Translations under genes and position numbers: made by a program
The notes under the pieces: model-generated
The model's database searches: none
What the model was told of the DNA's origin: nothing
Seen by the model: only the letters and a program-made list of their open reading frames with translations
NCBI RefSeq assembly: GCF_018446385.1
Contig: NC_056001.1
Location: 7,769,600 to 7,833,599 of the forward strand
Length of the DNA stretch: 64,000 bases
Direction of reading: 5' to 3'
Origin: Zingiber officinale
Lineage: Eukaryota > Streptophyta > Magnoliopsida > Zingiberales > Zingiberaceae
Part shown: piece by piece, positions 1 through 64,000 of the stretch
How positions within the stretch are numbered: the first letter of the stretch is position 1
Layout of the letters: each line of letters starts with the position of its first letter

Positions 1-2155
1 ACTGACAACCTGTTTGGTGGCCGTGTTGAGATCAACAGTTCTTGTTGTTCTTCTTCTACTGAAAACTGATGGCTTTCATTGCCCATGCTCAATAAAGTCA
101 GATTGTTTGCTAGCTCCTGACTGTTGACCAAAAAATATCAATGCAATATACTTGGAATCACTTTTTAGGCCGTTGTAAAGACTGAACAAAAGTACTAATT
201 GCATTGTTCTGATCTATGTTACTATGATAAATATAAGTAGGATAGAAGCAATAGGGATGTAAATAAATTTAGCTTGTTCAAACTTGTTTATTTATTTATC
301 AAACTTCTTTAACATTGTTTGTTAAAGAATCTATCTAGCTCCATTTTAGCCTAAATTTTTATCGAGCTCAACTAATAATGTTATTGTCCTTGTAAATTAG
401 GTTGAACTTTTATCTAATGCTATAAAATTTATATTGTTTTTTTTTCTTTTAGCATATTATAAATAATATTTTTAAATTATAATTAAATTTTATACAAATT
501 AATAAATAAGTTTATTTATAAATTATTTATGAACTTTATTTATAAATAATTTTAATGAATTAGGTTTATTAGTGTTCAAACTTGTGTATTTTATATATTC
601 TTTTAATACTAATGAATTAAGCTTATTTAGTTCAATTCATTTACAAATTCTAAATTAGGATTAATCAATTTTAAATAAAAAATTTGAATTTAAAATTTAC
701 AATAGAGTTTGATACTTATTTCCTTAACATTTAAGTCCTTTAGACAAAACATGTTTCTTTGCAAGAAGATAAATGGTATGCTTCTTTTACACTTCCTCAT
801 CATATAATAAATTTATATAACATCTAAATTCCAATTAAACTAATAAAATATATTTATTATGAATTTTAAAATTTTGTAGCCAGTTTACAAGTTTACAACA
901 CTTGAATTCAGAATTATCAAATTTATATTTATAAAAAAAATTATAAATGAAAACCAACATCTTGTGACACAAATCGGTAAGCTTGAATCTTTCAATTTTT
1001 CTCTCAATAGCCTATAACCTCTTCACAATTGATAACTAAAATTTGATTCAATTTAAACTTTTATGTTAAACTAACACCACTTAATCTTCGGGCTGATTAA
1101 TCATAAAAATAATCGGTCCGATCTCATAAAAATTTTTCATCAATCATTAAAATAATTATGAAAAATGCTCGCAACGACTTAGCAATTCAACACTTTAGAT
1201 TTATTACTTCACTAAAGAAAAATATCTCATAATACGTCGTAATTAAAAATTAAACCATAAACATTTAAGAGACTTCTAGACTCCCTGCTGCCTTGCCGCT
1301 GGACCCGCGGTTGATTCAATTTAAACTTAAACTATAGATAGTCTAGTTTGAAAGAGTAACGATTCACACCTCATTCCAATTAAGTAGACAATTGAATGCC
1401 ATTAAGTCCTCTTTCTTCTAATAATACTTTTATAGGATAAATTCGAAGTATAATTACATTCAAAAGTTGATCTTTAAATTCATCCTCTTTAAAATTCAAA
1501 TCACGATATTTTTTCTTTTCATTATTATGGTAAGAAGTGACCGTGGCCACATCACGTAGCACTTGCTTCAATTAAATTAAGCAATAGGAGTTCACAAAAT
1601 GGGGGTGTCTGCCCTACCTTTTTCCTTGCAAGCAACCTAATGCCTCTAGCAAAGACCCTTTTTTTTTTTTGTCCTTTCATTGCATTAAAATTGTTAGCTA
1701 AAAGAGAAGAGGAAAAAGATGGCTACACAGGCACCTGCCTCCCCATAAGCATGCGGTTGGACCCCCATGTTTCTTGTCAAAATTATTGAGTAGGGTTGGT
1801 CAAGCCATGAACTAGCTAGCTAGAACGAGTTACTAGTCGAACCAAGAGGGAGGGCACAGATAACAACTGTGTCTACTCATTTTTGTTGCCATAGCTAAGA
1901 TCAACAAGAATTATTGTTATCATCTTAATAATCTCATATTATGATGAAGTGGGTCAGATGAACACTCTTAATAGCATTTTCAGCCAATTTGTTACAGTGA
2001 CAGAATTATTCTAGACTAATATTTGATATATAAATTAATAAATTTTTATGTAAGAGTTGAGCTTGAGTTATATCTTGTTCGGTTCAGTCTTACTATTGAA
2101 GGCACTGTATGAGGCGTGTGCAAAGGAAGAAGCAGTGGACTATACCTTTTCCTTC
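1..2155. other. AT-rich intergenic DNA, no gene seen
   Basis: The stretch is very AT-rich, with many short runs of A and T and only a small GC-richer island near 1280-1320. No open frame here has coding character or recognisable homology. Weak internal similarity, such as repeated phrases around TTTATTTATAAA between 480 and 660, suggests decayed transposon DNA, but no ends can be defined. Confidence 0.6.
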
Positions 2156-2163
2156 TATTTAAA
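2156..2163 (+). promoter_or_regulatory. TATA-like box of the miR396 precursor gene
   Basis: TATTTAAA lies about 150 bases before the miR396 mature strand, after a C/T-rich stretch. A start of transcription around 2190 would give a normal plant pri-miRNA leader. The placement is inferred from spacing only. Confidence 0.4.
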
Positions 2164-2296
2164 CAGGCAAAAAGGGCAATCTTTCTCCACAATCCTTCTC
2201 CTTTTCCTCGTCTATCTTCTTCTCAATTCTTCTACATCATAAATAATTCTCTCGTTTGAGCTGTTTCAGTTCAATCCAATGGCAAAAGATTGTAAG

Positions 2297-2436
2297 CATG
2301 CTTTCCACAGGCTTTCTTGAACTGCGTGAGTTGATTCTTAATTGTTTTTTCACAATTAGTTTCTTCTCCAAATCAAGCTGTGGAAAGAATTAATTATCTT
2401 GTTGTTCATAGTTCAAGAAAATCCGTGGAAAACATG
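2297..2436 (+). ncRNA. MIR396: miR396 precursor hairpin
   Basis: The 5' arm at 2304-2324 reads as the monocot miR396e/f type: it contains CCACAGGCTTTCTTGAACTG, with the extra G that separates this form from the commoner miR396a/b. The 3' arm at about 2410-2434 (GTTCAAGAAA...CGTGGAAA) pairs with it almost throughout, with a few mismatches and wobbles, and flanking CATG/CATG bases extend the stem. The loop is about 85 nt, normal for plant precursors. miR396 is known to guide cleavage of growth-regulating-factor (GRF) mRNAs and so limits cell proliferation in leaves and flowers. The gene lies about 320 bases upstream of COQ2 on the same strand, so the two may be transcribed separately or partly together. 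The mature strand is certain by sequence; expression cannot be seen. Confidence 0.9.
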
Positions 2437-2752
2437 GTATGAATCTTTCTTATCGAGTTTTTGTTGCTGTTCTTTTTCCATTTTAATTTTTTTAATGGGA
2501 GGATGACATGATTAGTGGATAATTTTTTTATTTCCTACTTGTTATAAAATAAAATAAAATTGAAAAAAAAATATATTTGTCATCAAAGATGCGTCATCGT
2601 CCTAAAAGTAACCGAAAAAAAAAGAGAAAAATAATAAAGCAGCTGAATATTTAAATGTCTGCATTTTCTAAATGGGCCTTCTTTAGATTTTAATTTTTAA
2701 ACTCTCGGCCCATTTTACTCGGAGTTGTGAGCGCAGGGGATCGATCGCCTCC

Positions 2753-3570
2753 ATGGCGCTGTGGTTTGCTCGCGCAGCTCGAAAGCTTCGCCGCCTATCG
2801 CCGGCGGCTGCCAGGTCCATCTTCCCCTTCGCTTCCCCTCCGCCAATTCCTAGCTCTTCCTCCATCCTCTATATTTTTGGATCTCCCATCCCGCGTCTGA
2901 GTCGCCCTCCTTGGGCGGGATCGCCGCTTCTCGTTGGATTCCCCCATCATCTGTCCTTCGCCTCTCTGTCCGGTTCCTCCAACGAAACCGAAGGGGATGG
3001 AGTGGCGCGGCGTCCGGAAGATGGAGCTGTGGAAGCGCCTCCGTCGTGGCTCGACGCCTACTTGCCCCCGTCGGTGCGCCCGTATGCGCTACTAGCACGG
3101 CTGGATAAGCCAATAGGGGTATGGCTATTGGCTTGGCCTTGCACGTGGTACTGTTTATTTCTTTTTATTTTACATTTGCTTGTCAGATTTTCTTTGAAGA
3201 ACAAAATTTACGTGTGTAATTATAAAACGAAGATCAAATGTATGAATTTTTAACTTGCAAATAATATGAGAATACTTGAGGGAACAATTAAGTTGAATGA
3301 ATAAAAAAATCTCCACTACATGAATCCACTGTTCAAAACGGTAAAAAAAAAGGGTGCTTGATAGGGTCCCAACTACTTGGAGTCATTTACCTGGTCTTAT
3401 CCTGCCATCTAGGATTCTAAGCCATAAATACAAAATAGGTATAAGATCACCGATACATAGGGAGTGTTGATGACATGACCAAAGATGCTAATTACGTTTT
3501 TCTTTTGTATATTTAGTCTGTTTTTAAGATTTTTTTTTTTTCTTATGTGCTTGTTTGTGTGTGCGCGCTC

Positions 3571-3604
<34 letters not shown>

Positions 3605-6600
3605 TCGTGTGTGTTAGCACATGCACCTATTCATGTTTCTGATTTCCACTTTTTTCATTCTTCTTATGAGGCAATCAAATGGGCTGCAATTGGCCAAAGT
3701 CTAATATAAACTAATTTTGCACGCCTATCAAACCCATTTGGTAAAAGTATTGAAACATACTTTGATGAGAAACTTGGTTATCTCTTTGGCATATCCTCTA
3801 GATCAAGATTTTTTTTGTTGATCAATTCCTGCCATGTTGATACTCTCATAATCGTGCATCAGGTCAATTACCATGGCAGCAACACCAGGGCACCTTCCTG
3901 ACATAAAAATGTTAACATTGTTTGGTTGTGGAGCTGTGCTTTTAAGGGGAGCTGGTTGTACTGTGAATGACCTTCTTGATCGTGACATTGATGTCAAGGT
4001 AATCTACTTCCCTTTTTCTTCTATTATATATGAACATATATATATTTCAAGTTGGTAGGGCTTATTTACTAATGCAGTTTATTTTTAAATTATAAAATTT
4101 AATGTTTTTAGTTCCAATTTTAAAGTTTGTTCATGGCGGTAAATAGTGTCACAGCATAAATAAAAAGTTTTTGATCACTTTATAAACATCTTAACAATGT
4201 GCGTTCATACTCACATGAGGTTCCTTCTGCTGCAGGTTGAGCGAACAAAATATAGGCCCATTGCATCTGGTATTTTGTCACCATTTCAAGGGCTTTGCTT
4301 TTTGGGTTTCCAACTTCTTTTAGGTTTAGGAATCCTTCTGCAACTCAATACTTATAGGTAAACATATCTTCAATAAACTTTATTAATGTTTTCCTCATTG
4401 AGATGCCAACACATTTTGCATGTGTCAAAGGTTTCTTGTTAGATCTTGTTTTATATTTTTTTTAAAAAAGAATTCAATTACTTCTGTCATTTACTTAAAT
4501 TGAATCAGGATGTTTCTGTTAAAAGTACATTGAGATATTCCCTTAGAATAGACTAAAATTGGTCTCTTCTCACAAAGGTTTTATACTGGTCTTAATCTTG
4601 ACACTCTAATTTCAGCTAACATTCAAAATCAACTGGTAAATGTGTGTCCAACTTGACAGCAGAACTTAATCATTTTTCCTATTTTTTATGTCATTACCTA
4701 TGGACAATCAGAATGTTCTGAACCAGACTTAGAATTGCTATACTCTTAAGACTTAAGTACTTACTGGACTTCTTTCAAAGCCATCATAATTAAAGCATAT
4801 TTGTTCCACAAATAAAAATAATGTGGAAATTTGAAGGAATTTGTGGTAGACTCAGTGCACTCTTTATATGACAATCAAGTAACTCAGCAAGAACTGTTTC
4901 ATGAATAGGAAACCATGCAGCAGACCCTTGGTGAAGATACTTTTCGTCATGGATCAAGCATGCAATCTTTGATTATCCACAAACTAAGGGAAAATTTGTT
5001 TGGGTGAGATTTAATGTCATGGATAATGATGCAAAAATAACAAAAAGGATGTTCCTCATTGCTCACAGTTCTAGGGTGATGGTGTTTGTTGTTTTAAAGA
5101 TCATTATCATGCATAAAATACTTGTAAGTCAGAATTTATGTTTTTTGAATACTTGACAATATGATTCAGATTTTTGTTGTCTATTTAGTTTATACTGAAC
5201 TCACCTTCTTTTCAACTAATATGCATGTCCGTTTCATAGATGGTAGAAATCTAGAGCACAAGAGAGATTTGATGTTGCCACGTCTTACTAGGTCCCTGAT
5301 ATTGGCTGAACAATGGAGAATACATTCTCAACTCAAAACCTTATGTGTCCAAGAGTACTTAAACTTTAGCATGGGCTTTACTTGCTTGACCCATCTTTTG
5401 TAATCTGTCCTCAGACCCACCTTTTATAATCTGTTCTCTGGTCCTATTTAGTAAGATTTTAGTTGCTTTGATCTCGTCTCAATATCAGTGTTCACCCCTT
5501 GTAATATACTTTCAAATATAGTTCAATTCTGTTATACATAATAGTGAGTTTCTTTCCTAAAAACATAAGCATGTGTATTTACAGAAGTACTATTCTTCCA
5601 AGTACTTAACTTGTATTAACTTGTAGTTTTCGGAGAACTAAATATTTTTTTACTCATTTTAATTTTTTCTAAGTGCAGCCAAATACTTGGTGCATCGTCG
5701 TTATTTTTGGTTTCCTCCTATCCTCTTATGAAGCGATTGACATTTTGGGTATGTACTAAGAAAAACAGGTTAATGACTATGTTATCATTAGTTTTTTTAG
5801 CGTCCATTCTACTTGCCTTAGCTAATATTACTACAGCCTCAAGCATACTTAGGTTTAACCTTCAACTGGGGAGCTTTATTAGGGTGGGCTGCTGTTAAAG
5901 AAAGTTTGGATCCTGCAATTGTCCTGCCATTGTATGCTGCTGGTGTCTGTTGGACCCTTGTATATGACACGATATATGCACATCAGGTATATATTGTTAA
6001 CATTGGCACTTCTTGTCAGTTTGAGTTTTTTACATTTGTTTTTATGCAATTGATTAACTTTTTAAAGTAGTATTGACTTAATACAAATTACTCTTAGGAT
6101 AAGGAAGATGACAAAATGGTGGGTGTTAAATCAACAGCTTTGAGATTTGGAAGTTTGACAAAGAACTGGGTTACTGGCTTTGCAATTGCATGCATTGGCA
6201 ATCTAGCTCTTAGTGGATACAATGCAGAGCTTGGTACACATTATCTATTTCTTACAATTATTTATCTATGATTTTTTCATACTCTAATGAATGTGTGCTT
6301 ATGTTTCCTAGGGCAGCATGGCAATACTATACATTTCTTATAGCTGCTGCTGGGCACCTAGGATGGCAGATTTTTACTGTTGACTTGTCTAGTCGTGCAG
6401 ATTGCAACAGAAAGTAAGGCTGATTTTCTTCTAGAAAATATTTACATTTTGGTTACATGACATTCATGAGAAAGGATAACAAGCTTTGCTTTCTGTGTGA
6501 CTTCCACATCAAGAGAAAAAAATAATCTTAAAGATCTGATGAAATGTAGACACGTCAAAAAAATGGAAATTTAGCAAGGAAGTTCACGAGTTATTCAAGA

Positions 6601-6758
6601 GCAATTTTATTTCTGCCAAGCAATCATTGCATTGTGAAAGATAAATTGTTTTGCATTTCAACCATTGGACAACTTTTCTTGTTTGTAGATTTGTGTCAAA
6701 CAAGTGGTTTGGAGCTATCATATTCAGCGGAATATTATTTGGTCGATTAGCTTCATGA
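2753..6758 (+). CDS. COQ2: 4-hydroxybenzoate polyprenyltransferase, mitochondrial (COQ2/PPT1)
   Basis: This UbiA-family membrane prenyltransferase joins the polyprenyl chain to 4-hydroxybenzoate, the committed membrane step of ubiquinone synthesis in the mitochondrial inner membrane. Exons: 2753-3147, 3863-3998, 4236-4357, 5679-5748, 5837-5986, 6098-6233, 6317-6413, 6689-6758. All introns are GT-AG, phases close, and the product is 391 aa, normal for plant PPT1. Residues 1 to about 80 are rich in Arg, Ser and Pro with few acids, as in a mitochondrial presequence. The two UbiA aspartate motifs are present: NDLLDRDID at 167-175, and DTIYAHQDKEDD at 285-296. The C-terminal [14 protein letters not shown] resembles Arabidopsis PPT1. 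The ATG is the first in frame after a stop-containing leader. Exon 7 uses the CAG at 6314-6316, because the TAG just upstream at 6309-6310 would break the frame. Identity is strong; the preferred prenyl length is not readable. Confidence 0.93.
3555..3615 (+). repeat. GT/GC microsatellite in COQ2 intron 1
   Basis: An alternating purine-pyrimidine run of TGTG and GCGC dinucleotides, about 60 bases, sits in the first intron of COQ2. It is imperfect and likely polymorphic in length. Nothing suggests coding. Confidence 0.8.
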
Positions 6759-8471
6759 GAGGTAATCTGTGTATTTTTTTTTCTTCATATTTTTTGGTTG
6801 GAAAGTGGTTTGGAGTTATCATACTTGGCTCAGACATGGAATTCCTTTTAATTGTATATACAAAATCTAATCTTCTACTTCAGTTGTATCTTATCTAGAA
6901 GCATTCGATTACGTGCATAATGGAATTTATTCAACCATCATAGAATAGGATATGTCATGTCAACTAGAATTAGAACACTCAAGCATGATTTATCGACACA
7001 AGGAAGACACAACAAAACAAGGAAAGATAGTCTACTTTAGTTTATGTAAAATCATGTCATGTACATAAGGCAATCTTCTTGTTAATGACAAGTTATAATT
7101 GAAATAGATTAAATTTGTATAAATAAAAAATGGAATTAGATTTGCAACAATCTGAAAAAATTTACTGCGCTATTCAATTTTGTTTAATGTTAATTCAATC
7201 TGCTTTATTTCTTTTTCTTCTCAGTAAACAATCCATATGCACTTAACTCTGTTATTGACATCTTCTGCAGTTGCAGTTGGGTTCTTTTCAGAGTATCTGA
7301 ATCTGAACTTTTGTAAACAATCACACTGATTATTGGAAAAAGTTTTTTTTTAAAAAAAAAACAAGGCGGGATTGATTTCATGGTCATTTTATAAATTAAG
7401 AATTGCTAAACGATTTTATTTTTCTTACTAGTTACAATTGGATGCCTTGCGTTGATTAATTTATCATAACCAGCTACAAAACTTTGTTATGATTTTGTTG
7501 TTGTTGTTTAAGAAAAATGATTCATGTAGAAGATGAAGAAACTCATTTTATAGGTTTGGAAGATGACGAATATAAAGGTTGGGACAGAGGTTCATATTTC
7601 TTAATTTCTTTTTTTCCCCCTCCAAGAAAAGCATGCTTACGCCTTGTTATTGTTTTCCAAATATGACCCTGAAGCTTTTTATGATCTCACCTTGTCCGAT
7701 TTAATTTTAATACCTTTGCGTTAAATTATATTTTCAGGGATGTTTAAGAACGTGGAAAAAGGGGGGAATGGCTTTAGGAAGGAAAATGAGCAGAAAAGAA
7801 ATGGAAAGGCTCCTATAAATTGTACTGTTAAAAGTCTATACGTTTTAAATGTATTATTTTTGAAGTAGCACTTAAAAGGTTTTAAAAGATTATATTGTTG
7901 GAGTAAACGTAAAGTTTTATAAAATATCAAGTAGACTTGAGGTTTGTGTTTATGCAATAGGAATCAGATATTTGCAAAAATAGAGCTATGCTTTCTTTCT
8001 TTAGGCATTAATAAAATTTGTTTTGATTTATGTTTATATAAATGATTAAAGCTCAACAGCAAAAATTTTATTCTTTTGTTTAACTTCGCACAACATTATA
8101 GTATCACCAATATTTATACTTTTTCTCTTTTACGTGTCACATTTTCTACTCTAATCTAAAATCTATTAGCCATCGGTAAGCATATTCATACAATCTTCTC
8201 ACCTTTTTAGAAACCAAATTTTGGGTTGAATTTTGCATCTATTTTAAATGATCACGTACTAATTTTACAAACGTGAACTGACGTCCGACCGAAATAAATA
8301 TATATGAAATTTTATTGACACCGGGTTTTTTAAATTTCTCCATGCTAAGGAATAAACAAAGTTGTACAAAATAGTTAGCAAAATAACCCCTGGGCCCTGG
8401 CCAAACCATAAACGATCAGTTGAAAGAACTGCTTCGATCCCCAATGAATTATCTTTGTTCCACGTACCTCC
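6759..8471. other. Convergent intergenic region between COQ2 and the B3 gene
   Basis: The region holds the 3' untranslated ends of two convergent genes and AT-rich spacer. At about 6802-6830 there is a second, imperfect copy of part of COQ2 exon 8 (AAGTGGTTTGGAG followed by TATCATA), just after the stop codon. No further gene is seen. Short open stretches here are AT-biased and lack any recognisable domain. Confidence 0.6.
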
Positions 8472-11400
8472 CTATCGGTTCCTTGCTTCATTATTGTACA
8501 TGGAACTGCTGCAGTGTTTTTCATCGATACTGAATTGATTTTTCCAGTTGCACTTCACCGTATCCAAAGGAGACTGCTCTGGATTTGCCTTCTTGCCCCT
8601 AACAATCTTGAGAATAAAAGAAAAACTGAAATGAGAAACTACAAAAGGCTGAAGTTAAAAATTTTTTTGAAGTAGTTCTAAATTTCTTATGAATAAAGTA
8701 AATACATAAATAACTTTATGGCAGAAGAATCACATGAATGAGAATTATTTCTGTTAAGATTTGATCAGGTTACTAGGACTTATGCCTAGGAAGGAAGCAG
8801 TTTGTGTTATTATAGTTAAGATGTGATTTAGCTGAAAGTGTTTCAAAATATTAGGCAAAGAGGAATGCGACCAATTTATGTTGCCAACGTTATTAATTTC
8901 CATTGAGATTTGTGGAAATTATTCAGATTTCATATTTTTGATTCACCAAATACAGTAAAGATCTAGTAATTTCCAACACCTGGAATGGACAAAAGGAGAG
9001 TTTCAACTTACAAAACTTCCAGAAGTTGAATTTCGATAAATAATTAAAGAATCTCCTGTTTGAAGACAATGTGCCCTTACAAAATCTCCTGAATATGGAA
9101 AAGCCATTATATAGAAAATTAAAAAGAAAGAAAAAGGAAACAGGATGCAGCATCCACTATTCTTACCTGTATTTTCCAAAATATACATCCTACTTCTGTT
9201 ATTTGGCCAAAACCTAAAGATAACAAGGGAAAAAGATGAACACTCAGAATTTCAACAATTCAGGGAAATAGAAATTGAAGATGTTTCACCATGAATATAC
9301 ACTAACAACCTTAAATAAGTGATTATTTGTGCAGTGAGAAGTATCTAAAGGTTAAGTTCGTAGCTTACAATTTCACGCTCACGATGAGGTAAGCTTCAAT
9401 TCAAAACATAAAAACCACAGAGCACTGTGAAACAGCTGATCTAGAGCAACTTGATAGACAAATTCATAATAAAGAAGCAATAAAGAAGCACTGTGTTTAT
9501 TGCAACAAAATAGTTCATACAAGATTTGCTATCCAGGTACTAATTCATAAAGTAGTTTTAGATATTATAAATACTCCATTACTCACAGAGGAAAAAGATA
9601 AGATATTGATAAAGATCACTAATTGAATAAATAGAGTGGTTGAAATACAGAAGAATTTAAGGTGTCTTGTGAGATTGCAATGTTCCATTTAAACTAATAA
9701 TATTATATCAGACTGGTGCTGGTGCAATCTGCAATACTTATAACATGGATAGATGAGGTAACTAGAAATATATATATATATATATTATTCAAGAGTGATT
9801 ATGAATTAGTTGTAATTCAAATAGATGATATAATAATAATAAGTCGGTTAAATGATATGAAATCCAACAAAGACAAGCACATGCTACACTTAGACAAATT
9901 GAATCACAAAGTTATGAGTGATAGAGAGAACTAAGGAAAACTATAATTAGTGAAACTAAAGGTGATTATTAAATATAACCAGTGAGATATAGTTTACACA
10001 GATTCAGTAGAGCGTTATACATAAGCCAACTAAAACTAAAATTTTATTTTGTAGAGGGGTTATTTTGTAATCTTTTGGTGGATATTCTAACATAAGGCTG
10101 CCTTAGCTAAAAAAGCTCCAAAGAATTATTTGCTTTGAGAAATGATGTTTAATTTTGCACAAGGAAATGGTATATTGAAATATAATGGAGAACTGCCTTT
10201 TCAGTAAATGAACTAGAGACATACCTGTACTTAAATTTCCATGAACATTGAAGTGTCATATCTTCCATGTGCAGCACTATGCCATCTCTTTCAGATAGTG
10301 GAGGAAGACAAGCCTCAGCCTCCCTCTACATGTAAAGGATATATCATACTGATGGTTCTTTAAGAAGGATACTAATGTTTAATTAAATGTTAAAATGGAT
10401 AATAATTGCTCAATACACCACGAGCACTTCTATGGTTATTTTAAAAATAAAAACTAAGTAACAATAGGGAAAAAGACAGAAAGGATCACACCTTTGGCAG
10501 TACTATTCTTCCAGTGTTTCCAACATCACTTTTTGTCAACTCTTTGCACAGAGCAACTTGCAAGTCTTTACATCCAAGTTCCTTCTATTATAAGAAATTT
10601 GATATTAGTGTTGCATTATATGAACTGTCTTTTGTTGAACAACTGCCACATAATCAATAAATTATAAAACTCAATATTGACATGTGGGTACAAGATAACC
10701 CTCACCAATATTAAATGTTGTGTCTGTCTGGTATTAGCTGTTGTGATTCATTTAACATATAATTTAGGTATCCATTTTTTGCTATGCCATAGAATAGTAG
10801 CACTTATTTGCAAAACTGAGAGCGTTTGGTTTGTTCGTTTTCTGTTTTGTGTTTTCATTTTCTTAGAAAATGCAGTTTTCTAGAAAATAGTATTTGGTTT
10901 GCACTTTCCACGTTCATTTTCTAGAAACAAAGAGTATTTTCTAAGAAAATGGAAAATGTGAAAAAAATCATTTTCCAAATATCTAGAAAATGCAGCTTTC
11001 TGGAAAATGAAAATGAAAATGGCTCAAACCAAATGCTCCCGTTGGGAAAACATATGTTACAAGGATGATTCACACTTGCCATTAGACTTTAGATGGCTCA
11101 TGGTGAAATTTACAAGACTCTTCAAACACTATTGAATAAATCTGGTTACTCAAATGATGGAACAGAGTGATCCTCCAACCAAAAAAACTAAAAATAACCA
11201 TCTTTGAAAAATAAATTATGCAATAAAGGCTAACAAACAAATAAATCAATAAAAATTAACAGAGAATTATAAATGGAAGGCGATAAAGCTAGAAACCAGT
11301 TTTCAGATAAATGAAAATATGCAGAAACATAAAAAAATATACTTTGTCAGTTATTTCTGACTCAAGTTGAAAGGTTAATTGATTCGGTATTTGCAATGTT

Positions 11401-14400
11401 GCCTGTTCATTGTTTTCCCATGCTGGAAGTGCACTACATCCTCTGTTGCTTATCAACTCCTGGCACAATAGCCTCTATTAAATATTCACAATAGAAACAA
11501 TAATCTTTTACTAATTTTACTTAATCAACTTTGAACCCATGTAACAAGATGCTTACCTCTTTCTTCCCATCCACCACGCTGAAATCACTGCTTTTAACAA
11601 AGCTTGTAGATGCCATTGGAAAGGTATAATTTGAGATCATTTGTGGGAAAAACCTAGTATTTGGCTGGAACACTGTAAAAAATAGTAGTTCAAGTTAATG
11701 TAATGCCATCAGAACACATCTCATTTCAAGAATCTCATCGAACAAGTTCTTGACAATTTTGTATTCTCCAGTAGATTGCTATGACTACTTTGCACAGGCA
11801 TTTCAAGCAGTTGATAATCCTGAGTAGCAAATGCTTCAGAAAGTTTGGACGATATAGCCAAGTATGTGGCGTCAATGTACCAACTAAAGCTAATGCATCA
11901 ATGTCCTAACTAAATATATCCTTCCTATTATTAAGCTATGAATATTAAATTCGTTTCTAACAGCTTATGAATTTGGGTTAATCATGATAGCAACCCAATC
12001 AAACAAACTAGTTTATTTAAGTTCAGTTTCTTTTGCTAATTTTTGTTTGCTTTGGTTTGTTATGAATTAAACACAAATAGATTGAAAAGGTAAGCTTTAT
12101 TTTATTTTATTTTTTTTGCAAATAGTACGAGGGTAAGTTACAGTTTCAGCCTGTCATTTTTACATATTTCAAGTTGCATATCTATTGTTAATACATTATC
12201 ATTTTACCCAATTCATTATTCCAGCCACATGAGTTTTATGGTTGTATCAGTTTGCCCACATTTAATGCTTTCAACAAAATACTTCTGTTGCTTCCTTTAT
12301 AAAATAGAAACTTACCATTGAAAACATAGTGGATATAGCAAGTAGATGATCTGCTAACAATGTTAAATGTCAAAGGGAAAAGAGCTAAAAATACAACAAA
12401 CACAGACAAACATAAAATGTGTCTACCTAATTTACTTTTATTGTTTTCTCATTTAATTCAGAAAACAATAAATCATGATAACTGAAACAATACACATGTT
12501 CCTAAATTCAACCAAATAAAATTAATATATTGCTACCACGTTTAAAATCTTCTCATGTAGATTTACCGCTTGGTAGAAGTTTACTTCCTGAGAGATTAAA
12601 CTCTTGAGGATGGCAAATTTATGAAATAGCTATATAGAGGTCTAAGTGACCTGATATTGCTTGCTATGCAAGCATGACCTCTAGCGGCATAGAAGTGCTA
12701 CAGAAATATTGAGCCAAAATACCTCATTTGTTATATATAACTAAAATGAAAGATATAACTTTAATATTCAAACCTGGTCCGAGATAAGCATTGCCACTTA
12801 AAAGTTCAGAAAAGGAATTCACAGATTGTAGCATTTCCAAATCAGCAATGGAAGGATTATCCATAGCAGCACTTGTGAATTGTAGACTTGAAGCAACCTC
12901 ATTACGTGTAGAGTGAGATTTGACCTCATCATTATTTGTGTTTGGTTGTCCTGCGTTGCCTTTTTAGAGGCACAAGACGGTAATAGAGTCAAGAGAAAGA
13001 ATGCAAAAGAAAACCACATAAGATTAAAGACCATAACTATCAATATTTTATTAAAAAGGAAAGGAGAAACAATTTAAAGCAGATCAAGCAATTATGTTAA
13101 ATGATCAATGACTTGTTACTAAAGGCAAAAGGTTTCATGTGATAGAAAAGAGTCATATTGGCATCCCATATTCTTAACGTTCTTCACATTCAAGCCAGAC
13201 TAAGACTGGACATGATTGTGAAGCAAAGATAATGCAAGCACAAAAATAGAAACTAATATGCAGAAAAAATCCAACAACGAGTAATTTAATAAGAAAAAAT
13301 TAGGGGAAAAAAAATAAAAATGTGCCTTTGATCCCATTATCACTTGACCCTTGATCTCAAATTGAAACTTCAATTAAGTCTTGAAGTTACATTTAGTTTA
13401 TCATTTCAATTCAAATAATCACATTTAGGTTCCTCTTTCCAAACCTATTAAGCTGTGACATCCTATTCCTACAGCACATACTGCTCAGCCAACGCCACCA
13501 AGGATTTCAGATCTTAGGGGTGAGGGAAATTTGATCAAGTAACTTAAGCCAGTCATCAGGCTGATGACATTCTAATCTTTTGCTAAGATAATACAAGTTG
13601 AATTCAAAACCTTTGGAAAATTGTCCTTCAATTTGAACATAAAGTGAATAATTTACAGTAGAAGTATGATCAGCTCCATGGGACTTGATTCTGAAGAATA
13701 CATGGCATTTCTGAATCTTTTAAATGTGCTCTGGAAGAGTTGCCCCACACCCATTTAGGCCTTTCTCACTTTTTTAAGAGGTCACTCAAGTGTGATTGGT
13801 CCCTTATCTCTAGGGCTGACAACAAGCTGGCAATTAAGAAAGTTAGATTCTTTTATTAAGAAGTCACTCTAGTCAACAGTGATATTTGTTATTCCATTAT
13901 GTTACTAAGTCCTTACCATGATTATTAAAAGGATCAACCAAACTTATAAATCATTTTTGCAGGCGTGTATTCTACATTTGCAAAGTCAGCAAGTCATGTT
14001 CTAAATTGGAAGGCCTTGGGTGTTATTGATATCAAGAACCACAACCTTGCCCTCGACTCCAATTGGCTGTGAAAATAAAGCATGATACTATGGAGCAAAT
14101 TTTCAGGAATTAGTTCCTTGCTGTGTTTCAATGGCTCAATGGTTTTCCATCATACCTAAACCACAGAAAGCATGGCTACTTCACAGGTCAATCTTCATGG
14201 ATATTATAAGTTATTTCAGTTATTGAAACCCTACAGCACAGCAAAAAAAAAAAAAGCTTAAGATCAACAGAGAATTACTCCTTATGAGAGCTATTTCCTG
14301 ATCTATATGCATTCAGCACCATTCTCTATTGGAGATCTTTACTTACCATGTTAGGTAATTATTTGGAATACATCTAACAGCTTTATGATAAAAATAATGA

Positions 14401-16369
14401 GTACAATTTGAGGGGGGATTTTGGAATATGAGACTTCCATGAATTAATGAAGGTGCATATAGCATCTCTTGGATGGATCATTCTAAAGGGTCTGCTACAT
14501 TCCAAACAGCAAGGTAATTCATCACCAAATCTACTTAATTAATGAATCTCTTTATGCTTTGTGTATTTTAAGATCAAATGCAGATGCTAAGATCAGTGAC
14601 TAAAATTCTTCTGGGGAGATCAAAGCATGCAGGAGAAAAAAATAAGATAGGTGGGAGGATCAGATTAGCTGGCTAATTCACATTTCTTTTTTCTGGAAGT
14701 GATAGCTTTGCACTTTTCCATTTCTTAATTTCTTCCATGTGTCCCTTACATGATAGTTGGACACCCTGTATAAACAGATAGAAGTATGCACAGCATTAAA
14801 GATGGTGTGCAACTTGTCTCATTACTTTTCAGAAACCAAAAGAATATTTCTTATCAACATAAGATATATAATTAAGGCTATCTGGACTAACCAAATACAA
14901 ATTTAAGGGGTGATGCAAAGTTTCCAAAAATTCAAATGTGAAAGTGGTAATAAGGCCAAATTTCCTTGAAACAAATTACGGCAAAGAACACTATACGACC
15001 AGAGCCATTGAAACCATGTCACAAAATGTAGGGGCTAATGTTTTATTTACCGAATTGAAGAGACAAATTGATAGAACAATCAAACCTCAATCACCAACTT
15101 TAAAATTCCATTTATACAAAAGTATCATTATGGCACAATCTGAATCAAAACAAAATAACAAATATTGGGCTAACATGAAGTTTTCTAAATTCAAGAGTGA
15201 AAGTATTAAGCAAATCAAACTTCAGCTGCAAGACTGAAATTTCGCTAGATACAACATTAAGATTCAAAATGTCATACAATCATATCCTTTGAATTAATTG
15301 AAGACAATTTCTAAATTTACACGCTAGGGTGAAGCTTTTAGAAATTCAAGTACAAAATGGTAACAAGGTCAAACTTGAAACCAAAATGCAATGTGACTAC
15401 CTGGCCAAGTGAAAGTACCAATAGCTTGTTATGCTCAACCACTAACTCCAACACTACTTTTGGAAATTCAAGTGGCAAAAAGGTAACAGGATCAAAATTG
15501 AAACCAAAATTTAATGTCACTATCTGCCAATTGAATGTACCATATCTATAACTTGTTATGTCCAACAACTAACTCTGACACTAAGGCCAAGTTTGAATTA
15601 GTTAATTCTATAAACTTCCTTCACTAGCTCACAACTACTCATGTGAGACTAAATTAGGATGTAGAACACACTCAAGAATAAGACCTCGCGTAATTCTTAG
15701 CCTAGAATTACTGCTAATTAACAGTGTTTAAGGCCTAATGGTGGCTCCATCATCACCCAGATAACCTGTTCCAAATACCATTATGTCACCTGTGATACCA
15801 AATGTCACAAATCATCCAAATAACATAATCTATCTATCTAATTGTTAAGCCTCACTAATGATTGAGAATAATTACACCGAAACTAAAACTAATTCCCTCA
15901 TATAAGCCTATTAATTACTTTCATTAGCTCATAACTCTCCACGTGAGACTAAAGTAGGGTTTAACATACATTACTTAGACGCTGATATGAGGTTTGCTGG
16001 AATCCAAGAAGGAAAATGATAAAACGATCAGATTCGAGGGAAATTCAACTTATAAACTAAAATCCAACAATTTATTGGCTGGTTTTTCACCCCTTGTCTA
16101 CTACTACAAAAATCTGCATTCAGAAACAGTGTTCTAATGCAAGTATATAGCACAAAATATTTTTAAATGAACAAAATAATATTAATTCCAGGAACAGACA
16201 TTAAAAAAGGTGGTAGAGCTAGATTTTTTTTTTTTTAAAAAAAAAAATACTGACCTCTGTCACAATAAGAACCTGGAAACAAGAACTCGTCAAACCCAAC
16301 TACCTTGTCACTGCTCCGACCACCATTATAGTACTCGGCTGATTCACGATACCTGCTACTCCCATCCAT
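8472..16369 (-). CDS. AFL-type B3 transcription factor (IDEF1/LEC2-like)
   Basis: A nuclear DNA-binding protein with one B3 domain of the ABI3/FUS3/LEC2 class, which binds RY-like CATGCA elements. Exons in transcript order: 16369-16255, 12950-12774, 11672-11557, 11474-11343, 10584-10492, 10325-10225, 9213-9167, 9088-9012, 8606-8472. Phases all close, giving 330 aa. The B3 domain spans about residues 188-292 and shows GRIVLPK, SWKFKYRFWPNN, SRMYILENTGDFV, GDSLIIY and FIVRGKK. The N-terminal 180 residues are polar and Ser/Asn-rich with no second domain. By eye the B3 domain fits monocot IDEF1 (iron-deficiency factor) and LEC2 better than FUS3 or ABI3, but the subgroup is tentative. Exon 2 has two in-frame acceptors nine bases apart (12950 or 12959), so a 333-aa form is possible. 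Intron 1 is 3.3 kb. A 71-codon upstream frame lies in the leader. Confidence 0.85.
9690..10150 (+). mobile_element. Decayed fragment resembling a copia pol gene
   Basis: In intron 6 of the B3 gene, the forward strand codes phrases like those of Ty1-copia reverse transcriptase (IQIDDIIIISR, near the YVDD motif). About 200 bases on there are phrases like the RNase H end of the same polyprotein. The fragment is small, strongly broken and lacks LTRs. The call rests on weak similarity. Confidence 0.35.
10820..11038. mobile_element. Short inverted-repeat MITE in B3 intron 5
   Basis: About 219 bases bounded by matching inverted ends, GAGCGTTTGGTTTG on the left and CAAACCAAATGCTC on the right. The interior consists of repeated TTTTCTAGAAAAT-like palindromic phrases. 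There is no coding capacity. A clear target-site duplication was not found, so the superfamily is open; the end sequence resembles that of hAT-like MITEs. Confidence 0.6.
12951..16254. other. Long intron 1 of the B3 gene with repeated segments
   Basis: This 3.3-kb intron is AT-rich. A direct duplication of about 123 bases lies at roughly 15336-15580; each copy contains the phrase TTGAAACCAAAAT and a TAACTTGTTATG-like tail. A second pair of related segments (near 15600-15670 and 15896-15975) shares GTGAGACTAAA. A 99-codon open frame at 14938-15237 on the + strand looks like a further diverged copy of the same repeat rather than a gene. The pattern suggests an old transposon. Confidence 0.5.
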
Positions 16370-16491
16370 TACCAGATCACAAGAGCAACTTTAAACCCTC
16401 AATTATGTGCAAGGAATTAAAGACCATGCTCCAATCCAACGAGAATGAAGCCCCTGGGACAACAAGAAGTGGGGATCCTGGAGCAATTGAC

Positions 16492-16707
16492 CTAAACTTG
16501 CAAATGGTGTGCTAAGAGAAGCGAGAAGTCGAGAAATGAAGACAGGAAGCGAGGATTTCGAGGTCTAGGAGGGAGGCGAAACGGCAACCCTTCGCGCCGT
16601 TCTTTTCCCGCGCCCCCGCCGCCATTAATGCCCACAATATTCCACGAGGTTAACCAGCTCGAAGAAAGGGCGAGAGATGAAGGAAGAAAACTTGGATCGG
16701 CTGTCAC
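16492..16707 (-). other. Upstream open frame in the leader of the B3 gene
   Basis: A 71-codon frame ends 122 bases before the main ATG of the B3 gene. It lies in a GC-richer stretch (gaps of Gly, Arg, Pro and Ser codons) that looks like a 5' leader. If transcription starts upstream of 16707, ribosomes would meet this frame first, which would lower or condition translation of the factor. The transcript start is not known, and the composition alone does not prove translation. Confidence 0.45.
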
Positions 16708-17631
16708 CTAATGGAGCTTCGCACAGATGTATCTCTCTCGGAAAGTAGACGCGTGTAATTTAAAAATGTTTTCTGGAGTGATGGGGACGCGTGTCACGTC
16801 ACTGACCGTGCACTTTCGAGAATGGTAGTTCAGCGAGACGCTGCGTTTCAGAAACTACTCCTCAAGCTCTCTCTATGTGAGTTAGTGGAAGCGGTGAGGT
16901 GAATTAGGTGATGACGCTTTAAAAGTAATTATTTAATAAATGTGATATTTTTTTGTTTTCGGGAAACTCAAAACACGTTGAATTTCAATGAGTGCCATTA
17001 TTTCCCAATAAATCTCTTCTTCGAAATAAATCGGTCAAAAAGTATAATTTTGACTTTTTTTGCAGGAACGGAGTAATTGTACACGACAATGAATTGGTCA
17101 CTGGTCAAATCGTGGGCCATTTAGGGTTCAAAATGGAAAGGCCCACTAACTATTTCTTTATACAAAACGTAGCTTTAAGTTAATTGCCCTTTGACCCTTT
17201 CGGTTGCGTATTGCTCTCTCTTTTGACTTTTGTTCGATCGATAATAAAAAATAACAATAAACTAATTAATATCAAAGAATAAATTTAAAAGCATTTATAA
17301 TATATCTTATGTGGAGAGAAAAATTCTGTAAAAATTATTTGTCGCCACCGTAATAACCTTTCAAGTCGCTTCCAATCTTTTACTTATTTAATGTAAGTCA
17401 ATGGGGAATGGTAGATTTTTTTTGACTTAGATTCTCTTTGGATAAGTTTAAAAAATATTCCTTTTTGTGTAAAATGGTTAAAATGGAAATTATAAGTGCT
17501 CAAAAAGAAATTTACTTTCAAAATTGTCCTCATCCGGGACGATGACCATAACGTAAAGCCGCAGGGGCTCTAAAAGGTAGAAGGGTTCGCGGTAAACTTA
17601 CCGTTGACGGCAGCGGAGTCGACTCTGAAGA
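16708..17631. promoter_or_regulatory. Divergent promoter region between the B3 and DUF3531 genes
   Basis: About 0.9 kb separates the leader of the B3 gene (-) from the ATG of the DUF3531 gene (+). It contains ACGCGT/ACGCGTGTCACG-like phrases near 16750-16800 and AT-rich spacer. I see no strong TATA box for either gene and no further gene. Confidence 0.5.
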
Positions 17632-20600
17632 ATGTTCGCGCTCCATTGCAGCTTGGTTTCTCTCGCTCCAGTCTTCTCTCCTTCCTTTTCGTTTGGTTCC
17701 TCCCTATCCCCAGCGTCCTCTCTACTTGCTCCTCCTCTTCTTACCAAGAATAGTTTTCGGTTGGGTAATCCTTGCGATGCATCATCGTACTCGGACCAGA
17801 ATCGAAATGGAAGCCGTATAAGGAACCCTAGCCTCGCTTCTACTGCTAGAGAAGGATTAGATTCCATTGCAGGTGATGGTGAAGTTGAAGGGGATGCGCG
17901 ATGTCCTGGGACGGCGAAGGGGTCGGGGACGACGGCCCGAGGGAGGCGGCTTCTTAAAGTGAGGGAGGAGAAGCGGAGGAGGGAGTACGACCGCTTGCAT
18001 AACTACCCGACCTGGGCTAAGTATGTAACTATTCATTTTTCCTTTTCGTGCGGAGCTTTGGATATTCATGATAAAGAGAATGTTTTGGCATCCTGTGTAT
18101 TTAATTTCGGAAAAAGTGTTGATTTATTTGACTATAAGTACAAATGATCTTGTTTTGTCTTTTTAAAAATTGAAATATTTCTATGCACAAAGGTTGTTCG
18201 ACATAATGCTTGATTATTTTCTATCGCGCACACATTAGAGATGAGGTGATATATGCTCAGCAGTGTGAGCATTTTAACACGGAAAATTACTTCTTTTTGC
18301 ATAATTGTAAGATGCTGCCTTGTCCTTAATCTGAACATCCCTCATTGTAATCTTGTCATTTTCCTTAATAGTTCTGCTAAGGGAGTTGAACTCTACATTA
18401 GTTAATGTTTTTATCTTTAAGGATATTAGAGAACGCCTGCAGAGATGATGCTGAACTCCGTGCAGTTCTTGGGGATAGCATAGGGAACCCAGAACTTATG
18501 AGAAAAAGGGTTTGTTATCTACAGTTTATATTGACGTTATATGATTATGTAATAGAAGATTAATGTTGATGTGCCTGATAAGTTTTAACTAAATACTTAA
18601 CAGGTTGAAGAAAGGATTCGGAAGAAAGGTGGAGACTTTCGCAAGTCAAAAACAGGATCTGTCCTTGCTTTTAAAGTTAGCTTTAGAGAGTGAGACATGA
18701 TTTCTTTCTTTTTCTCATTTTATGTTGTCCTTTCTTTTTTCTTGCTATTATGAATTTGCTCGCCAGATAACTAGTTGATACAAGTAGAATTTTAGGCATT
18801 GGTTCACTTGGATAGATAACTTGTTCTGGAAGGGGAGGGGAAGGGAAGGAACACAGAAATATACATAAGCGCTTCACAACTTGTGCAATTTTTGTCCCTC
18901 TCAGAATTTCACTTCGCTTCCTAGTCTTTCAATCAAGTAAATCAAGCCTTAATGAAAGGAAATGTGTCTCTTGGGGGTGAAGTAAAAGCCTTACTGAAAG
19001 GGAAAATGTCTTTTTGGAGTGAAGTAAAAGCCTTGCTGAAAGTTAATGGGTATGCTGCTTGATGATTTTCACATAAATTAAGTTCTTATTTGATCCTGTC
19101 CCAGCTAAGATGGCAAGCTAGGGATGTGGCTGTACGATTGACGCGGTGAAGACTCCACGTAGCTTTGCAAGACAACAAACGTCAGTGCCGGGCCGGAAAG
19201 AGGTTCCCGGTGTTGACCCTCCGACGCTCAAGTCAATATCCGATTATCTCAAAAAATGGGATCAGTAAATGTAGAAGACGAAGTTGCGCATACCTTTCCC
19301 TAGCTAAAAACCCCCATTTATAGTGTCAACATGGTGCTTGTGCACGCATCTCAAGGCATAGACACATCTTCCTAGGTGTCTTAGGAAGAGATATGTCAAA
19401 AAGTGTCCTTAGCACTATTCCTTAAACAGTCATGCAATCCTCTGACTTAATAGCCTAGAAGCTTCTAAAGTACTATTTACCTACTGGAATGTCCAACTGT
19501 CAACAACACAAACTCTGAAAAGGATATGATAAGATATTTGGTGGGATCTTGCTCAGTTGACCGACGCTCGCTCGACCGGGCTTATCCCGCTTGGCAATGT
19601 CATTAGGCTTGCTAGCTCGTCCCTTTCAGAGCTTCCCAACTGTCCTCAATTATCTTTGTTCGACCGAGCGTGGTGCCCGGTCGGCGAGACTAATGACTGC
19701 TTATCTTTCTTTGTGGTCGAAGGGCAATTTACCCGGCCAGGACAAACTCGGCTTGCTTGTCTCTCAAGCTGCTATCATCCACTCGGCAGTACTGGTCCGC
19801 TCGGTAGTACTCGATTCGTTCGACCGTAGCTAGTTTGCTCGGCGGACTTAGATACCCCGCTTAACTATATCTTCCACGTCAGTCGGTCTTTCCTACTTTG
19901 ACTCATCTTTGGTGGGACCCTATATCCTTATCGGATCACAAGTTTCCCCTTTGAGTCTAGTCAAAGGAGGCTGCAAGTCCGACTGACTGGACTATTAGTA
20001 TGCTCGTGAGCCTCTATACCCGATCAGGTGTCCTGCAACTCAGGGTCGCCTATAGACTTTGCCGATGTCTTCACAGGGTTTTTTAGCCTTCGTTCGGCTA
20101 TTGCTGACGAAGATGTCCGGTTTTAAAGCCATCGTTTGGCTACTGAAGCAAAGACATTTGGTTTTATAGTCGTCGTTCGACTGTTGAAGCGAAGACATTC
20201 GGTTTAATAGTCGTCGTTCAGCTGTTGAAGCGAGGACATTCGGTTTTATAGCTGTCGTTTGGCTGCTAAAGCGAAGACATTCGATTTCATAGCCATCATT
20301 TGGCTGCTGAAGCGAAGACACAGCCAATTTTATGATTCTCCATTGAGCTATGCTCTCGACAGTAGTGGTTTTTAATTGCCGCTGATGTCATCTTAATTTC
20401 TCGAAAACCACTCAAATCTTTATTCCATCGCTCAGCCATGCCTTGCAATCATGCTCTCAGTTTTACTATTAGTGCTTCCGTTAGAAGAATGCCATGTGGC
20501 GTGCCCGTATGCTGTCGTAGACATGATGTGACAGGCGATGGTTGGGAATGATGTGATTGTTGCCTTTTTTTAAATCAACGACCGCTCTCCATGTTTTTAA

Positions 20601-23600
20601 GCAACCGATTCTTTCTATTCCCTGCACCGTCTTCCTCGCGCTCATCGTCGTCTCCTCCTCTGCTGTCGATTTCTTCTGTAGTATGCTTCTCTCCCTTTCT
20701 TTCTTCGAATCTTTTGATCTTTTTCCTCCTCTGTTCTTCATGGCTGAGTCTCCTTGTCCTCCCCTGCCCCGTACCCGGGCTCTAGTATACCTCCACAACC
20801 TCCAAATTCAACGGCAACCAAATCGACCAAATAAAGCTTACCTATCATTTCCCCGCTGATTTCCCGTTCCCCACCGATTCTTTTTTGCTGCCCAAATCAT
20901 GTTGAAGGCACGGCTGAGCAGCAAAAGCAGACCGGGCGATACAAAGATTAATGTCAAGGGTGTCATCGAGCTAGAAAGTTGTGGTTTACTGTCGGTCAAA
21001 CATTCCTACGATCGGACCGGTGAAGTAGTGGGAAGCCACGTGGCGACTAGCAAGGCAGGAGGAAGACAGACGGTGGCTAACGATACAGCGGTCGTCACAG
21101 GTGAACTCCCCCCCCCCCCCCACCAAAGAAACCATTCATGGCGCCAATCGCGGTGCCTTCAGAGTCGGCCACCTCGGGTGAACCATTAATCCAACGGCGC
21201 AAGAGGCATCGCGGGGAAACTTCCTCCCATTCGGCTACCTCCGCCCAGCAAACCCCTTCACTTATCGCCCTGTACTCGAACTCCGAGCAGGGCGAGACCT
21301 CATCTTCTGCCATCCCGGAGAGGGAGACTATCGTTCCCACTCTACCATCGTCTGATCGGACACCCTCGCTTTCTGCGTTGCCGGTCGGGACCATATGCGC
21401 ACAGCCAGTTGCGAACATACCACCTCAGCTGTCCATGACGGCCTCCCAGGTGTCTACCATCCGCTCCTCCCCAATATCCAAGTCAAAGGGTCCGCCACTT
21501 CCAAGCCGTCGGATCTGAGCGGCCACAGGCACATAACGGCTATCATCCATCTATCGATCAACGAGTGATGTCACCCAGATGATGCCGAGCTGCGCTCCCC
21601 TAGCACCAAATTAAGATTCAAGGACTGCTAGCCCAAGTCTGGGCCGATGCAAGGGCTCGTGCGGTGACTATTCCAGTTGGGGAGCTCGCGGACGGCTTCA
21701 CCCACTGGGGTATATATATATACACACACACACACACTAACTGTTACTTTTGTTTTCTCGATCGGCGCTTATTAACTTGTTCTTACTGCAGTACTGGGTG
21801 GAAAGTCTGGCAATGTGCCAGAGGTTGGCATTCTTAGAGCACGAGCTGCAGCAACTACGTGCTTCGGCCGGGCAATCAAAAGTCTCCTAGGCCCTTATCG
21901 ATCAATTGAATGCGGAGGTGGCCCGACTGAAAGAAGATTTAGATCGGAGTTCCGAGCAACTGCTAGGCTCCAAACGGGTGCTCAGTGTTGAGAAGAATAA
22001 AAGTCACGAGCAAGCCCTCCAACTCGACCGGCTTACTAAGCAGGCTCATTCTTTTGAGTCGAAGATAAACTCTGCCAATGCCAGAAAACTCAGTCATCGA
22101 AGACCTGGACATTAAAAACAAGGAGACTCAGGTTCTAGCTCAGAATCTCAAGGAGGCAGAAGCTGCTCTAGAGGCCGAACGAGCGAGTCGAGCCCCAGAG
22201 CAAGCGACGACCCAGCTCCAGCTCAACACAAAAGATGTCGAGTTGACTTCATTAAAGGTTGTGTTGGAGGCATCCCGAACGACTTTTGATAAGTACCAGG
22301 AGGAGGAACCCAGTGTGTTGGAGGTTTTCAAGGTGAATTATCTCCGCTCTGACCCATTCAATGATAAGCTCACCGATCAAGCTTTTCGCCTCTTTAACTG
22401 CGGCATCGATGGGTTCCTCCAGCAGTTGAAGGACGGCGGCTATCTCTCCTCAAAGTTGACCAACAAAATTATAAACAAGGAGAAGTTCACCGAGTAGCCC
22501 GCGGACGACGTCCTCGACTACCTCGACTAGCACTCTCTTCATATTTCTACGTAGCTTTTTGTACTCCTCTCTGACACCTTGTAAAAATTTTCAAGTGTCA
22601 ATGAATGTGCACCTGTTCGATGGTTTCAAGCTTTTGCTTTAGTGTTTTATTAAATATTCTAAGTGCCCTTCGGTGCGTCCCCGCTCGGCGTTGTTTCCCG
22701 TTCTATAATCTTATAACCCTTGTTAAAATCTCGTAAGTGTGAATCCTTGCGTTCCCACTCTTCTAAGTAATTATTTGCTAAGGCATTCGATTGATCTTCT
22801 TAGCATAGGCCGAACGGCTTCTTTGCCTATAAGTCGCCCACTCGAGTCCAGTGTTTTCAGGCGCGAGAGCAACACTTGCTTATAACTCGCCCGATCGAGT
22901 AGAGAGTCTTTGACACGCCCGGTCCGAACCCCGTAGCAATTATCTTCCGTCGCGAGAGCAAAGCTCGCTTATAACTCGCCCAATCGGGTTGAGAGTCTTT
23001 GACGCGTCCGGTCTGAACCTCGTGGACATTATCTTCAATTGCGAGAGCAAAGCTCACTTATAACTCGCCCGATCAGGTCGAGAATCTTTGACGCGTCCGG
23101 TCTAAACCCCGTGGCAATTATCTTCCGTCGCAAGAGCAAAGCTCACTTATAACTCGTCAGTCTGAACCCCATGGCCATTATCTTCAGTCACGAGAACAAA
23201 GCTCGCTTATAACTCGCCCGGTCAAGTCGAAAGTCTTTAACGCACCCGGTTTGAACACGGTGGAAATTATCTTTCGTCGCGATCGCAAAGTTCGCTTATA
23301 ACTCGCCCAGTAGGGTCGAGAGTCTTTGATGCAATTATCTTCAGTCGCGAGAGCAACGCTCGCTTATAACTCGCCCGATTGGGTCGAAGTCTTTGACACT
23401 CACAGTCTGAACCCCATGGCCATTATCTTCAATCGCAAGAGTAAAGCTCGCTTATAACTTGCCCAATGGGGTCGAGAGTCTTTGACGCGCCCGGTCTAAA
23501 CCCCGTGGCAATTATCTTCAGTCGCAAGAGCAATGCTCGTTTATAACTCGTATAATCGGGTCGAGAATCTTTAACGTGTCCGATCTGAATCCCGTGACAA

Positions 23601-26600
23601 TTATCTTCAGTCGCAAGAGCAACACTCGCTTATAACTCGCTTGATCGGATCGAGAGTTTGACGCGCCCAGTCTGAACCTCGTGGCAATTAGAGAGCAACG
23701 CTCGCTTATAACTCGCCCGATCGGGTCGAGATTTTTTGACGCGCCCGGTCTGAATCCCGTGGCAATTATCTTCAGTCGCGAGAGCAACGCTCGCTTATAA
23801 CTTGCCCGATCTGATCGAGAGTTTGGGCCACTTAGAATGTTTTCATTCAAAATTTCCTACATCCATAGAATGAACAACATTACATGTTACATCCTTCTAG
23901 TTACAAACTTACTACCCAGCCCGATAGGGCTAAAGATGATTCGCATGGCTGGTCGAGCTTCATTTCGTTCTCATCTTGTAGATAATATGATCCCGAGCTG
24001 AGCTTCTGAATCGCCTTATAGGGCCCTCCCCATAGGGCTTCCAACTTGCCGACGTCGCCGACCGGCTTGACTCTTTTACGGACAAAGTCGCCAACCTGGA
24101 ATGACCTCGGCCTCACTCGTCTGATATAATTTTGCTTCATGCTTTATCTGTACGTCATCATCCAAACGGTAGCTTTGCCTATGATTTTTTCAATTAAATC
24201 TAACTCCATTAGTCGTCTCTCGTTGTTATCCTCGTCATAGAGCTGCACCCGATCGGACTCCACTCCCATCTCGACCGGCACTACAGCTTCCCCCCATCCT
24301 AAGTGGAATGGGGTAATATCGGTCACCGAAAGGGGTACTGTTGATCGCCTCTTGGGGCATGGTACAGTAGACGCACAATATGCTCAACAATTCATCCGCC
24401 CAACTCCCCCTGGCATGGTTAAGCCAGGTCTGAGTCCTCGGAGGATTTCTCTGTTGGTGACCTCCACCTGGCTATTGCTTTTGGGGTAAGCTACTGAAGT
24501 GAAGGTTTGCGTAATACTGTAGCTAGCGCACCACTCTCTGAGTTTTATTCCTTGAAACTGTCTTCCATTATCGAAGATTAGCCTATGAGGGACGCCGAAT
24601 TGACAAATGATATTTTGTCACAGAAATTTTATGACCATCTGCTTGATTATTTTGGCTAGTTACTCGGTCTCTACCCATTTAGAGAAGTAATCCACCGCTA
24701 CTAGGAGAAACTTCCTTTGTCTGATCGCCATCGGGAAGGACCCTATAATGTCCATGCCCTATTGGTCGAACGGGCATGACACCACGACCTATGCGGTATG
24801 TTCTGATATTTTTAGCAAGAGATGCAGGTCGCCACTGTCCGTGAAATATCTCGCCATTAGGATTTTTCTTACCAACGACTGTCCGTCGGGTGACTTCCGT
24901 AGAAGCCTTGGTGAACTTCTTGCAGAATGTATTGAACGTCATCCGATCCGACGCACTTGGACAGGGGTCTTGTGTAAGCTCTCTTGTACAGATGGTCTCC
25001 AATCAATGTCAACCTGATCTCCAATCAATGTAAACCATCGGACCCTCTTTTTTAGTAGCCGAGCCTGCTCCCGGTCGGCCAGCTTGTTCCCTGATCAAAG
25101 GTACTCAATTAGAGGCGTCCTCCAGTTGTCGGCAGCTCCCACAGTTGGCCTATCGATGTGGGCCACCAACATCACCTGCTCGATTGGCTTATCCAACACC
25201 ACCGGAGTCGAGAAACTTGCTAACTTTGCCAGTTTGTCCATGTATTGGTTCTCCGCTCGAGGGATCTTTTGAATATTGACTTCTTGAATCCAACCTTCAA
25301 TTTCTCGAATGCTTCCGCATATAGCCTTAGCCTGACATTATTTATTTCAAAAGTCCCTTAGAGCTGTTGCACCGCCAATTAAGAGTCGAAGTGGAGCAAC
25401 ACCCGCGTAGCTCCCACATGCCTTGCTGTTGCAGATCGGTTATTAATGCTTCGTACTTTGCCTCGTTGTTCGTGGCTTTGTAGTCTAGCCGAACGGACAA
25501 TTGCATTCGATCTTCACGTGGTGATCTTCGTGCTACGCCGCGAGATGCCCGAGAGCTCGTGTGTTGTTCATGTCAACACATCATGATTTTGCCTTAGACA
25601 GACAACTAGCTCCTTCTTCTTTTAGGCAGCTAGGTCAGCGGCTATGAAAGTGGTAGCCTCCAGTCGGACTGGATGAATTTGGACTTCTTCCTTCTCGTCA
25701 TACATCAGTGCGGGAGGTTCTTCCATGATTGCATTTACCCTAAGCCGCTAGGCCTTCCAAGTAGCTTTCAACTCGGTCTTGACCATCTCAACGTAGCATC
25801 CCCGAGTGGCCAGTTGGTCACCCTTCACTTCTCCGACCGAGTTCTCGACAGGAAACTTGATCTTCTGGCAAAAGGTGGAGACGACCGCTCGAAATTCATT
25901 CAACGCTGGTCGGCCCAGTATGACGTTATAGGCGGACAGAGTGTCCACCACGATGAAATTCGTCGTCCTTGTTCTCTTAAGCGGCTCTTCTCCGAGAGAT
26001 ATGGTCAGCCGAGCCTAGCCGATCGACAATATTTCGTTGCCAGTGAACCCGTATAAGGGAGTCGTCATGGGCTGCAACTCGCTCCGGTCAATTTACAGCT
26101 GATCGAACGCTTTCTTAAAGATGATGTTCACTAAACTACTTGTATCTACGAAAGTACGGTGAATATTGTAGTTAGCGATTACCACTTGGATTATCAGGAC
26201 GTCGTCGTGAGGGACCTCCATTCCCTCTAAGTCTCGAGGACCAAAATTGATCTTCGACCCTGCTGTTGCTGCTTTGCTGCACCCGACGGTGTGGATTTCC
26301 AGGCGTCGGTCGTGCGCCTTCCGGGCTCAATTAGAATCGTCGTCGATCAAGCCCTTGCGATCATTCCTATGTCGTCCCGAGCGGCATTGTGGCGGTTCTC
26401 CTCTTCCCGAGCTGAGGTTCACGGCCGCTCAGTTGATGTTCTCCGGCTCTGCGTCGACTGTGGATGTTCTTCGACTGAAGGCCTTCTCTTTTCCTGTCGT
26501 CCTCCGGATCGCCTGTGATGGTGATGGTCAGGAGACGGGGATCTGCAATGCGATCTTGGCAAGGCCACTCGTTAGGCGTTCGGCTTGAGACTGTAACAAT

Positions 26601-29600
26601 CTCTGGTGTTTTGTGTCGCCATCCGATGAATCAAGCAAAAGAGTGGCGTTCATGGTCATCTTTCATTGTACCTTCCCCGTTCGGCTTCCACATGCTGGAC
26701 CACGTGTGTACGGGGTTCTTATTGCGATGCTCCTGCTCGGGACCCTTTTGGTGGTGGGTTTGAATGGGTCGTTCAGCGTTTCGGTACGGCTGCTGGCTTG
26801 GAGATCAGTTCCCTCCTCCGAGCTGCTTGGGAATCCTCCACATTGATGTACTCGGTAGCACGACTGAGCATATAACCGAAGTCCTTAGAAGGCCTCCGGA
26901 TGAGCGAGCGGAAAACTCGCCCTCCAACAGCCCTTGTGAGAATGCACTCACAAGGATCTCCAGCGTGGCCGAAGGGACTTCCATAGCTAGTTGGTTAAAT
27001 CTCGTGATGTAAGCCCGTAGTGCCTCTTTGGGCCCCTGCTTGACCGCGAACAGATTGACAATCGTCTTCTGATGGCGGCGGTTGCTCGCGAAGTGTTGCA
27101 GGAACGCCGCTCGGAAGTCTTTAAAACTACACAGAGTCGATCGACAATCGCCTGAACTACCTCTGAGCCCATCCGGAGAGTGTAGTGAGAAACCCTCGGC
27201 ATTTGACTCCATCAGAGTACTGATGTAGCGTGGCCATATTGTCAAATTTGATGAGGTGATCCTCGGGGTTGGTTGCCCCCGTGTATTCTCTGATAGTTAG
27301 CAGCGCGTAGTGTCACAGTAGTCGGTCGTCCAAGATCTCCTAAGAGAATTGTCTATTTATCCGTTCTGGGGAGTCATCAAGCCTTGGGGCTTTACCCTTG
27401 CGCTCGTCCCGAGCGAGCACGAGCGAGCACTCCCTCTAATGAGGATCCTTGGGCCCTATCCGCTTGGCTTTGTACCTCTGAAGGGGTGCAAAACAACGCC
27501 TGATGATAGGGGATTGACGCATCTGGTGCGTCTTTGAATGTGTAGATTGGCTTGTTGTTCGACCGACGAGCGGCGGCATTTCTCGCTCGGTCTCTATATT
27601 CGGCTTGTTGGCCTATCGTTGATGTCGCAGGTTCATTTACTTGGCGACCGGCTAATGCCCTGCTCCAATATTTTCACCACTCGCGCTTGCACCAGCATAT
27701 TGAGCTCCTTTTGCATCAACGTCACCGTGATGAGTCGTCCAACATCCTCCATCTCAGAGCTTGGATTCAGGTAAGCTTCCGACGACGCCAAATATGATCT
27801 TGTCTAAAACTAGCTAAGATGGCAAGCAAGGGATGTGGTTATACGGTTGACTGACGAAGACTCCACGTAGCTCTGCAAGACAACAAACATCAGTGCCGGG
27901 ACGGGAAGGGATTCCCGGCATTAGCCCTCCAATGCTCAAGTCAGTATCCGGTGATACGAAAGGATGTGCAACTCAAGCTTTATTTTATGTCTGGAACATC
28001 AACGCCATACGAAAGGATACTTTACTGGTTGCTGATAGAGATAAGTACTCACTAATTTAGGACCTGTATCGACTGAATCATTGCTCTTTAACTTGAGATT
28101 ACCAGCAAAGAATTCCATAACCTGGTTGTCTAATCCTGGACACCTGTTACAACAACAATCTAATCAAAATATAAATTTGTATGTTCAGATTATCAGAAAG
28201 AGTTGGCTGTCAAGACACATCAAGGTCTAGAATGGATAATCAAATACTGAGAATATACCATACTATGCTAAAGTAAATTATCATTCCTATAATGATGCCT
28301 GATACTGTCTGTGTGGAATTCTGAACTACTGCTTCTTGATAATCATAGGTGGGTTCTGTTTCTTCTCGTGCTTTAATTTCTCTCTACTAAGTATTGTAGT
28401 CCTCTTCTATGCAGTTTTAATCCTTTAGATTCTTTTATATGGTTTGAACTGTATGGTGCACCTTCAGATCGTGATGTTGACCTTCTTGGTAGTGTAAGTC
28501 AATTGTCCTATTAGTTTTCATCTTGTAACTTTTTCATTCTTTTCTTATCGTTTTGTCATTACTTGTTTCTTACACAGGTTATTCAGTCATGGTATGTTAT
28601 GGGACGTTTAGGAGCTTTCAACTCCTCTAATTTACAGGTTTGCTCAAACAAAACTCACAACCTTGTGCTATTTCATTATGTATTTTTGTTATGTTATTTT
28701 TCTTGTATCGCTTTTCTTTTTTTCCTTTAAATTGGTGTCTATCTTCGGGAGATTTTTTTAATCTCGTTTATCTACTTTAGTTGGCAAACTCATCCATGGA
28801 TTACAATCCACTATATGATTCTGATAAAGCTGCTCAAGCAATGCCTTCATCCTTCCATGATATTGGCGATGTTGAATTCCAGGACAACTGGGGAAGGGTT
28901 TGGTAAATTATTGGGTCTAGTAATTTCATGGAAATATTATTACAAGAGTTGCACATTTTTCATCTGTTTTTGGTTAACTAATCCTACTGCAGGGTGGACC
29001 TTGGAACTGCTGATTTCCTTGCTGTTGATGTATTGCTTAATTGCCTTACTGTATTGAGCTCAGAGTAAGACTTTCTTTGAAATTACGTCTCTATCTTTTT
29101 TTCTACTTCAGCTCATTGCTTAATTTCAGAGATTCCCATTAATTATACTTTAAGCTCCGGACAAACCTTTTATTATTTGACTACTAACCTGATTTGATTA
29201 TGAACTGGAGGAAGCAATTCTCATACTAATCAGTTTGCAAATATTTTCATAAAATGGATACCTTCACAGAAGAATGGCACCTAAAACACAGAAGATGCAT
29301 GTTTTGAAATAAACAAAATTCACAAGCAAATATTCAAACAGCCAACAGATATAACTCAGTAACCCTTGCAAGGTTTTGACCATGTCTATTTCATGTTCTA
29401 AATTGGCTAATGGTATTCTTTTTCACTAGATGAGACCGTGATGTTTGGTCATCTAGTGTGTGACAGGCTGAAGCACAGGTTAATAAGGCTCCAACAGGCT
29501 AGAGCCTGATTTATTCAAATAACAAATTATTTATAAAAAAAGTTCAAAGGTAGTACAACTTTCATTTTTATCAAATATAACAAAACATTTAAGTTTCATA

Positions 29601-30573
29601 TTAAAAATGGTCATTCGATCTCCGTTAAAATTATGATGTGACATTCACACAGTATGTTGTCGTGCATGCTTGTTTTCCTCAAGAAAAAAAAAGTCAGGCC
29701 CTGGGTGCCTCACTCGGCTAGTCCCACCGTCATTTGTAGAAATCGAGTAGGTCACCGCGTGGGAGGGTATCACGCATGCTTGTTTTAGATGTATATGTGG
29801 ATACCATATATTTTTGTTATCATGCTATTCAGTCTCCATTTGAAAATGGATTTATCATCGAAATAGATTTTAGAAGTGATGAACGAATGTGGAAATTGAT
29901 ATCATCATCCAAAACAACAGTTTACGTATCATCATTTTAAAGAGACTGAATAAGGGATGCTAGATTTTAACATTGTGTTATATTAAATAAAAACGAACGG
30001 TTCTGTGTTGGATTGTCTAAAAATGTACAGTTTGCTATATTGAAAAAAAATAATTAATCAGTGGACGACCGGCCCAGCCAGTTTTGCTACATTGAGAAAA
30101 GCTTAAAGGTTGTACTAGATTGTTGTATTAACTCAGATATATTGACCCATTATTTGATTGCCATTTCATTATATATTTCAGAACAATTTATGATAAAGTA
30201 TGCGGCAATCTCCCAATTCTGAATAAGCTGCTTGAATCCATAGTTGGCATGAAGCATGGGATCTTATATGACCATGGTGACACCCATTAGCCCCATATTT
30301 GACAAATTTTAGGGTGATAAGTCATACCCACTGGTGATTGTTATGATATTGAAGTTGTAAACTATCTTCTTCGAGATGCTGTGAACTTTGTAACCTATAG
30401 ATGTTCAAGTCTGGGGTTCTATTGAAACAAGATGTTTTTAGAAATTTCATGTTCGCACTCTTCCACTCAGGTATTTGGGCATTCAGCAAGTGGTATTTGG
30501 TGGACGACGGATGGGTGACTGGGAAGAGGGCATGACTAGCACAGAGGACGGTTACAAAAGTTCCAAAATCTGA
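17632..30573 (+). CDS. DUF3531 protein, probably plastid-targeted
   Basis: A member of the plant and cyanobacterial DUF3531 family (Arabidopsis At5g08400/At4g29400 type); its biochemical role is not established. Exons: 17632-18020, 18422-18509, 18604-18689, 28415-28493, 28578-28637, 28781-28902, 28993-29064, 30471-30573. Every phase closes, giving 332 aa. Residues 1 to about 60 are Ser/Leu/Pro-rich with almost no acids, as in a chloroplast transit peptide. The conserved core runs from FNPLDSFIWFELYG through DRDVDLLGSVIQSWYVMGRL and FHDIGDVEFQDNWGRVWVDLG to YLGIQQVVFGGRRMGDWEEG at the C terminus. Intron 3 is 9.7 kb because a Tat-type LTR element sits in it on the opposite strand. The gene is still intact in frame, so splicing over the element is presumably tolerated. 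Intron 7 holds a possible alternative last exon. Confidence 0.9.
18944..19050 (+). repeat. Short tandem repeat in DUF3531 intron 3
   Basis: About two and a half copies of a unit of roughly 45 bases, sharing GTGAAGTAAAAGCCTT, lie just before the left end of the inserted element. No coding content is seen. Confidence 0.7.
19091..19940 (-). repeat. 3' LTR of element A
   Basis: About 850 bases, read on the minus strand from TGTGATCC to GGATCA. The adjoining AAAGGGGAAA (minus strand, from 19942) is the polypurine tract. A TATAAAT box on the minus strand lies at 19316-19322. Its length agrees with the LTR of the related element C. Confidence 0.75.
20075..20320 (+). repeat. Tandem repeat of about 43 bases next to the 3' LTR of element A
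   Basis: Five or six imperfect units share phrases such as GAAGCGAAGACATTCGGTTT and ATAGTCGTCGTTCG. The array sits between the polypurine tract and the antisense accessory gene. The ATAGTCGTCG phrase is also part of the array in element B, which suggests a common origin. Confidence 0.75.
20740..22530 (+). pseudogene. Antisense accessory gene of element A, decayed
   Basis: Copy of the accessory gene carried opposite gag-pol in all three Tat-type elements here. Recognisable parts are a Ser/Thr/Pro-rich middle (with SDRTPS phrases) and a C-terminal coiled-coil segment at roughly 21.8-22.5 kb. An intron at about 21710-21791, with GT and CAG ends, has an equivalent at the same place in element B. 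The N-terminal domain seen in element B is poorly preserved here. Confidence 0.65.
22857..23830 (+). repeat. Tandem array of about 89-bp units in element A
   Basis: About 12 units, some shortened, each containing CTTATAACTCGCCC, GAGAGTCTTTGACGCG and CCCGTGGCAATTATCTTC. The array lies between the end of pol and the antisense gene. Units differ by perhaps 10-15%, as expected for an old array. Confidence 0.9.
23900..27250 (-). mobile_element. gag-pol remnant of element A
   Basis: On the minus strand from right to left: a retrotransposon gag domain (about 26.8-27.25 kb, with RRHQKTIVNLFAVKQGP and YITRFNQLA phrases); an aspartic-protease end (near 25.75-25.95 kb, with YNVILGRPALNE); RNase H (near 25.1-25.5 kb); and the integrase C-terminal end (near 23.9-24.3 kb, with FQVGDFV and LWGGPYKAI). 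The region is broken in many places and incomplete. Confidence 0.8.
27795..27957 (-). repeat. Remnant of the 5' LTR of element A
   Basis: About 160 bases match the start of the left LTR, sharing phrases such as AGCTAAGATGGCAAGC and GACTCCACGTAGCT. The remaining part of the LTR is absent. A short phrase, ATACGAAAGGAT, occurs at both 27955 and 28010, next to where the similarity stops. Confidence 0.75.
29424..29458. repeat. Short perfect inverted repeat in DUF3531 intron 7
   Basis: CACTAGATGA and TCATCTAGTG form a 10-bp stem around a 15-base spacer. The surrounding intron also holds a GC-richer patch (about 29694-29780) that may be a decayed SINE or MITE. No function can be assigned. Confidence 0.5.
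30182..30290 (+). other. Possible alternative last exon of the DUF3531 gene
   Basis: A good acceptor (pyrimidine-rich tract ending in TTTCAG) is followed by 35 open codons and a TAG. Joined to exon 7 it stays in frame. It would replace the conserved C terminus (YLGIQQVVFGG...) with an unrelated tail containing PILNKLLESIVGMKHG. I do not recognise the tail. It may be an alternative exon, a captured fragment of another gene, or chance. Confidence 0.35.
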
Positions 30574-30962
30574 GATGGATTTAACGCTCTTACATTCTTA
30601 GTTTCACAGTTGGTTCATGTGAGAGCATGCTGAGATTCTTCTCGGATAAAGAAAGAAAGCCAATTATGTTGTTGAGATGTGTTATTTGCTCACTTGTTAG
30701 TTCTCAAGCTTTATTTAGCTCTTTGTTTAAGAAAGCAATTCAATGTGGAATAGATTTAAATTTTACATTTTCATTGTGAGTATTATTTGTGGGGTGCCCG
30801 ATCTGAGAATTTCCAATTTAAATGGCAAGAGCAAGATTCCAGATATTTGCGGCGCTATTTTTGGTTAAAAAATTTTATTTATCAGCATTCCACGACACAT
30901 CGCCTTCACTGTACATTATACAAACTAGATTAGGAAAGCAGCACTGAGTTTGCTGGTGTATT
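30574..30962. other. Convergent 3' region between the DUF3531 and DUF3700 genes
   Basis: About 390 bases of AT-rich sequence between two stop codons that face each other. It should hold both poly(A) signals. Nothing else is seen. Confidence 0.6.
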
Positions 30963-32123
30963 TCAGCAAGATCCTTCCCATGAAGTCCAGTCCGCGGCGC
31001 TTCCAACCCTAGGCATGGAGTTGATCCGGGAGTAAGTGTCCACCTTGAAGCTCGCCCCGCACATCACACCCTCGCTGTCCACCCTCGGCATCGCCTTCAG
31101 CTTGTTCAACGGATGCTCGAAGCTCCTCAACCCTCCCTCGCTGTGGAACATGCACCCTGAAACATGTCATCAAAAAACCAAGCCCATCGTTGAAGCTTTT
31201 CTGCAACGAGCAGCGTTTGATATAATAGGTTTCACAATTGATTGGAAGAGTACCAGTTGGAAATGGCGCATAGGATTTGCCGCAGCTCGCCTTGACGACG
31301 TCCAGGTCGTCACAGATCACCACGGATCCATCAGCTGCAACGCCCCAAAACAAAGGCACTCCTCCATCTGAGCTCTATTTTGCAATTAGACATGAAAGAG
31401 ATGAGATCTCGAAGCCAAACTTCAATCTATTTCTAGGGCGATCATAGTGTTTGTGGAAATTTACCAGAGCGGCGAATACGGTGCCGGCCTTGTTGTCGTA
31501 GACGACGAAAGCGAAGGAGCCGCTGAGGTCCTTGACGACCTGATCCGCAGGGTAGGGCCCGCGGTCGCGCAGCGTGCGGTAGGCTTCGATCACCAGCAGC
31601 GCCTCATTGGTAGACTTGCTGCAGAGCCCGTACTGCCGGATGAGCGAGCTTAGGTTGTTTAGGCTCCCCACGAACATGCAGTAGACATCATCGAAGCTAC
31701 AGAACAACCTGCAAGACCGCAAAGAACGCTATTAGGTACGCTGATCCCGCGAAAACGAGGCAAACCCGGTACTGCACTCAAGATGTTCGAGAAAATGTCC
31801 CAGAAAGATCTTTTTCGCCCTTTTTATGTTCTTGTTCGAATTCGATCGACCTCTTCGGCGGAAAGTTTAACTTACAAAACAATACACAAGTCATACCTTG
31901 GGTGCGAGGAGGTGCGAGGAGAGTGGACAGAAACGAAGGCGAGTGCGGCGCCAGCGGCGAAGGAAGCAGAGAAGGAGTGGCTGGAGTAGGCAGCGTGGAA
32001 GTCCTTTAGTATGTCATCTGGTTTCTTCGGCTGCCGGAGAATGGCGCCGGGGCTCGGCGGTATGGCCGGACTGTGGAGCTCCTCCGGCGCCTGGGCCACG
32101 GCATTCTGGAAGATCCCTAACAT
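30963..32123 (-). CDS. DUF3700 protein with YGL and LRDR motifs (aluminium-induced / TSJT1-like)
   Basis: A soluble protein of the plant 'aluminium-induced protein with YGL and LRDR motifs' family, with a class-II glutamine-amidotransferase-like fold (GATase_6/DUF3700). Family members respond to sugar starvation, auxin or metal stress; the reaction, if any, is not known. Exons in transcript order: 32123-31897, 31708-31465, 31374-31254, 31156-30963. Phases close, giving 261 aa, the family's usual size. Landmarks are MLGIFQNAVAQAPEELHSP at the N terminus, YGL at 102-104, LRDR at 122-125, DGSVVICDDLDVVK, and FHSEGGLRSFEHPLNKLKA near the C terminus. The initiator Met is not followed by Cys, as a processed amidotransferase would need, which fits the non-catalytic reputation of the family. 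It is GC-richer than its neighbours and divergent from BTR1. Confidence 0.93.
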
Positions 32124-32193
32124 TTTTGCCTTCGCCAAGTAGAGTTCTAAAGAAACACGATGGACGAGTGGTAGCAAGTTTGAGATGGGTCGG

Positions 32194-32201
32194 TATTTAT
32201 A
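32194..32201 (-). promoter_or_regulatory. TATA box of the DUF3700 gene
   Basis: TATAAATA on the minus strand lies 71 bases upstream of the ATG, which would put the transcript start near 32165 and leave a leader of about 40 bases. Spacing and sequence are both typical. Confidence 0.7.
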
Positions 32202-32955
32202 CCGGAGAGTGGTGAGGATGACGGCAACAGCGGATAGAGGTGGAACTGGGGAAGCAGGAAGATAAGGCACTTGCTTGTTTGAATTTGATTCCGCGATCTG
32301 CACGTCATTCGGTTCGATTACCCCCCATCTCAATCAAAAGAATGACCAGAAACGAGAATACGAAATTTCAAATGATTGGGCGGTGAGCACACAGGGAGTG
32401 AGGGGATCTGCAGATGGCTGACGGTCACGGTCAGTGAAGCGATGTGCTTATCCGTTTAAGGAAAACGGAAAGAGCATCGTCGGCGCCCACGGATTGCAGG
32501 GAAAAACTATGTGCTTTCTCCGCTTCCACGTGACAAGATTAGATTGGCCGAATGTTGTGTGGGCCTCGATAGAAGTGTTCAAAGTTTTTAATGGGCCGTC
32601 GCCGAGATGCTCCTGCTTTAGTTGGGCCGTATCCCATTAGGCCTTGGCCCGAATTTTGCATGAGTCTGGTAATTTATATTGATTTTAAATACATTTTAGT
32701 TATGTGTCGGATCAAATCGATCACGGGGCGGATCAAATCAGTAACGATTCAATCCGGTTAAATCAATGGCGAACCGAAAACTGAGTCTTTGTTGGGTTCA
32801 ATTCGGATTCGGATGGAAAACCCCTGACGTGCCTATAAGAAACTATTAACGGGATTTGAGTCAGAGAACGTGTTCGTCTTCAACCCCGCCTCGGCCTCCC
32901 CTCCTCTAATCTCTCCCTCACTCTTCTCATCTTTGGCTGCCCTAAATCATTCGCC
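32202..32955. promoter_or_regulatory. Divergent promoter region of the DUF3700 and BTR1 genes
   Basis: A shared upstream region of about 750 bases. A G-box, CACGTG, lies at 32527-32532, the kind of site bound by bZIP and bHLH factors. Two GGGCC phrases (near 32561 and 32593, with more near 32625-32650) resemble the site II/TCP-type motifs of plant housekeeping genes. A C/T-rich stretch at 32880-32950 looks like the leader of BTR1. No other gene is seen. Confidence 0.5.
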
Positions 32956-35900
32956 ATGGAGTCCCCTGAGCTGCACGGCGACTCCTCTCCCGAAGATCCC
33001 CCTCGGCGATCACAGCGCCCTCGATCTCCGATTCTTGGTAACACTAATTATTTGCCCCTTCACTCTCACGATATCTCGATCGCTTGTTTTTGACCTCATG
33101 GTGAATTGGTGAATGTCTTCGTTAGTTTTGGAATTGTAAGCTGATGGATTATTGTAGCAGGACGATGATTTGGTTTGTTATTGATTTGCGTAGCTTTTTC
33201 CGAAGTCTCGGTTTTAGCATGGTTCAAAGTCTGTCTGGTACAAATAGCAATATAGTGTCGTTGTACTGACTAGATGAATTATGTTGATGGCATCTGAAAT
33301 CGAACAGGTGTACTGAATTTAGAACCATGTGCCCTGGATCAATCTACTGTGCTCTAGTGTGCCTTGTTTGCAGGATTGTTATTTTTCTAGTTCAACTGGA
33401 AAAAAAAAAAAAGAATAAAATTATAGCCAACAAACTATCATTCCGCAAGGGTAAGTAAATTCCTTTGATATATATATTGTTTGTCTATCATCAAATAAGA
33501 GATAGCTTCTGTACACTACCTTGAGATAAAGAGTATGAAATGCAATTTGTATAATTCTACATTTCTTATTGTGTCTTTTTCTTTCTGTAACTTGTCATGA
33601 GTTTCAACTCTACTGAATAACTTTTGCATTTTTCTAGAATTTTGAACTTCACAACTTAAGATATGGTATGTGTTCTGTTCGTTAAATCCCTATGCACCTG
33701 TTCAAAATGTAAACTTTTCAGATGATAAGGAAAAACATACGCATGTGAGACTTCTTGTGTCGAATGCTATGGCTGGGAGCATCATTGGCAAGGGCGGATC
33801 AACAATTAATGACTTCCAGACACAATCTGCTGCCCGTATTCAGCTATCCCGTAACCATGAGATATTTCCAGGAACATCAGATAGAATAATATTGGTTTCT
33901 GGAACATTTGATGAAGTTTTGAAGGCTACAGAACTAATACTGGAGAAAATGCTGAGTGAGGTATGGATACTTATTTGTATTGTATTAATAAAAATTTCAT
34001 TCTAAGTTTTCATTGTTGAATATACAGGTAGAAGATGGTAATGATGTTGAAGGAAGAACAAAAGTCAAACTCATCGTTCCTAACAGCTCATGCGGTGCTA
34101 TTATTGGGAAAGGAGGGTCAACTATAAAGTATAGTCTGCTAGCATTTTTTTTTTTACTTCTTCAGCAACGTGGTACATTGTGATTCTTGAAAATTAGGAA
34201 TTCTTTCATAGGTTATTACTTATTTTCATTAGATTTGAATCTCCTGAATTTAGAAACAGCCATGTCCAGAAAATTAGACCAAATTACCAGAGCCTCATCC
34301 TTTGAACAATTAATCAATAATGGCCAGACTTATTGGCATAATGTTCTAGTTGGACCTGTATGTTTTGTATCAACGAGTACAGAGCATGTTGAAGGTCCAG
34401 AAGTGACTATTCAGTTATTTTCCTATGATTTTTGGAAACATAAATGATTATGTATTAATATAAACTATTTTCTTGGTCTTGGTACCAACAAGAAATTTCA
34501 CACGATGATCTTACCTTCTATCCTCATCATTAACATGGCTGAGCACTCCATTTTTGCAGGTCTTTTATTGAGGAATCCCGAGCTGGGATTAAGATATCAC
34601 CTCAGGATGATAACTCTGGCCTAAATGATAGGCTGGTTACCTTGGCAGGATCTTTTGAGGAGCAAATGCATGCTATCTTTCTGATATTGTCAAAATTAAT
34701 TGAAGATCCTCACTATCCACAAAAAGTAAATTCACCTTTTACATATTCAGGTGCGTATCCAATATATTTCTGCTGATTATTTAGTTCTTCTAAACCACTG
34801 GTTACTCTCTATATTGCATGAGATGCTTTGTTTTCTAAACGTCGACTTTAGTATAATATGTTTCTATCTAATTTTCTGCAAAAGGCTTCTATCTTTATTG
34901 ATTTTTATTTCTTTCCTAGAATCTTTTTTTCCATCATCTGAGGATTGAGGAGAGAGGATTGTTGTACATTAGTTGGTGTAGCATTCTTATTGCTTATCAC
35001 TAGGTTACCTCATTTAAAATTTGTGCAGACTCTTATATGATTGATCAAATGTTGTGCGATATTGTCTCTTGTGAACCATTTGTTCAATGTCAATATGGTC
35101 TGAAATTTGTTCTGAACAAGAGTCCCACATTTATTTGGGTTTGAGGCACTATTTATTTTAGTTGCTTCTTTTACGCATGCCGACTTGTCGGCATTTCTCT
35201 TGAATTTTCTTCTATATTTAAGGTTACTCCTCACCTTTGGAAAATTTTATCTGATTAATATTTCTTGTGAGTGAATTGGTTACTGAAGATTATGATTTTC
35301 GTTTTGCATGTCCTACAGAATTGTTTTGGTAGGGTGAAAGAGGTCATGTGCATGGGTTTACCTTGGCTTATAGGTCATCATTAGTTTCTTCTTAAATGGG
35401 CTAATGGATTTCAGTTAATTATGATTAATGGGAAGAGTTCTACCTCATTGTGGTGGGATGGAACTGCATGAATAAAAACAAATTTCTCTCTGTCTGCCGC
35501 ATTCTCCTCTTATTGGTTAGGTCCTTGTCCTTCTCATGCTTGACCACAAAAAATTATCCTGTCAACTCAAGGCTTCACTCTGCTAGAGGAAGTATCACCG
35601 AAGCAGCCTTATTGACATGATGTTGAAAATGTAAGTGAAACTACAAAGTGGCGTCCCAGCATACAGTACCTAGACGGGGGCGATGGCCTGGCCGGGTTTA
35701 CCCAGGCTGCATCAATATCTATTTTCTCCTTTCTCGTGGCATGATCAACCTGAGAAACATTTTTTGTCAACATTATGTGACTATCTTTTGTAGTAAAACT
35801 AGCTGTTAAACTGCCATGTTTCCTTTTTTATTTGGAGGTGTTAATTTTCCAGGCCTTCCTAGTAATCCTGTTGGATATATGATTCCTTCTGCTGGATACA

Positions 35901-37776
35901 ATCATGTGAATTATGGACTAAATGGTGTTGGAGGAAAATATCCAAATAACAAGGTTAGAACACTATTCATGCATATATCAATTTCTGATAAAACAAGGTG
36001 GTTCTGATTCAGAGATGCCTCTTCTTTTTATCTACTTTATATGAAGGAATAATTTCATTATTTGGAATACCATTTGATTCTGTGCTGAAGATTGTTAACG
36101 GTAAAATGATTGTGCTAGTTCATGGCAACTATACCGTCATGAGCATGGTTGCAAACTTTATAATCATGTCATTCCATGATAGAGAATACATGTCAGTAAT
36201 GCTATGCCAAGATTATTTTCCATTCAATGCCTTAGTGTTGACCATCTTGGTAATTCTAGGCTTTGTGCACTCATTTGTCCTCTTTTATAATGGACCTACC
36301 AGCACAAGCATGTTCGCAGGAAGGCAGTCATTGTTTCCTTTAGTGCAACTTCTCCATTTTTTCTTTTGTTTTTTCAAAATCATAAATCCAACATTTCTAG
36401 AAAGTAAGAACAATACCTATTAGGATAATTCCTGCAATGGTGTGTTGGTTAAATATGTTTTGGATAAATATATTTTGATATACTGAATTGGTGGTACACT
36501 TACTAACTTATCTTAAACAATGCTTTATATATGCTGGGAAAATGCTGATCGAGCCACTTTGACCATGTTATATTCTTATGATAACGAAGAAAATTAATCA
36601 GGAAATTTACATTTTTTTCGCTTGATAGCCCATATATGAACTAGCAAATTGACAAAAAAAAGTAATGCTTGCCAGCTATAGCATTCAGCAAATGTGTCCT
36701 AAAGAATAAATTAAAATTCTTTCGTTTTCCTGCTTTGATATTCGTGGATCATTCAGCATGAAAGACAAGAAAGCTTGATTGATTATATCTTAGTGTGGCC
36801 AATTGCTTTGCATGAACTTGAGTTGACAAGGGAATGAGCTGATTATTTTAAGCCATTGAGTGCCTTTATTGTTTCCAACACTCATCTGATGCACTGGTTG
36901 ATATTGTATATTTGGATCTTGATAGGACAAGGTACGGATTACCATGCTTATTTATTCTCCAATATATGATGCATCCTTATAGCTTATTGTTTTACTTTCT
37001 GAATGTATTGTTACACGAGTGTCCGATCATATGCTTGAAGATTATGTAGCGGTATGTGATAGCTTAAATTCTGACTGGATCTTGACTAAGAATCATTAAT
37101 TTAACTGTTCGGCAGGGTATGGCATCTCCTGCGATCCTGGCAAGGACTTCTGGTGGGACAAAAGAAGGCCTGAAAAACTCAGTCACAATTGGCGTTGCAG
37201 ATGAGCATATTGGAGCTGTTGTTGGGCGAGCAGGGAAGAACATAATGGAGATAAGTCAGGTTTGTAGAAAAATTGGAAATTATTCCCATCTGTTTCCTTT
37301 AACCTTAAATGGATTAGAAACCCTGTTAAATATTATCTGTTATGTTAAACTATCTGCGAGTCAACTAAGGGAATTGTTTACTAATCCCATTTAAGTCAAA
37401 AGAAAAAGGTGTATTGCTCTTCGATTTTATCTAGTAGATTCTGTTGATGCTAAACTTGTAACAGGTGTAAGATTCGATGCCGAAATAATTTTTTGTTTTT
37501 CTTCACATTGTATTCTGAATTGCAGGTTAGTGGAGCTAGGATCAAGATTTCAGATAGAGGCGATTTCATTGCTGGCACTTCAGAGAGGCAAGGAAGCTCC
37601 TGAACTTTTTATAGTGCAATTTACTGCATGTTCTATGTTTTGTTTCTTTATTTTTGATTCGGGTGCAAGCATATATGTATAGGAAAGTAACGATAACGGG
37701 ATCACCAGAAGCAATCCGTGTGGCAGAGGCTATGATTATGCAAAAGGTTTCAGCTTCCGCCAATTCAGAAACATGA
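32956..37776 (+). CDS. BTR1: Three-KH-domain RNA-binding protein, BTR1-like
   Basis: A NOVA/PCBP-like RNA-binding protein, orthologous in layout to Arabidopsis BTR1, which binds tobamovirus RNA and limits virus spread; cellular targets are less known. Exons: 32956-33037, 33722-33960, 34028-34128, 34560-34750, 35838-35953, 37116-37259, 37526-37587, 37683-37776. Phases close, giving 342 aa. KH1 covers about 33-107 (GKGG at 50-53). KH2 covers about 118-190 (GKGG at 134-137). KH3 covers about 264-335 (GRAG at 280-283). A Tyr/Gly/Asn/Pro-rich linker separates KH2 and KH3. Intron 7 has a GC-AG boundary in a perfect AG|GCAAG context. Exon 5 could instead start at 35853, in frame; 35838 is preferred because the residues then align with the Arabidopsis linker. 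The 5' exon is short and polar (SPEDPPRRS). Confidence 0.93.
37588..37682 (+). other. GC-AG intron of BTR1
   Basis: The 95-base seventh intron starts GCAAGG and ends TATAG. No GT donor nearby would keep the frame with the conserved RKVTITGS that follows. GC donors make up about 1% of plant introns and normally have this strong AG|GCAAG context. Confidence 0.85.
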
Positions 37777-39379
37777 TTTTGGTTGCTCAATGCTGCGGAG
37801 TATCCAGATGACCGTAGCTGCATCCATGCGAGATAATATAATTCAGAATACTGGATATTGCTAGGAGATCAGATATTGGAAAACGTACATTCCTCGCAAT
37901 ACAAATGAAGGAAAAAATAATAATATTTTTCTTGTACTAGAGGTGAGATTTTTTGTTGCAGTATCATTAGGTGGAGAATAGCTGTTGTATTTTCAAGAAT
38001 CTCTTATTTTTAAGAATCTCTCCAGTATGACAAGTCTTCCATTAATTCACCATTAAACCTTTAAAACTTGAAGAGACTCCGCGTCGACCACTTCAACTTT
38101 TGCGCTTGTCACTGTCCTCAACTTATCCATCTTTCCAAGTTCATTATTTTTTTTCTTCTGAAAAAAAAAATGGTGGGCAGCGGACGGCGCTCTTTTGAAA
38201 TGGTCGTATTAAGTTGATGTTCCCGGTCTGAAAATGATGCATTGGTTGATTTAAGGGTAATTTTACATGCAGTTCTATTGACAAATAAATCTTTGTATGT
38301 AATTTTTATCCATGAAAATCTTTATTTTCACTCCCCAGTTAAATATCTTTACCTAATTACTCATGATATTTTTAGGTACAAAAAAATCTGAAAATCAATA
38401 TAAATCCTCTTAAATTGAGTATATTAACTTAGAATCTAGTATATTTTTTATCAAATTGAGTACGATTTTTTTTTTCATCTCAAAATATATTCAATTTTAA
38501 TTTAATGTGCTGAATTTAATAGGAATACTCATTTTTAGATTATTTATACCGAAAAATATGAGAGTTAATTTTGATAGAAAATATACTCGATTTTAGTATA
38601 GAGTGTTGGATTCTAGTGTAAAGTGCTAAATTTAATAAGAATTATACTTGTTTTTAGATTTTTTTATACCTAAAAAATAAGAGTAATAATTTTAATAGGA
38701 AATATACTCGATTTTAATATAAAATACTGACTTTAAGAAGAATTATATTCATTTTTTGACTGTAATATTTTACATGTAGAGAGTGAAAATAAAATTTTTT
38801 AGATATGAGGATTACATGTAAAATTAACATTGTGATTAAAGATTTTTCTCTAATTTACAGTTGATTTAATTTATGTCATGACAAAATTCTATGAACGCTA
38901 GTGTCTTTTGATATATTCGACAGTATTGAAATTGTATTCGACAGTATTGAAATTGTCAAATTCTAGGCGGTGTTAAATTTCGGAAAATATAAAATTCGAA
39001 GGTAAAATGAAAATTTAAAATTTTCTTTATAAAATTGATAAAATCTAATTGTTTCATAAGCAATAAATTTAAATTGGTCAATTTATACTTGCTGAAAAAA
39101 ATAAAACTTTTTCAAATCTGATTTGTTAAGAACAAATGGTAGAATCATCACTTATCAAAATTCAACGACTATTTTTTTTTTTCTCCATTTTCTATTTTCA
39201 CCGCAATTGGTCAAAACTCATTTATTTAATTATTTTTAACAATCTAAACAGTCAGCGGCACGCCGATCGATTGCGACGTGGCAACGGAACCGACTAAACT
39301 TGGCGACCTCACGAGTTCTTTCGTTCCTTTTCGTTCACCGATCGATCAAACTTCTTCGTGCCATCGTCTCTTAATCGAG
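37777..39379. other. Intergenic region between BTR1 and TPK
   Basis: The first 250 bases carry the 3' end of BTR1. A MITE-like element (listed separately) and AT-rich spacer follow. The last 130 bases, before the donor at 39380, are GC-richer (CACGCCGATCG, GCGACGTGGC) and likely include the TPK promoter and first untranslated exon. Confidence 0.6.
38257..38826. mobile_element. MITE-like element with internal tandem units
   Basis: Inverted ends TAATTTTACATG and CATGTAAAATTA bound about 570 bases of AT-rich DNA. Inverted similarity extends inward (TTTATTTTCACTC against GAGTGAAAATAAA). The middle holds two or three copies of a unit of about 115-130 bases, with the phrase AAATATACTCGATTTTA. It does not code. 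No clear target-site duplication was found, so the superfamily is open. Confidence 0.6.
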
Positions 39380-40740
39380 GTAAGTAAGCCTCTTTTTCTC
39401 TTTTAGAAAACTGTTCTTGATCTAGAAATGTTTTGTGAGTACAATTCTTTACAAATTTTCACCGTCAATACTCTCCTTCTTGCAATCCTTTTTCCACAAA
39501 ATTTGTTTCTTGATGTTTTTTACCTTATCTACAGCGAACTCTGAATTATTACATTTTATGCGCTAGTGAGCATAATGGCTCTTTTAAGTGTTGCATCAGT
39601 TATTGTCGGCAGAGTTTAAATCTGAAATGGACAATAATCCATGTCTACGTTAAATAGTCGGAACAAACACGGCTTGTTCCTCATGTTGCTGTTCTTATCT
39701 ATACATTTTTAAGGGTTTGGGGTCTTAAGGTCAAGTGCATCGTGGGTGCTGACGTCTGCTGATGCAATTGTGTGGAATCCTCTTTTTAACTGTTATCCTT
39801 TCCTTCGAGCTGCAAATATTCCTAGCTGTTTCTCCAAGTGTTTGAAACTTTACTCTTTTCAGTTACATTTTTCTTTCAGTTTGTCGTCATAAATTTTTCC
39901 CAGCCTTCGCAATTTAATACTATCTGTTAGTATAATTTGATCCGAGTTCAATCTGCCGATATGAGTTAGGACTTCAAAGGTTATGTGCATGCTTTCTCTG
40001 TTAGGTTTCTTTGTTTGTCCTTTCTCTTGTTTGGAACTCCTTAAACGATAAACGAAGGACCGTCGTTTATGATTAATTGAGTGATGGTGCGGTTTGTGAT
40101 CCTGTGTTGTTTCCATCTTTGCCTGATTTTGTAAGCTATTTCTCTAAAACCTAATTGTTGATAGCATGTAGCTTTCCTTGGTTATTTCTGTTTCGAAAAG
40201 CCAAGCAAAAAATCAATGGTTCTTGCTGTTTTTGCTCAAGTGTATAGTCTAGTTATAGTTTGGAATTATGACAAATAAGGCCCTTAGAAGTTCAGATATC
40301 TTGTCTTATGCATTTGATTAGGAAGAAATGCTTTTTCTCAGCTAGGAATGAGCATCTATAACACGAAACTGATAGACTCGAATGATCCAAACCGAACTGA
40401 ACAATCGATTTTTCCAAATGCCTTTTCCATAACCACCCTGGAAAGATGAGCTCTTGAACTCAGCAAGATCGATCGGTCACTTGGTATACATGTGTGTTTG
40501 ATGATGTTGATGAATAACAAGGCAGTCATATGATCGGAAAAATGTGGCAAAGTGTATAGTTAAATTAAATGTTTGAAAGCATGTAATTGTCCATTTAGAT
40601 TGCATTGATCTTGTAGATTTAAGAATTCTAAAAAATGAAGGGTTGATAGCTGTTTTCTTTTTCTGAAATAGATTGATTCTTAAACATGAAGTATATAGAT
40701 TCCATCACTAATACTTGTTTGCTCAACTTGTGTCATTTAG
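39380..40740 (+). other. Probable 5'-UTR intron of TPK
   Basis: A strong donor (CGAG|GTAAGTAAG) at 39380 and an acceptor (TCATTTAG) ending at 40740 bracket 1.36 kb. The acceptor is seven bases before the TPK start codon. Long leader introns often raise expression in plants. The call rests on splice-site quality only. Confidence 0.6.
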
Positions 40741-40747
40741 ATAGGTA

Positions 40748-41898
40748 ATGGCAAACGAGTGGCCACGGGAACCCTTGCTCCCGGGGTTACTAAATCCTCC
40801 TAAGCAGCCAAAAAAGGAGAGCATGGTGAAGAGGAAAAAATTCTTTCGTAGTAGAAGTGCCCCATCGGTAGACCGTTCGTTGGTACCTATGGATGTAGTT
40901 CATGACAAATTTCCTGGTCCACAGTTAAGATCGGGTTATTTTTGCCCGAGTTTTAAGAAAGTTGCTCTTTTCTTGGTCATCTACCTTGGCGCAGGTGTTC
41001 TTTGCTTTTATCTTGTGAAGGATCAACTTTCCGGGAAGAAAACAAATGGAGTGCTTGATGCAATATACTTCACCATTGTGACAATGACCACAGTTGGTTA
41101 TGGTGATCTGGTTCCAAACAGCACTGCTACTAAACTTCTGGCCTGTGCATTTGTGTTCACAGGCATGGCGTTAGTCGGTATGTTGTTGAGCAGAGCTGCT
41201 GACTATCTTGTCGAAAAGCAAGAAGTTCTTCTATACAAGGCCTTGCATATTCGTGAAAAGGATGGTGAAGCACACATGATGCAACACATCGAAACAAACA
41301 AAGCGAAGTATAAATTCTATACCGCGGCAATGTTTCTCGTGCAAATGGTCTTAATTGGCACGGTGTTTCTGTGGAAAGTTGAGAACCTAAATCTTGTTGA
41401 TGCCTTCTACTGTGTTTGCTCTACGATCACGACACTAGGATATGGAGACAAGAGCTTCTCTACTGAAGAAGGTCGAGTTTTTGCGATTTTTTGGATCGTG
41501 GCTAGTACTATATGTATGGCTCAGTTCTTTCTGTATCTTGCCGAGATATATTCTGAGCAGCGCCAGAGAAGGCTAGCAAAATGGGTCCTAACCAGGAGAA
41601 TGACATATGTGGATCTTGAAGCAGCAGATTTAGATGAAGATGGAGCTGTGGGGTAAGCAATGCATCTAATTGATCCTCTGTCAATGTAGAGATTGTTTCA
41701 ATGATCATCGGTTCGGTTTAAAACGTTTTCTGAAATGGTTGTAGTGCGGCGGAGTTCATAATTTATAAGCTGAAGGAGATGGGGAAGATCAGCGAGCAGG
41801 ATATCGCAATCGTGATGGAGGAATTTGAGGATCTAGACGTCGACCACTCGGGTAAATTAACAACAAGTGATCTTGATGTTGCACAATGTGATCGATAG
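40748..41898 (+). CDS. TPK1: Two-pore potassium channel, TPK type (vacuolar)
   Basis: A tandem-pore K+ channel; dimers form one K+-selective pore, in Arabidopsis TPK1 in the vacuolar membrane, opened by Ca2+ and 14-3-3 proteins. Exons: 40748-41652 and 41745-41898, giving 352 aa. Order of parts: a basic cytosolic N terminus with the mode-I 14-3-3 site RSRSAP at 34-39; first membrane segment about 71-90; pore filter TTVGYGD at 114-120; second segment about 128-148; third segment about 190-209; pore filter TTLGYGD at 228-234; fourth segment about 245-266; then two EF-hand loops at 294-305 and 333-344. The second loop ends in Asp instead of Glu, which may lower its Ca2+ affinity. The intron lies inside the first EF-hand, as in other plant TPK genes. 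Confidence 0.95.
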
Positions 41899-42479
41899 AG
41901 AAGCTCATCGAGTAACACCACAATGATGGCCATGTTGCCTCTTTGAATTTTGTTTGATATAATATATGGCTTCACAAATGATGCAGAGATCTAGTTAATC
42001 AATTTGGCTTTGAGCTCATGTGGAAATGGCATCCTTGTGGGTTGAATAATCTTAACTTGTTTGACTAAATTAACTTGTTGAATTTGTCCGACTAACTTAT
42101 TCGACCCACCTAAACCCGATTAACCAAATCATCCCTATCTAGATTGACGTACCCAACTCTCTTGCGCTACTCTAACTATCTAGTTCACCCAGATCAACTT
42201 GTGTCTCCACGAACCAATTGGTCCATTGAGACCGCCTCGATCCAAACTAAGGAATTTTTGTTCTTCCTACGCCAAGGACAGAATATCTCTATTTCTAATA
42301 AGTGTTTAAGGAAAATAATTTATATACATAAAATATGTCATAAAAGCCTAGTTGTTTTTTGTAATACAATTTTGTTTCCCTTGATTTTCATGAGACATCT
42401 GCAATAGCAAAGCACTCCTAGAAATTATTATTATTATTATTATTATTATTTTGTTTCCATTTCGTCCTCTTTTCTTTTG
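41899..42479. other. 3' region of TPK and spacer, with an ATT microsatellite
   Basis: This stretch should hold the 3' untranslated end of TPK. A run of nine ATT triplets lies at 42424-42450. Base composition changes sharply just after, at the edge of the G/C-rich LTR element B. No gene is seen. Confidence 0.6.
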
Positions 42480-43250
42480 TTCGTTACTAAGCCGAGCGGG
42501 AGAGTCGCTCGGTTGCATACTCGGACGGGCATGCAGCCCTAGTTGTTCGGTAGTTCGGTCGAGCGGACATGCCGCTCGGCGCATCGACTCTTTTATATGA
42601 GAACCCCTGAGCATCGAAAACCCTACCTGCGATCGAGCTGTCTTCGCGCTGGCCTGGGTGCTATCGCGGCCGATCGACGAGGTGACCTTCCCGCTCGGCA
42701 AGACCATTGGGCTGACCATCTTGACTTTGACTTCCACGTGTCGTTGACCACTGTACAGCCAGGCCCCCTCCTTCACCATCGGATCACGTGTCTTCCCCTC
42801 AAGTCTAGTCGAAGGAGGCTGAAAATCCGACTAACTGGACTATTAGTTTGGTGGTGTAACGGTCGCTCGGCCACTGATGTGAGTGCTTCTCCGCTCGGGC
42901 ACTGTGAGGGTGTCATGCAACCACTCAGCGACCCACCTGCTGGCCTTGGAAAGTTTTGCTTACCGCTGATTGCCTTGCCGACCCGAGGACGATTAATGCT
43001 GACGTCTTTAGGATCTCCTTGGAATTCATGCGAATCCTTGCCATTAAGGTCGAGCACGCGACCGCACCGGCGCAATGGAGTTCATTAAATGTTGCCCTGT
43101 AACCTGACGCCACGTGGAGCCGTCGACGTCATAGTGCGGCGGGGGCGTCGCCTCCAATGGGACATGCAGTGGTTTGAATTCAACAGTCGGATGTCGACTT
43201 CGATCTCCGCGACCTAGATCGGACGGCTAGGGTTGACCGAGCCCGATCTT

Positions 43251-43256
43251 TATAAA
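43251..43256 (+). promoter_or_regulatory. TATA box for the antisense gene of element B
   Basis: TATAAA lies about 240 bases before the first ATG of the accessory frame, in a C/T-rich leader-like setting. It is on the strand opposite gag-pol, which suggests that the accessory gene has its own promoter. Confidence 0.55.
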
Positions 43257-43489
43257 GCACCGGTGCCGACTTCTGTTCCATCGTTGCTGCCTCCGCGTGC
43301 TTCATCGCCTTCCTCGGCCTCCTGCGTTTCGGCGATCTTCTACCTTCCTCTCCTAGGTCTCCTTTTGTAAGCTCTCTGATCCTCTCTTGTTTTTATGTAT
43401 GCTTCCCTTTGCTTTCCTTGGCATCGCCTCTCTCGCTGCTCTTTTCGTCAATCTTTTTGACGAACCTTCTGTGTTTTCATTTTCCGATC

Positions 43490-45732
43490 ATGGCCAATTC
43501 TTCCGACCCTTCTCCTGGCCTCTGGTATCAAGCCATGGAGAGTCGGTTTGACTCGGGAGATGCCTCCAATCTGATTAATGCTTATGGCATTCCTGCCGAC
43601 CACAAGCTTACCCTGGCCGAGCCGTCCGATCGACCCCACGATCCGCCGGTCGGTACTTTTACTTTCTTTCACGACCAATTCGTAGCTGGCCTTAGGTTTC
43701 CCATCCACCCCTTCATCATAGAAGTGTGTAACTACTTTCGCATTCCGCTCAGCCAGCTTGTACCCAACTCCTTCAGGCTGCTGTGCGGCGTAGTGGTGCT
43801 CTTCCGAGTGCATAACATCCCCCTTAAGCCCCAGATTTTTCATTATTTTTACTATCTCAAATAGTCCGAGATAGACACCTTCTTGTTTCAGTCTCGGATC
43901 GGCTTAGTTTTCTTTGATAAAATGTCTACCTCCAACAAGCACTGGAAAGACTATTTTTTTCTTTTTGAGTTTTCCTGAGTCGTCACCTTTCCGAACTCAA
44001 TGGCAAACTGCTCTGCCACCTCCCCCGACCTGAAAAGGTATAGGACCGAGCCCGCTTTTCTCCACGCGGCCAACCTACTGGCCGGGCTGAAGTTAGACAT
44101 CCACAAGTTGTTGCCCGAGAGATGTTGTATCTGTTCGGTTTAAGTCCGATCCGAACGCAACTTCCGAACGGCCCTGGTAAGAAATAACTTTCTCTACTTT
44201 TCTTTGGGTCTAACTGATTTCTTTTCTCTTTCTTGCAGCTGTCACCATGATGAAATCAGTGGTGCTCGGCATGCTAAAACGCAAGGCTGACGAGATAGAG
44301 GCAGCTGCAGCGCAGGAGGCGGAGAGACTTGGCATCGCCCCGGTCGGCTCTCATGAAGGTGAGAGCGAAGAGGCGCAAACGGCGAGCGATGCGTCTGCCG
44401 CTAGGACTGCCACTACCGATGCGGCAGGAGAGACCGCTCCGTCGGGTACTCAACCGGCCATTCAGACCGAGGAAGCCGGGTCTTCTGGTGACGAACTTCC
44501 ATTGGTTGGACGCAAACGCCGCCGAACGGGCACCCCCACTCGCTCAGCCACCTCAGCCGTTCGCGTGTCCGAGCAGACAGACATTCCCCCTCCGTTGGCT
44601 CCCTCGACGGTGGAAGCAATATCTTCCGATCGGACTCCCTCTCAGGGTGATTGGCCTTCTGACCCCATCGTCGTCCAACCCCTTAGGACCCTCCCTCCTG
44701 CTCAACATAAAATTAAGCGATCTCTTATCCGCTCTAATCCGATCGGCCAGTCCTCTGTCCCTTCAGCCTCTGCTCAGTCTACCCTGGGCGGGCAAAGGAT
44801 TATCAAGGCTATATTGCATCTTCCGACGGAGGAAACTCAGCGGACGACCGACCGGCCAACGGGCCCCGAGCACCAGATAACCATCCGGGGACCCCTGGTG
44901 AAGGACTGAGAGGACGCTCGGGTGCGCGTTGCTTTGATGCCTCCGGGGCTGCTCGGCGACAGCCACATACAACAGGCCACTGGGGTAACTCTCATTATAA
45001 CCTTCTCCTTTTCGTTTCGATCCGGCACTGTCCCTTTCCCTTCCGATCTGGTTGCAGTATTAGGTGGAAAGTATTGCGGTAAACAATCGCCTGACGCTCC
45101 TAGAAGAGGAGTTCAAAAAGCTCAAGGTCTCTGGTTGGGCTCCCCCTCAAGGCCCCCCTTACGTCGTGTTAAAGGCGGAGCTTGACAAGACCAAGAGACT
45201 GCTGGAGGCCGAGCAACACAAATCCTCTGGCCTACAAACTATGGTGGATCGGCTCCAGACCAAGGTTAAGACCTATGACAAAAAGATCGAGCAGACCAAC
45301 ACCAGAAAGAATAGGGCCATCACCGACCTAGAAGCAAAGAATGTTGAGGCTCGAGCTCTCGAGCAGAAGGTCAAGGAGTTAACTGATCTGCTCACCGCCG
45401 AGAAAGCGGGCCGCTCGGCGGAGGTGATCGCTCTCCAGGATGACCTGAAGACCGTTCAGGATGCACTTGAGGCCTCCCGAGCCGCCCTAAAAGAATATCA
45501 GGAGGCCGAGCCGAGCCGGTTCGCTGTCATGCAGCAAAACTATATTCGTTCGGAGAAGTTCGTAGAGAAAGCATGCGCTCGGCTTGTCCATGCGTTCGAG
45601 CTGGTCATCACTGTCATGGCTGACTATCTGAAGACAAAGGGCCGCCTTCCTAAGGATTTCACCATTCCTGTCCATGACCATGCCGAGCTTCTCACCACGA
45701 TCCCTGATGAAATTTTTACTTATCTAGAGTAA
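43490..45732 (+). pseudogene. Antisense accessory gene of element B ('gypsy-type transposon' domain)
   Basis: The best preserved copy in the window. An N-terminal part (about 43.5-43.86 kb) resembles the plant 'putative gypsy type transposon' domain (PF04195), with phrases GLRFPIHPFIIEVCNYF and QLVPNSFRLLCG. An acidic Ser/Thr/Pro-rich middle follows (about 44.25-44.9 kb), then a coiled-coil end (45.06-45.73 kb) with long runs of Lys, Glu, Ala and Leu. Two introns with GT-AG ends lie at about 44177-44238 and 44985-45057. The second is also visible in elements A and C. The role is unknown. The copy is not fully open, with a few breaks. Confidence 0.7.
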
Positions 45733-45999
45733 AGTTGTTGATATGTACTGGTCGTTCGGCCTGTTTCATTGCATGTATTCGCCGTTCAGCCTATTTTGAT
45801 TAATGCACTCTTTTGGCCTTCCATTGTTTTCCTGTTCAATTGTTGTGTATATCCAAGCGAGTTACATGTTCCCTAGATCACTACTGAATTCGTGAGAACC
45901 TCTACTTTATACCTCCAAGCTGCTGCTCGACAATCGAGTACAAGACCACCTCTTTTCCGTAGGACCTGTCAGGTTGAAGCTATGCCAAGGCTGAGCTTT

Positions 46000-46240
46000 A
46001 TTGTCGCCGCTCGACTCTGTCGTTTAACGTCGCCGCTCGACGGTCTTCAGGTCGGTGGGTTAATAGTCACCGGTTCGACTCTAGAGTTTAACGTCGCCGC
46101 TCGACGGTCTTCAGGTCGGGGGTTTTATAGTCGTCGGTTCGACTCTAGAGTTTAACGTCGCCGCTCGACGGTCTTCAAGCCAAGGGATTTATAGTCGTCG
46201 GTTCGACTCTAGAGTTTAACATTGCCGCTCGATGATTTGA
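46000..46240 (+). repeat. Tandem array of 64-bp units in element B
   Basis: About three and a half units contain TTTAACGTCGCCGCTCGACG and GGTTCGACTCTAGAG. Read on the other strand the unit resembles that of element C (GAAGACCGTCGAGC, GACGTTAAA, CTATAAA). It lies between pol and the accessory gene, as in element A. Confidence 0.85.
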
Positions 46241-46379
46241 TGGAGCATAGCCGCTCAGCACAAATTTGTTATACCCTTGTGTTTCATGATTTCATTCTTG
46301 CAGTCAAAGGGTACCGAAGAACGGAAATACACATAATGAATTACATTGGCGCACCTTTCACCCAGCTCGGTATGGCTGG

Positions 46380-46690
46380 AGATGGTTAACACTCCATGGT
46401 CGTTCTAGCTATCGTCCGTCTTCATTTTCAAGGTAATAGGCGCCCGATCAGAGCTTCTTGATGATCTTGAAGGGCCCAGCCTAGGGACCCTCCAGCTTGC
46501 TTACGTCGCCGATCGACCTCACCTTCTTCCATACTAGGTCGCCGACTTGGAACGCTCTGGGAATTACTCGGCTGTTGTAATTCTGCTTCATTCTTTGCCG
46601 GTACGTCAATAACCGAACGGCTGCTTTGACTCGCGTCTCGTCTATCAAGTCCAGCTCCAGCTGCCTCCGCTCGGCGTTATCCGCGTCGTA
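46380..46690 (-). mobile_element. Integrase C-terminal remnant of element B
   Basis: The minus strand codes phrases of the gypsy integrase tail (FQVGDLVWKKV, LLTYRQRMKQNYNSRV), closely matching the same part of element A. Transition to the copia LTR at 46693 is abrupt. Confidence 0.7.
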
Positions 46691-47242
46691 CTTGTTGGGA
46701 CCGAAAAGTAGCTAGAGGGGGGGTGAATAGCTCATCGCGTGCTCGTGGTCGGCGTTGCTTGTTTCTTCAAAGATATGCAACGGAAATACAAGAAACAAAA
46801 ACACGCAACGCTAACAAGGATGGTTTACTTGGTATCCACCTCACAAGAGGTGACTAGTCCAAGGATCCACACCTACTCACGCACCCTCTACTATGAAACA
46901 CTCCTTTATGGTAACTACCAAAGGCGGAGAAGCCCTACAAGACTCTCAATACAAGAAGAAAGGGAAAGGTAATGAAATACAAGCACAAGCTTACAACGAG
47001 TACAAAAGCCCTAACCCTAGCTTCTTCTTCTTACTTTTGATCCGCCTCTTGACTTGGAGGAACCTCCAAGAACCTTCAAGAACTGGCGATCTGGAGCTTA
47101 GTGAGAGCTGTGGAGTTGCTGGTGAAGATCGTTATTGAACAGTAGAAGTTCTACCGAAGAAGAGGCACGCCAACAGCCTTTATATGCGCCAACGGTCGGA
47201 TCCCGATCGATTGGATTGCTCCCAATCGATCGGGGAGGCTTT

Positions 47243-47520
47243 GGATCGATCCATGGATCGATCCAGAGCACCTCTGTGCTCTGGAAATTCGCCTGGATCG
47301 ATCGGCTGATCGATCCAGGGCTTATCGCGACATACAGCACCTTCCCAATCGATCAACTGATCGATTGGGACTCTAGATCGATCGGCTGATCGATCCAGAG
47401 ACATTCTGTGCGCTCGCGACTTCCTCCCAATCGATCCAATGATCGATTGGGATGAAGGCTCCTCGCAGGGACACCCCAATCGATTGGGCTCCAGCCAATC
47501 GATCGGTTGATCGATTCGGC
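47243..47520. repeat. Cluster of ATCGATC palindromes in the E2 LTR
   Basis: At least six inverted repeats share the core ATCGATC/GATCGAT around a 4-base loop. Perfect examples are 47344-47369 and 47426-47451 (11-bp arms beginning CCCAA) and 47292-47319 (12-bp arms beginning CCTGG). A 22-bp perfect palindrome lies at 47243-47264. Loops differ (AACT, CAAT, GGCT). Related units recur inside E2 at 49058-49167. Confidence 0.85.
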
Positions 47521-47564
47521 TTCTAGTTTTTGCCCAAAACCAAGTCCCAAGCCTCCCAAACAAA

Positions 47565-48085
47565 CATCCGGTCAACCTTGACATGTTGATTTATCATGCC
47601 TAGCATCCGGTCACCCTTGACCTGCTAGGACTCCCTCATCAAGTGTGCGGTCACTCCCTTTGACCCACTTGGACTTTTCTTCATCTTGCCAAGTATCCGG
47701 TCACTACCTTGACCTACTTGGACTTTCACTAGATGTCTGGTCAACCTTGACCCATATGGATCTCCTTGTGCCTGGCTTCACCCACCAGGACTTCCCTTCT
47801 GCCTGGCTTCACTCACCAGGTCTTTCACCTAGCTTCACTCACTAGGATTTTCACCTGGCTTCACTCACCAGGACTTTCACCTAGCTTCACTCACTAGGAT
47901 TTTCACCTGGCTTCACTCACCAGGATTTTCTTCTGCCTGGCTTCACTCACCAGGACTTTCACCTAGCTTCACTTACTAGGATTTTCCTCACTGCCTAGCT
48001 TCACTCACTAGGTCTTTCCTTCTGCCTAACATCCCAGTTAGGACTTCCCAGTCAAGTATCTGGTCATCCTTGACCTACCTGACTC
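47565..48085. repeat. Hairpin array with covarying stems in the E2 LTR
   Basis: Two classes of unit follow each other. Long-loop units have a TCCGGTCA...TTGACC core flanked by complementary arms that differ between units: CCTAGCA/TGCTAGG (47599-47629), CCAAGTA/TACTTGG (47689-47721), TCAAGTG/CACTTGG, and weaker ones. Short-loop units have a CTTCACTCA loop flanked either by CCTGG/CCAGG or by CCTAG/CTAGG, about nine copies from 47771 to 48012. A last unit has CCTAAC/GTTAGG. Both arms change together. Confidence 0.85.
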
Positions 48086-48184
48086 TTCTTCAATCAACCT
48101 TGTATTGTCAAATATCAAAACCCAAACCAAGACTCAAGCTTGGTCAACCAGGTCAACCTTGACCTGAGGGATGTTGCACCAACA

Positions 48185-50533
48185 ATCCCCCCCTTTTTGA
48201 TGTTTGACAATACCAACACTATCACTTACAATACCACATGTAAGTTAGGCTAATCCCATAGCCTAAACCTTCTTCATGCCACTAGGTAATGAATACATAA
48301 GTTAAGCCCTTCATTCTCCCCCTAAGAGGGCAAACTTCCTCTAGGTAATGAAAGCCTAATTTACTCCCTTTCATTCTCCCCCTATTGGCACACATCAAAC
48401 CATGCCCCATTTTTGGACACACATCAACAAATTCACTTGTTGAAAACTCTCCCTCTGAAGAGTTGCTCATCGTTGTTCACAACTTTACTCGTTGTGATCA
48501 ACACGATAATGAAGGTCTTATACCCTTCATTATCCTTAACCCTACATTCTCCCCCAATGTAGGCAAATGCCCATCCTTGAGCAATATCCACTGGAAACCA
48601 CTTGAACAATGAGGATATCCACTCCCCATTAAAGTTCAAATGCTCAACCTTGAGCATGTTCTTAACGGAAGGTTAACCACCTTCCAAGGTTCATGAAAAA
48701 TAATTTTCATGTCTTTAAAGAGTCACTCTCCCTAAAGACATGGTGGTAACTTCTGTCACTGCACCAACAATGACTTGGAATCCCTAAAACTTTAGGAAAC
48801 CCAATTTTAGAAGTTTTGAGGTTCAAATATTCAAAATTTGAAACAAACTTCAACCTAAACTTCAACTTAGCCTTCCTTAACCAATTCATCCTTGTTTTCC
48901 ACATGAAAACACCCTTTTTATGTATACAAATGTATTTTCAAGGGTTTGGAATGGTTACCTAGACTAAAATAGGTTCAAAGATGCTGAAATCAGGCCATCC
49001 CAGTCAAAATCAGCAACTTGGATCGATTGGAGTTGGGTTCCAATCGATTGAACCTTGCTGAATCGATCCACTGATCGATTCAGGAGGGCTGGATCGATCG
49101 GTGGATCGATCCAGGAAGCTTCCGTTCGCGAGAAGCTTGCTCTCAATCGATCGCCCGATCGATTGAGACCCTTCAATCGATCGGAGGTCTGATAGTTGCT
49201 GAAATTTACTTTCTGTGAATTTCAGAAGCCCCTAGAAAAAACTACAAAATTCTAAAAATCGTAAAAATTTGTGTAGACATTATTTAGGGTATATACTATC
49301 AAGGAAAAATAGCTTTCTAAGAAAATACTTCATATTTTCAAAGATTGACACAAACTTGAAACCTTATAAAAACTTTAGTATTTTCTTCAAGTTTGTGTCT
49401 AACTATTCAATGGTGATTACTATCAAAAGATAGCCTTCACCAAGGTTTTCCAAAATCATTTTAAAAACATTTTCAAAACCAATATCCCACCATGCTCCTT
49501 GGGCTTAATGCACATGACTTGTACATTAGCTTTCCCAATGATGGGAAAACACATAACTATGTGTTTTGATGAACTCAAAACAAAAAAAATGCACTAAATC
49601 AACATCTTGAGTTTTGTTCATCATCCTAACATCTCACTTGTATCTAAAGTGCACAAAACACATACAAGTCATCTTATAGGTCTTTGTGAGATGTAAAGTT
49701 TGGTTTTGCCCTAATCTAGGGATCATGCATATTTATCTAGGCATTTTGTAGATATTGGACATCCACCTAGGATGTCACTTGTTGATACACTTGTACCACT
49801 TGTTACCACTTGTTGGTAGCACTTGTTGGTACTTGTTGATAAATGTCATTTGTCCTTAATTTTAAGGAAATAAACATAATGCATGATAATGTTATGGCAT
49901 ACATCAAAACGAAATAATTTTCAAAAGAAAATTTCCTATAACTACATGTTGTATGTATGGCATGACATGGTATTTTTGTATTTTCATAATAAGGCATGAA
50001 TGCAAAAATAAAACATGATGTCATGGCATATAATGGGCAAACAATCATGGCAAGATTTAGCATAAATAAAATATACCTACATTATCTATCTAAGTATCCT
50101 TAATCATGGCTAATCCTAAAACTTAAACCCTAGATTGCCCAAAGTGCTTCAAGAAAGTGCCAAAACCTAAATTGACATTTCTAATTCTCTTGATTAATTT
50201 ATGTCAATTGAAATTAAGCATATTCCTCAAGTGTTGGCATATTTCATTTTTACACAAGAGTAGCACTTTAAATTAAGGATTAAATTTGCCTTTAATTTCC
50301 TAAGAACATACCAAAATCCCAACTTGGTAGTTCTCATGATTTCCCAAATTGTGCCAAATAAAATTAAAATCATCATTTTCAATTTTGACACACTTTACTC
50401 TTCCAAAGAGTAAATGATAAATCTATTTCATTTTCAAAGGTTGATAATAACCTTGAAAATGCTCCTTGAGTGTCAATTTCTTCAAAGTTGGGTTAACTAC
50501 CCTTCTTCTTAGAGTTGACACTCTCTAACCCAT
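48185..50533. other. Internal region of E2 without a recognised gene
   Basis: This 2.3-kb stretch lies between the polypurine tract and gag. Most of it is AT-rich and carries only short frames of no coding character. It holds three 26-bp ATCGATC palindromes at 49058-49083, 49089-49114 and 49142-49167. In autonomous copia elements this position would hold pol. Confidence 0.6.
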
Positions 50534-52213
50534 CTATGGGGTAGAGAAAATGCTCCTAGGAACCCAACGCATATTGGTGCTCCTTGGATGCTCTAGGTAT
50601 TCACTAGGGATAACTTCCCTAGATACCTTCCTAGTAACCTTGTTTGGCTTCTTAGAAGCCTTGATCACTTTTTCTAGGTCAATCCTAGGGATTACTTCCC
50701 TTGTGACCTTGTTTGTGACTTTCTTAGACTTCTTAGAAGTCTTAGTCACGTTTGTGATTGCAAAAATATTTCTAGGGATAACTTCCCTTGTATCCTTGAC
50801 TTGACCTCTAGACTTAGGATTGGTTCCATAGCTATATGGAACCCTATGGTAAGTAGGTACATCCTTTTTGATTTTAGGTTTGTATCTCAAACCTCTATGA
50901 CCCTTGGATGACTCTTGTTGTCCTAAACCTAGATTTTGCTCACTTTGCCCTTTAAGGATATTTTTCATCCTTTTTAGGGTCTTTTCTAGTTTGTCAAGTC
51001 TTGACCTCAAGACTTGATTTTCCATCACTAAGTCCTTAGGTTTTGGTTTTCCATTAAATCCATGAGCATTTTTGTTTCTAGGCTTGTAGCTAAAATCCTT
51101 AGAGTTCTTGCTTAGACTTTTATCTACATTCCTAGCCCTAGGTGTAGTGGTCTTAGCATGAAAAGCTATATGTTTTTCCTTAATGCTATCATGCTTCCTA
51201 TTTTCATGGTAAATAGCATTAAAATGATATAGATTAAAATTAGCATACTTTTTACCATAATTTAAAGGGGTAGGCTCAATGAAAGTTACCTTTCTTTTTA
51301 CTTTGGAGGCTCCCCCTTGAATTAAGCTTCCTCCTTGAACCTTGACCACCTTCTTCCCCTTTGGGCATTGACTTCGGTAATGCCCCTTTTGATTGCAAGA
51401 GAAGCACACAATGTGTTCCTTGCTCTTCTTTGTTGTGGGGATGGTCTCCTTGGGCTTTACCTTGCCCTTTAGTGCCACTTGGCCCTTTTTCTTGGCCAAT
51501 TTAGGGCACTTGCTCTTGTAGTGCCCTTTTTCCCTACACTCAAAACAAATAATATGATCTTTATTATTTATTAAAATGTTTATACCTTCATGTGTAGGGA
51601 CGGCACTTGCTCCTCCATTTGACTTGGAAGTAGAGGCTTCCTCTTGATCCGAGGATGATACTCCACCATTTGATTTTGCTTGACTTGTGGAGGTGGAAGC
51701 CTCTTCCTCCTCTTCTTCTCTTGACCCGGATGTAGAAGCTTCTCCTTCTTCTTGATCCGGCGTCACCAAGGATTGCTCCCCCTCAATCCTAGAGGTGGAG
51801 GCTTCATCATCTTGTACATGGAACAAGGAGTATGCTCCCTCCTTGTTCCCTTCATTGCATTCCCTCAAAGATGAAGCTTCTTCTTGGACTTCTTCTTCTT
51901 CAGAAGTTGAGCATCTCTTAACTTCGGAATCCTCCTCTTGATCTTGCTCCAATGAGTCGCCCTCTTTGGATTCCTCTTGATTCGGCACAGTGGAGGGGAT
52001 CTCATGAATAGTTGTCAACTTGCTCCAAAGCTCCTTGGCATCTTCAAATTGTCCAATTTGAGCCAAAATGTGGCTAGGCAATAAGTTGACCAAAAGCTTG
52101 ATCACTTTATCATTTGCCTTGCTCCTTTGAATTTGCTCCGAGCTCCATTTGCTTTTCTTGAGGACTTTTCCCTTGGAGTTTGATCCGGTAGTAAGAGCAG
52201 GGGGCCCCGCCAT
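50534..52213 (-). CDS. gag-like frame of E2 with two zinc knuckles
   Basis: A 559-codon open frame on the minus strand. The N-terminal part resembles the copia gag fold (KWSSEQIQRSKANDKV, FEDAKELWSKLTTIHE). An acidic Glu/Ser-rich stretch follows, then two CCHC knuckles (CFECREKGHYKSKCP and CFSCNQKGHYRSQCP), then a basic, repetitive C-terminal half with REVIPR phrases. About the first 11 codons come from the LTR of element C, which inserted here. The frame is long and open, so it is either recent or constrained. The true gag start is not in the window. Confidence 0.75.
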   Translation of the reverse strand: MAGPPALTTGSNSKGKVLKKSKWSSEQIQRSKANDKVIKLLVNLLPSHILAQIGQFEDAKELWSKLTTIHEIPSTVPNQEESKEGDSLEQDQEEDSEVKRCSTSEEEEVQEEASSLRECNEGNKEGAYSLFHVQDDEASTSRIEGEQSLVTPDQEEGEASTSGSREEEEEEASTSTSQAKSNGGVSSSDQEEASTSKSNGGASAVPTHEGINILINNKDHIICFECREKGHYKSKCPKLAKKKGQVALKGKVKPKETIPTTKKSKEHIVCFSCNQKGHYRSQCPKGKKVVKVQGGSLIQGGASKVKRKVTFIEPTPLNYGKKYANFNLYHFNAIYHENRKHDSIKEKHIAFHAKTTTPRARNVDKSLSKNSKDFSYKPRNKNAHGFNGKPKPKDLVMENQVLRSRLDKLEKTLKRMKNILKGQSEQNLGLGQQESSKGHRGLRYKPKIKKDVPTYHRVPYSYGTNPKSRGQVKDTREVIPRNIFAITNVTKTSKKSKKVTNKVTREVIPRIDLEKVIKASKKPNKVTRKVSREVIPSEYLEHPRSTNMRWVPRSIFSTP

Positions 52214-53037
52214 GGGAAGTCAACGCCACGTGGAAGCCATAGTGGCAGTCGTCCGCCCGGAGAGGGCAGGGTCCGACCGGACGTCCGACCGGCCGATGGA
52301 ATCGAACGCCCGGAGAGGGATGGGTCCGATCGGCTTGCCGAACGGACGATATACGGCTGATGGTTAAAGGCGCCCTGTCGAAAGCAGGGTTCCGGCGCTC
52401 AAGGGAGAAGGTCGTGGGCCGAGCGGACCCCACGCTCGGCCAAAGCCATAAGGTAACACTGCTAATAGTCCCCATAAAGCATGTGATGGAGAATCTCCCA
52501 AGTAAACCACCGCATAGGTCCGGCCGGATGTTGAGGGAGTTGTCCGCCCGGACTCTAGATCTGGAGCAAAGGGGAAAAGGACAAGGGGGAAAAGGACAAG
52601 GGAGGTCTTTTTCTGACAGCAGGTATGTTTCACGTGTAGGCCATGCTCCAAATCTTGTGACAGGGGATTCTGCTGTCCCATCGAGGACATGCTTTGACTG
52701 TAGCGGTATGGGTCAGGTGAGCTTTCTGACAACCGCGTACCGAGGAAAGGATAGAGGACACATATGCACCTCGGTATGCGTGCCCTAACCCTTCACAACT
52801 CTATATAAAGAGCCTCAGACTTCGCCGGAGGTACGCATTCTGAGACTTTGGGAGCCACCTTTTTCATCGTTGCTTACCTGACTTGAGCGTCGGAGGGTCG
52901 CCGCCGGGAACCCCCCTCCCCGGCTCAACTTCTGTGCAGGTTCGCCGGAGCTTCGTTCTAGCAGTTGAAGAGCCACGTCAGTAGTCGAAGAGTGCTCCGT
53001 GCCCAGCGTCCATTGATTCAGCCTTCGGACAGGATCA
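52181..53037 (+). repeat. 5' LTR of element C
   Basis: About 857 bases from TGATCCGG to GGATCA, close in length to the LTR of element A and sharing the ends GATCC/GGATCA and the phrase CCACGTGGAAG. A clear promoter, CTATATAAAG, starts at 52801, about 235 bases before the LTR end. Confidence 0.75.
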
Positions 53038-53040
53038 ATT

Positions 53041-53058
53041 TGGCGCTGTCTGTGGGAA
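53041..53058 (+). other. Primer-binding site of element C
   Basis: TGGCGCTGTCTGTGGGAA follows the LTR end by three bases. This is the usual form of tRNA primer site in plant Tat-type gypsy elements, and it fixes the element's orientation. Confidence 0.75.
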
Positions 53059-53082
53059 CGCTCCTGCATCCAACCGGAAACA

Positions 53083-53390
53083 ATGGATGAGGCTGGACGA
53101 CAACACACGGTGACGCTTTCGACGGAAGAACTCGACACTCTGGTCGAGATAAGGGCCGCCAAACTTGTGGAGCAAAAACAGAAAGCATCTACCGAGCGGC
53201 CGGAGCAACAAGCAACATCTGCGTCGGGTGGCCGAGCAGAAGCACCTCAAGCCACCCTTGCATTCCATCGGGCCTTATTTCGCACCCCTGAAGCCGTACC
53301 AGCTCGAAGAGATAGAGGATCTTCTTCAGACGAAATGCCTAAGCGAGATGACAGAAAGTGGGAAAGCCCCCCGAGCGGACGCATCCCCCA
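53083..53390 (+). mobile_element. N-terminal gag segment of element C
   Basis: An open segment starting MDEAGRQHTVTLSTEELDTL, rich in Glu, Arg, Gln and Ala, of the kind found at the start of Tat-type gag. It runs directly into the tandem array. The central gag domain seen in element A is absent. Confidence 0.6.
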
Positions 53391-54175
53391 AGCGGAAGAC
53401 CGTCGAGCTCCGACGTTAAATATCGAGAGACGGACCAGCGTCTATAAATAATCCGAGCGGAAGACCGTCGAGCACCGACGTTAAATATCGAGAGACGGGC
53501 CGGCGTCTATAAATAATCCGAGCGGAAGACCGTCGAGCTCCGACGTTAAATATCGAGAGACGGGCCGGCGTCTATAAATAATCCGAGCGGAAGACCGTCG
53601 AGCACCGACGTTAAATATCGAGAGACGGGCCGGCGTCTATAAATAATCCGAGCGGAAGACCGTCGAGCTCCGACGTTAAATATCGAGAGACGGGCCGGCG
53701 TCTATAAATAATCCGAGCGGAAGACCGTCGAGCTCCGACGTTAAATATCGAGAGACGAGCCGGCGTCTATAAATAATCCGAGCGGAAGACCGTCGAGCTC
53801 CGACGTTAAATATCGAGAGACGAGCCGGCGTCTATAAATAATCCGAGCGGAAGACCGTCGAGCTCCGACGTTAAATATCGAGAGACGAGCCGGCGTCTAT
53901 AAATAATCCGAGCGGAAGACCGTCGAGCTCCGTCGTTAAACATCGAGAGACAGCGGAAGGCCGTCCGAGCGGAAGACCGTCGAGCTCCGACGTTAAATAT
54001 CGAGAGACGAGCCGGCGTCTATAAATAATCTGAGCGGAAGACCGTCGAGCTCCGACGTTAAATATCGAGAGACGAGCCGGCGTCTATAAATAATCCGAGT
54101 GGAAGACCGTCGAGCCCCGACGTTAAATATCAAGAGAAGAGCCTGCGTCTATAAATAATCCGAGCGGAATATCGT
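53391..54175 (+). repeat. Tandem array of about 65-bp units, each with a TATA-like motif (element C)
   Basis: About 12 units, most more than 95% alike, read GGAAGACCGTCGAGC, GACGTTAAATATCGAGAGAC, then GCCGGCGTCTATAAATAATC. The TCTATAAATA motif recurs in nearly every unit. One unit near 53930-53970 is irregular. The array lies between gag and the antisense gene and is related to the array of element B on the other strand. Confidence 0.95.
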
Positions 54176-54499
54176 CGAAGCTGCGATTATCCGTATTCTC
54201 CGCCGATATCGTTCGACCGATTCCAAGTTCCGCTCGGAATCAAGGCACAAAGGTTCTGGTCGGTTTATAGTGAGCGACTCTTGATAGCAATACAGAATGA
54301 TAGTCGTCCGATCGGAAGGGCTTGGCATATGCCGAAGGTAGGATAATAGGCGAGCGGGTAACACACATATTAGCAAAGGGACAAAGTGCAAGAAGATAGA
54401 ATGCACGAATGGAAAGAATTTCATTGAAATTAAAACCTTGGGCCGAGTGGCCTAAGTACAAAAAGGTTCATATTCAGCCGAGCGGCCAAATTACAAGAA

Positions 54500-55735
54500 C
54501 TACTCAATATAGTCGTAGAGGTCCCTCGGAATATTGCTCAGGAGCTCCACCTGATCGCCGGCTGGAATATTGGTGGACTCCGGAAGAAGGCCCTTCGACT
54601 TCAGATAGGTCATGGTGGCCGTAATGGCCAAGTCGAAAGCTGAGTACATCCGCTCGCAAATTTTCTCCGAGAAGTCAGGCGATCGGATGTGGTTTTGTCG
54701 AAGAGCAGCCACTCGACTCGGCTCGGCATCCTGGTATTCTTTGAAGGCCCCCTGGGAGCTTGTGAGGGCCTCATTCAGATGCTCAATCTTCTCCGTGTCG
54801 GCCGAGCGGCCCACCTTCTCCCGGTCAAGCTGCTCCGTCAGCTCCTTTATCTTCAACTCCAGGCCTCTGGCCTCAACATTATTTTTCTCCAGGTCGGAGA
54901 TAGCAGTATTCTTCCGAGTGGTGGCCAGAGTTATTTTTGTGTCAAGCGACTTGACTTGTCGCTCGGACTCGATCAGGGCGTGGGCCTGATCAGCTGTTTT
55001 CTTCTGCTCGGCCGCCAGCAAAGTTTGAGTTTTCTTCAGCTCCTTTTGTAACTCGGCGTACGAGGGGCCTTGAGAGCCGCTCGGACCGCCTGCCGCCCGC
55101 AGTTGCCTTATCTCCTCGTCCGCCATAGCCAGGCGGCTGGAAACCGCTATCTCTTCCACCCATCTCTGAAGCAAGAAGGCACAGTTGTTAAAAGCCGAGC
55201 GGAAAAATTACAAGCGAAACTTTAAAAACGAACTTACCCCCGTAGCCTCCCGCATGTGGCTGTTGGCTAAGTTCCGAAGGGGGATCATTGCAACTCGCGC
55301 CCGAGCGTCGGCCCACATCTCGGCTAGGGGCCCTTTCAAAGTAATGGTGTGCTCGGGCACGGTTGGTCGATCGGCTTCTGGTAGCAACTCTTCAGTCGGG
55401 AGATGAAGAGTGACCCGTATTGTGCGGCCGTGACCAGGGATCGCTCGACCAGGATCAAAAGCCGGCGCGGAAAACCGCGAATGGATGGTCGAGCGTTGGA
55501 CTGAATGGCGAGCAGGGGGGAGAGTGTTGACCGGAGTGGCCTCAACCGGAGCAGTCAGCTCATCCCAGTCAGAAGGAGTCCGGTCGGACGAAATGGTTTC
55601 TGCCATAGGCGCTTTGCCTCTAGCAGTCTCGGCGACCCGGTCGGAGGGTTGGACCGCTGAGGTAGCCGAGCGCAGCGGAGTCTCCACCCGGCGCCTCTTT
55701 TGCAGGGGTTGTTCCTCCTCCCGAGCGGACCCTTC
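54500..55735 (-). pseudogene. Antisense accessory gene of element C, 5' part cut off
   Basis: On the strand opposite gag. The coiled-coil end (about 54.5-55.17 kb) and the Ser/Thr/Pro-rich middle (about 55.2-55.7 kb) match element B in order and in phrases (AISDLE, NVEARGLE, AEPSR, ISSDRTPS). An intron of about 60 bases lies between them, near 55172-55235, at the same place as in elements A and B. The N-terminal domain is missing because element D interrupts the gene at 55736. Confidence 0.7.
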
Positions 55736-56812
55736 TGTAAGACCGTTAGATTCGATAGAGGGGGGGTGAATATCGATTCGAAAATCTCGAGTTAAGACGC
55801 AGCGGAAAAGTAAAGAAGTAAAGAGATGAACACTGTTGATTTTTACTTCGTTCGGAGCCTGTGACGACTCCTACTCGAAGGCCCGTACTCCTTGAGTACT
55901 TTCGTTGGGAAATTCACTAGCAATTCGGATAATTACAATTTACGTACAAATATTGCTAATGAAAAGAAAGAAAACAAAGCTAACCGACAAACAATGAATT
56001 AAAAAGAGAGCCGGAGTGAGTCGTCGGAGCTTTGTGAACGTCGTTGGAGCGCAGAGCAGCGAGTGATTGGACTCGAGTTCTCGAAGCGATATCATGAAGC
56101 TCCTGCACAGGGCTTCTTTATATCTTTGCCGGCGCTGGATCCCTTCCGGCGCCCGGAATGTGACGTAACACTCCCAACCAGCATGCTCCAAGTATCAACG
56201 TCGTCCGGGGATAAAATTTGCCTCCGGCGCTGGATCCCTTCCGGGCCGGATCCATTCTCCCGCAACAGTGTTAGTCCGAGGCAAATAAACCTGCAGCACA
56301 GTTTGTTAGCACATTTATAGATACGCTAAGTAATAAAAATTAGCATCAAGAGTATGACTTAGATTCCGTCTTTCCGAGACCGGAATCTAGTCACGATCTC
56401 GACTTAGATATCCGAAATGGATCTAAGCCGGATCGACGCCTAATGTTCCCTTCCCGGGAACGCGTCCTCGCAGTCACTCCCCTCCAGTGACTTACCTTAC
56501 TTACCTGCCAGACGTCCGGTCAGCCCGTCGACCCGTCTGGACTTCTTGCCAGCTATCCGGTCAGCCCGTCGACCTAGCTGGACTTCTTGCCAAGCGTCCG
56601 GTCAGCCCGTCGACCCGCTTGGACTTCTCGCCAGCTATCCGGTCAGCCCGTCGACCTAGCTGGACTTCGTGCCAGACATCTGGTCAGCCCGTCGACCTGT
56701 CTGGACTTCTCCTGCACACTCGATCAAAGTGTCAGACAACAACACAACTAACTTAACCTATTTGTCATTCATCAAAACCTGGGTTAGACCGTTAGTGCTA
56801 CCCGCACCAACA
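55736..56812 (-). repeat. 3' LTR of element D
   Basis: About 1.08 kb, TGTAAGACCG to CACCAACA, next to a purine tract (AAAAAGGGGGAGA on the minus strand). A TATAAAG box on the minus strand lies at 56116-56122. The phrase GGCGCTGGATCCCTTCCGG occurs twice (near 56132 and 56225). A hairpin array occupies 56508-56704. The ends of the LTR match those of E2 (CACCAACA, and the GGGGGGGTGAATA phrase near the start). Confidence 0.85.
56508..56704. repeat. Hairpin array with covarying stems in the D LTR
   Basis: Five units at a spacing of about 41 bases share the loop TCCGGTCAGCCCGTCGACC (one has TCTGG). Their 7-bp stems are CCAGACG/CGTCTGG, CCAGCTA/TAGCTGG, CCAAGCG/CGCTTGG, CCAGCTA/TAGCTGG and CCAGACA/TGTCTGG. 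All are perfectly complementary although four different stems are used. Two more short inverted repeats flank the array (TCACT/AGTGA near 56474-56490 and ACAC/GTGT near 56715-56733). Confidence 0.92.
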
Positions 56813-58177
56813 ATCTCCCCCTTTTTGATGGAATGACAACCTGGTTAAGTTAGTGAAAGCATATGTACGAAACAACATGCATTTGTGTGGTTTTAAAGTT
56901 AGTTTGTGTTTTCAAATTGGTTTAGCTAACTTAACCACCTAACCCTTCTCCCCCTTTGGCATTCATCAAAAAAAACAAGGGTAACAATCATAGTGTAGAG
57001 TTACTTAAAACAATAACACTTAATCTTTGAAAAATAACTGAGTTTGGTTCATGATTCAAGGACAAAAGTATAATTTTTAAATCCAAGAAAAGATCAAGTT
57101 GACTGGGGGGAGTATAAAGATTTGAAAACTTTTAAGTTTAATTTTCAAACATAAGTGTATAAGGTCTAAATTTTAAATTTTCAAAACAAGTTTCAACTTT
57201 GAAACGCTTTTCAAACATAAGTTTTCAAAACCAAAATTTCAAAACTAAGTTTGAAAAATCTACTTTTCAAAACTAATTGAAATTTATTTTTCAACACTAA
57301 GTTTGTAAAAGATTCAATTTTCAAAATCAAGGAAAATGATTTTGAGAAGCTTAGTTTGTAAAATAATTTTTGTAAAATTTAACCTTCAAATCAAATTGTC
57401 AAAACTAAGTAAAATCAAATTTTAAGAACTAGATGCAGGAACATTTTCAAAGTAAAGTTAAATTAAATTTAAATCTTTACTTTTTAGAATGTTTTGATAA
57501 AATTTGTTTTCCAAAATCAAATATTCAAAGTTTAAACGTACTAGATTCAAAACCATGGTTTAAAATACTTGAAAAGTTCAGTTTTCAAAGATTAGGTAAA
57601 AAGGATAAAAAGTTTGTAAATTAAAAAAAAATTCACAATTTTAAACAAGTTGTTTTTAAATTTTGATTTTCAAAATTAAGTTTAAAATTTAATTTGAAAA
57701 ACTAAAGTAGTTTTATTTCTCCCCCTGAATTTGATACTTAACTCTTACCAGCTGTCTAACCAATTAGGTACTAACTAATTATCAGAAGATAGTAGCTTTC
57801 ACTTGGTTAGTCAGATTAAGTTAATTATGATCAGTCAGTGTTTGACTTGACTGATGAACTTTAATCTGATTAATATCTGAATTATATTTAACGTCCAGAC
57901 TTATGCTGATGCACTGAAATAAGCATCTTAAGTCCAGACAGTTGGCCTATGCATCTCACCCCTTTCTATGTTTATCAAACACAAGCAAGGTAAACCTAAG
58001 ATGTTGGTGAGATGCTCAAGAACTAAACCTATGGGTACATGTTTTCTAAGGATGTAAAACTAGTCTAAGGCCAATTTTTTTTTTAAAAAAAAAAATCTAA
58101 AAATGGAAAGTTTTGAAAACAAACAAGTTTAACCTATAATTTGATAAAACCATTTTTGAAAGTATTTTTGAAATTTC
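56813..58177. other. AT-rich region of element D between pol and the 3' LTR
   Basis: About 1.36 kb of low-complexity DNA with many variants of TTTTCAAAACTAAG and TTTGAAAA. No gene is seen. Some SIRE-type elements carry an envelope-like frame here; nothing supports one in this copy. Confidence 0.6.
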
Positions 58178-61100
58178 CTAGTCTATTGAGCACATCCCTA
58201 ATCGTCGTCGTAAGTTGCTAAATTCACTCTCAGGGAGTGGTTTTGTAAAAATATCAGCTAAATTTGATTTAGACTCAATGTACTTGAGTTCAATATCACC
58301 TTTAGTAACATGATCCCTGATGAAGTGATGCCTAACTTCAATATGTTTGGTTCTTGAATGATGTACAGGATTCTTGGTTAAGTTAATCGAACTTATATTA
58401 TCAATTAATACTTTTACATTTGTGATATTTAAGTTGAAATCTTTTAGAGTATGCATCATCCATAATATTTGTGCAACACACTCGCCTATAGCTATGTATT
58501 CTGACTCAGTTGTAGATAGTGCAACACAGTGTTACTTTCTACTAAACCAGCTGACAAGGGATGGACCAAGTAGTTGGCATCCACCACTTGTGCTTTTGCG
58601 GTCTAATTTGCATCCGGCATAATCTGAGTCAGAATATCCTATTAATTCAAAGTTGTTGGTCCTAGGATACCAAATTCCTACATTTGTGGTTCCCTTGAGG
58701 TATCTAAAGATTCTTTTGACTTGAGTCAAATGAGATTCTTTAGCACAGGTTTGGTATCGAGCACACATACTAACTGCAAATAAAATGTCAGGTCGGCTTG
58801 CAGTTAGGTAAAGTAGACTACCTATTGCGCTCCGATAATGTTTTAAGTCTACTGCTTTTCCATTAGGATCATCATCTAGGATTGTGTTTACGGCCATAGG
58901 TGTTTTTATTTCTTTAGTGTTTTCCATTCCAAATTTTCTAAGTAATTCCTTAGTATATTTTTGTTGATAAATATAATTTCCTTCATTTGTTTGTTTGACT
59001 TGTAACCTTAGAAAATAAGTTAATTTTCCTACCAGACTCATTTCGAATTCGTGTTCCATTAGGTTTGTAAATTCGTTTAAAAACTCTGAGTTTGTTGAAC
59101 CAAAGATGATATCATCTACATAAATTTGAGCTATAAAAATATCCTCTTTTATTGATTTCACAAATAGTGTTGGGTCAATTTGACCTTGGTTGAACTCTTT
59201 AGAGGTTAAGTAAGAGGTTAGTCTTTCATACCATGCCCTAGGTGCCTGTTTAAGTCCATATAATGCCTTTTTTAATTTGTAGACATAATCAGGGTGTTCT
59301 AGGCTTTCAAAACCTGGTGGTTGACCTACATAAACTTCTTCTTTTATCAATCCATTAAGAAATGCAGACTTGACATCCATTTGGTATAGTTTGAATCCTT
59401 TATGGGCTGCATAGCTTAGTAACATTCTAATGGACTCTAGTCTAGCTACCGGGGCATAAGTTTCATCGTAGTCAAGTCCTTCAACTTGACTGAACCCTTT
59501 GGCAACTAACCTGGCCTTGTTCCTAGTAATTTCTCCAGTTTCACTTAACTTGTTTCTAAATACCCATTTGGTTTCTATTATTTTCTTATCGTTAGGTGGA
59601 GGTACTAGGTCCCAAACTTCATTGCGCTCAAATTGAGCTAATTCTTCTTGCATAGCTATGACCCAGTCTGGGTCAAGTAGAGATTCAGCTACAGTTTTGG
59701 GTTCAATATTTGAGATTAACGAGATTTGACTTAGGTTTCTGAAAGATGACCTAGTTTGGACCCTCAGGTCTGGGTCACCAATTATTTGATTAGTAGGATG
59801 GTTTGGGTTGACTCTTATGGTTCTAGGAGGTTGACTTTCTTGTAGTTGTTCTTCTTCTTCATGATTTTGGGTTTGGTTTGTTCCCTCAGAATTGATATGT
59901 TCGTGAACAGAGTCAACTGGTTGAGGTTGGGCTTGTTCTAGGTTTTGATTGGATTCTTTGAATTTTACATTGGTGGTTTCCTCAATTCTTAAAGTAACTT
60001 TATTATAAATTCTGTAGCCTCTGCTATTCAGAGAGTAACCTAGAAAAATTCCATTTTCTATTTTGGAAGTGAATTTGCCTAAGTGTTCTCTAGTATTTAG
60101 GATAAAGGCTGGGCAACCAAATACCTTAAAGTATTTTATATTAGGTTGTTTGTTGTAAAATATTTCAAAAAATGTTTTATTGTGTTTTTTGTTTAGTGTT
60201 GTTCGATTTTGTACATAGCAGACTGTACTAACAGCTTCTGCCCAAAAATATTTAGGTAAGTTGTATTCATTTAGCATAGTTCTAGATGCTTCAAGTAAGG
60301 TTCTATTTTTCCTTTCTACAATTCCATTTTGTTGGGGAGTTTTAGGGCAAGAAAATTCATGATGGTAGCCATTTTCAAGGCAAAATTTATCAAAATTATG
60401 ATTTTTAAATTCTCCTCCATTATCACTTCTGATTCTTTTAATTTTTATGCCTTTTTCATTTTCAATTTGTTTGCAGAAATTTGTAAAAATTTCAAAGGTT
60501 TCATCTTTATTTTTTAAGAATTTGACCCAAGTGAACCTAGAATAGTCATCTATTATAACTAAACAGTATAGACTTCCATTTATTGATTTGACCCCATGGG
60601 AGTCAAATAAATCTAAGTGTAAAAGTTCTAGGACTTAGTTGGTTTGGGATTCATTAATTGGTTTGTGGGTAGATTTTGTTTGTTTGCCTTGTTGACAAGC
60701 ATTACATATTGTTGAATCTAAGTTAGGTAATTTTGGTAAGCCTCTAACTAGACCATTTAATTTACTTATGTTTCTGAAATGTGTGTGTGACATTCTTCTG
60801 TGCCATAACCAGGTTTCTTCTTTTTGCGTTAAATAACACTTGACTGAAGAGGTGGTTAAGTTGATGGCATAGATATTGTCTTTTCTAAAGCCTTTTAGGC
60901 TTATAGTTGGATTATCTACATGTTTGATCAAACATTCTGAGGATAGAAATTTTACCTTATACCTAGTGTCACACAATTGACTTATACTCAGAAGATTGTA
61001 TTTAAAATTTTCAACAAGTAGAACATTTGAAATTATGAAATCTATTTTTAATTCAATATTACCTATACCAATTACCTTGAGTTTACCGTTGTTTCCAAAG

Positions 61101-61183
61101 GCAACTGTTCCTAGGCTTTTGTAGGTTAATTGAGTGAACTTGGTGTGATCTCCAGTCATATGTTTGGAGCAACCACTGTCCAA
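58178..61183 (-). mobile_element. pol region of element D
   Basis: Copia order is clear on the minus strand. From the right: the protease active site (MDSGCSKHMTGD); the pre-integrase zinc region (WLWHRRMSHTHF, CNACQQGK); the integrase end ([23 protein letters not shown]); the reverse transcriptase ([38 protein letters not shown]); and the RNase H end (TKHIEVRHHFIRD, DIFTKPLP). The domain set is complete, with few breaks. Confidence 0.9.
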
Positions 61184-61239
61184 AATCCACTTGGTTTCCT
61201 ACAACAAGTAGGATTTTTATGTTAGTCTTAGTTTATCAA

Positions 61240-61545
61240 TTTTTAAATTTTAAATTTTTTTTTTTGAATTTTGAAATTGATTTTTAAGTTTAAAATTAAA
61301 ATTTTGAAAATAATTTTTAAGTTTAAAACTAACATTTTGAAAATAATTTTTAAGTTTAAAATTGAAATTTTGAAATTAATTTTTAAGTTTAAAATTGAAA
61401 TTGAAATTAATTTTTAAGTTTAAAATTGAAATTTTGAAAATAATTTTTAAGTTAAAATTTTGAAAATAATTTTTAAGTTTAAAATTGAAATTTTGAAATT
61501 AATTTTTAAGTTTAAAATTGAAATTTTGAAATTAATTTTTAAGCC
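61240..61545. repeat. AT-rich tandem repeat between gag and pol of element D
   Basis: About ten imperfect copies of a 30-36-base unit built from AATTTTTAAGTTTAAAATTG and AAATTTTGAAA. Copies differ by small gains or losses. The position, within the spacer between gag and protease, is unusual for a copia element that must express both. Confidence 0.85.
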
Positions 61546-62076
61546 TTATTCATCTCACCCGATCTATATTATCAATCAGGGAATCCTATGATTTTGTGAG
61601 ATGAAATTAGATTTTTAATTATGGAGTTTTGGTTTAACGTGTGTTAGATTCAGATTTAGTTTTGGTTTCCACAAATAGGCATTCTTCGGATAAATTTCTA
61701 AGCTTGGTGAGTCACATGGACATCATTAGAAGTAACCAACCTTTCGAAGTTTTCCGAATAGTCCTACCCACGGAACTTAGCACTAAATCTTGGTCTAACT
61801 GGTTAGGATTCGTTTAAGGGTAGCTTCGGTCAGTTCCACTTGGCCAAATGCACCAGATCGAAGCCATATCTTTCTAGACATGCGATGCCCAAGCTTCCCT
61901 AACGTACTATCATCCAAAAACTTCACCAGTACCATGAGTCAAGTTAAACTTGGTCTCTTTTTAACTAATCCTAATTACCCTGCCGGGTTAGTTTGTTTTG
62001 GGTTACCCTGTCGGGTAGGTTAGTTTTGGAGGTGCCAGCTATTCTGGAGCCTCCCCCTGAATTATTGGCCATTAAT

Positions 62077-63760
62077 TTAGATTTTGGGTTTGTGTCGATT
62101 CTTTTTATAGTTATAATCAACTTGGTGATAATCTAAATTTTGTTGAGTTTTGAATTTTGATTTTAATTTAGATTTATATTTTAGTTTTTGATCTGATTTA
62201 TTCAAGTTTATATAATGTATTTTATCTTTAGGTATATAGAATTGATTAAGTCCTACTTGCGTGGTTAAGCATGCTTTCGGGACCCAAGCTTGTTTAGTTG
62301 CTTTGTGTTGGGTTAATAATGATTTAAAGGTTTTGTTTGAGTTTGACTTATATCCAAGTCCGGTTTTATTATAGCATGCCTTTTGGTTATTTAGAATTAA
62401 ATCTAAATTTTTAGATCTTGTTGTGAATTTTTCCAACAATTCTTTTAACTTATTAATTTCATTTTTTAATGATAAATTCTCCTCCTCAAGTGTTCGATCT
62501 TGAGTTGGATTCAAATTTTTTAATTGTTCCTTGAGGTTTTGATTTTCCTCAAGAAGCGATTTATTTTTATTTTCCAATTTAACTAATTTTTTATTTAAAC
62601 ACGAGATAATTCTAAAGAATTTACGATTTAAGTTTAGGTATACCTCTTCGGAACCTTCGGAAACGAGTGCGGACTCGTGGCTCGATTCGGGTTCGGACCC
62701 GTCTTCCGATTCCTCTGATTCGTCTTCTGTTTCAGCTTCGCGAGCCATCAGCGCGAGGTGACTTTGGTGCTTTTGCCTTTCTCCTTCCGATTCGTCTGAG
62801 GAGGAATCGTCCCATGTTGCTTTGAGGGATTTCTTCTTTGTTGACTTTGGTTTGTCAAGTTTCAATCTTGGGCATTCGTTCTTGTAGTGCCCCTTTTTGT
62901 TACATCCGAAACATGTGACATTTCTTGAGTCGGCTGGCGAACTGATCTTCTGAAGATCCTGTTTGCTGAAGCTTCTCTTTTTCCTGGTGAACATTTTCCT
63001 TACCAGGTTCACCAGGTGTTCTTCGTCTTCAGAGTCTTGATCGGAATCTTCTTCAGATTCGGGCTTGTTCTTCTTTTCTTTAGAGGAACCTGCAAATAAA
63101 GCTACACCTTTCTCGACCCCGGCGTTAGTTTGCTCATGAAGTTCTAATTCACAAAAGAGTTCATCCAATTTTAATTTAGATTAAATTTTTTGAAATTTTG
63201 TAAGCATCTACGATTGATGCCCACAAATTGTTTCGCGGAAAAGCATTTAACGCGTACCTGATTAAGTCTCGGTTCTCCATTTGGTGGCCTATCGCGTGGA
63301 GACCGTTGAGGATATCTTTGACCCTCGCGTGGAGCTGACTTGCCGTTTCTCCTTCCTGCATTTTTATATTAAAAATTTTATTTAACAGCAAATCTCTTTT
63401 TGTTACCTTCGCGTCGCTTGTTCCTTCGTGCAGCTCGATCAGTTTATCCCAAAGCTCCTTAGCGTTTTGATGCGGTTCGACCCGGTTCAGTTCTTCTCGT
63501 GTTAGTCCGCAGTGTAGAGTATTGATGGCTTTGTTTTCAATTGATGCCTTTTTCTTTATATCATTTGTCCAGTCTTCAGGGTCTACTATGTTCCCGGAGT
63601 TGTCTACTGGAATTTTGTAAGCCCTTGTGACGCTCATCCATTGGTCGTAGTCTGTCTTCATGTAGACCTCCATTCTCCTCTTCCGATACGAAAAGTCATC
63701 CCCGTTGAATAGGGAGGACGTCATCTTGAAGCCTTCTTGTTGAGACATCTTATCCTGCAC
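62077..63760 (-). mobile_element. gag region of element D
   Basis: On the minus strand: a copia gag N-terminal part (DDFSYRKRRMEVYMKTDYDQ, LWDKLIELHEGT), a CCHC knuckle (CFGCNKKGHYKNECP), acidic Glu/Ser stretches and a coiled-coil part rich in Leu, Lys, Glu and Asn, ending in a basic tail. It resembles SIRE-type gag in order and size. One break at most is seen. Confidence 0.85.
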
Positions 63761-63965
63761 ACACTAAATTAACTGGAAAAAAATCCCAAGACTTCGTCTT
63801 GGATTAGCAGTCTGGGAGAAATAGAAACTCTAAGTTGGTGTTGTACCAATTTAGATTTTAAATGCAACGAGAAAAAATCTTCCAAAAAGATAATAATATC
63901 AGTTTGGAATTGTTAAAAAATGATTTCACCCCCATCGATTGGTGGTTGCACCAAATCGAGGCGAC

Positions 63966-63980
63966 TGCTCCGATACCACT
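63966..63980 (-). other. Primer-binding site of element D
   Basis: On the minus strand AGTGGTATCGGAGCA follows the LTR end (CTTACA). TGGTATC-GAGC is the initiator-methionine-tRNA primer site of plant copia elements, here with one difference from the common TGGTATCAGAGC. Confidence 0.75.
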
Positions 63981-64000
63981 TGTAAGACCGTTAGATTCGA
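63981..64000 (-). repeat. Start of the right (5') LTR of element D
   Basis: The last 20 bases of the window are identical to the first 20 of the left LTR at 55736. This shows that the internal part of element D is completely inside the window. Confidence 0.85.

Follow-up and report, generated by a model that had tools for sequence, protein, structure and literature searches.

An array of hairpins with co-varying stems around a constant loop in the U3 of Sirevirus-type LTRs of Zingiber officinale

Palindromic structures were reportedly described by Bousios et al. (2016) in the LTRs of the maize Sireviruses Ji, Opie and Giepum. Such palindromes abound in the Sirevirus LTRs of plants, and their function is not settled. 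Their arrays, with their placement and variability, are already in print (PMC2829016, PMC5311732 and PMC10760457, in the parts available). According to the accessible part of PMC2829016, the RM boxes are palindromes repeated in tandem ahead of the TATA box, within the upstream half of the LTR, with further copies in the linker; each element has one consensus, the boxes are usually >85% identical, and nearly all have a CGG-CCG core. The same text gives as Sirevirus hallmarks a poly-C signal some 21 bp short of the LTR end, a TATA box placed around the LTR's middle, an AT/TG attachment site, the polypurine tract AGGGGGAG directly ahead of the 3' LTR and an inverted repeat spanning that junction. 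Many small RNAs map to the LTR palindromes of maize Sireviruses (PMC10760457, in part).

We analysed a 64-kb stretch of ginger DNA (the window) in which a preliminary description had noticed hairpins with a constant loop and swapped stems. Judged by the sequence hallmarks in the available part of PMC2829016, the window contains two LTRs that are Sirevirus-type. Their main features are as follows.

46693 to 48184, sense strand minus: LTR1, 1492 bp, Sirevirus-type Ty1/copia, with TG...CA ends on the minus strand
47179 to 47184, minus strand: TATA box of LTR1 (TATAAA), at LTR position 1001 of 1492
48187 to 48193, minus strand: terminal polypurine tract of the element owning LTR1 (element 1), GGGGGGG on the sense strand, followed by AT and then the LTR
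50534 to 52219, minus strand: gag-like frame of element 1 with a zinc knuckle (Pfam zf-CCHC, 3.9e-08)
55736 to 56812, minus strand: LTR2, 1077 bp, the second Sirevirus-type LTR, with TG/CA ends and AGGGGGAG-AT ahead of it
58532 to 63763, minus strand: copia-type pol and gag frames of the element owning LTR2, with Pfam domains

LTR1 is a 3' LTR: the interior of element 1 starts at 48185, and no 5' mate of LTR1 was found within the 64-kb window. It has AT ahead of it, a purine tract, a TATA box and a poly-C 24 nt from its end; the poly-C lies at the same distance in LTR2, and in both LTRs a TATA sequence lies near the middle (LTR2 has candidates at positions 494 and 691 of 1077). At the AT/TG attachment site both LTRs read ...GAT followed by TGTTGG. 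The polypurine tract of LTR2 is exactly the AGGGGGAG of the Sirevirus definition, and that of LTR1 reads AGGGGGGG, one letter away from it. An inverted repeat flanks the junction of polypurine tract and 3' LTR in each case, GTCATTCCATCAAAA/TTTTGATGAATGAC for LTR2 and, read by eye, GTATTGTCAAACATC / GATATTTGACAATAC for LTR1. The Sirevirus primer site TATCAGAGC has no exact match within the window, and no 5' LTR was found there either. Copia-type gag and pol are provided by the LTR2 element (RVT_2, 6.7e-73; rve, 4.2e-14; gag_pre-integrs, 1.9e-15; Retrotran_gag_2, 3.1e-16), an assignment by domains rather than by a tree; element 1 has the zinc knuckle and a sub-threshold gag only (Retrotran_gag_2 at 19.6 bits against a Pfam cut-off of 27). 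A blastn comparison of LTR1 with LTR2 gave no match at E 1e-5. No Rfam family matches the window at its gathering score, and on this evidence we rejected a known structured RNA or ribozyme as the identity of the array.

Several other features of the window were recorded. Of the ten copies of a polypurine-tract-like sequence (CTCCCC on the plus strand), two lie in a loop closed by a perfect stem of 7-8 bp.

48541 to 48563 and 51769 to 51791: polypurine-like copies in stem loops

A stem of at least 7 bp is absent at the other eight copies, and we rejected such placement as a general rule. Tandem arrays of 64-65-nt units at 45997-46232 (3.7 copies) and 53391-54186 (12.4 copies) seem, by eye, to be reverse complements of each other, and each adjoins a long open frame without a Pfam match (45064-45732 and 54500-55207). 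A further tandem array with periods of 60-165 nt lies at 22862-23825, and a two-pore potassium channel frame at 40745-41656 has its closest named relative in Curcuma longa (91% identity).

The hairpin array is located in the U3 of LTR1, with six long units spread over 47560-48082 and ten short ones at 47771-48042, where the preliminary description had placed its constant loop with swapped stems. LTR2 shares the hairpin design.

47560-47590, 47599-47629, 47639-47672, 47689-47721 and 47729-47759, minus strand: LTR1 long units A1-A5
47771 to 48012, minus strand: nine short units around CTTCAC(T/C)(C/T)A
48025 to 48042, minus strand: tenth short unit, CCTAAC-ATCCCA-GTTAGG
48052 to 48082, minus strand: long unit A6, TCAAGTA/TACCTGA, 6 of 7 positions paired
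56508 to 56704, minus strand: LTR2 long hairpin units D1-D5, of 41-nt period, each with a 7-bp perfect stem

A long unit is laid out as a 7-nt arm, TCC (or TCT or TGC), GGTCA, 4 to 7 nt, TGACC and the second 7-nt arm; one inner half-site in LTR2 is CGACC instead of TGACC. Both arrays lie upstream of the TATA box, at about 103-625 of 1492 in LTR1 and 109-305 of 1077 in LTR2. Thus, two LTR families without detectable overall similarity share a unit with a 7-bp outer stem, an inner GGTCA/TGACC pair and constant loop edges. The 5' arms of D1-D5 are, in order, CCAGACG, CCAGCTA, CCAAGCG, CCAGCTA and CCAGACA, and across this array 24 of 70 arm sites differ (34%) versus 4 of 190 loop sites. In LTR1 the Watson-Crick pairs of the outer stem number 5, 7, 6, 7, 5 and 6 of 7 for A1 to A6. 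All stems quoted in the preliminary description are correct, with the reservations that TCAAGTG/CACTTGG holds a T.G pair and that the unquoted units at 47560, 47729 and 48052 contain mismatches. GGTCA is unchanged in all 11 long units of the window, and the inner pair is unbroken in five of the six LTR1 units (A1 reads GACA). The short units have stems CCTGG/CCAGG (five) and CCTAG/CTAGG (four) within a 52-nt repeat, apart from the tenth.

We confirm that this is an array of co-varying stems around a constant loop. When the 11 long units of LTR1 and LTR2 are taken together, Watson-Crick pairs occupy 71 of the 77 stem positions, compared with a mean of 44.8 and a maximum of 65 in 200,000 arm permutations; the arms do change together, as had been claimed. 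Within LTR1, own-arm pairing (36/42) is the single best among all 720 arm permutations, and after identical stems are merged 64 of 70 positions remain paired, a figure that 200,000 column shuffles never reached. Of the 116 compensated differences between stems in the window, 25 are transversions. A column test on the aligned window units gave a divided result. Changes on both sides occur in six of seven outer pairs and never in the inner stem, and two-sided-change cells number 20 versus 6.7 in shuffles (none of 500 as high; 0 to 3 when the columns are slid by 1-3); further pair types, however, are not above shuffles (10 versus 10.3). The fifth pair column has three pair types (G-C, A-T and C-G) and is paired in all ten distinct units.

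Folding was likewise divided. Mismatch-free stems of 6 bp with 5-24-nt loops occur seven times in the interval, against a mean of 1.4 and a maximum of 6 over 200 shuffles. The LTR1 array folds with z -6.25 as RNA and -6.93 as DNA, whereas the whole LTR2 array has no advantage over its shuffles (z -1.26), 22 of 200 being as good. The two-step hairpin anticipated from the inner pair is the minimum-energy RNA fold of nine of the ten long units folded; A5 is predicted to form the inner stem only, and A1 is no stabler than shuffles. For the short units of LTR1, RNA folding predicts pairing between units instead of local stems.

A second set of palindromes, the ATCGAT boxes, lies beside the hairpins.

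47202 to 47520, minus strand: LTR1 palindromic boxes, six ATCGATC-NNNN-GATCGAT and single ATCGAT palindromes, immediately preceding the TATA box
49062 to 49168, minus strand: three ATCGATC-NNNN-GATCGAT boxes in the interior (linker) of element 1

Their outer arms also co-vary, both in the window (38/45 pairs versus 23.9 permuted) and among 238 boxes in 60 fetched loci (785/1190 versus 579 permuted, maximum 629 in 1,000). The covariation is weaker than that of the hairpins, and only 56 of the 238 are perfect. The stretch of LTR1 that holds the boxes has an RNA fold z of -12.7.

We extended the analysis to the plant's own genome (3.09 Gb). The LTR1-type loop, sought at one spacing, occurs at least 1,699 times and the LTR2-type loop with free arms at least 35,803 times; the reversed control was found 0 times in both cases. 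The LTR2-type loop is among the more abundant short motifs in this analysis. Together with the arm permutations and slid columns, the reversed patterns rule out chance as the cause. Short-pattern matches in viral and prokaryote collections, which are without plant LTRs, were set aside.

For the LTR1 type we fetched 140 stretches; with one LTR kept per inferred pair, the counts rest on 110 loci. They contain 376 long units, of which 209 have perfect stems, of 12 kinds; in 60 loci with 212 long units the mean pairing was 6.21 of 7 versus 4.41 permuted. Among 100 listed LTR2-type units, 672 of 700 positions are paired (478 permuted), 79 units are perfect and four stems make up 78. As the elements have common ancestry, unit counts are not independent events. 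In LTR1-type loci the stems follow an order: ACCAACA or ACCAATA, CCTAGCA or CTTAGCA, CCAAGTG or CTAAGTG, CCAAGTA (repeated), CCAGATG, the short units and TCAAGTA, whose perfect stem TCAAGTA/TACTTGA (the type to which A6 belongs) is found in 40 units among the 110 loci. The order is kept in 72 of 74 loci having at least two assignable units. From their sequences, then, the stems are a small ordered repertoire inherited by position, which replaces the free, 'barcoded' series of the preliminary description. On the same comparison the window copy of LTR1 fits the genome-wide order, with decay; A5, for example, is CTAGATG/CATATGG at the place where other copies carry CCAGATG/CATCTGG. An ordered, compensated series with a constant loop was not found in the literature searched; its novelty is provisional, with Bousios et al. 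2016 outside the comparison.

Because one loop is common to all the stems, they would descend from one another by two-arm changes. At three array positions, C-G and T-A are switched on both arms with few intermediates: pair 6 of position 1 (CG 33, TA 10, CA 2, AA 1, TG 1; n = 47), pair 2 of position 2 (CG 26, TA 10, CA 2; n = 38) and pair 2 of position 3 (CG 63, TA 10, CA 3, TG 3, CT 2; n = 81). The switched states combine differently across loci, and they therefore reflect at least three events, or have recombined. In the short units, pair 4 is A-T in 206, G-C in 159 and unpaired in 14 of 379. An LTR2-type stem, CCAACTA/TAGTTGG, is a two-arm change of CCAGCTA/TAGCTGG present in 18 exact copies on 10 contigs. 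Each of the three same-position switches is a C-G/T-A transition, a change that is favoured by deamination acting on the two strands, and matched transitions could arise by luck; yet the transversions among the compensated window differences argue against deamination alone. Plain duplication accounts for most short units, which are mainly of two types across copies: because nine of the ten in the window use just two stems in a 52-nt repeat, they may by themselves represent one compensated change plus duplication. For the long-unit stems, plain duplication is rejected.

Pairing is not strictly required, since imperfect stems have spread and one inferred element has an identical A.A mismatch in both its LTRs. 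The imperfect hybrid CCAAGTG/TACTTGG has multiplied to 14 of 142 units in one comparison and 4 of 29 in another. Hybrid units combine the 5' arm of one stem type with the 3' arm of another, as if arms had been exchanged within the constant loop.

An element inserts with a pair of identical LTRs, and whatever distinguishes LTR mates has therefore arisen in the chromosome. We inferred 30 LTR pairs from strand and spacing, not from target-site duplications, and compared mates by nucleotide alignment in 283 well-aligned units; 68 of 351 units, including nine long ones, were skipped as poorly aligned, by which multiple changes could be missed. At 114 of 118 changed pair positions the change was on one arm only, and 2 were compensated. 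All 17 positions in long units were one-arm, with no two-arm change; the short units gave 70 one-arm, 1 compensated and 2 two-arm uncompensated positions, and the ATCGAT boxes 27 one-arm and 1 compensated. Both compensated changes come from lower-identity pairs (87.7% and 86.4%). The result is conservative, because false mates would add lineage differences and bias the count toward compensation. This alignment replaced a count by unit order (21 one-arm, 5 two-arm compensated, 1 uncompensated); in two of the five pairs with compensated changes, positions show that neighbouring units had been mismatched, the other three being taken unchecked. For the LTR2 type, the three trusted pairs among ten tentative ones (97.5-99.0% identity) gave 4 one-arm and no two-arm changes. 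All ten gave 10 one-arm and 2 two-arm compensated changes, the latter in gap-rich pairs of 92.3% and 90.1% identity, no better than unrelated loci (75.9-95.3%). With 2 of 118 positions, resident copies almost lack the compensated two-arm changes that would mark template switching in the chromosome.

Between mates, the arms of long units differ at 17 of 1258 sites (1.35%) and the loops at 24 of 1605 (1.50%). Since arms and loops change alike, hypermutability of stems in resident copies is ruled out, and the arm-loop contrast of LTR2 does not result from higher stem mutation in such copies. Tandem unit number differs between inferred mates (for example, six versus seven long units); therefore, array length changes at or after insertion. 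As mate changes are nearly all one-arm, we infer that compensation arose in transposing lineages and not by frequent arm-copying in resident copies.

The co-varying arms suggest selection for the fold as their best reading, and we think it somewhat probable that the hairpin array is a cis-acting part of the Sirevirus LTR U3 in which pairing is kept by selection in transposing lineages. The selection proposed earlier thus stands as the best reading remaining, tempered by the hybrids and the shared A.A mismatch: pairing is not absolute. In still-transposing lineages, copies with unpaired stems would do worse, so that stem letters would drift only pairwise, and the loop edges would be kept directly. 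Inserted copies, as the LTR mates show, decay without compensation. The structure might act in the genomic RNA, which carries the U3 hairpins at its 3' end; alternatively, it might act as single-stranded DNA hairpins during reverse transcription. The loop edges (TGACC, in inverted repeat) could be the protein-binding part. Array length may be changed by unit duplication and loss, and rare exchange within the constant loop may produce hybrid units with mismatched arms. These observations suggest that the folded shape counts for more in the element than the precise sequence of the stems. A more elaborate form of the idea is rather unlikely: position-specific hairpins, each with its own inherited stem and with neighbours differing so that each folds alone, the stems drifting pairwise under selection for the fold and perhaps escaping sequence-matched small RNAs while keeping the bound structure.

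The same stems could instead arise by arm copying without selection, an explanation that we regard as unlikely yet give the most weight among the rivals, in which a polymerase switches template in a quasi-palindrome and rewrites one arm from the other, at replication or, more likely here, at reverse transcription, restoring pairs automatically. Template switching can generate and mend stems in other systems (PMC8794818, in the portion available), quasi-palindrome mutations occur in yeast (PMC3820800, in part), and copying would account for the abundance of perfect stems among LTR2-type units (79/100). Against it, LTR mates show 2 compensated pair positions in 118 and 0 in 17 for long units, and copying alone leaves a constant 19-nt loop unexplained while the LTR2 arms differ at 34% of sites. 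Copying at the reverse-transcription step, however, would sit in both LTRs, and to such events the mate test is blind. The arm templating suggested in the preliminary description is thus disfavoured in resident DNA; during reverse transcription it would fit the compensation seen in transposing lineages.

Quite unlikely, in our view, is that the units are double-stranded palindromic sites at which a dimeric DNA-binding protein reads the inverted TGACC and its symmetric flanks, the hairpin being incidental. TGACC may correspond to the W-box core recognised by WRKY factors. In favour of this reading, GGTCA is the same in every one of the 11 long units of the window, and a place upstream of the TATA box in U3 suits an enhancer. 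A regulatory role has also been proposed for Sirevirus palindromes (PMC2829016, in the part available). A fixed protein specificity, however, does not predict several mutually matched stems at different array positions, and one LTR2 half-site is CGACC. Descent alone, with a few palindromes duplicated long ago and their arm match inherited without present constraint, fits the small repertoire (12 kinds of perfect long stem among the 376 units from 110 loci, four stems in 78 of 100 LTR2-type units, mainly two types of short unit) and the unconstrained decay of copies after insertion. It is nevertheless highly improbable given three same-position switches poor in intermediates and 25 transversions among 116 compensated window differences.

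Whichever applies, at least 35,803 units with a constant loop and several stems provide many natural replicates in one genome. Stem identity and pairing vary almost separately, so selection on pairing, on stem sequence or on the loop is directly testable, and LTR mates form a built-in neutral control.

The array is related to the palindrome arrays already described for Sirevirus LTRs. The preliminary description knew of no such LTR element; arrays of LTR palindromes are in fact a Sirevirus hallmark (PMC2829016, in part), and what the searched literature did not show is the ordered, compensated series. Set against the RM boxes as given in the accessible part of PMC2829016, the hairpin units agree in being palindromes repeated in tandem and in their place, ahead of the TATA box within the upstream half of the LTR. 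They differ in carrying TCCGGTCA...TGACC or CGACC in place of the CGG-CCG core, in keeping the loop edges and varying the stems where RM boxes have one high-identity consensus, and in beginning about 100 bp into the LTR rather than 200-400 bp. The ATCGAT boxes at 47202-47520 and 49062-49168 resemble the Tnd-1 motif ACAATCGATTGT of that text, which, like them, is without a CGG-CCG core. The LTRs of maize Ji, Opie and Giepum are similar in having a palindrome-rich, sequence-variable U3 with strong predicted secondary structure and many mapping small RNAs (PMC5311732 and PMC10760457, both in part). The RNA hairpins attributed to template switching by Monttinen and Loytynoja (2022; PMC8794818, in the portion available) belong to RNA genes, whereas resident copies here are almost without compensation in the LTR-mate test; nevertheless, the two systems are alike in their perfect stems, compensated changes and conserved loops.
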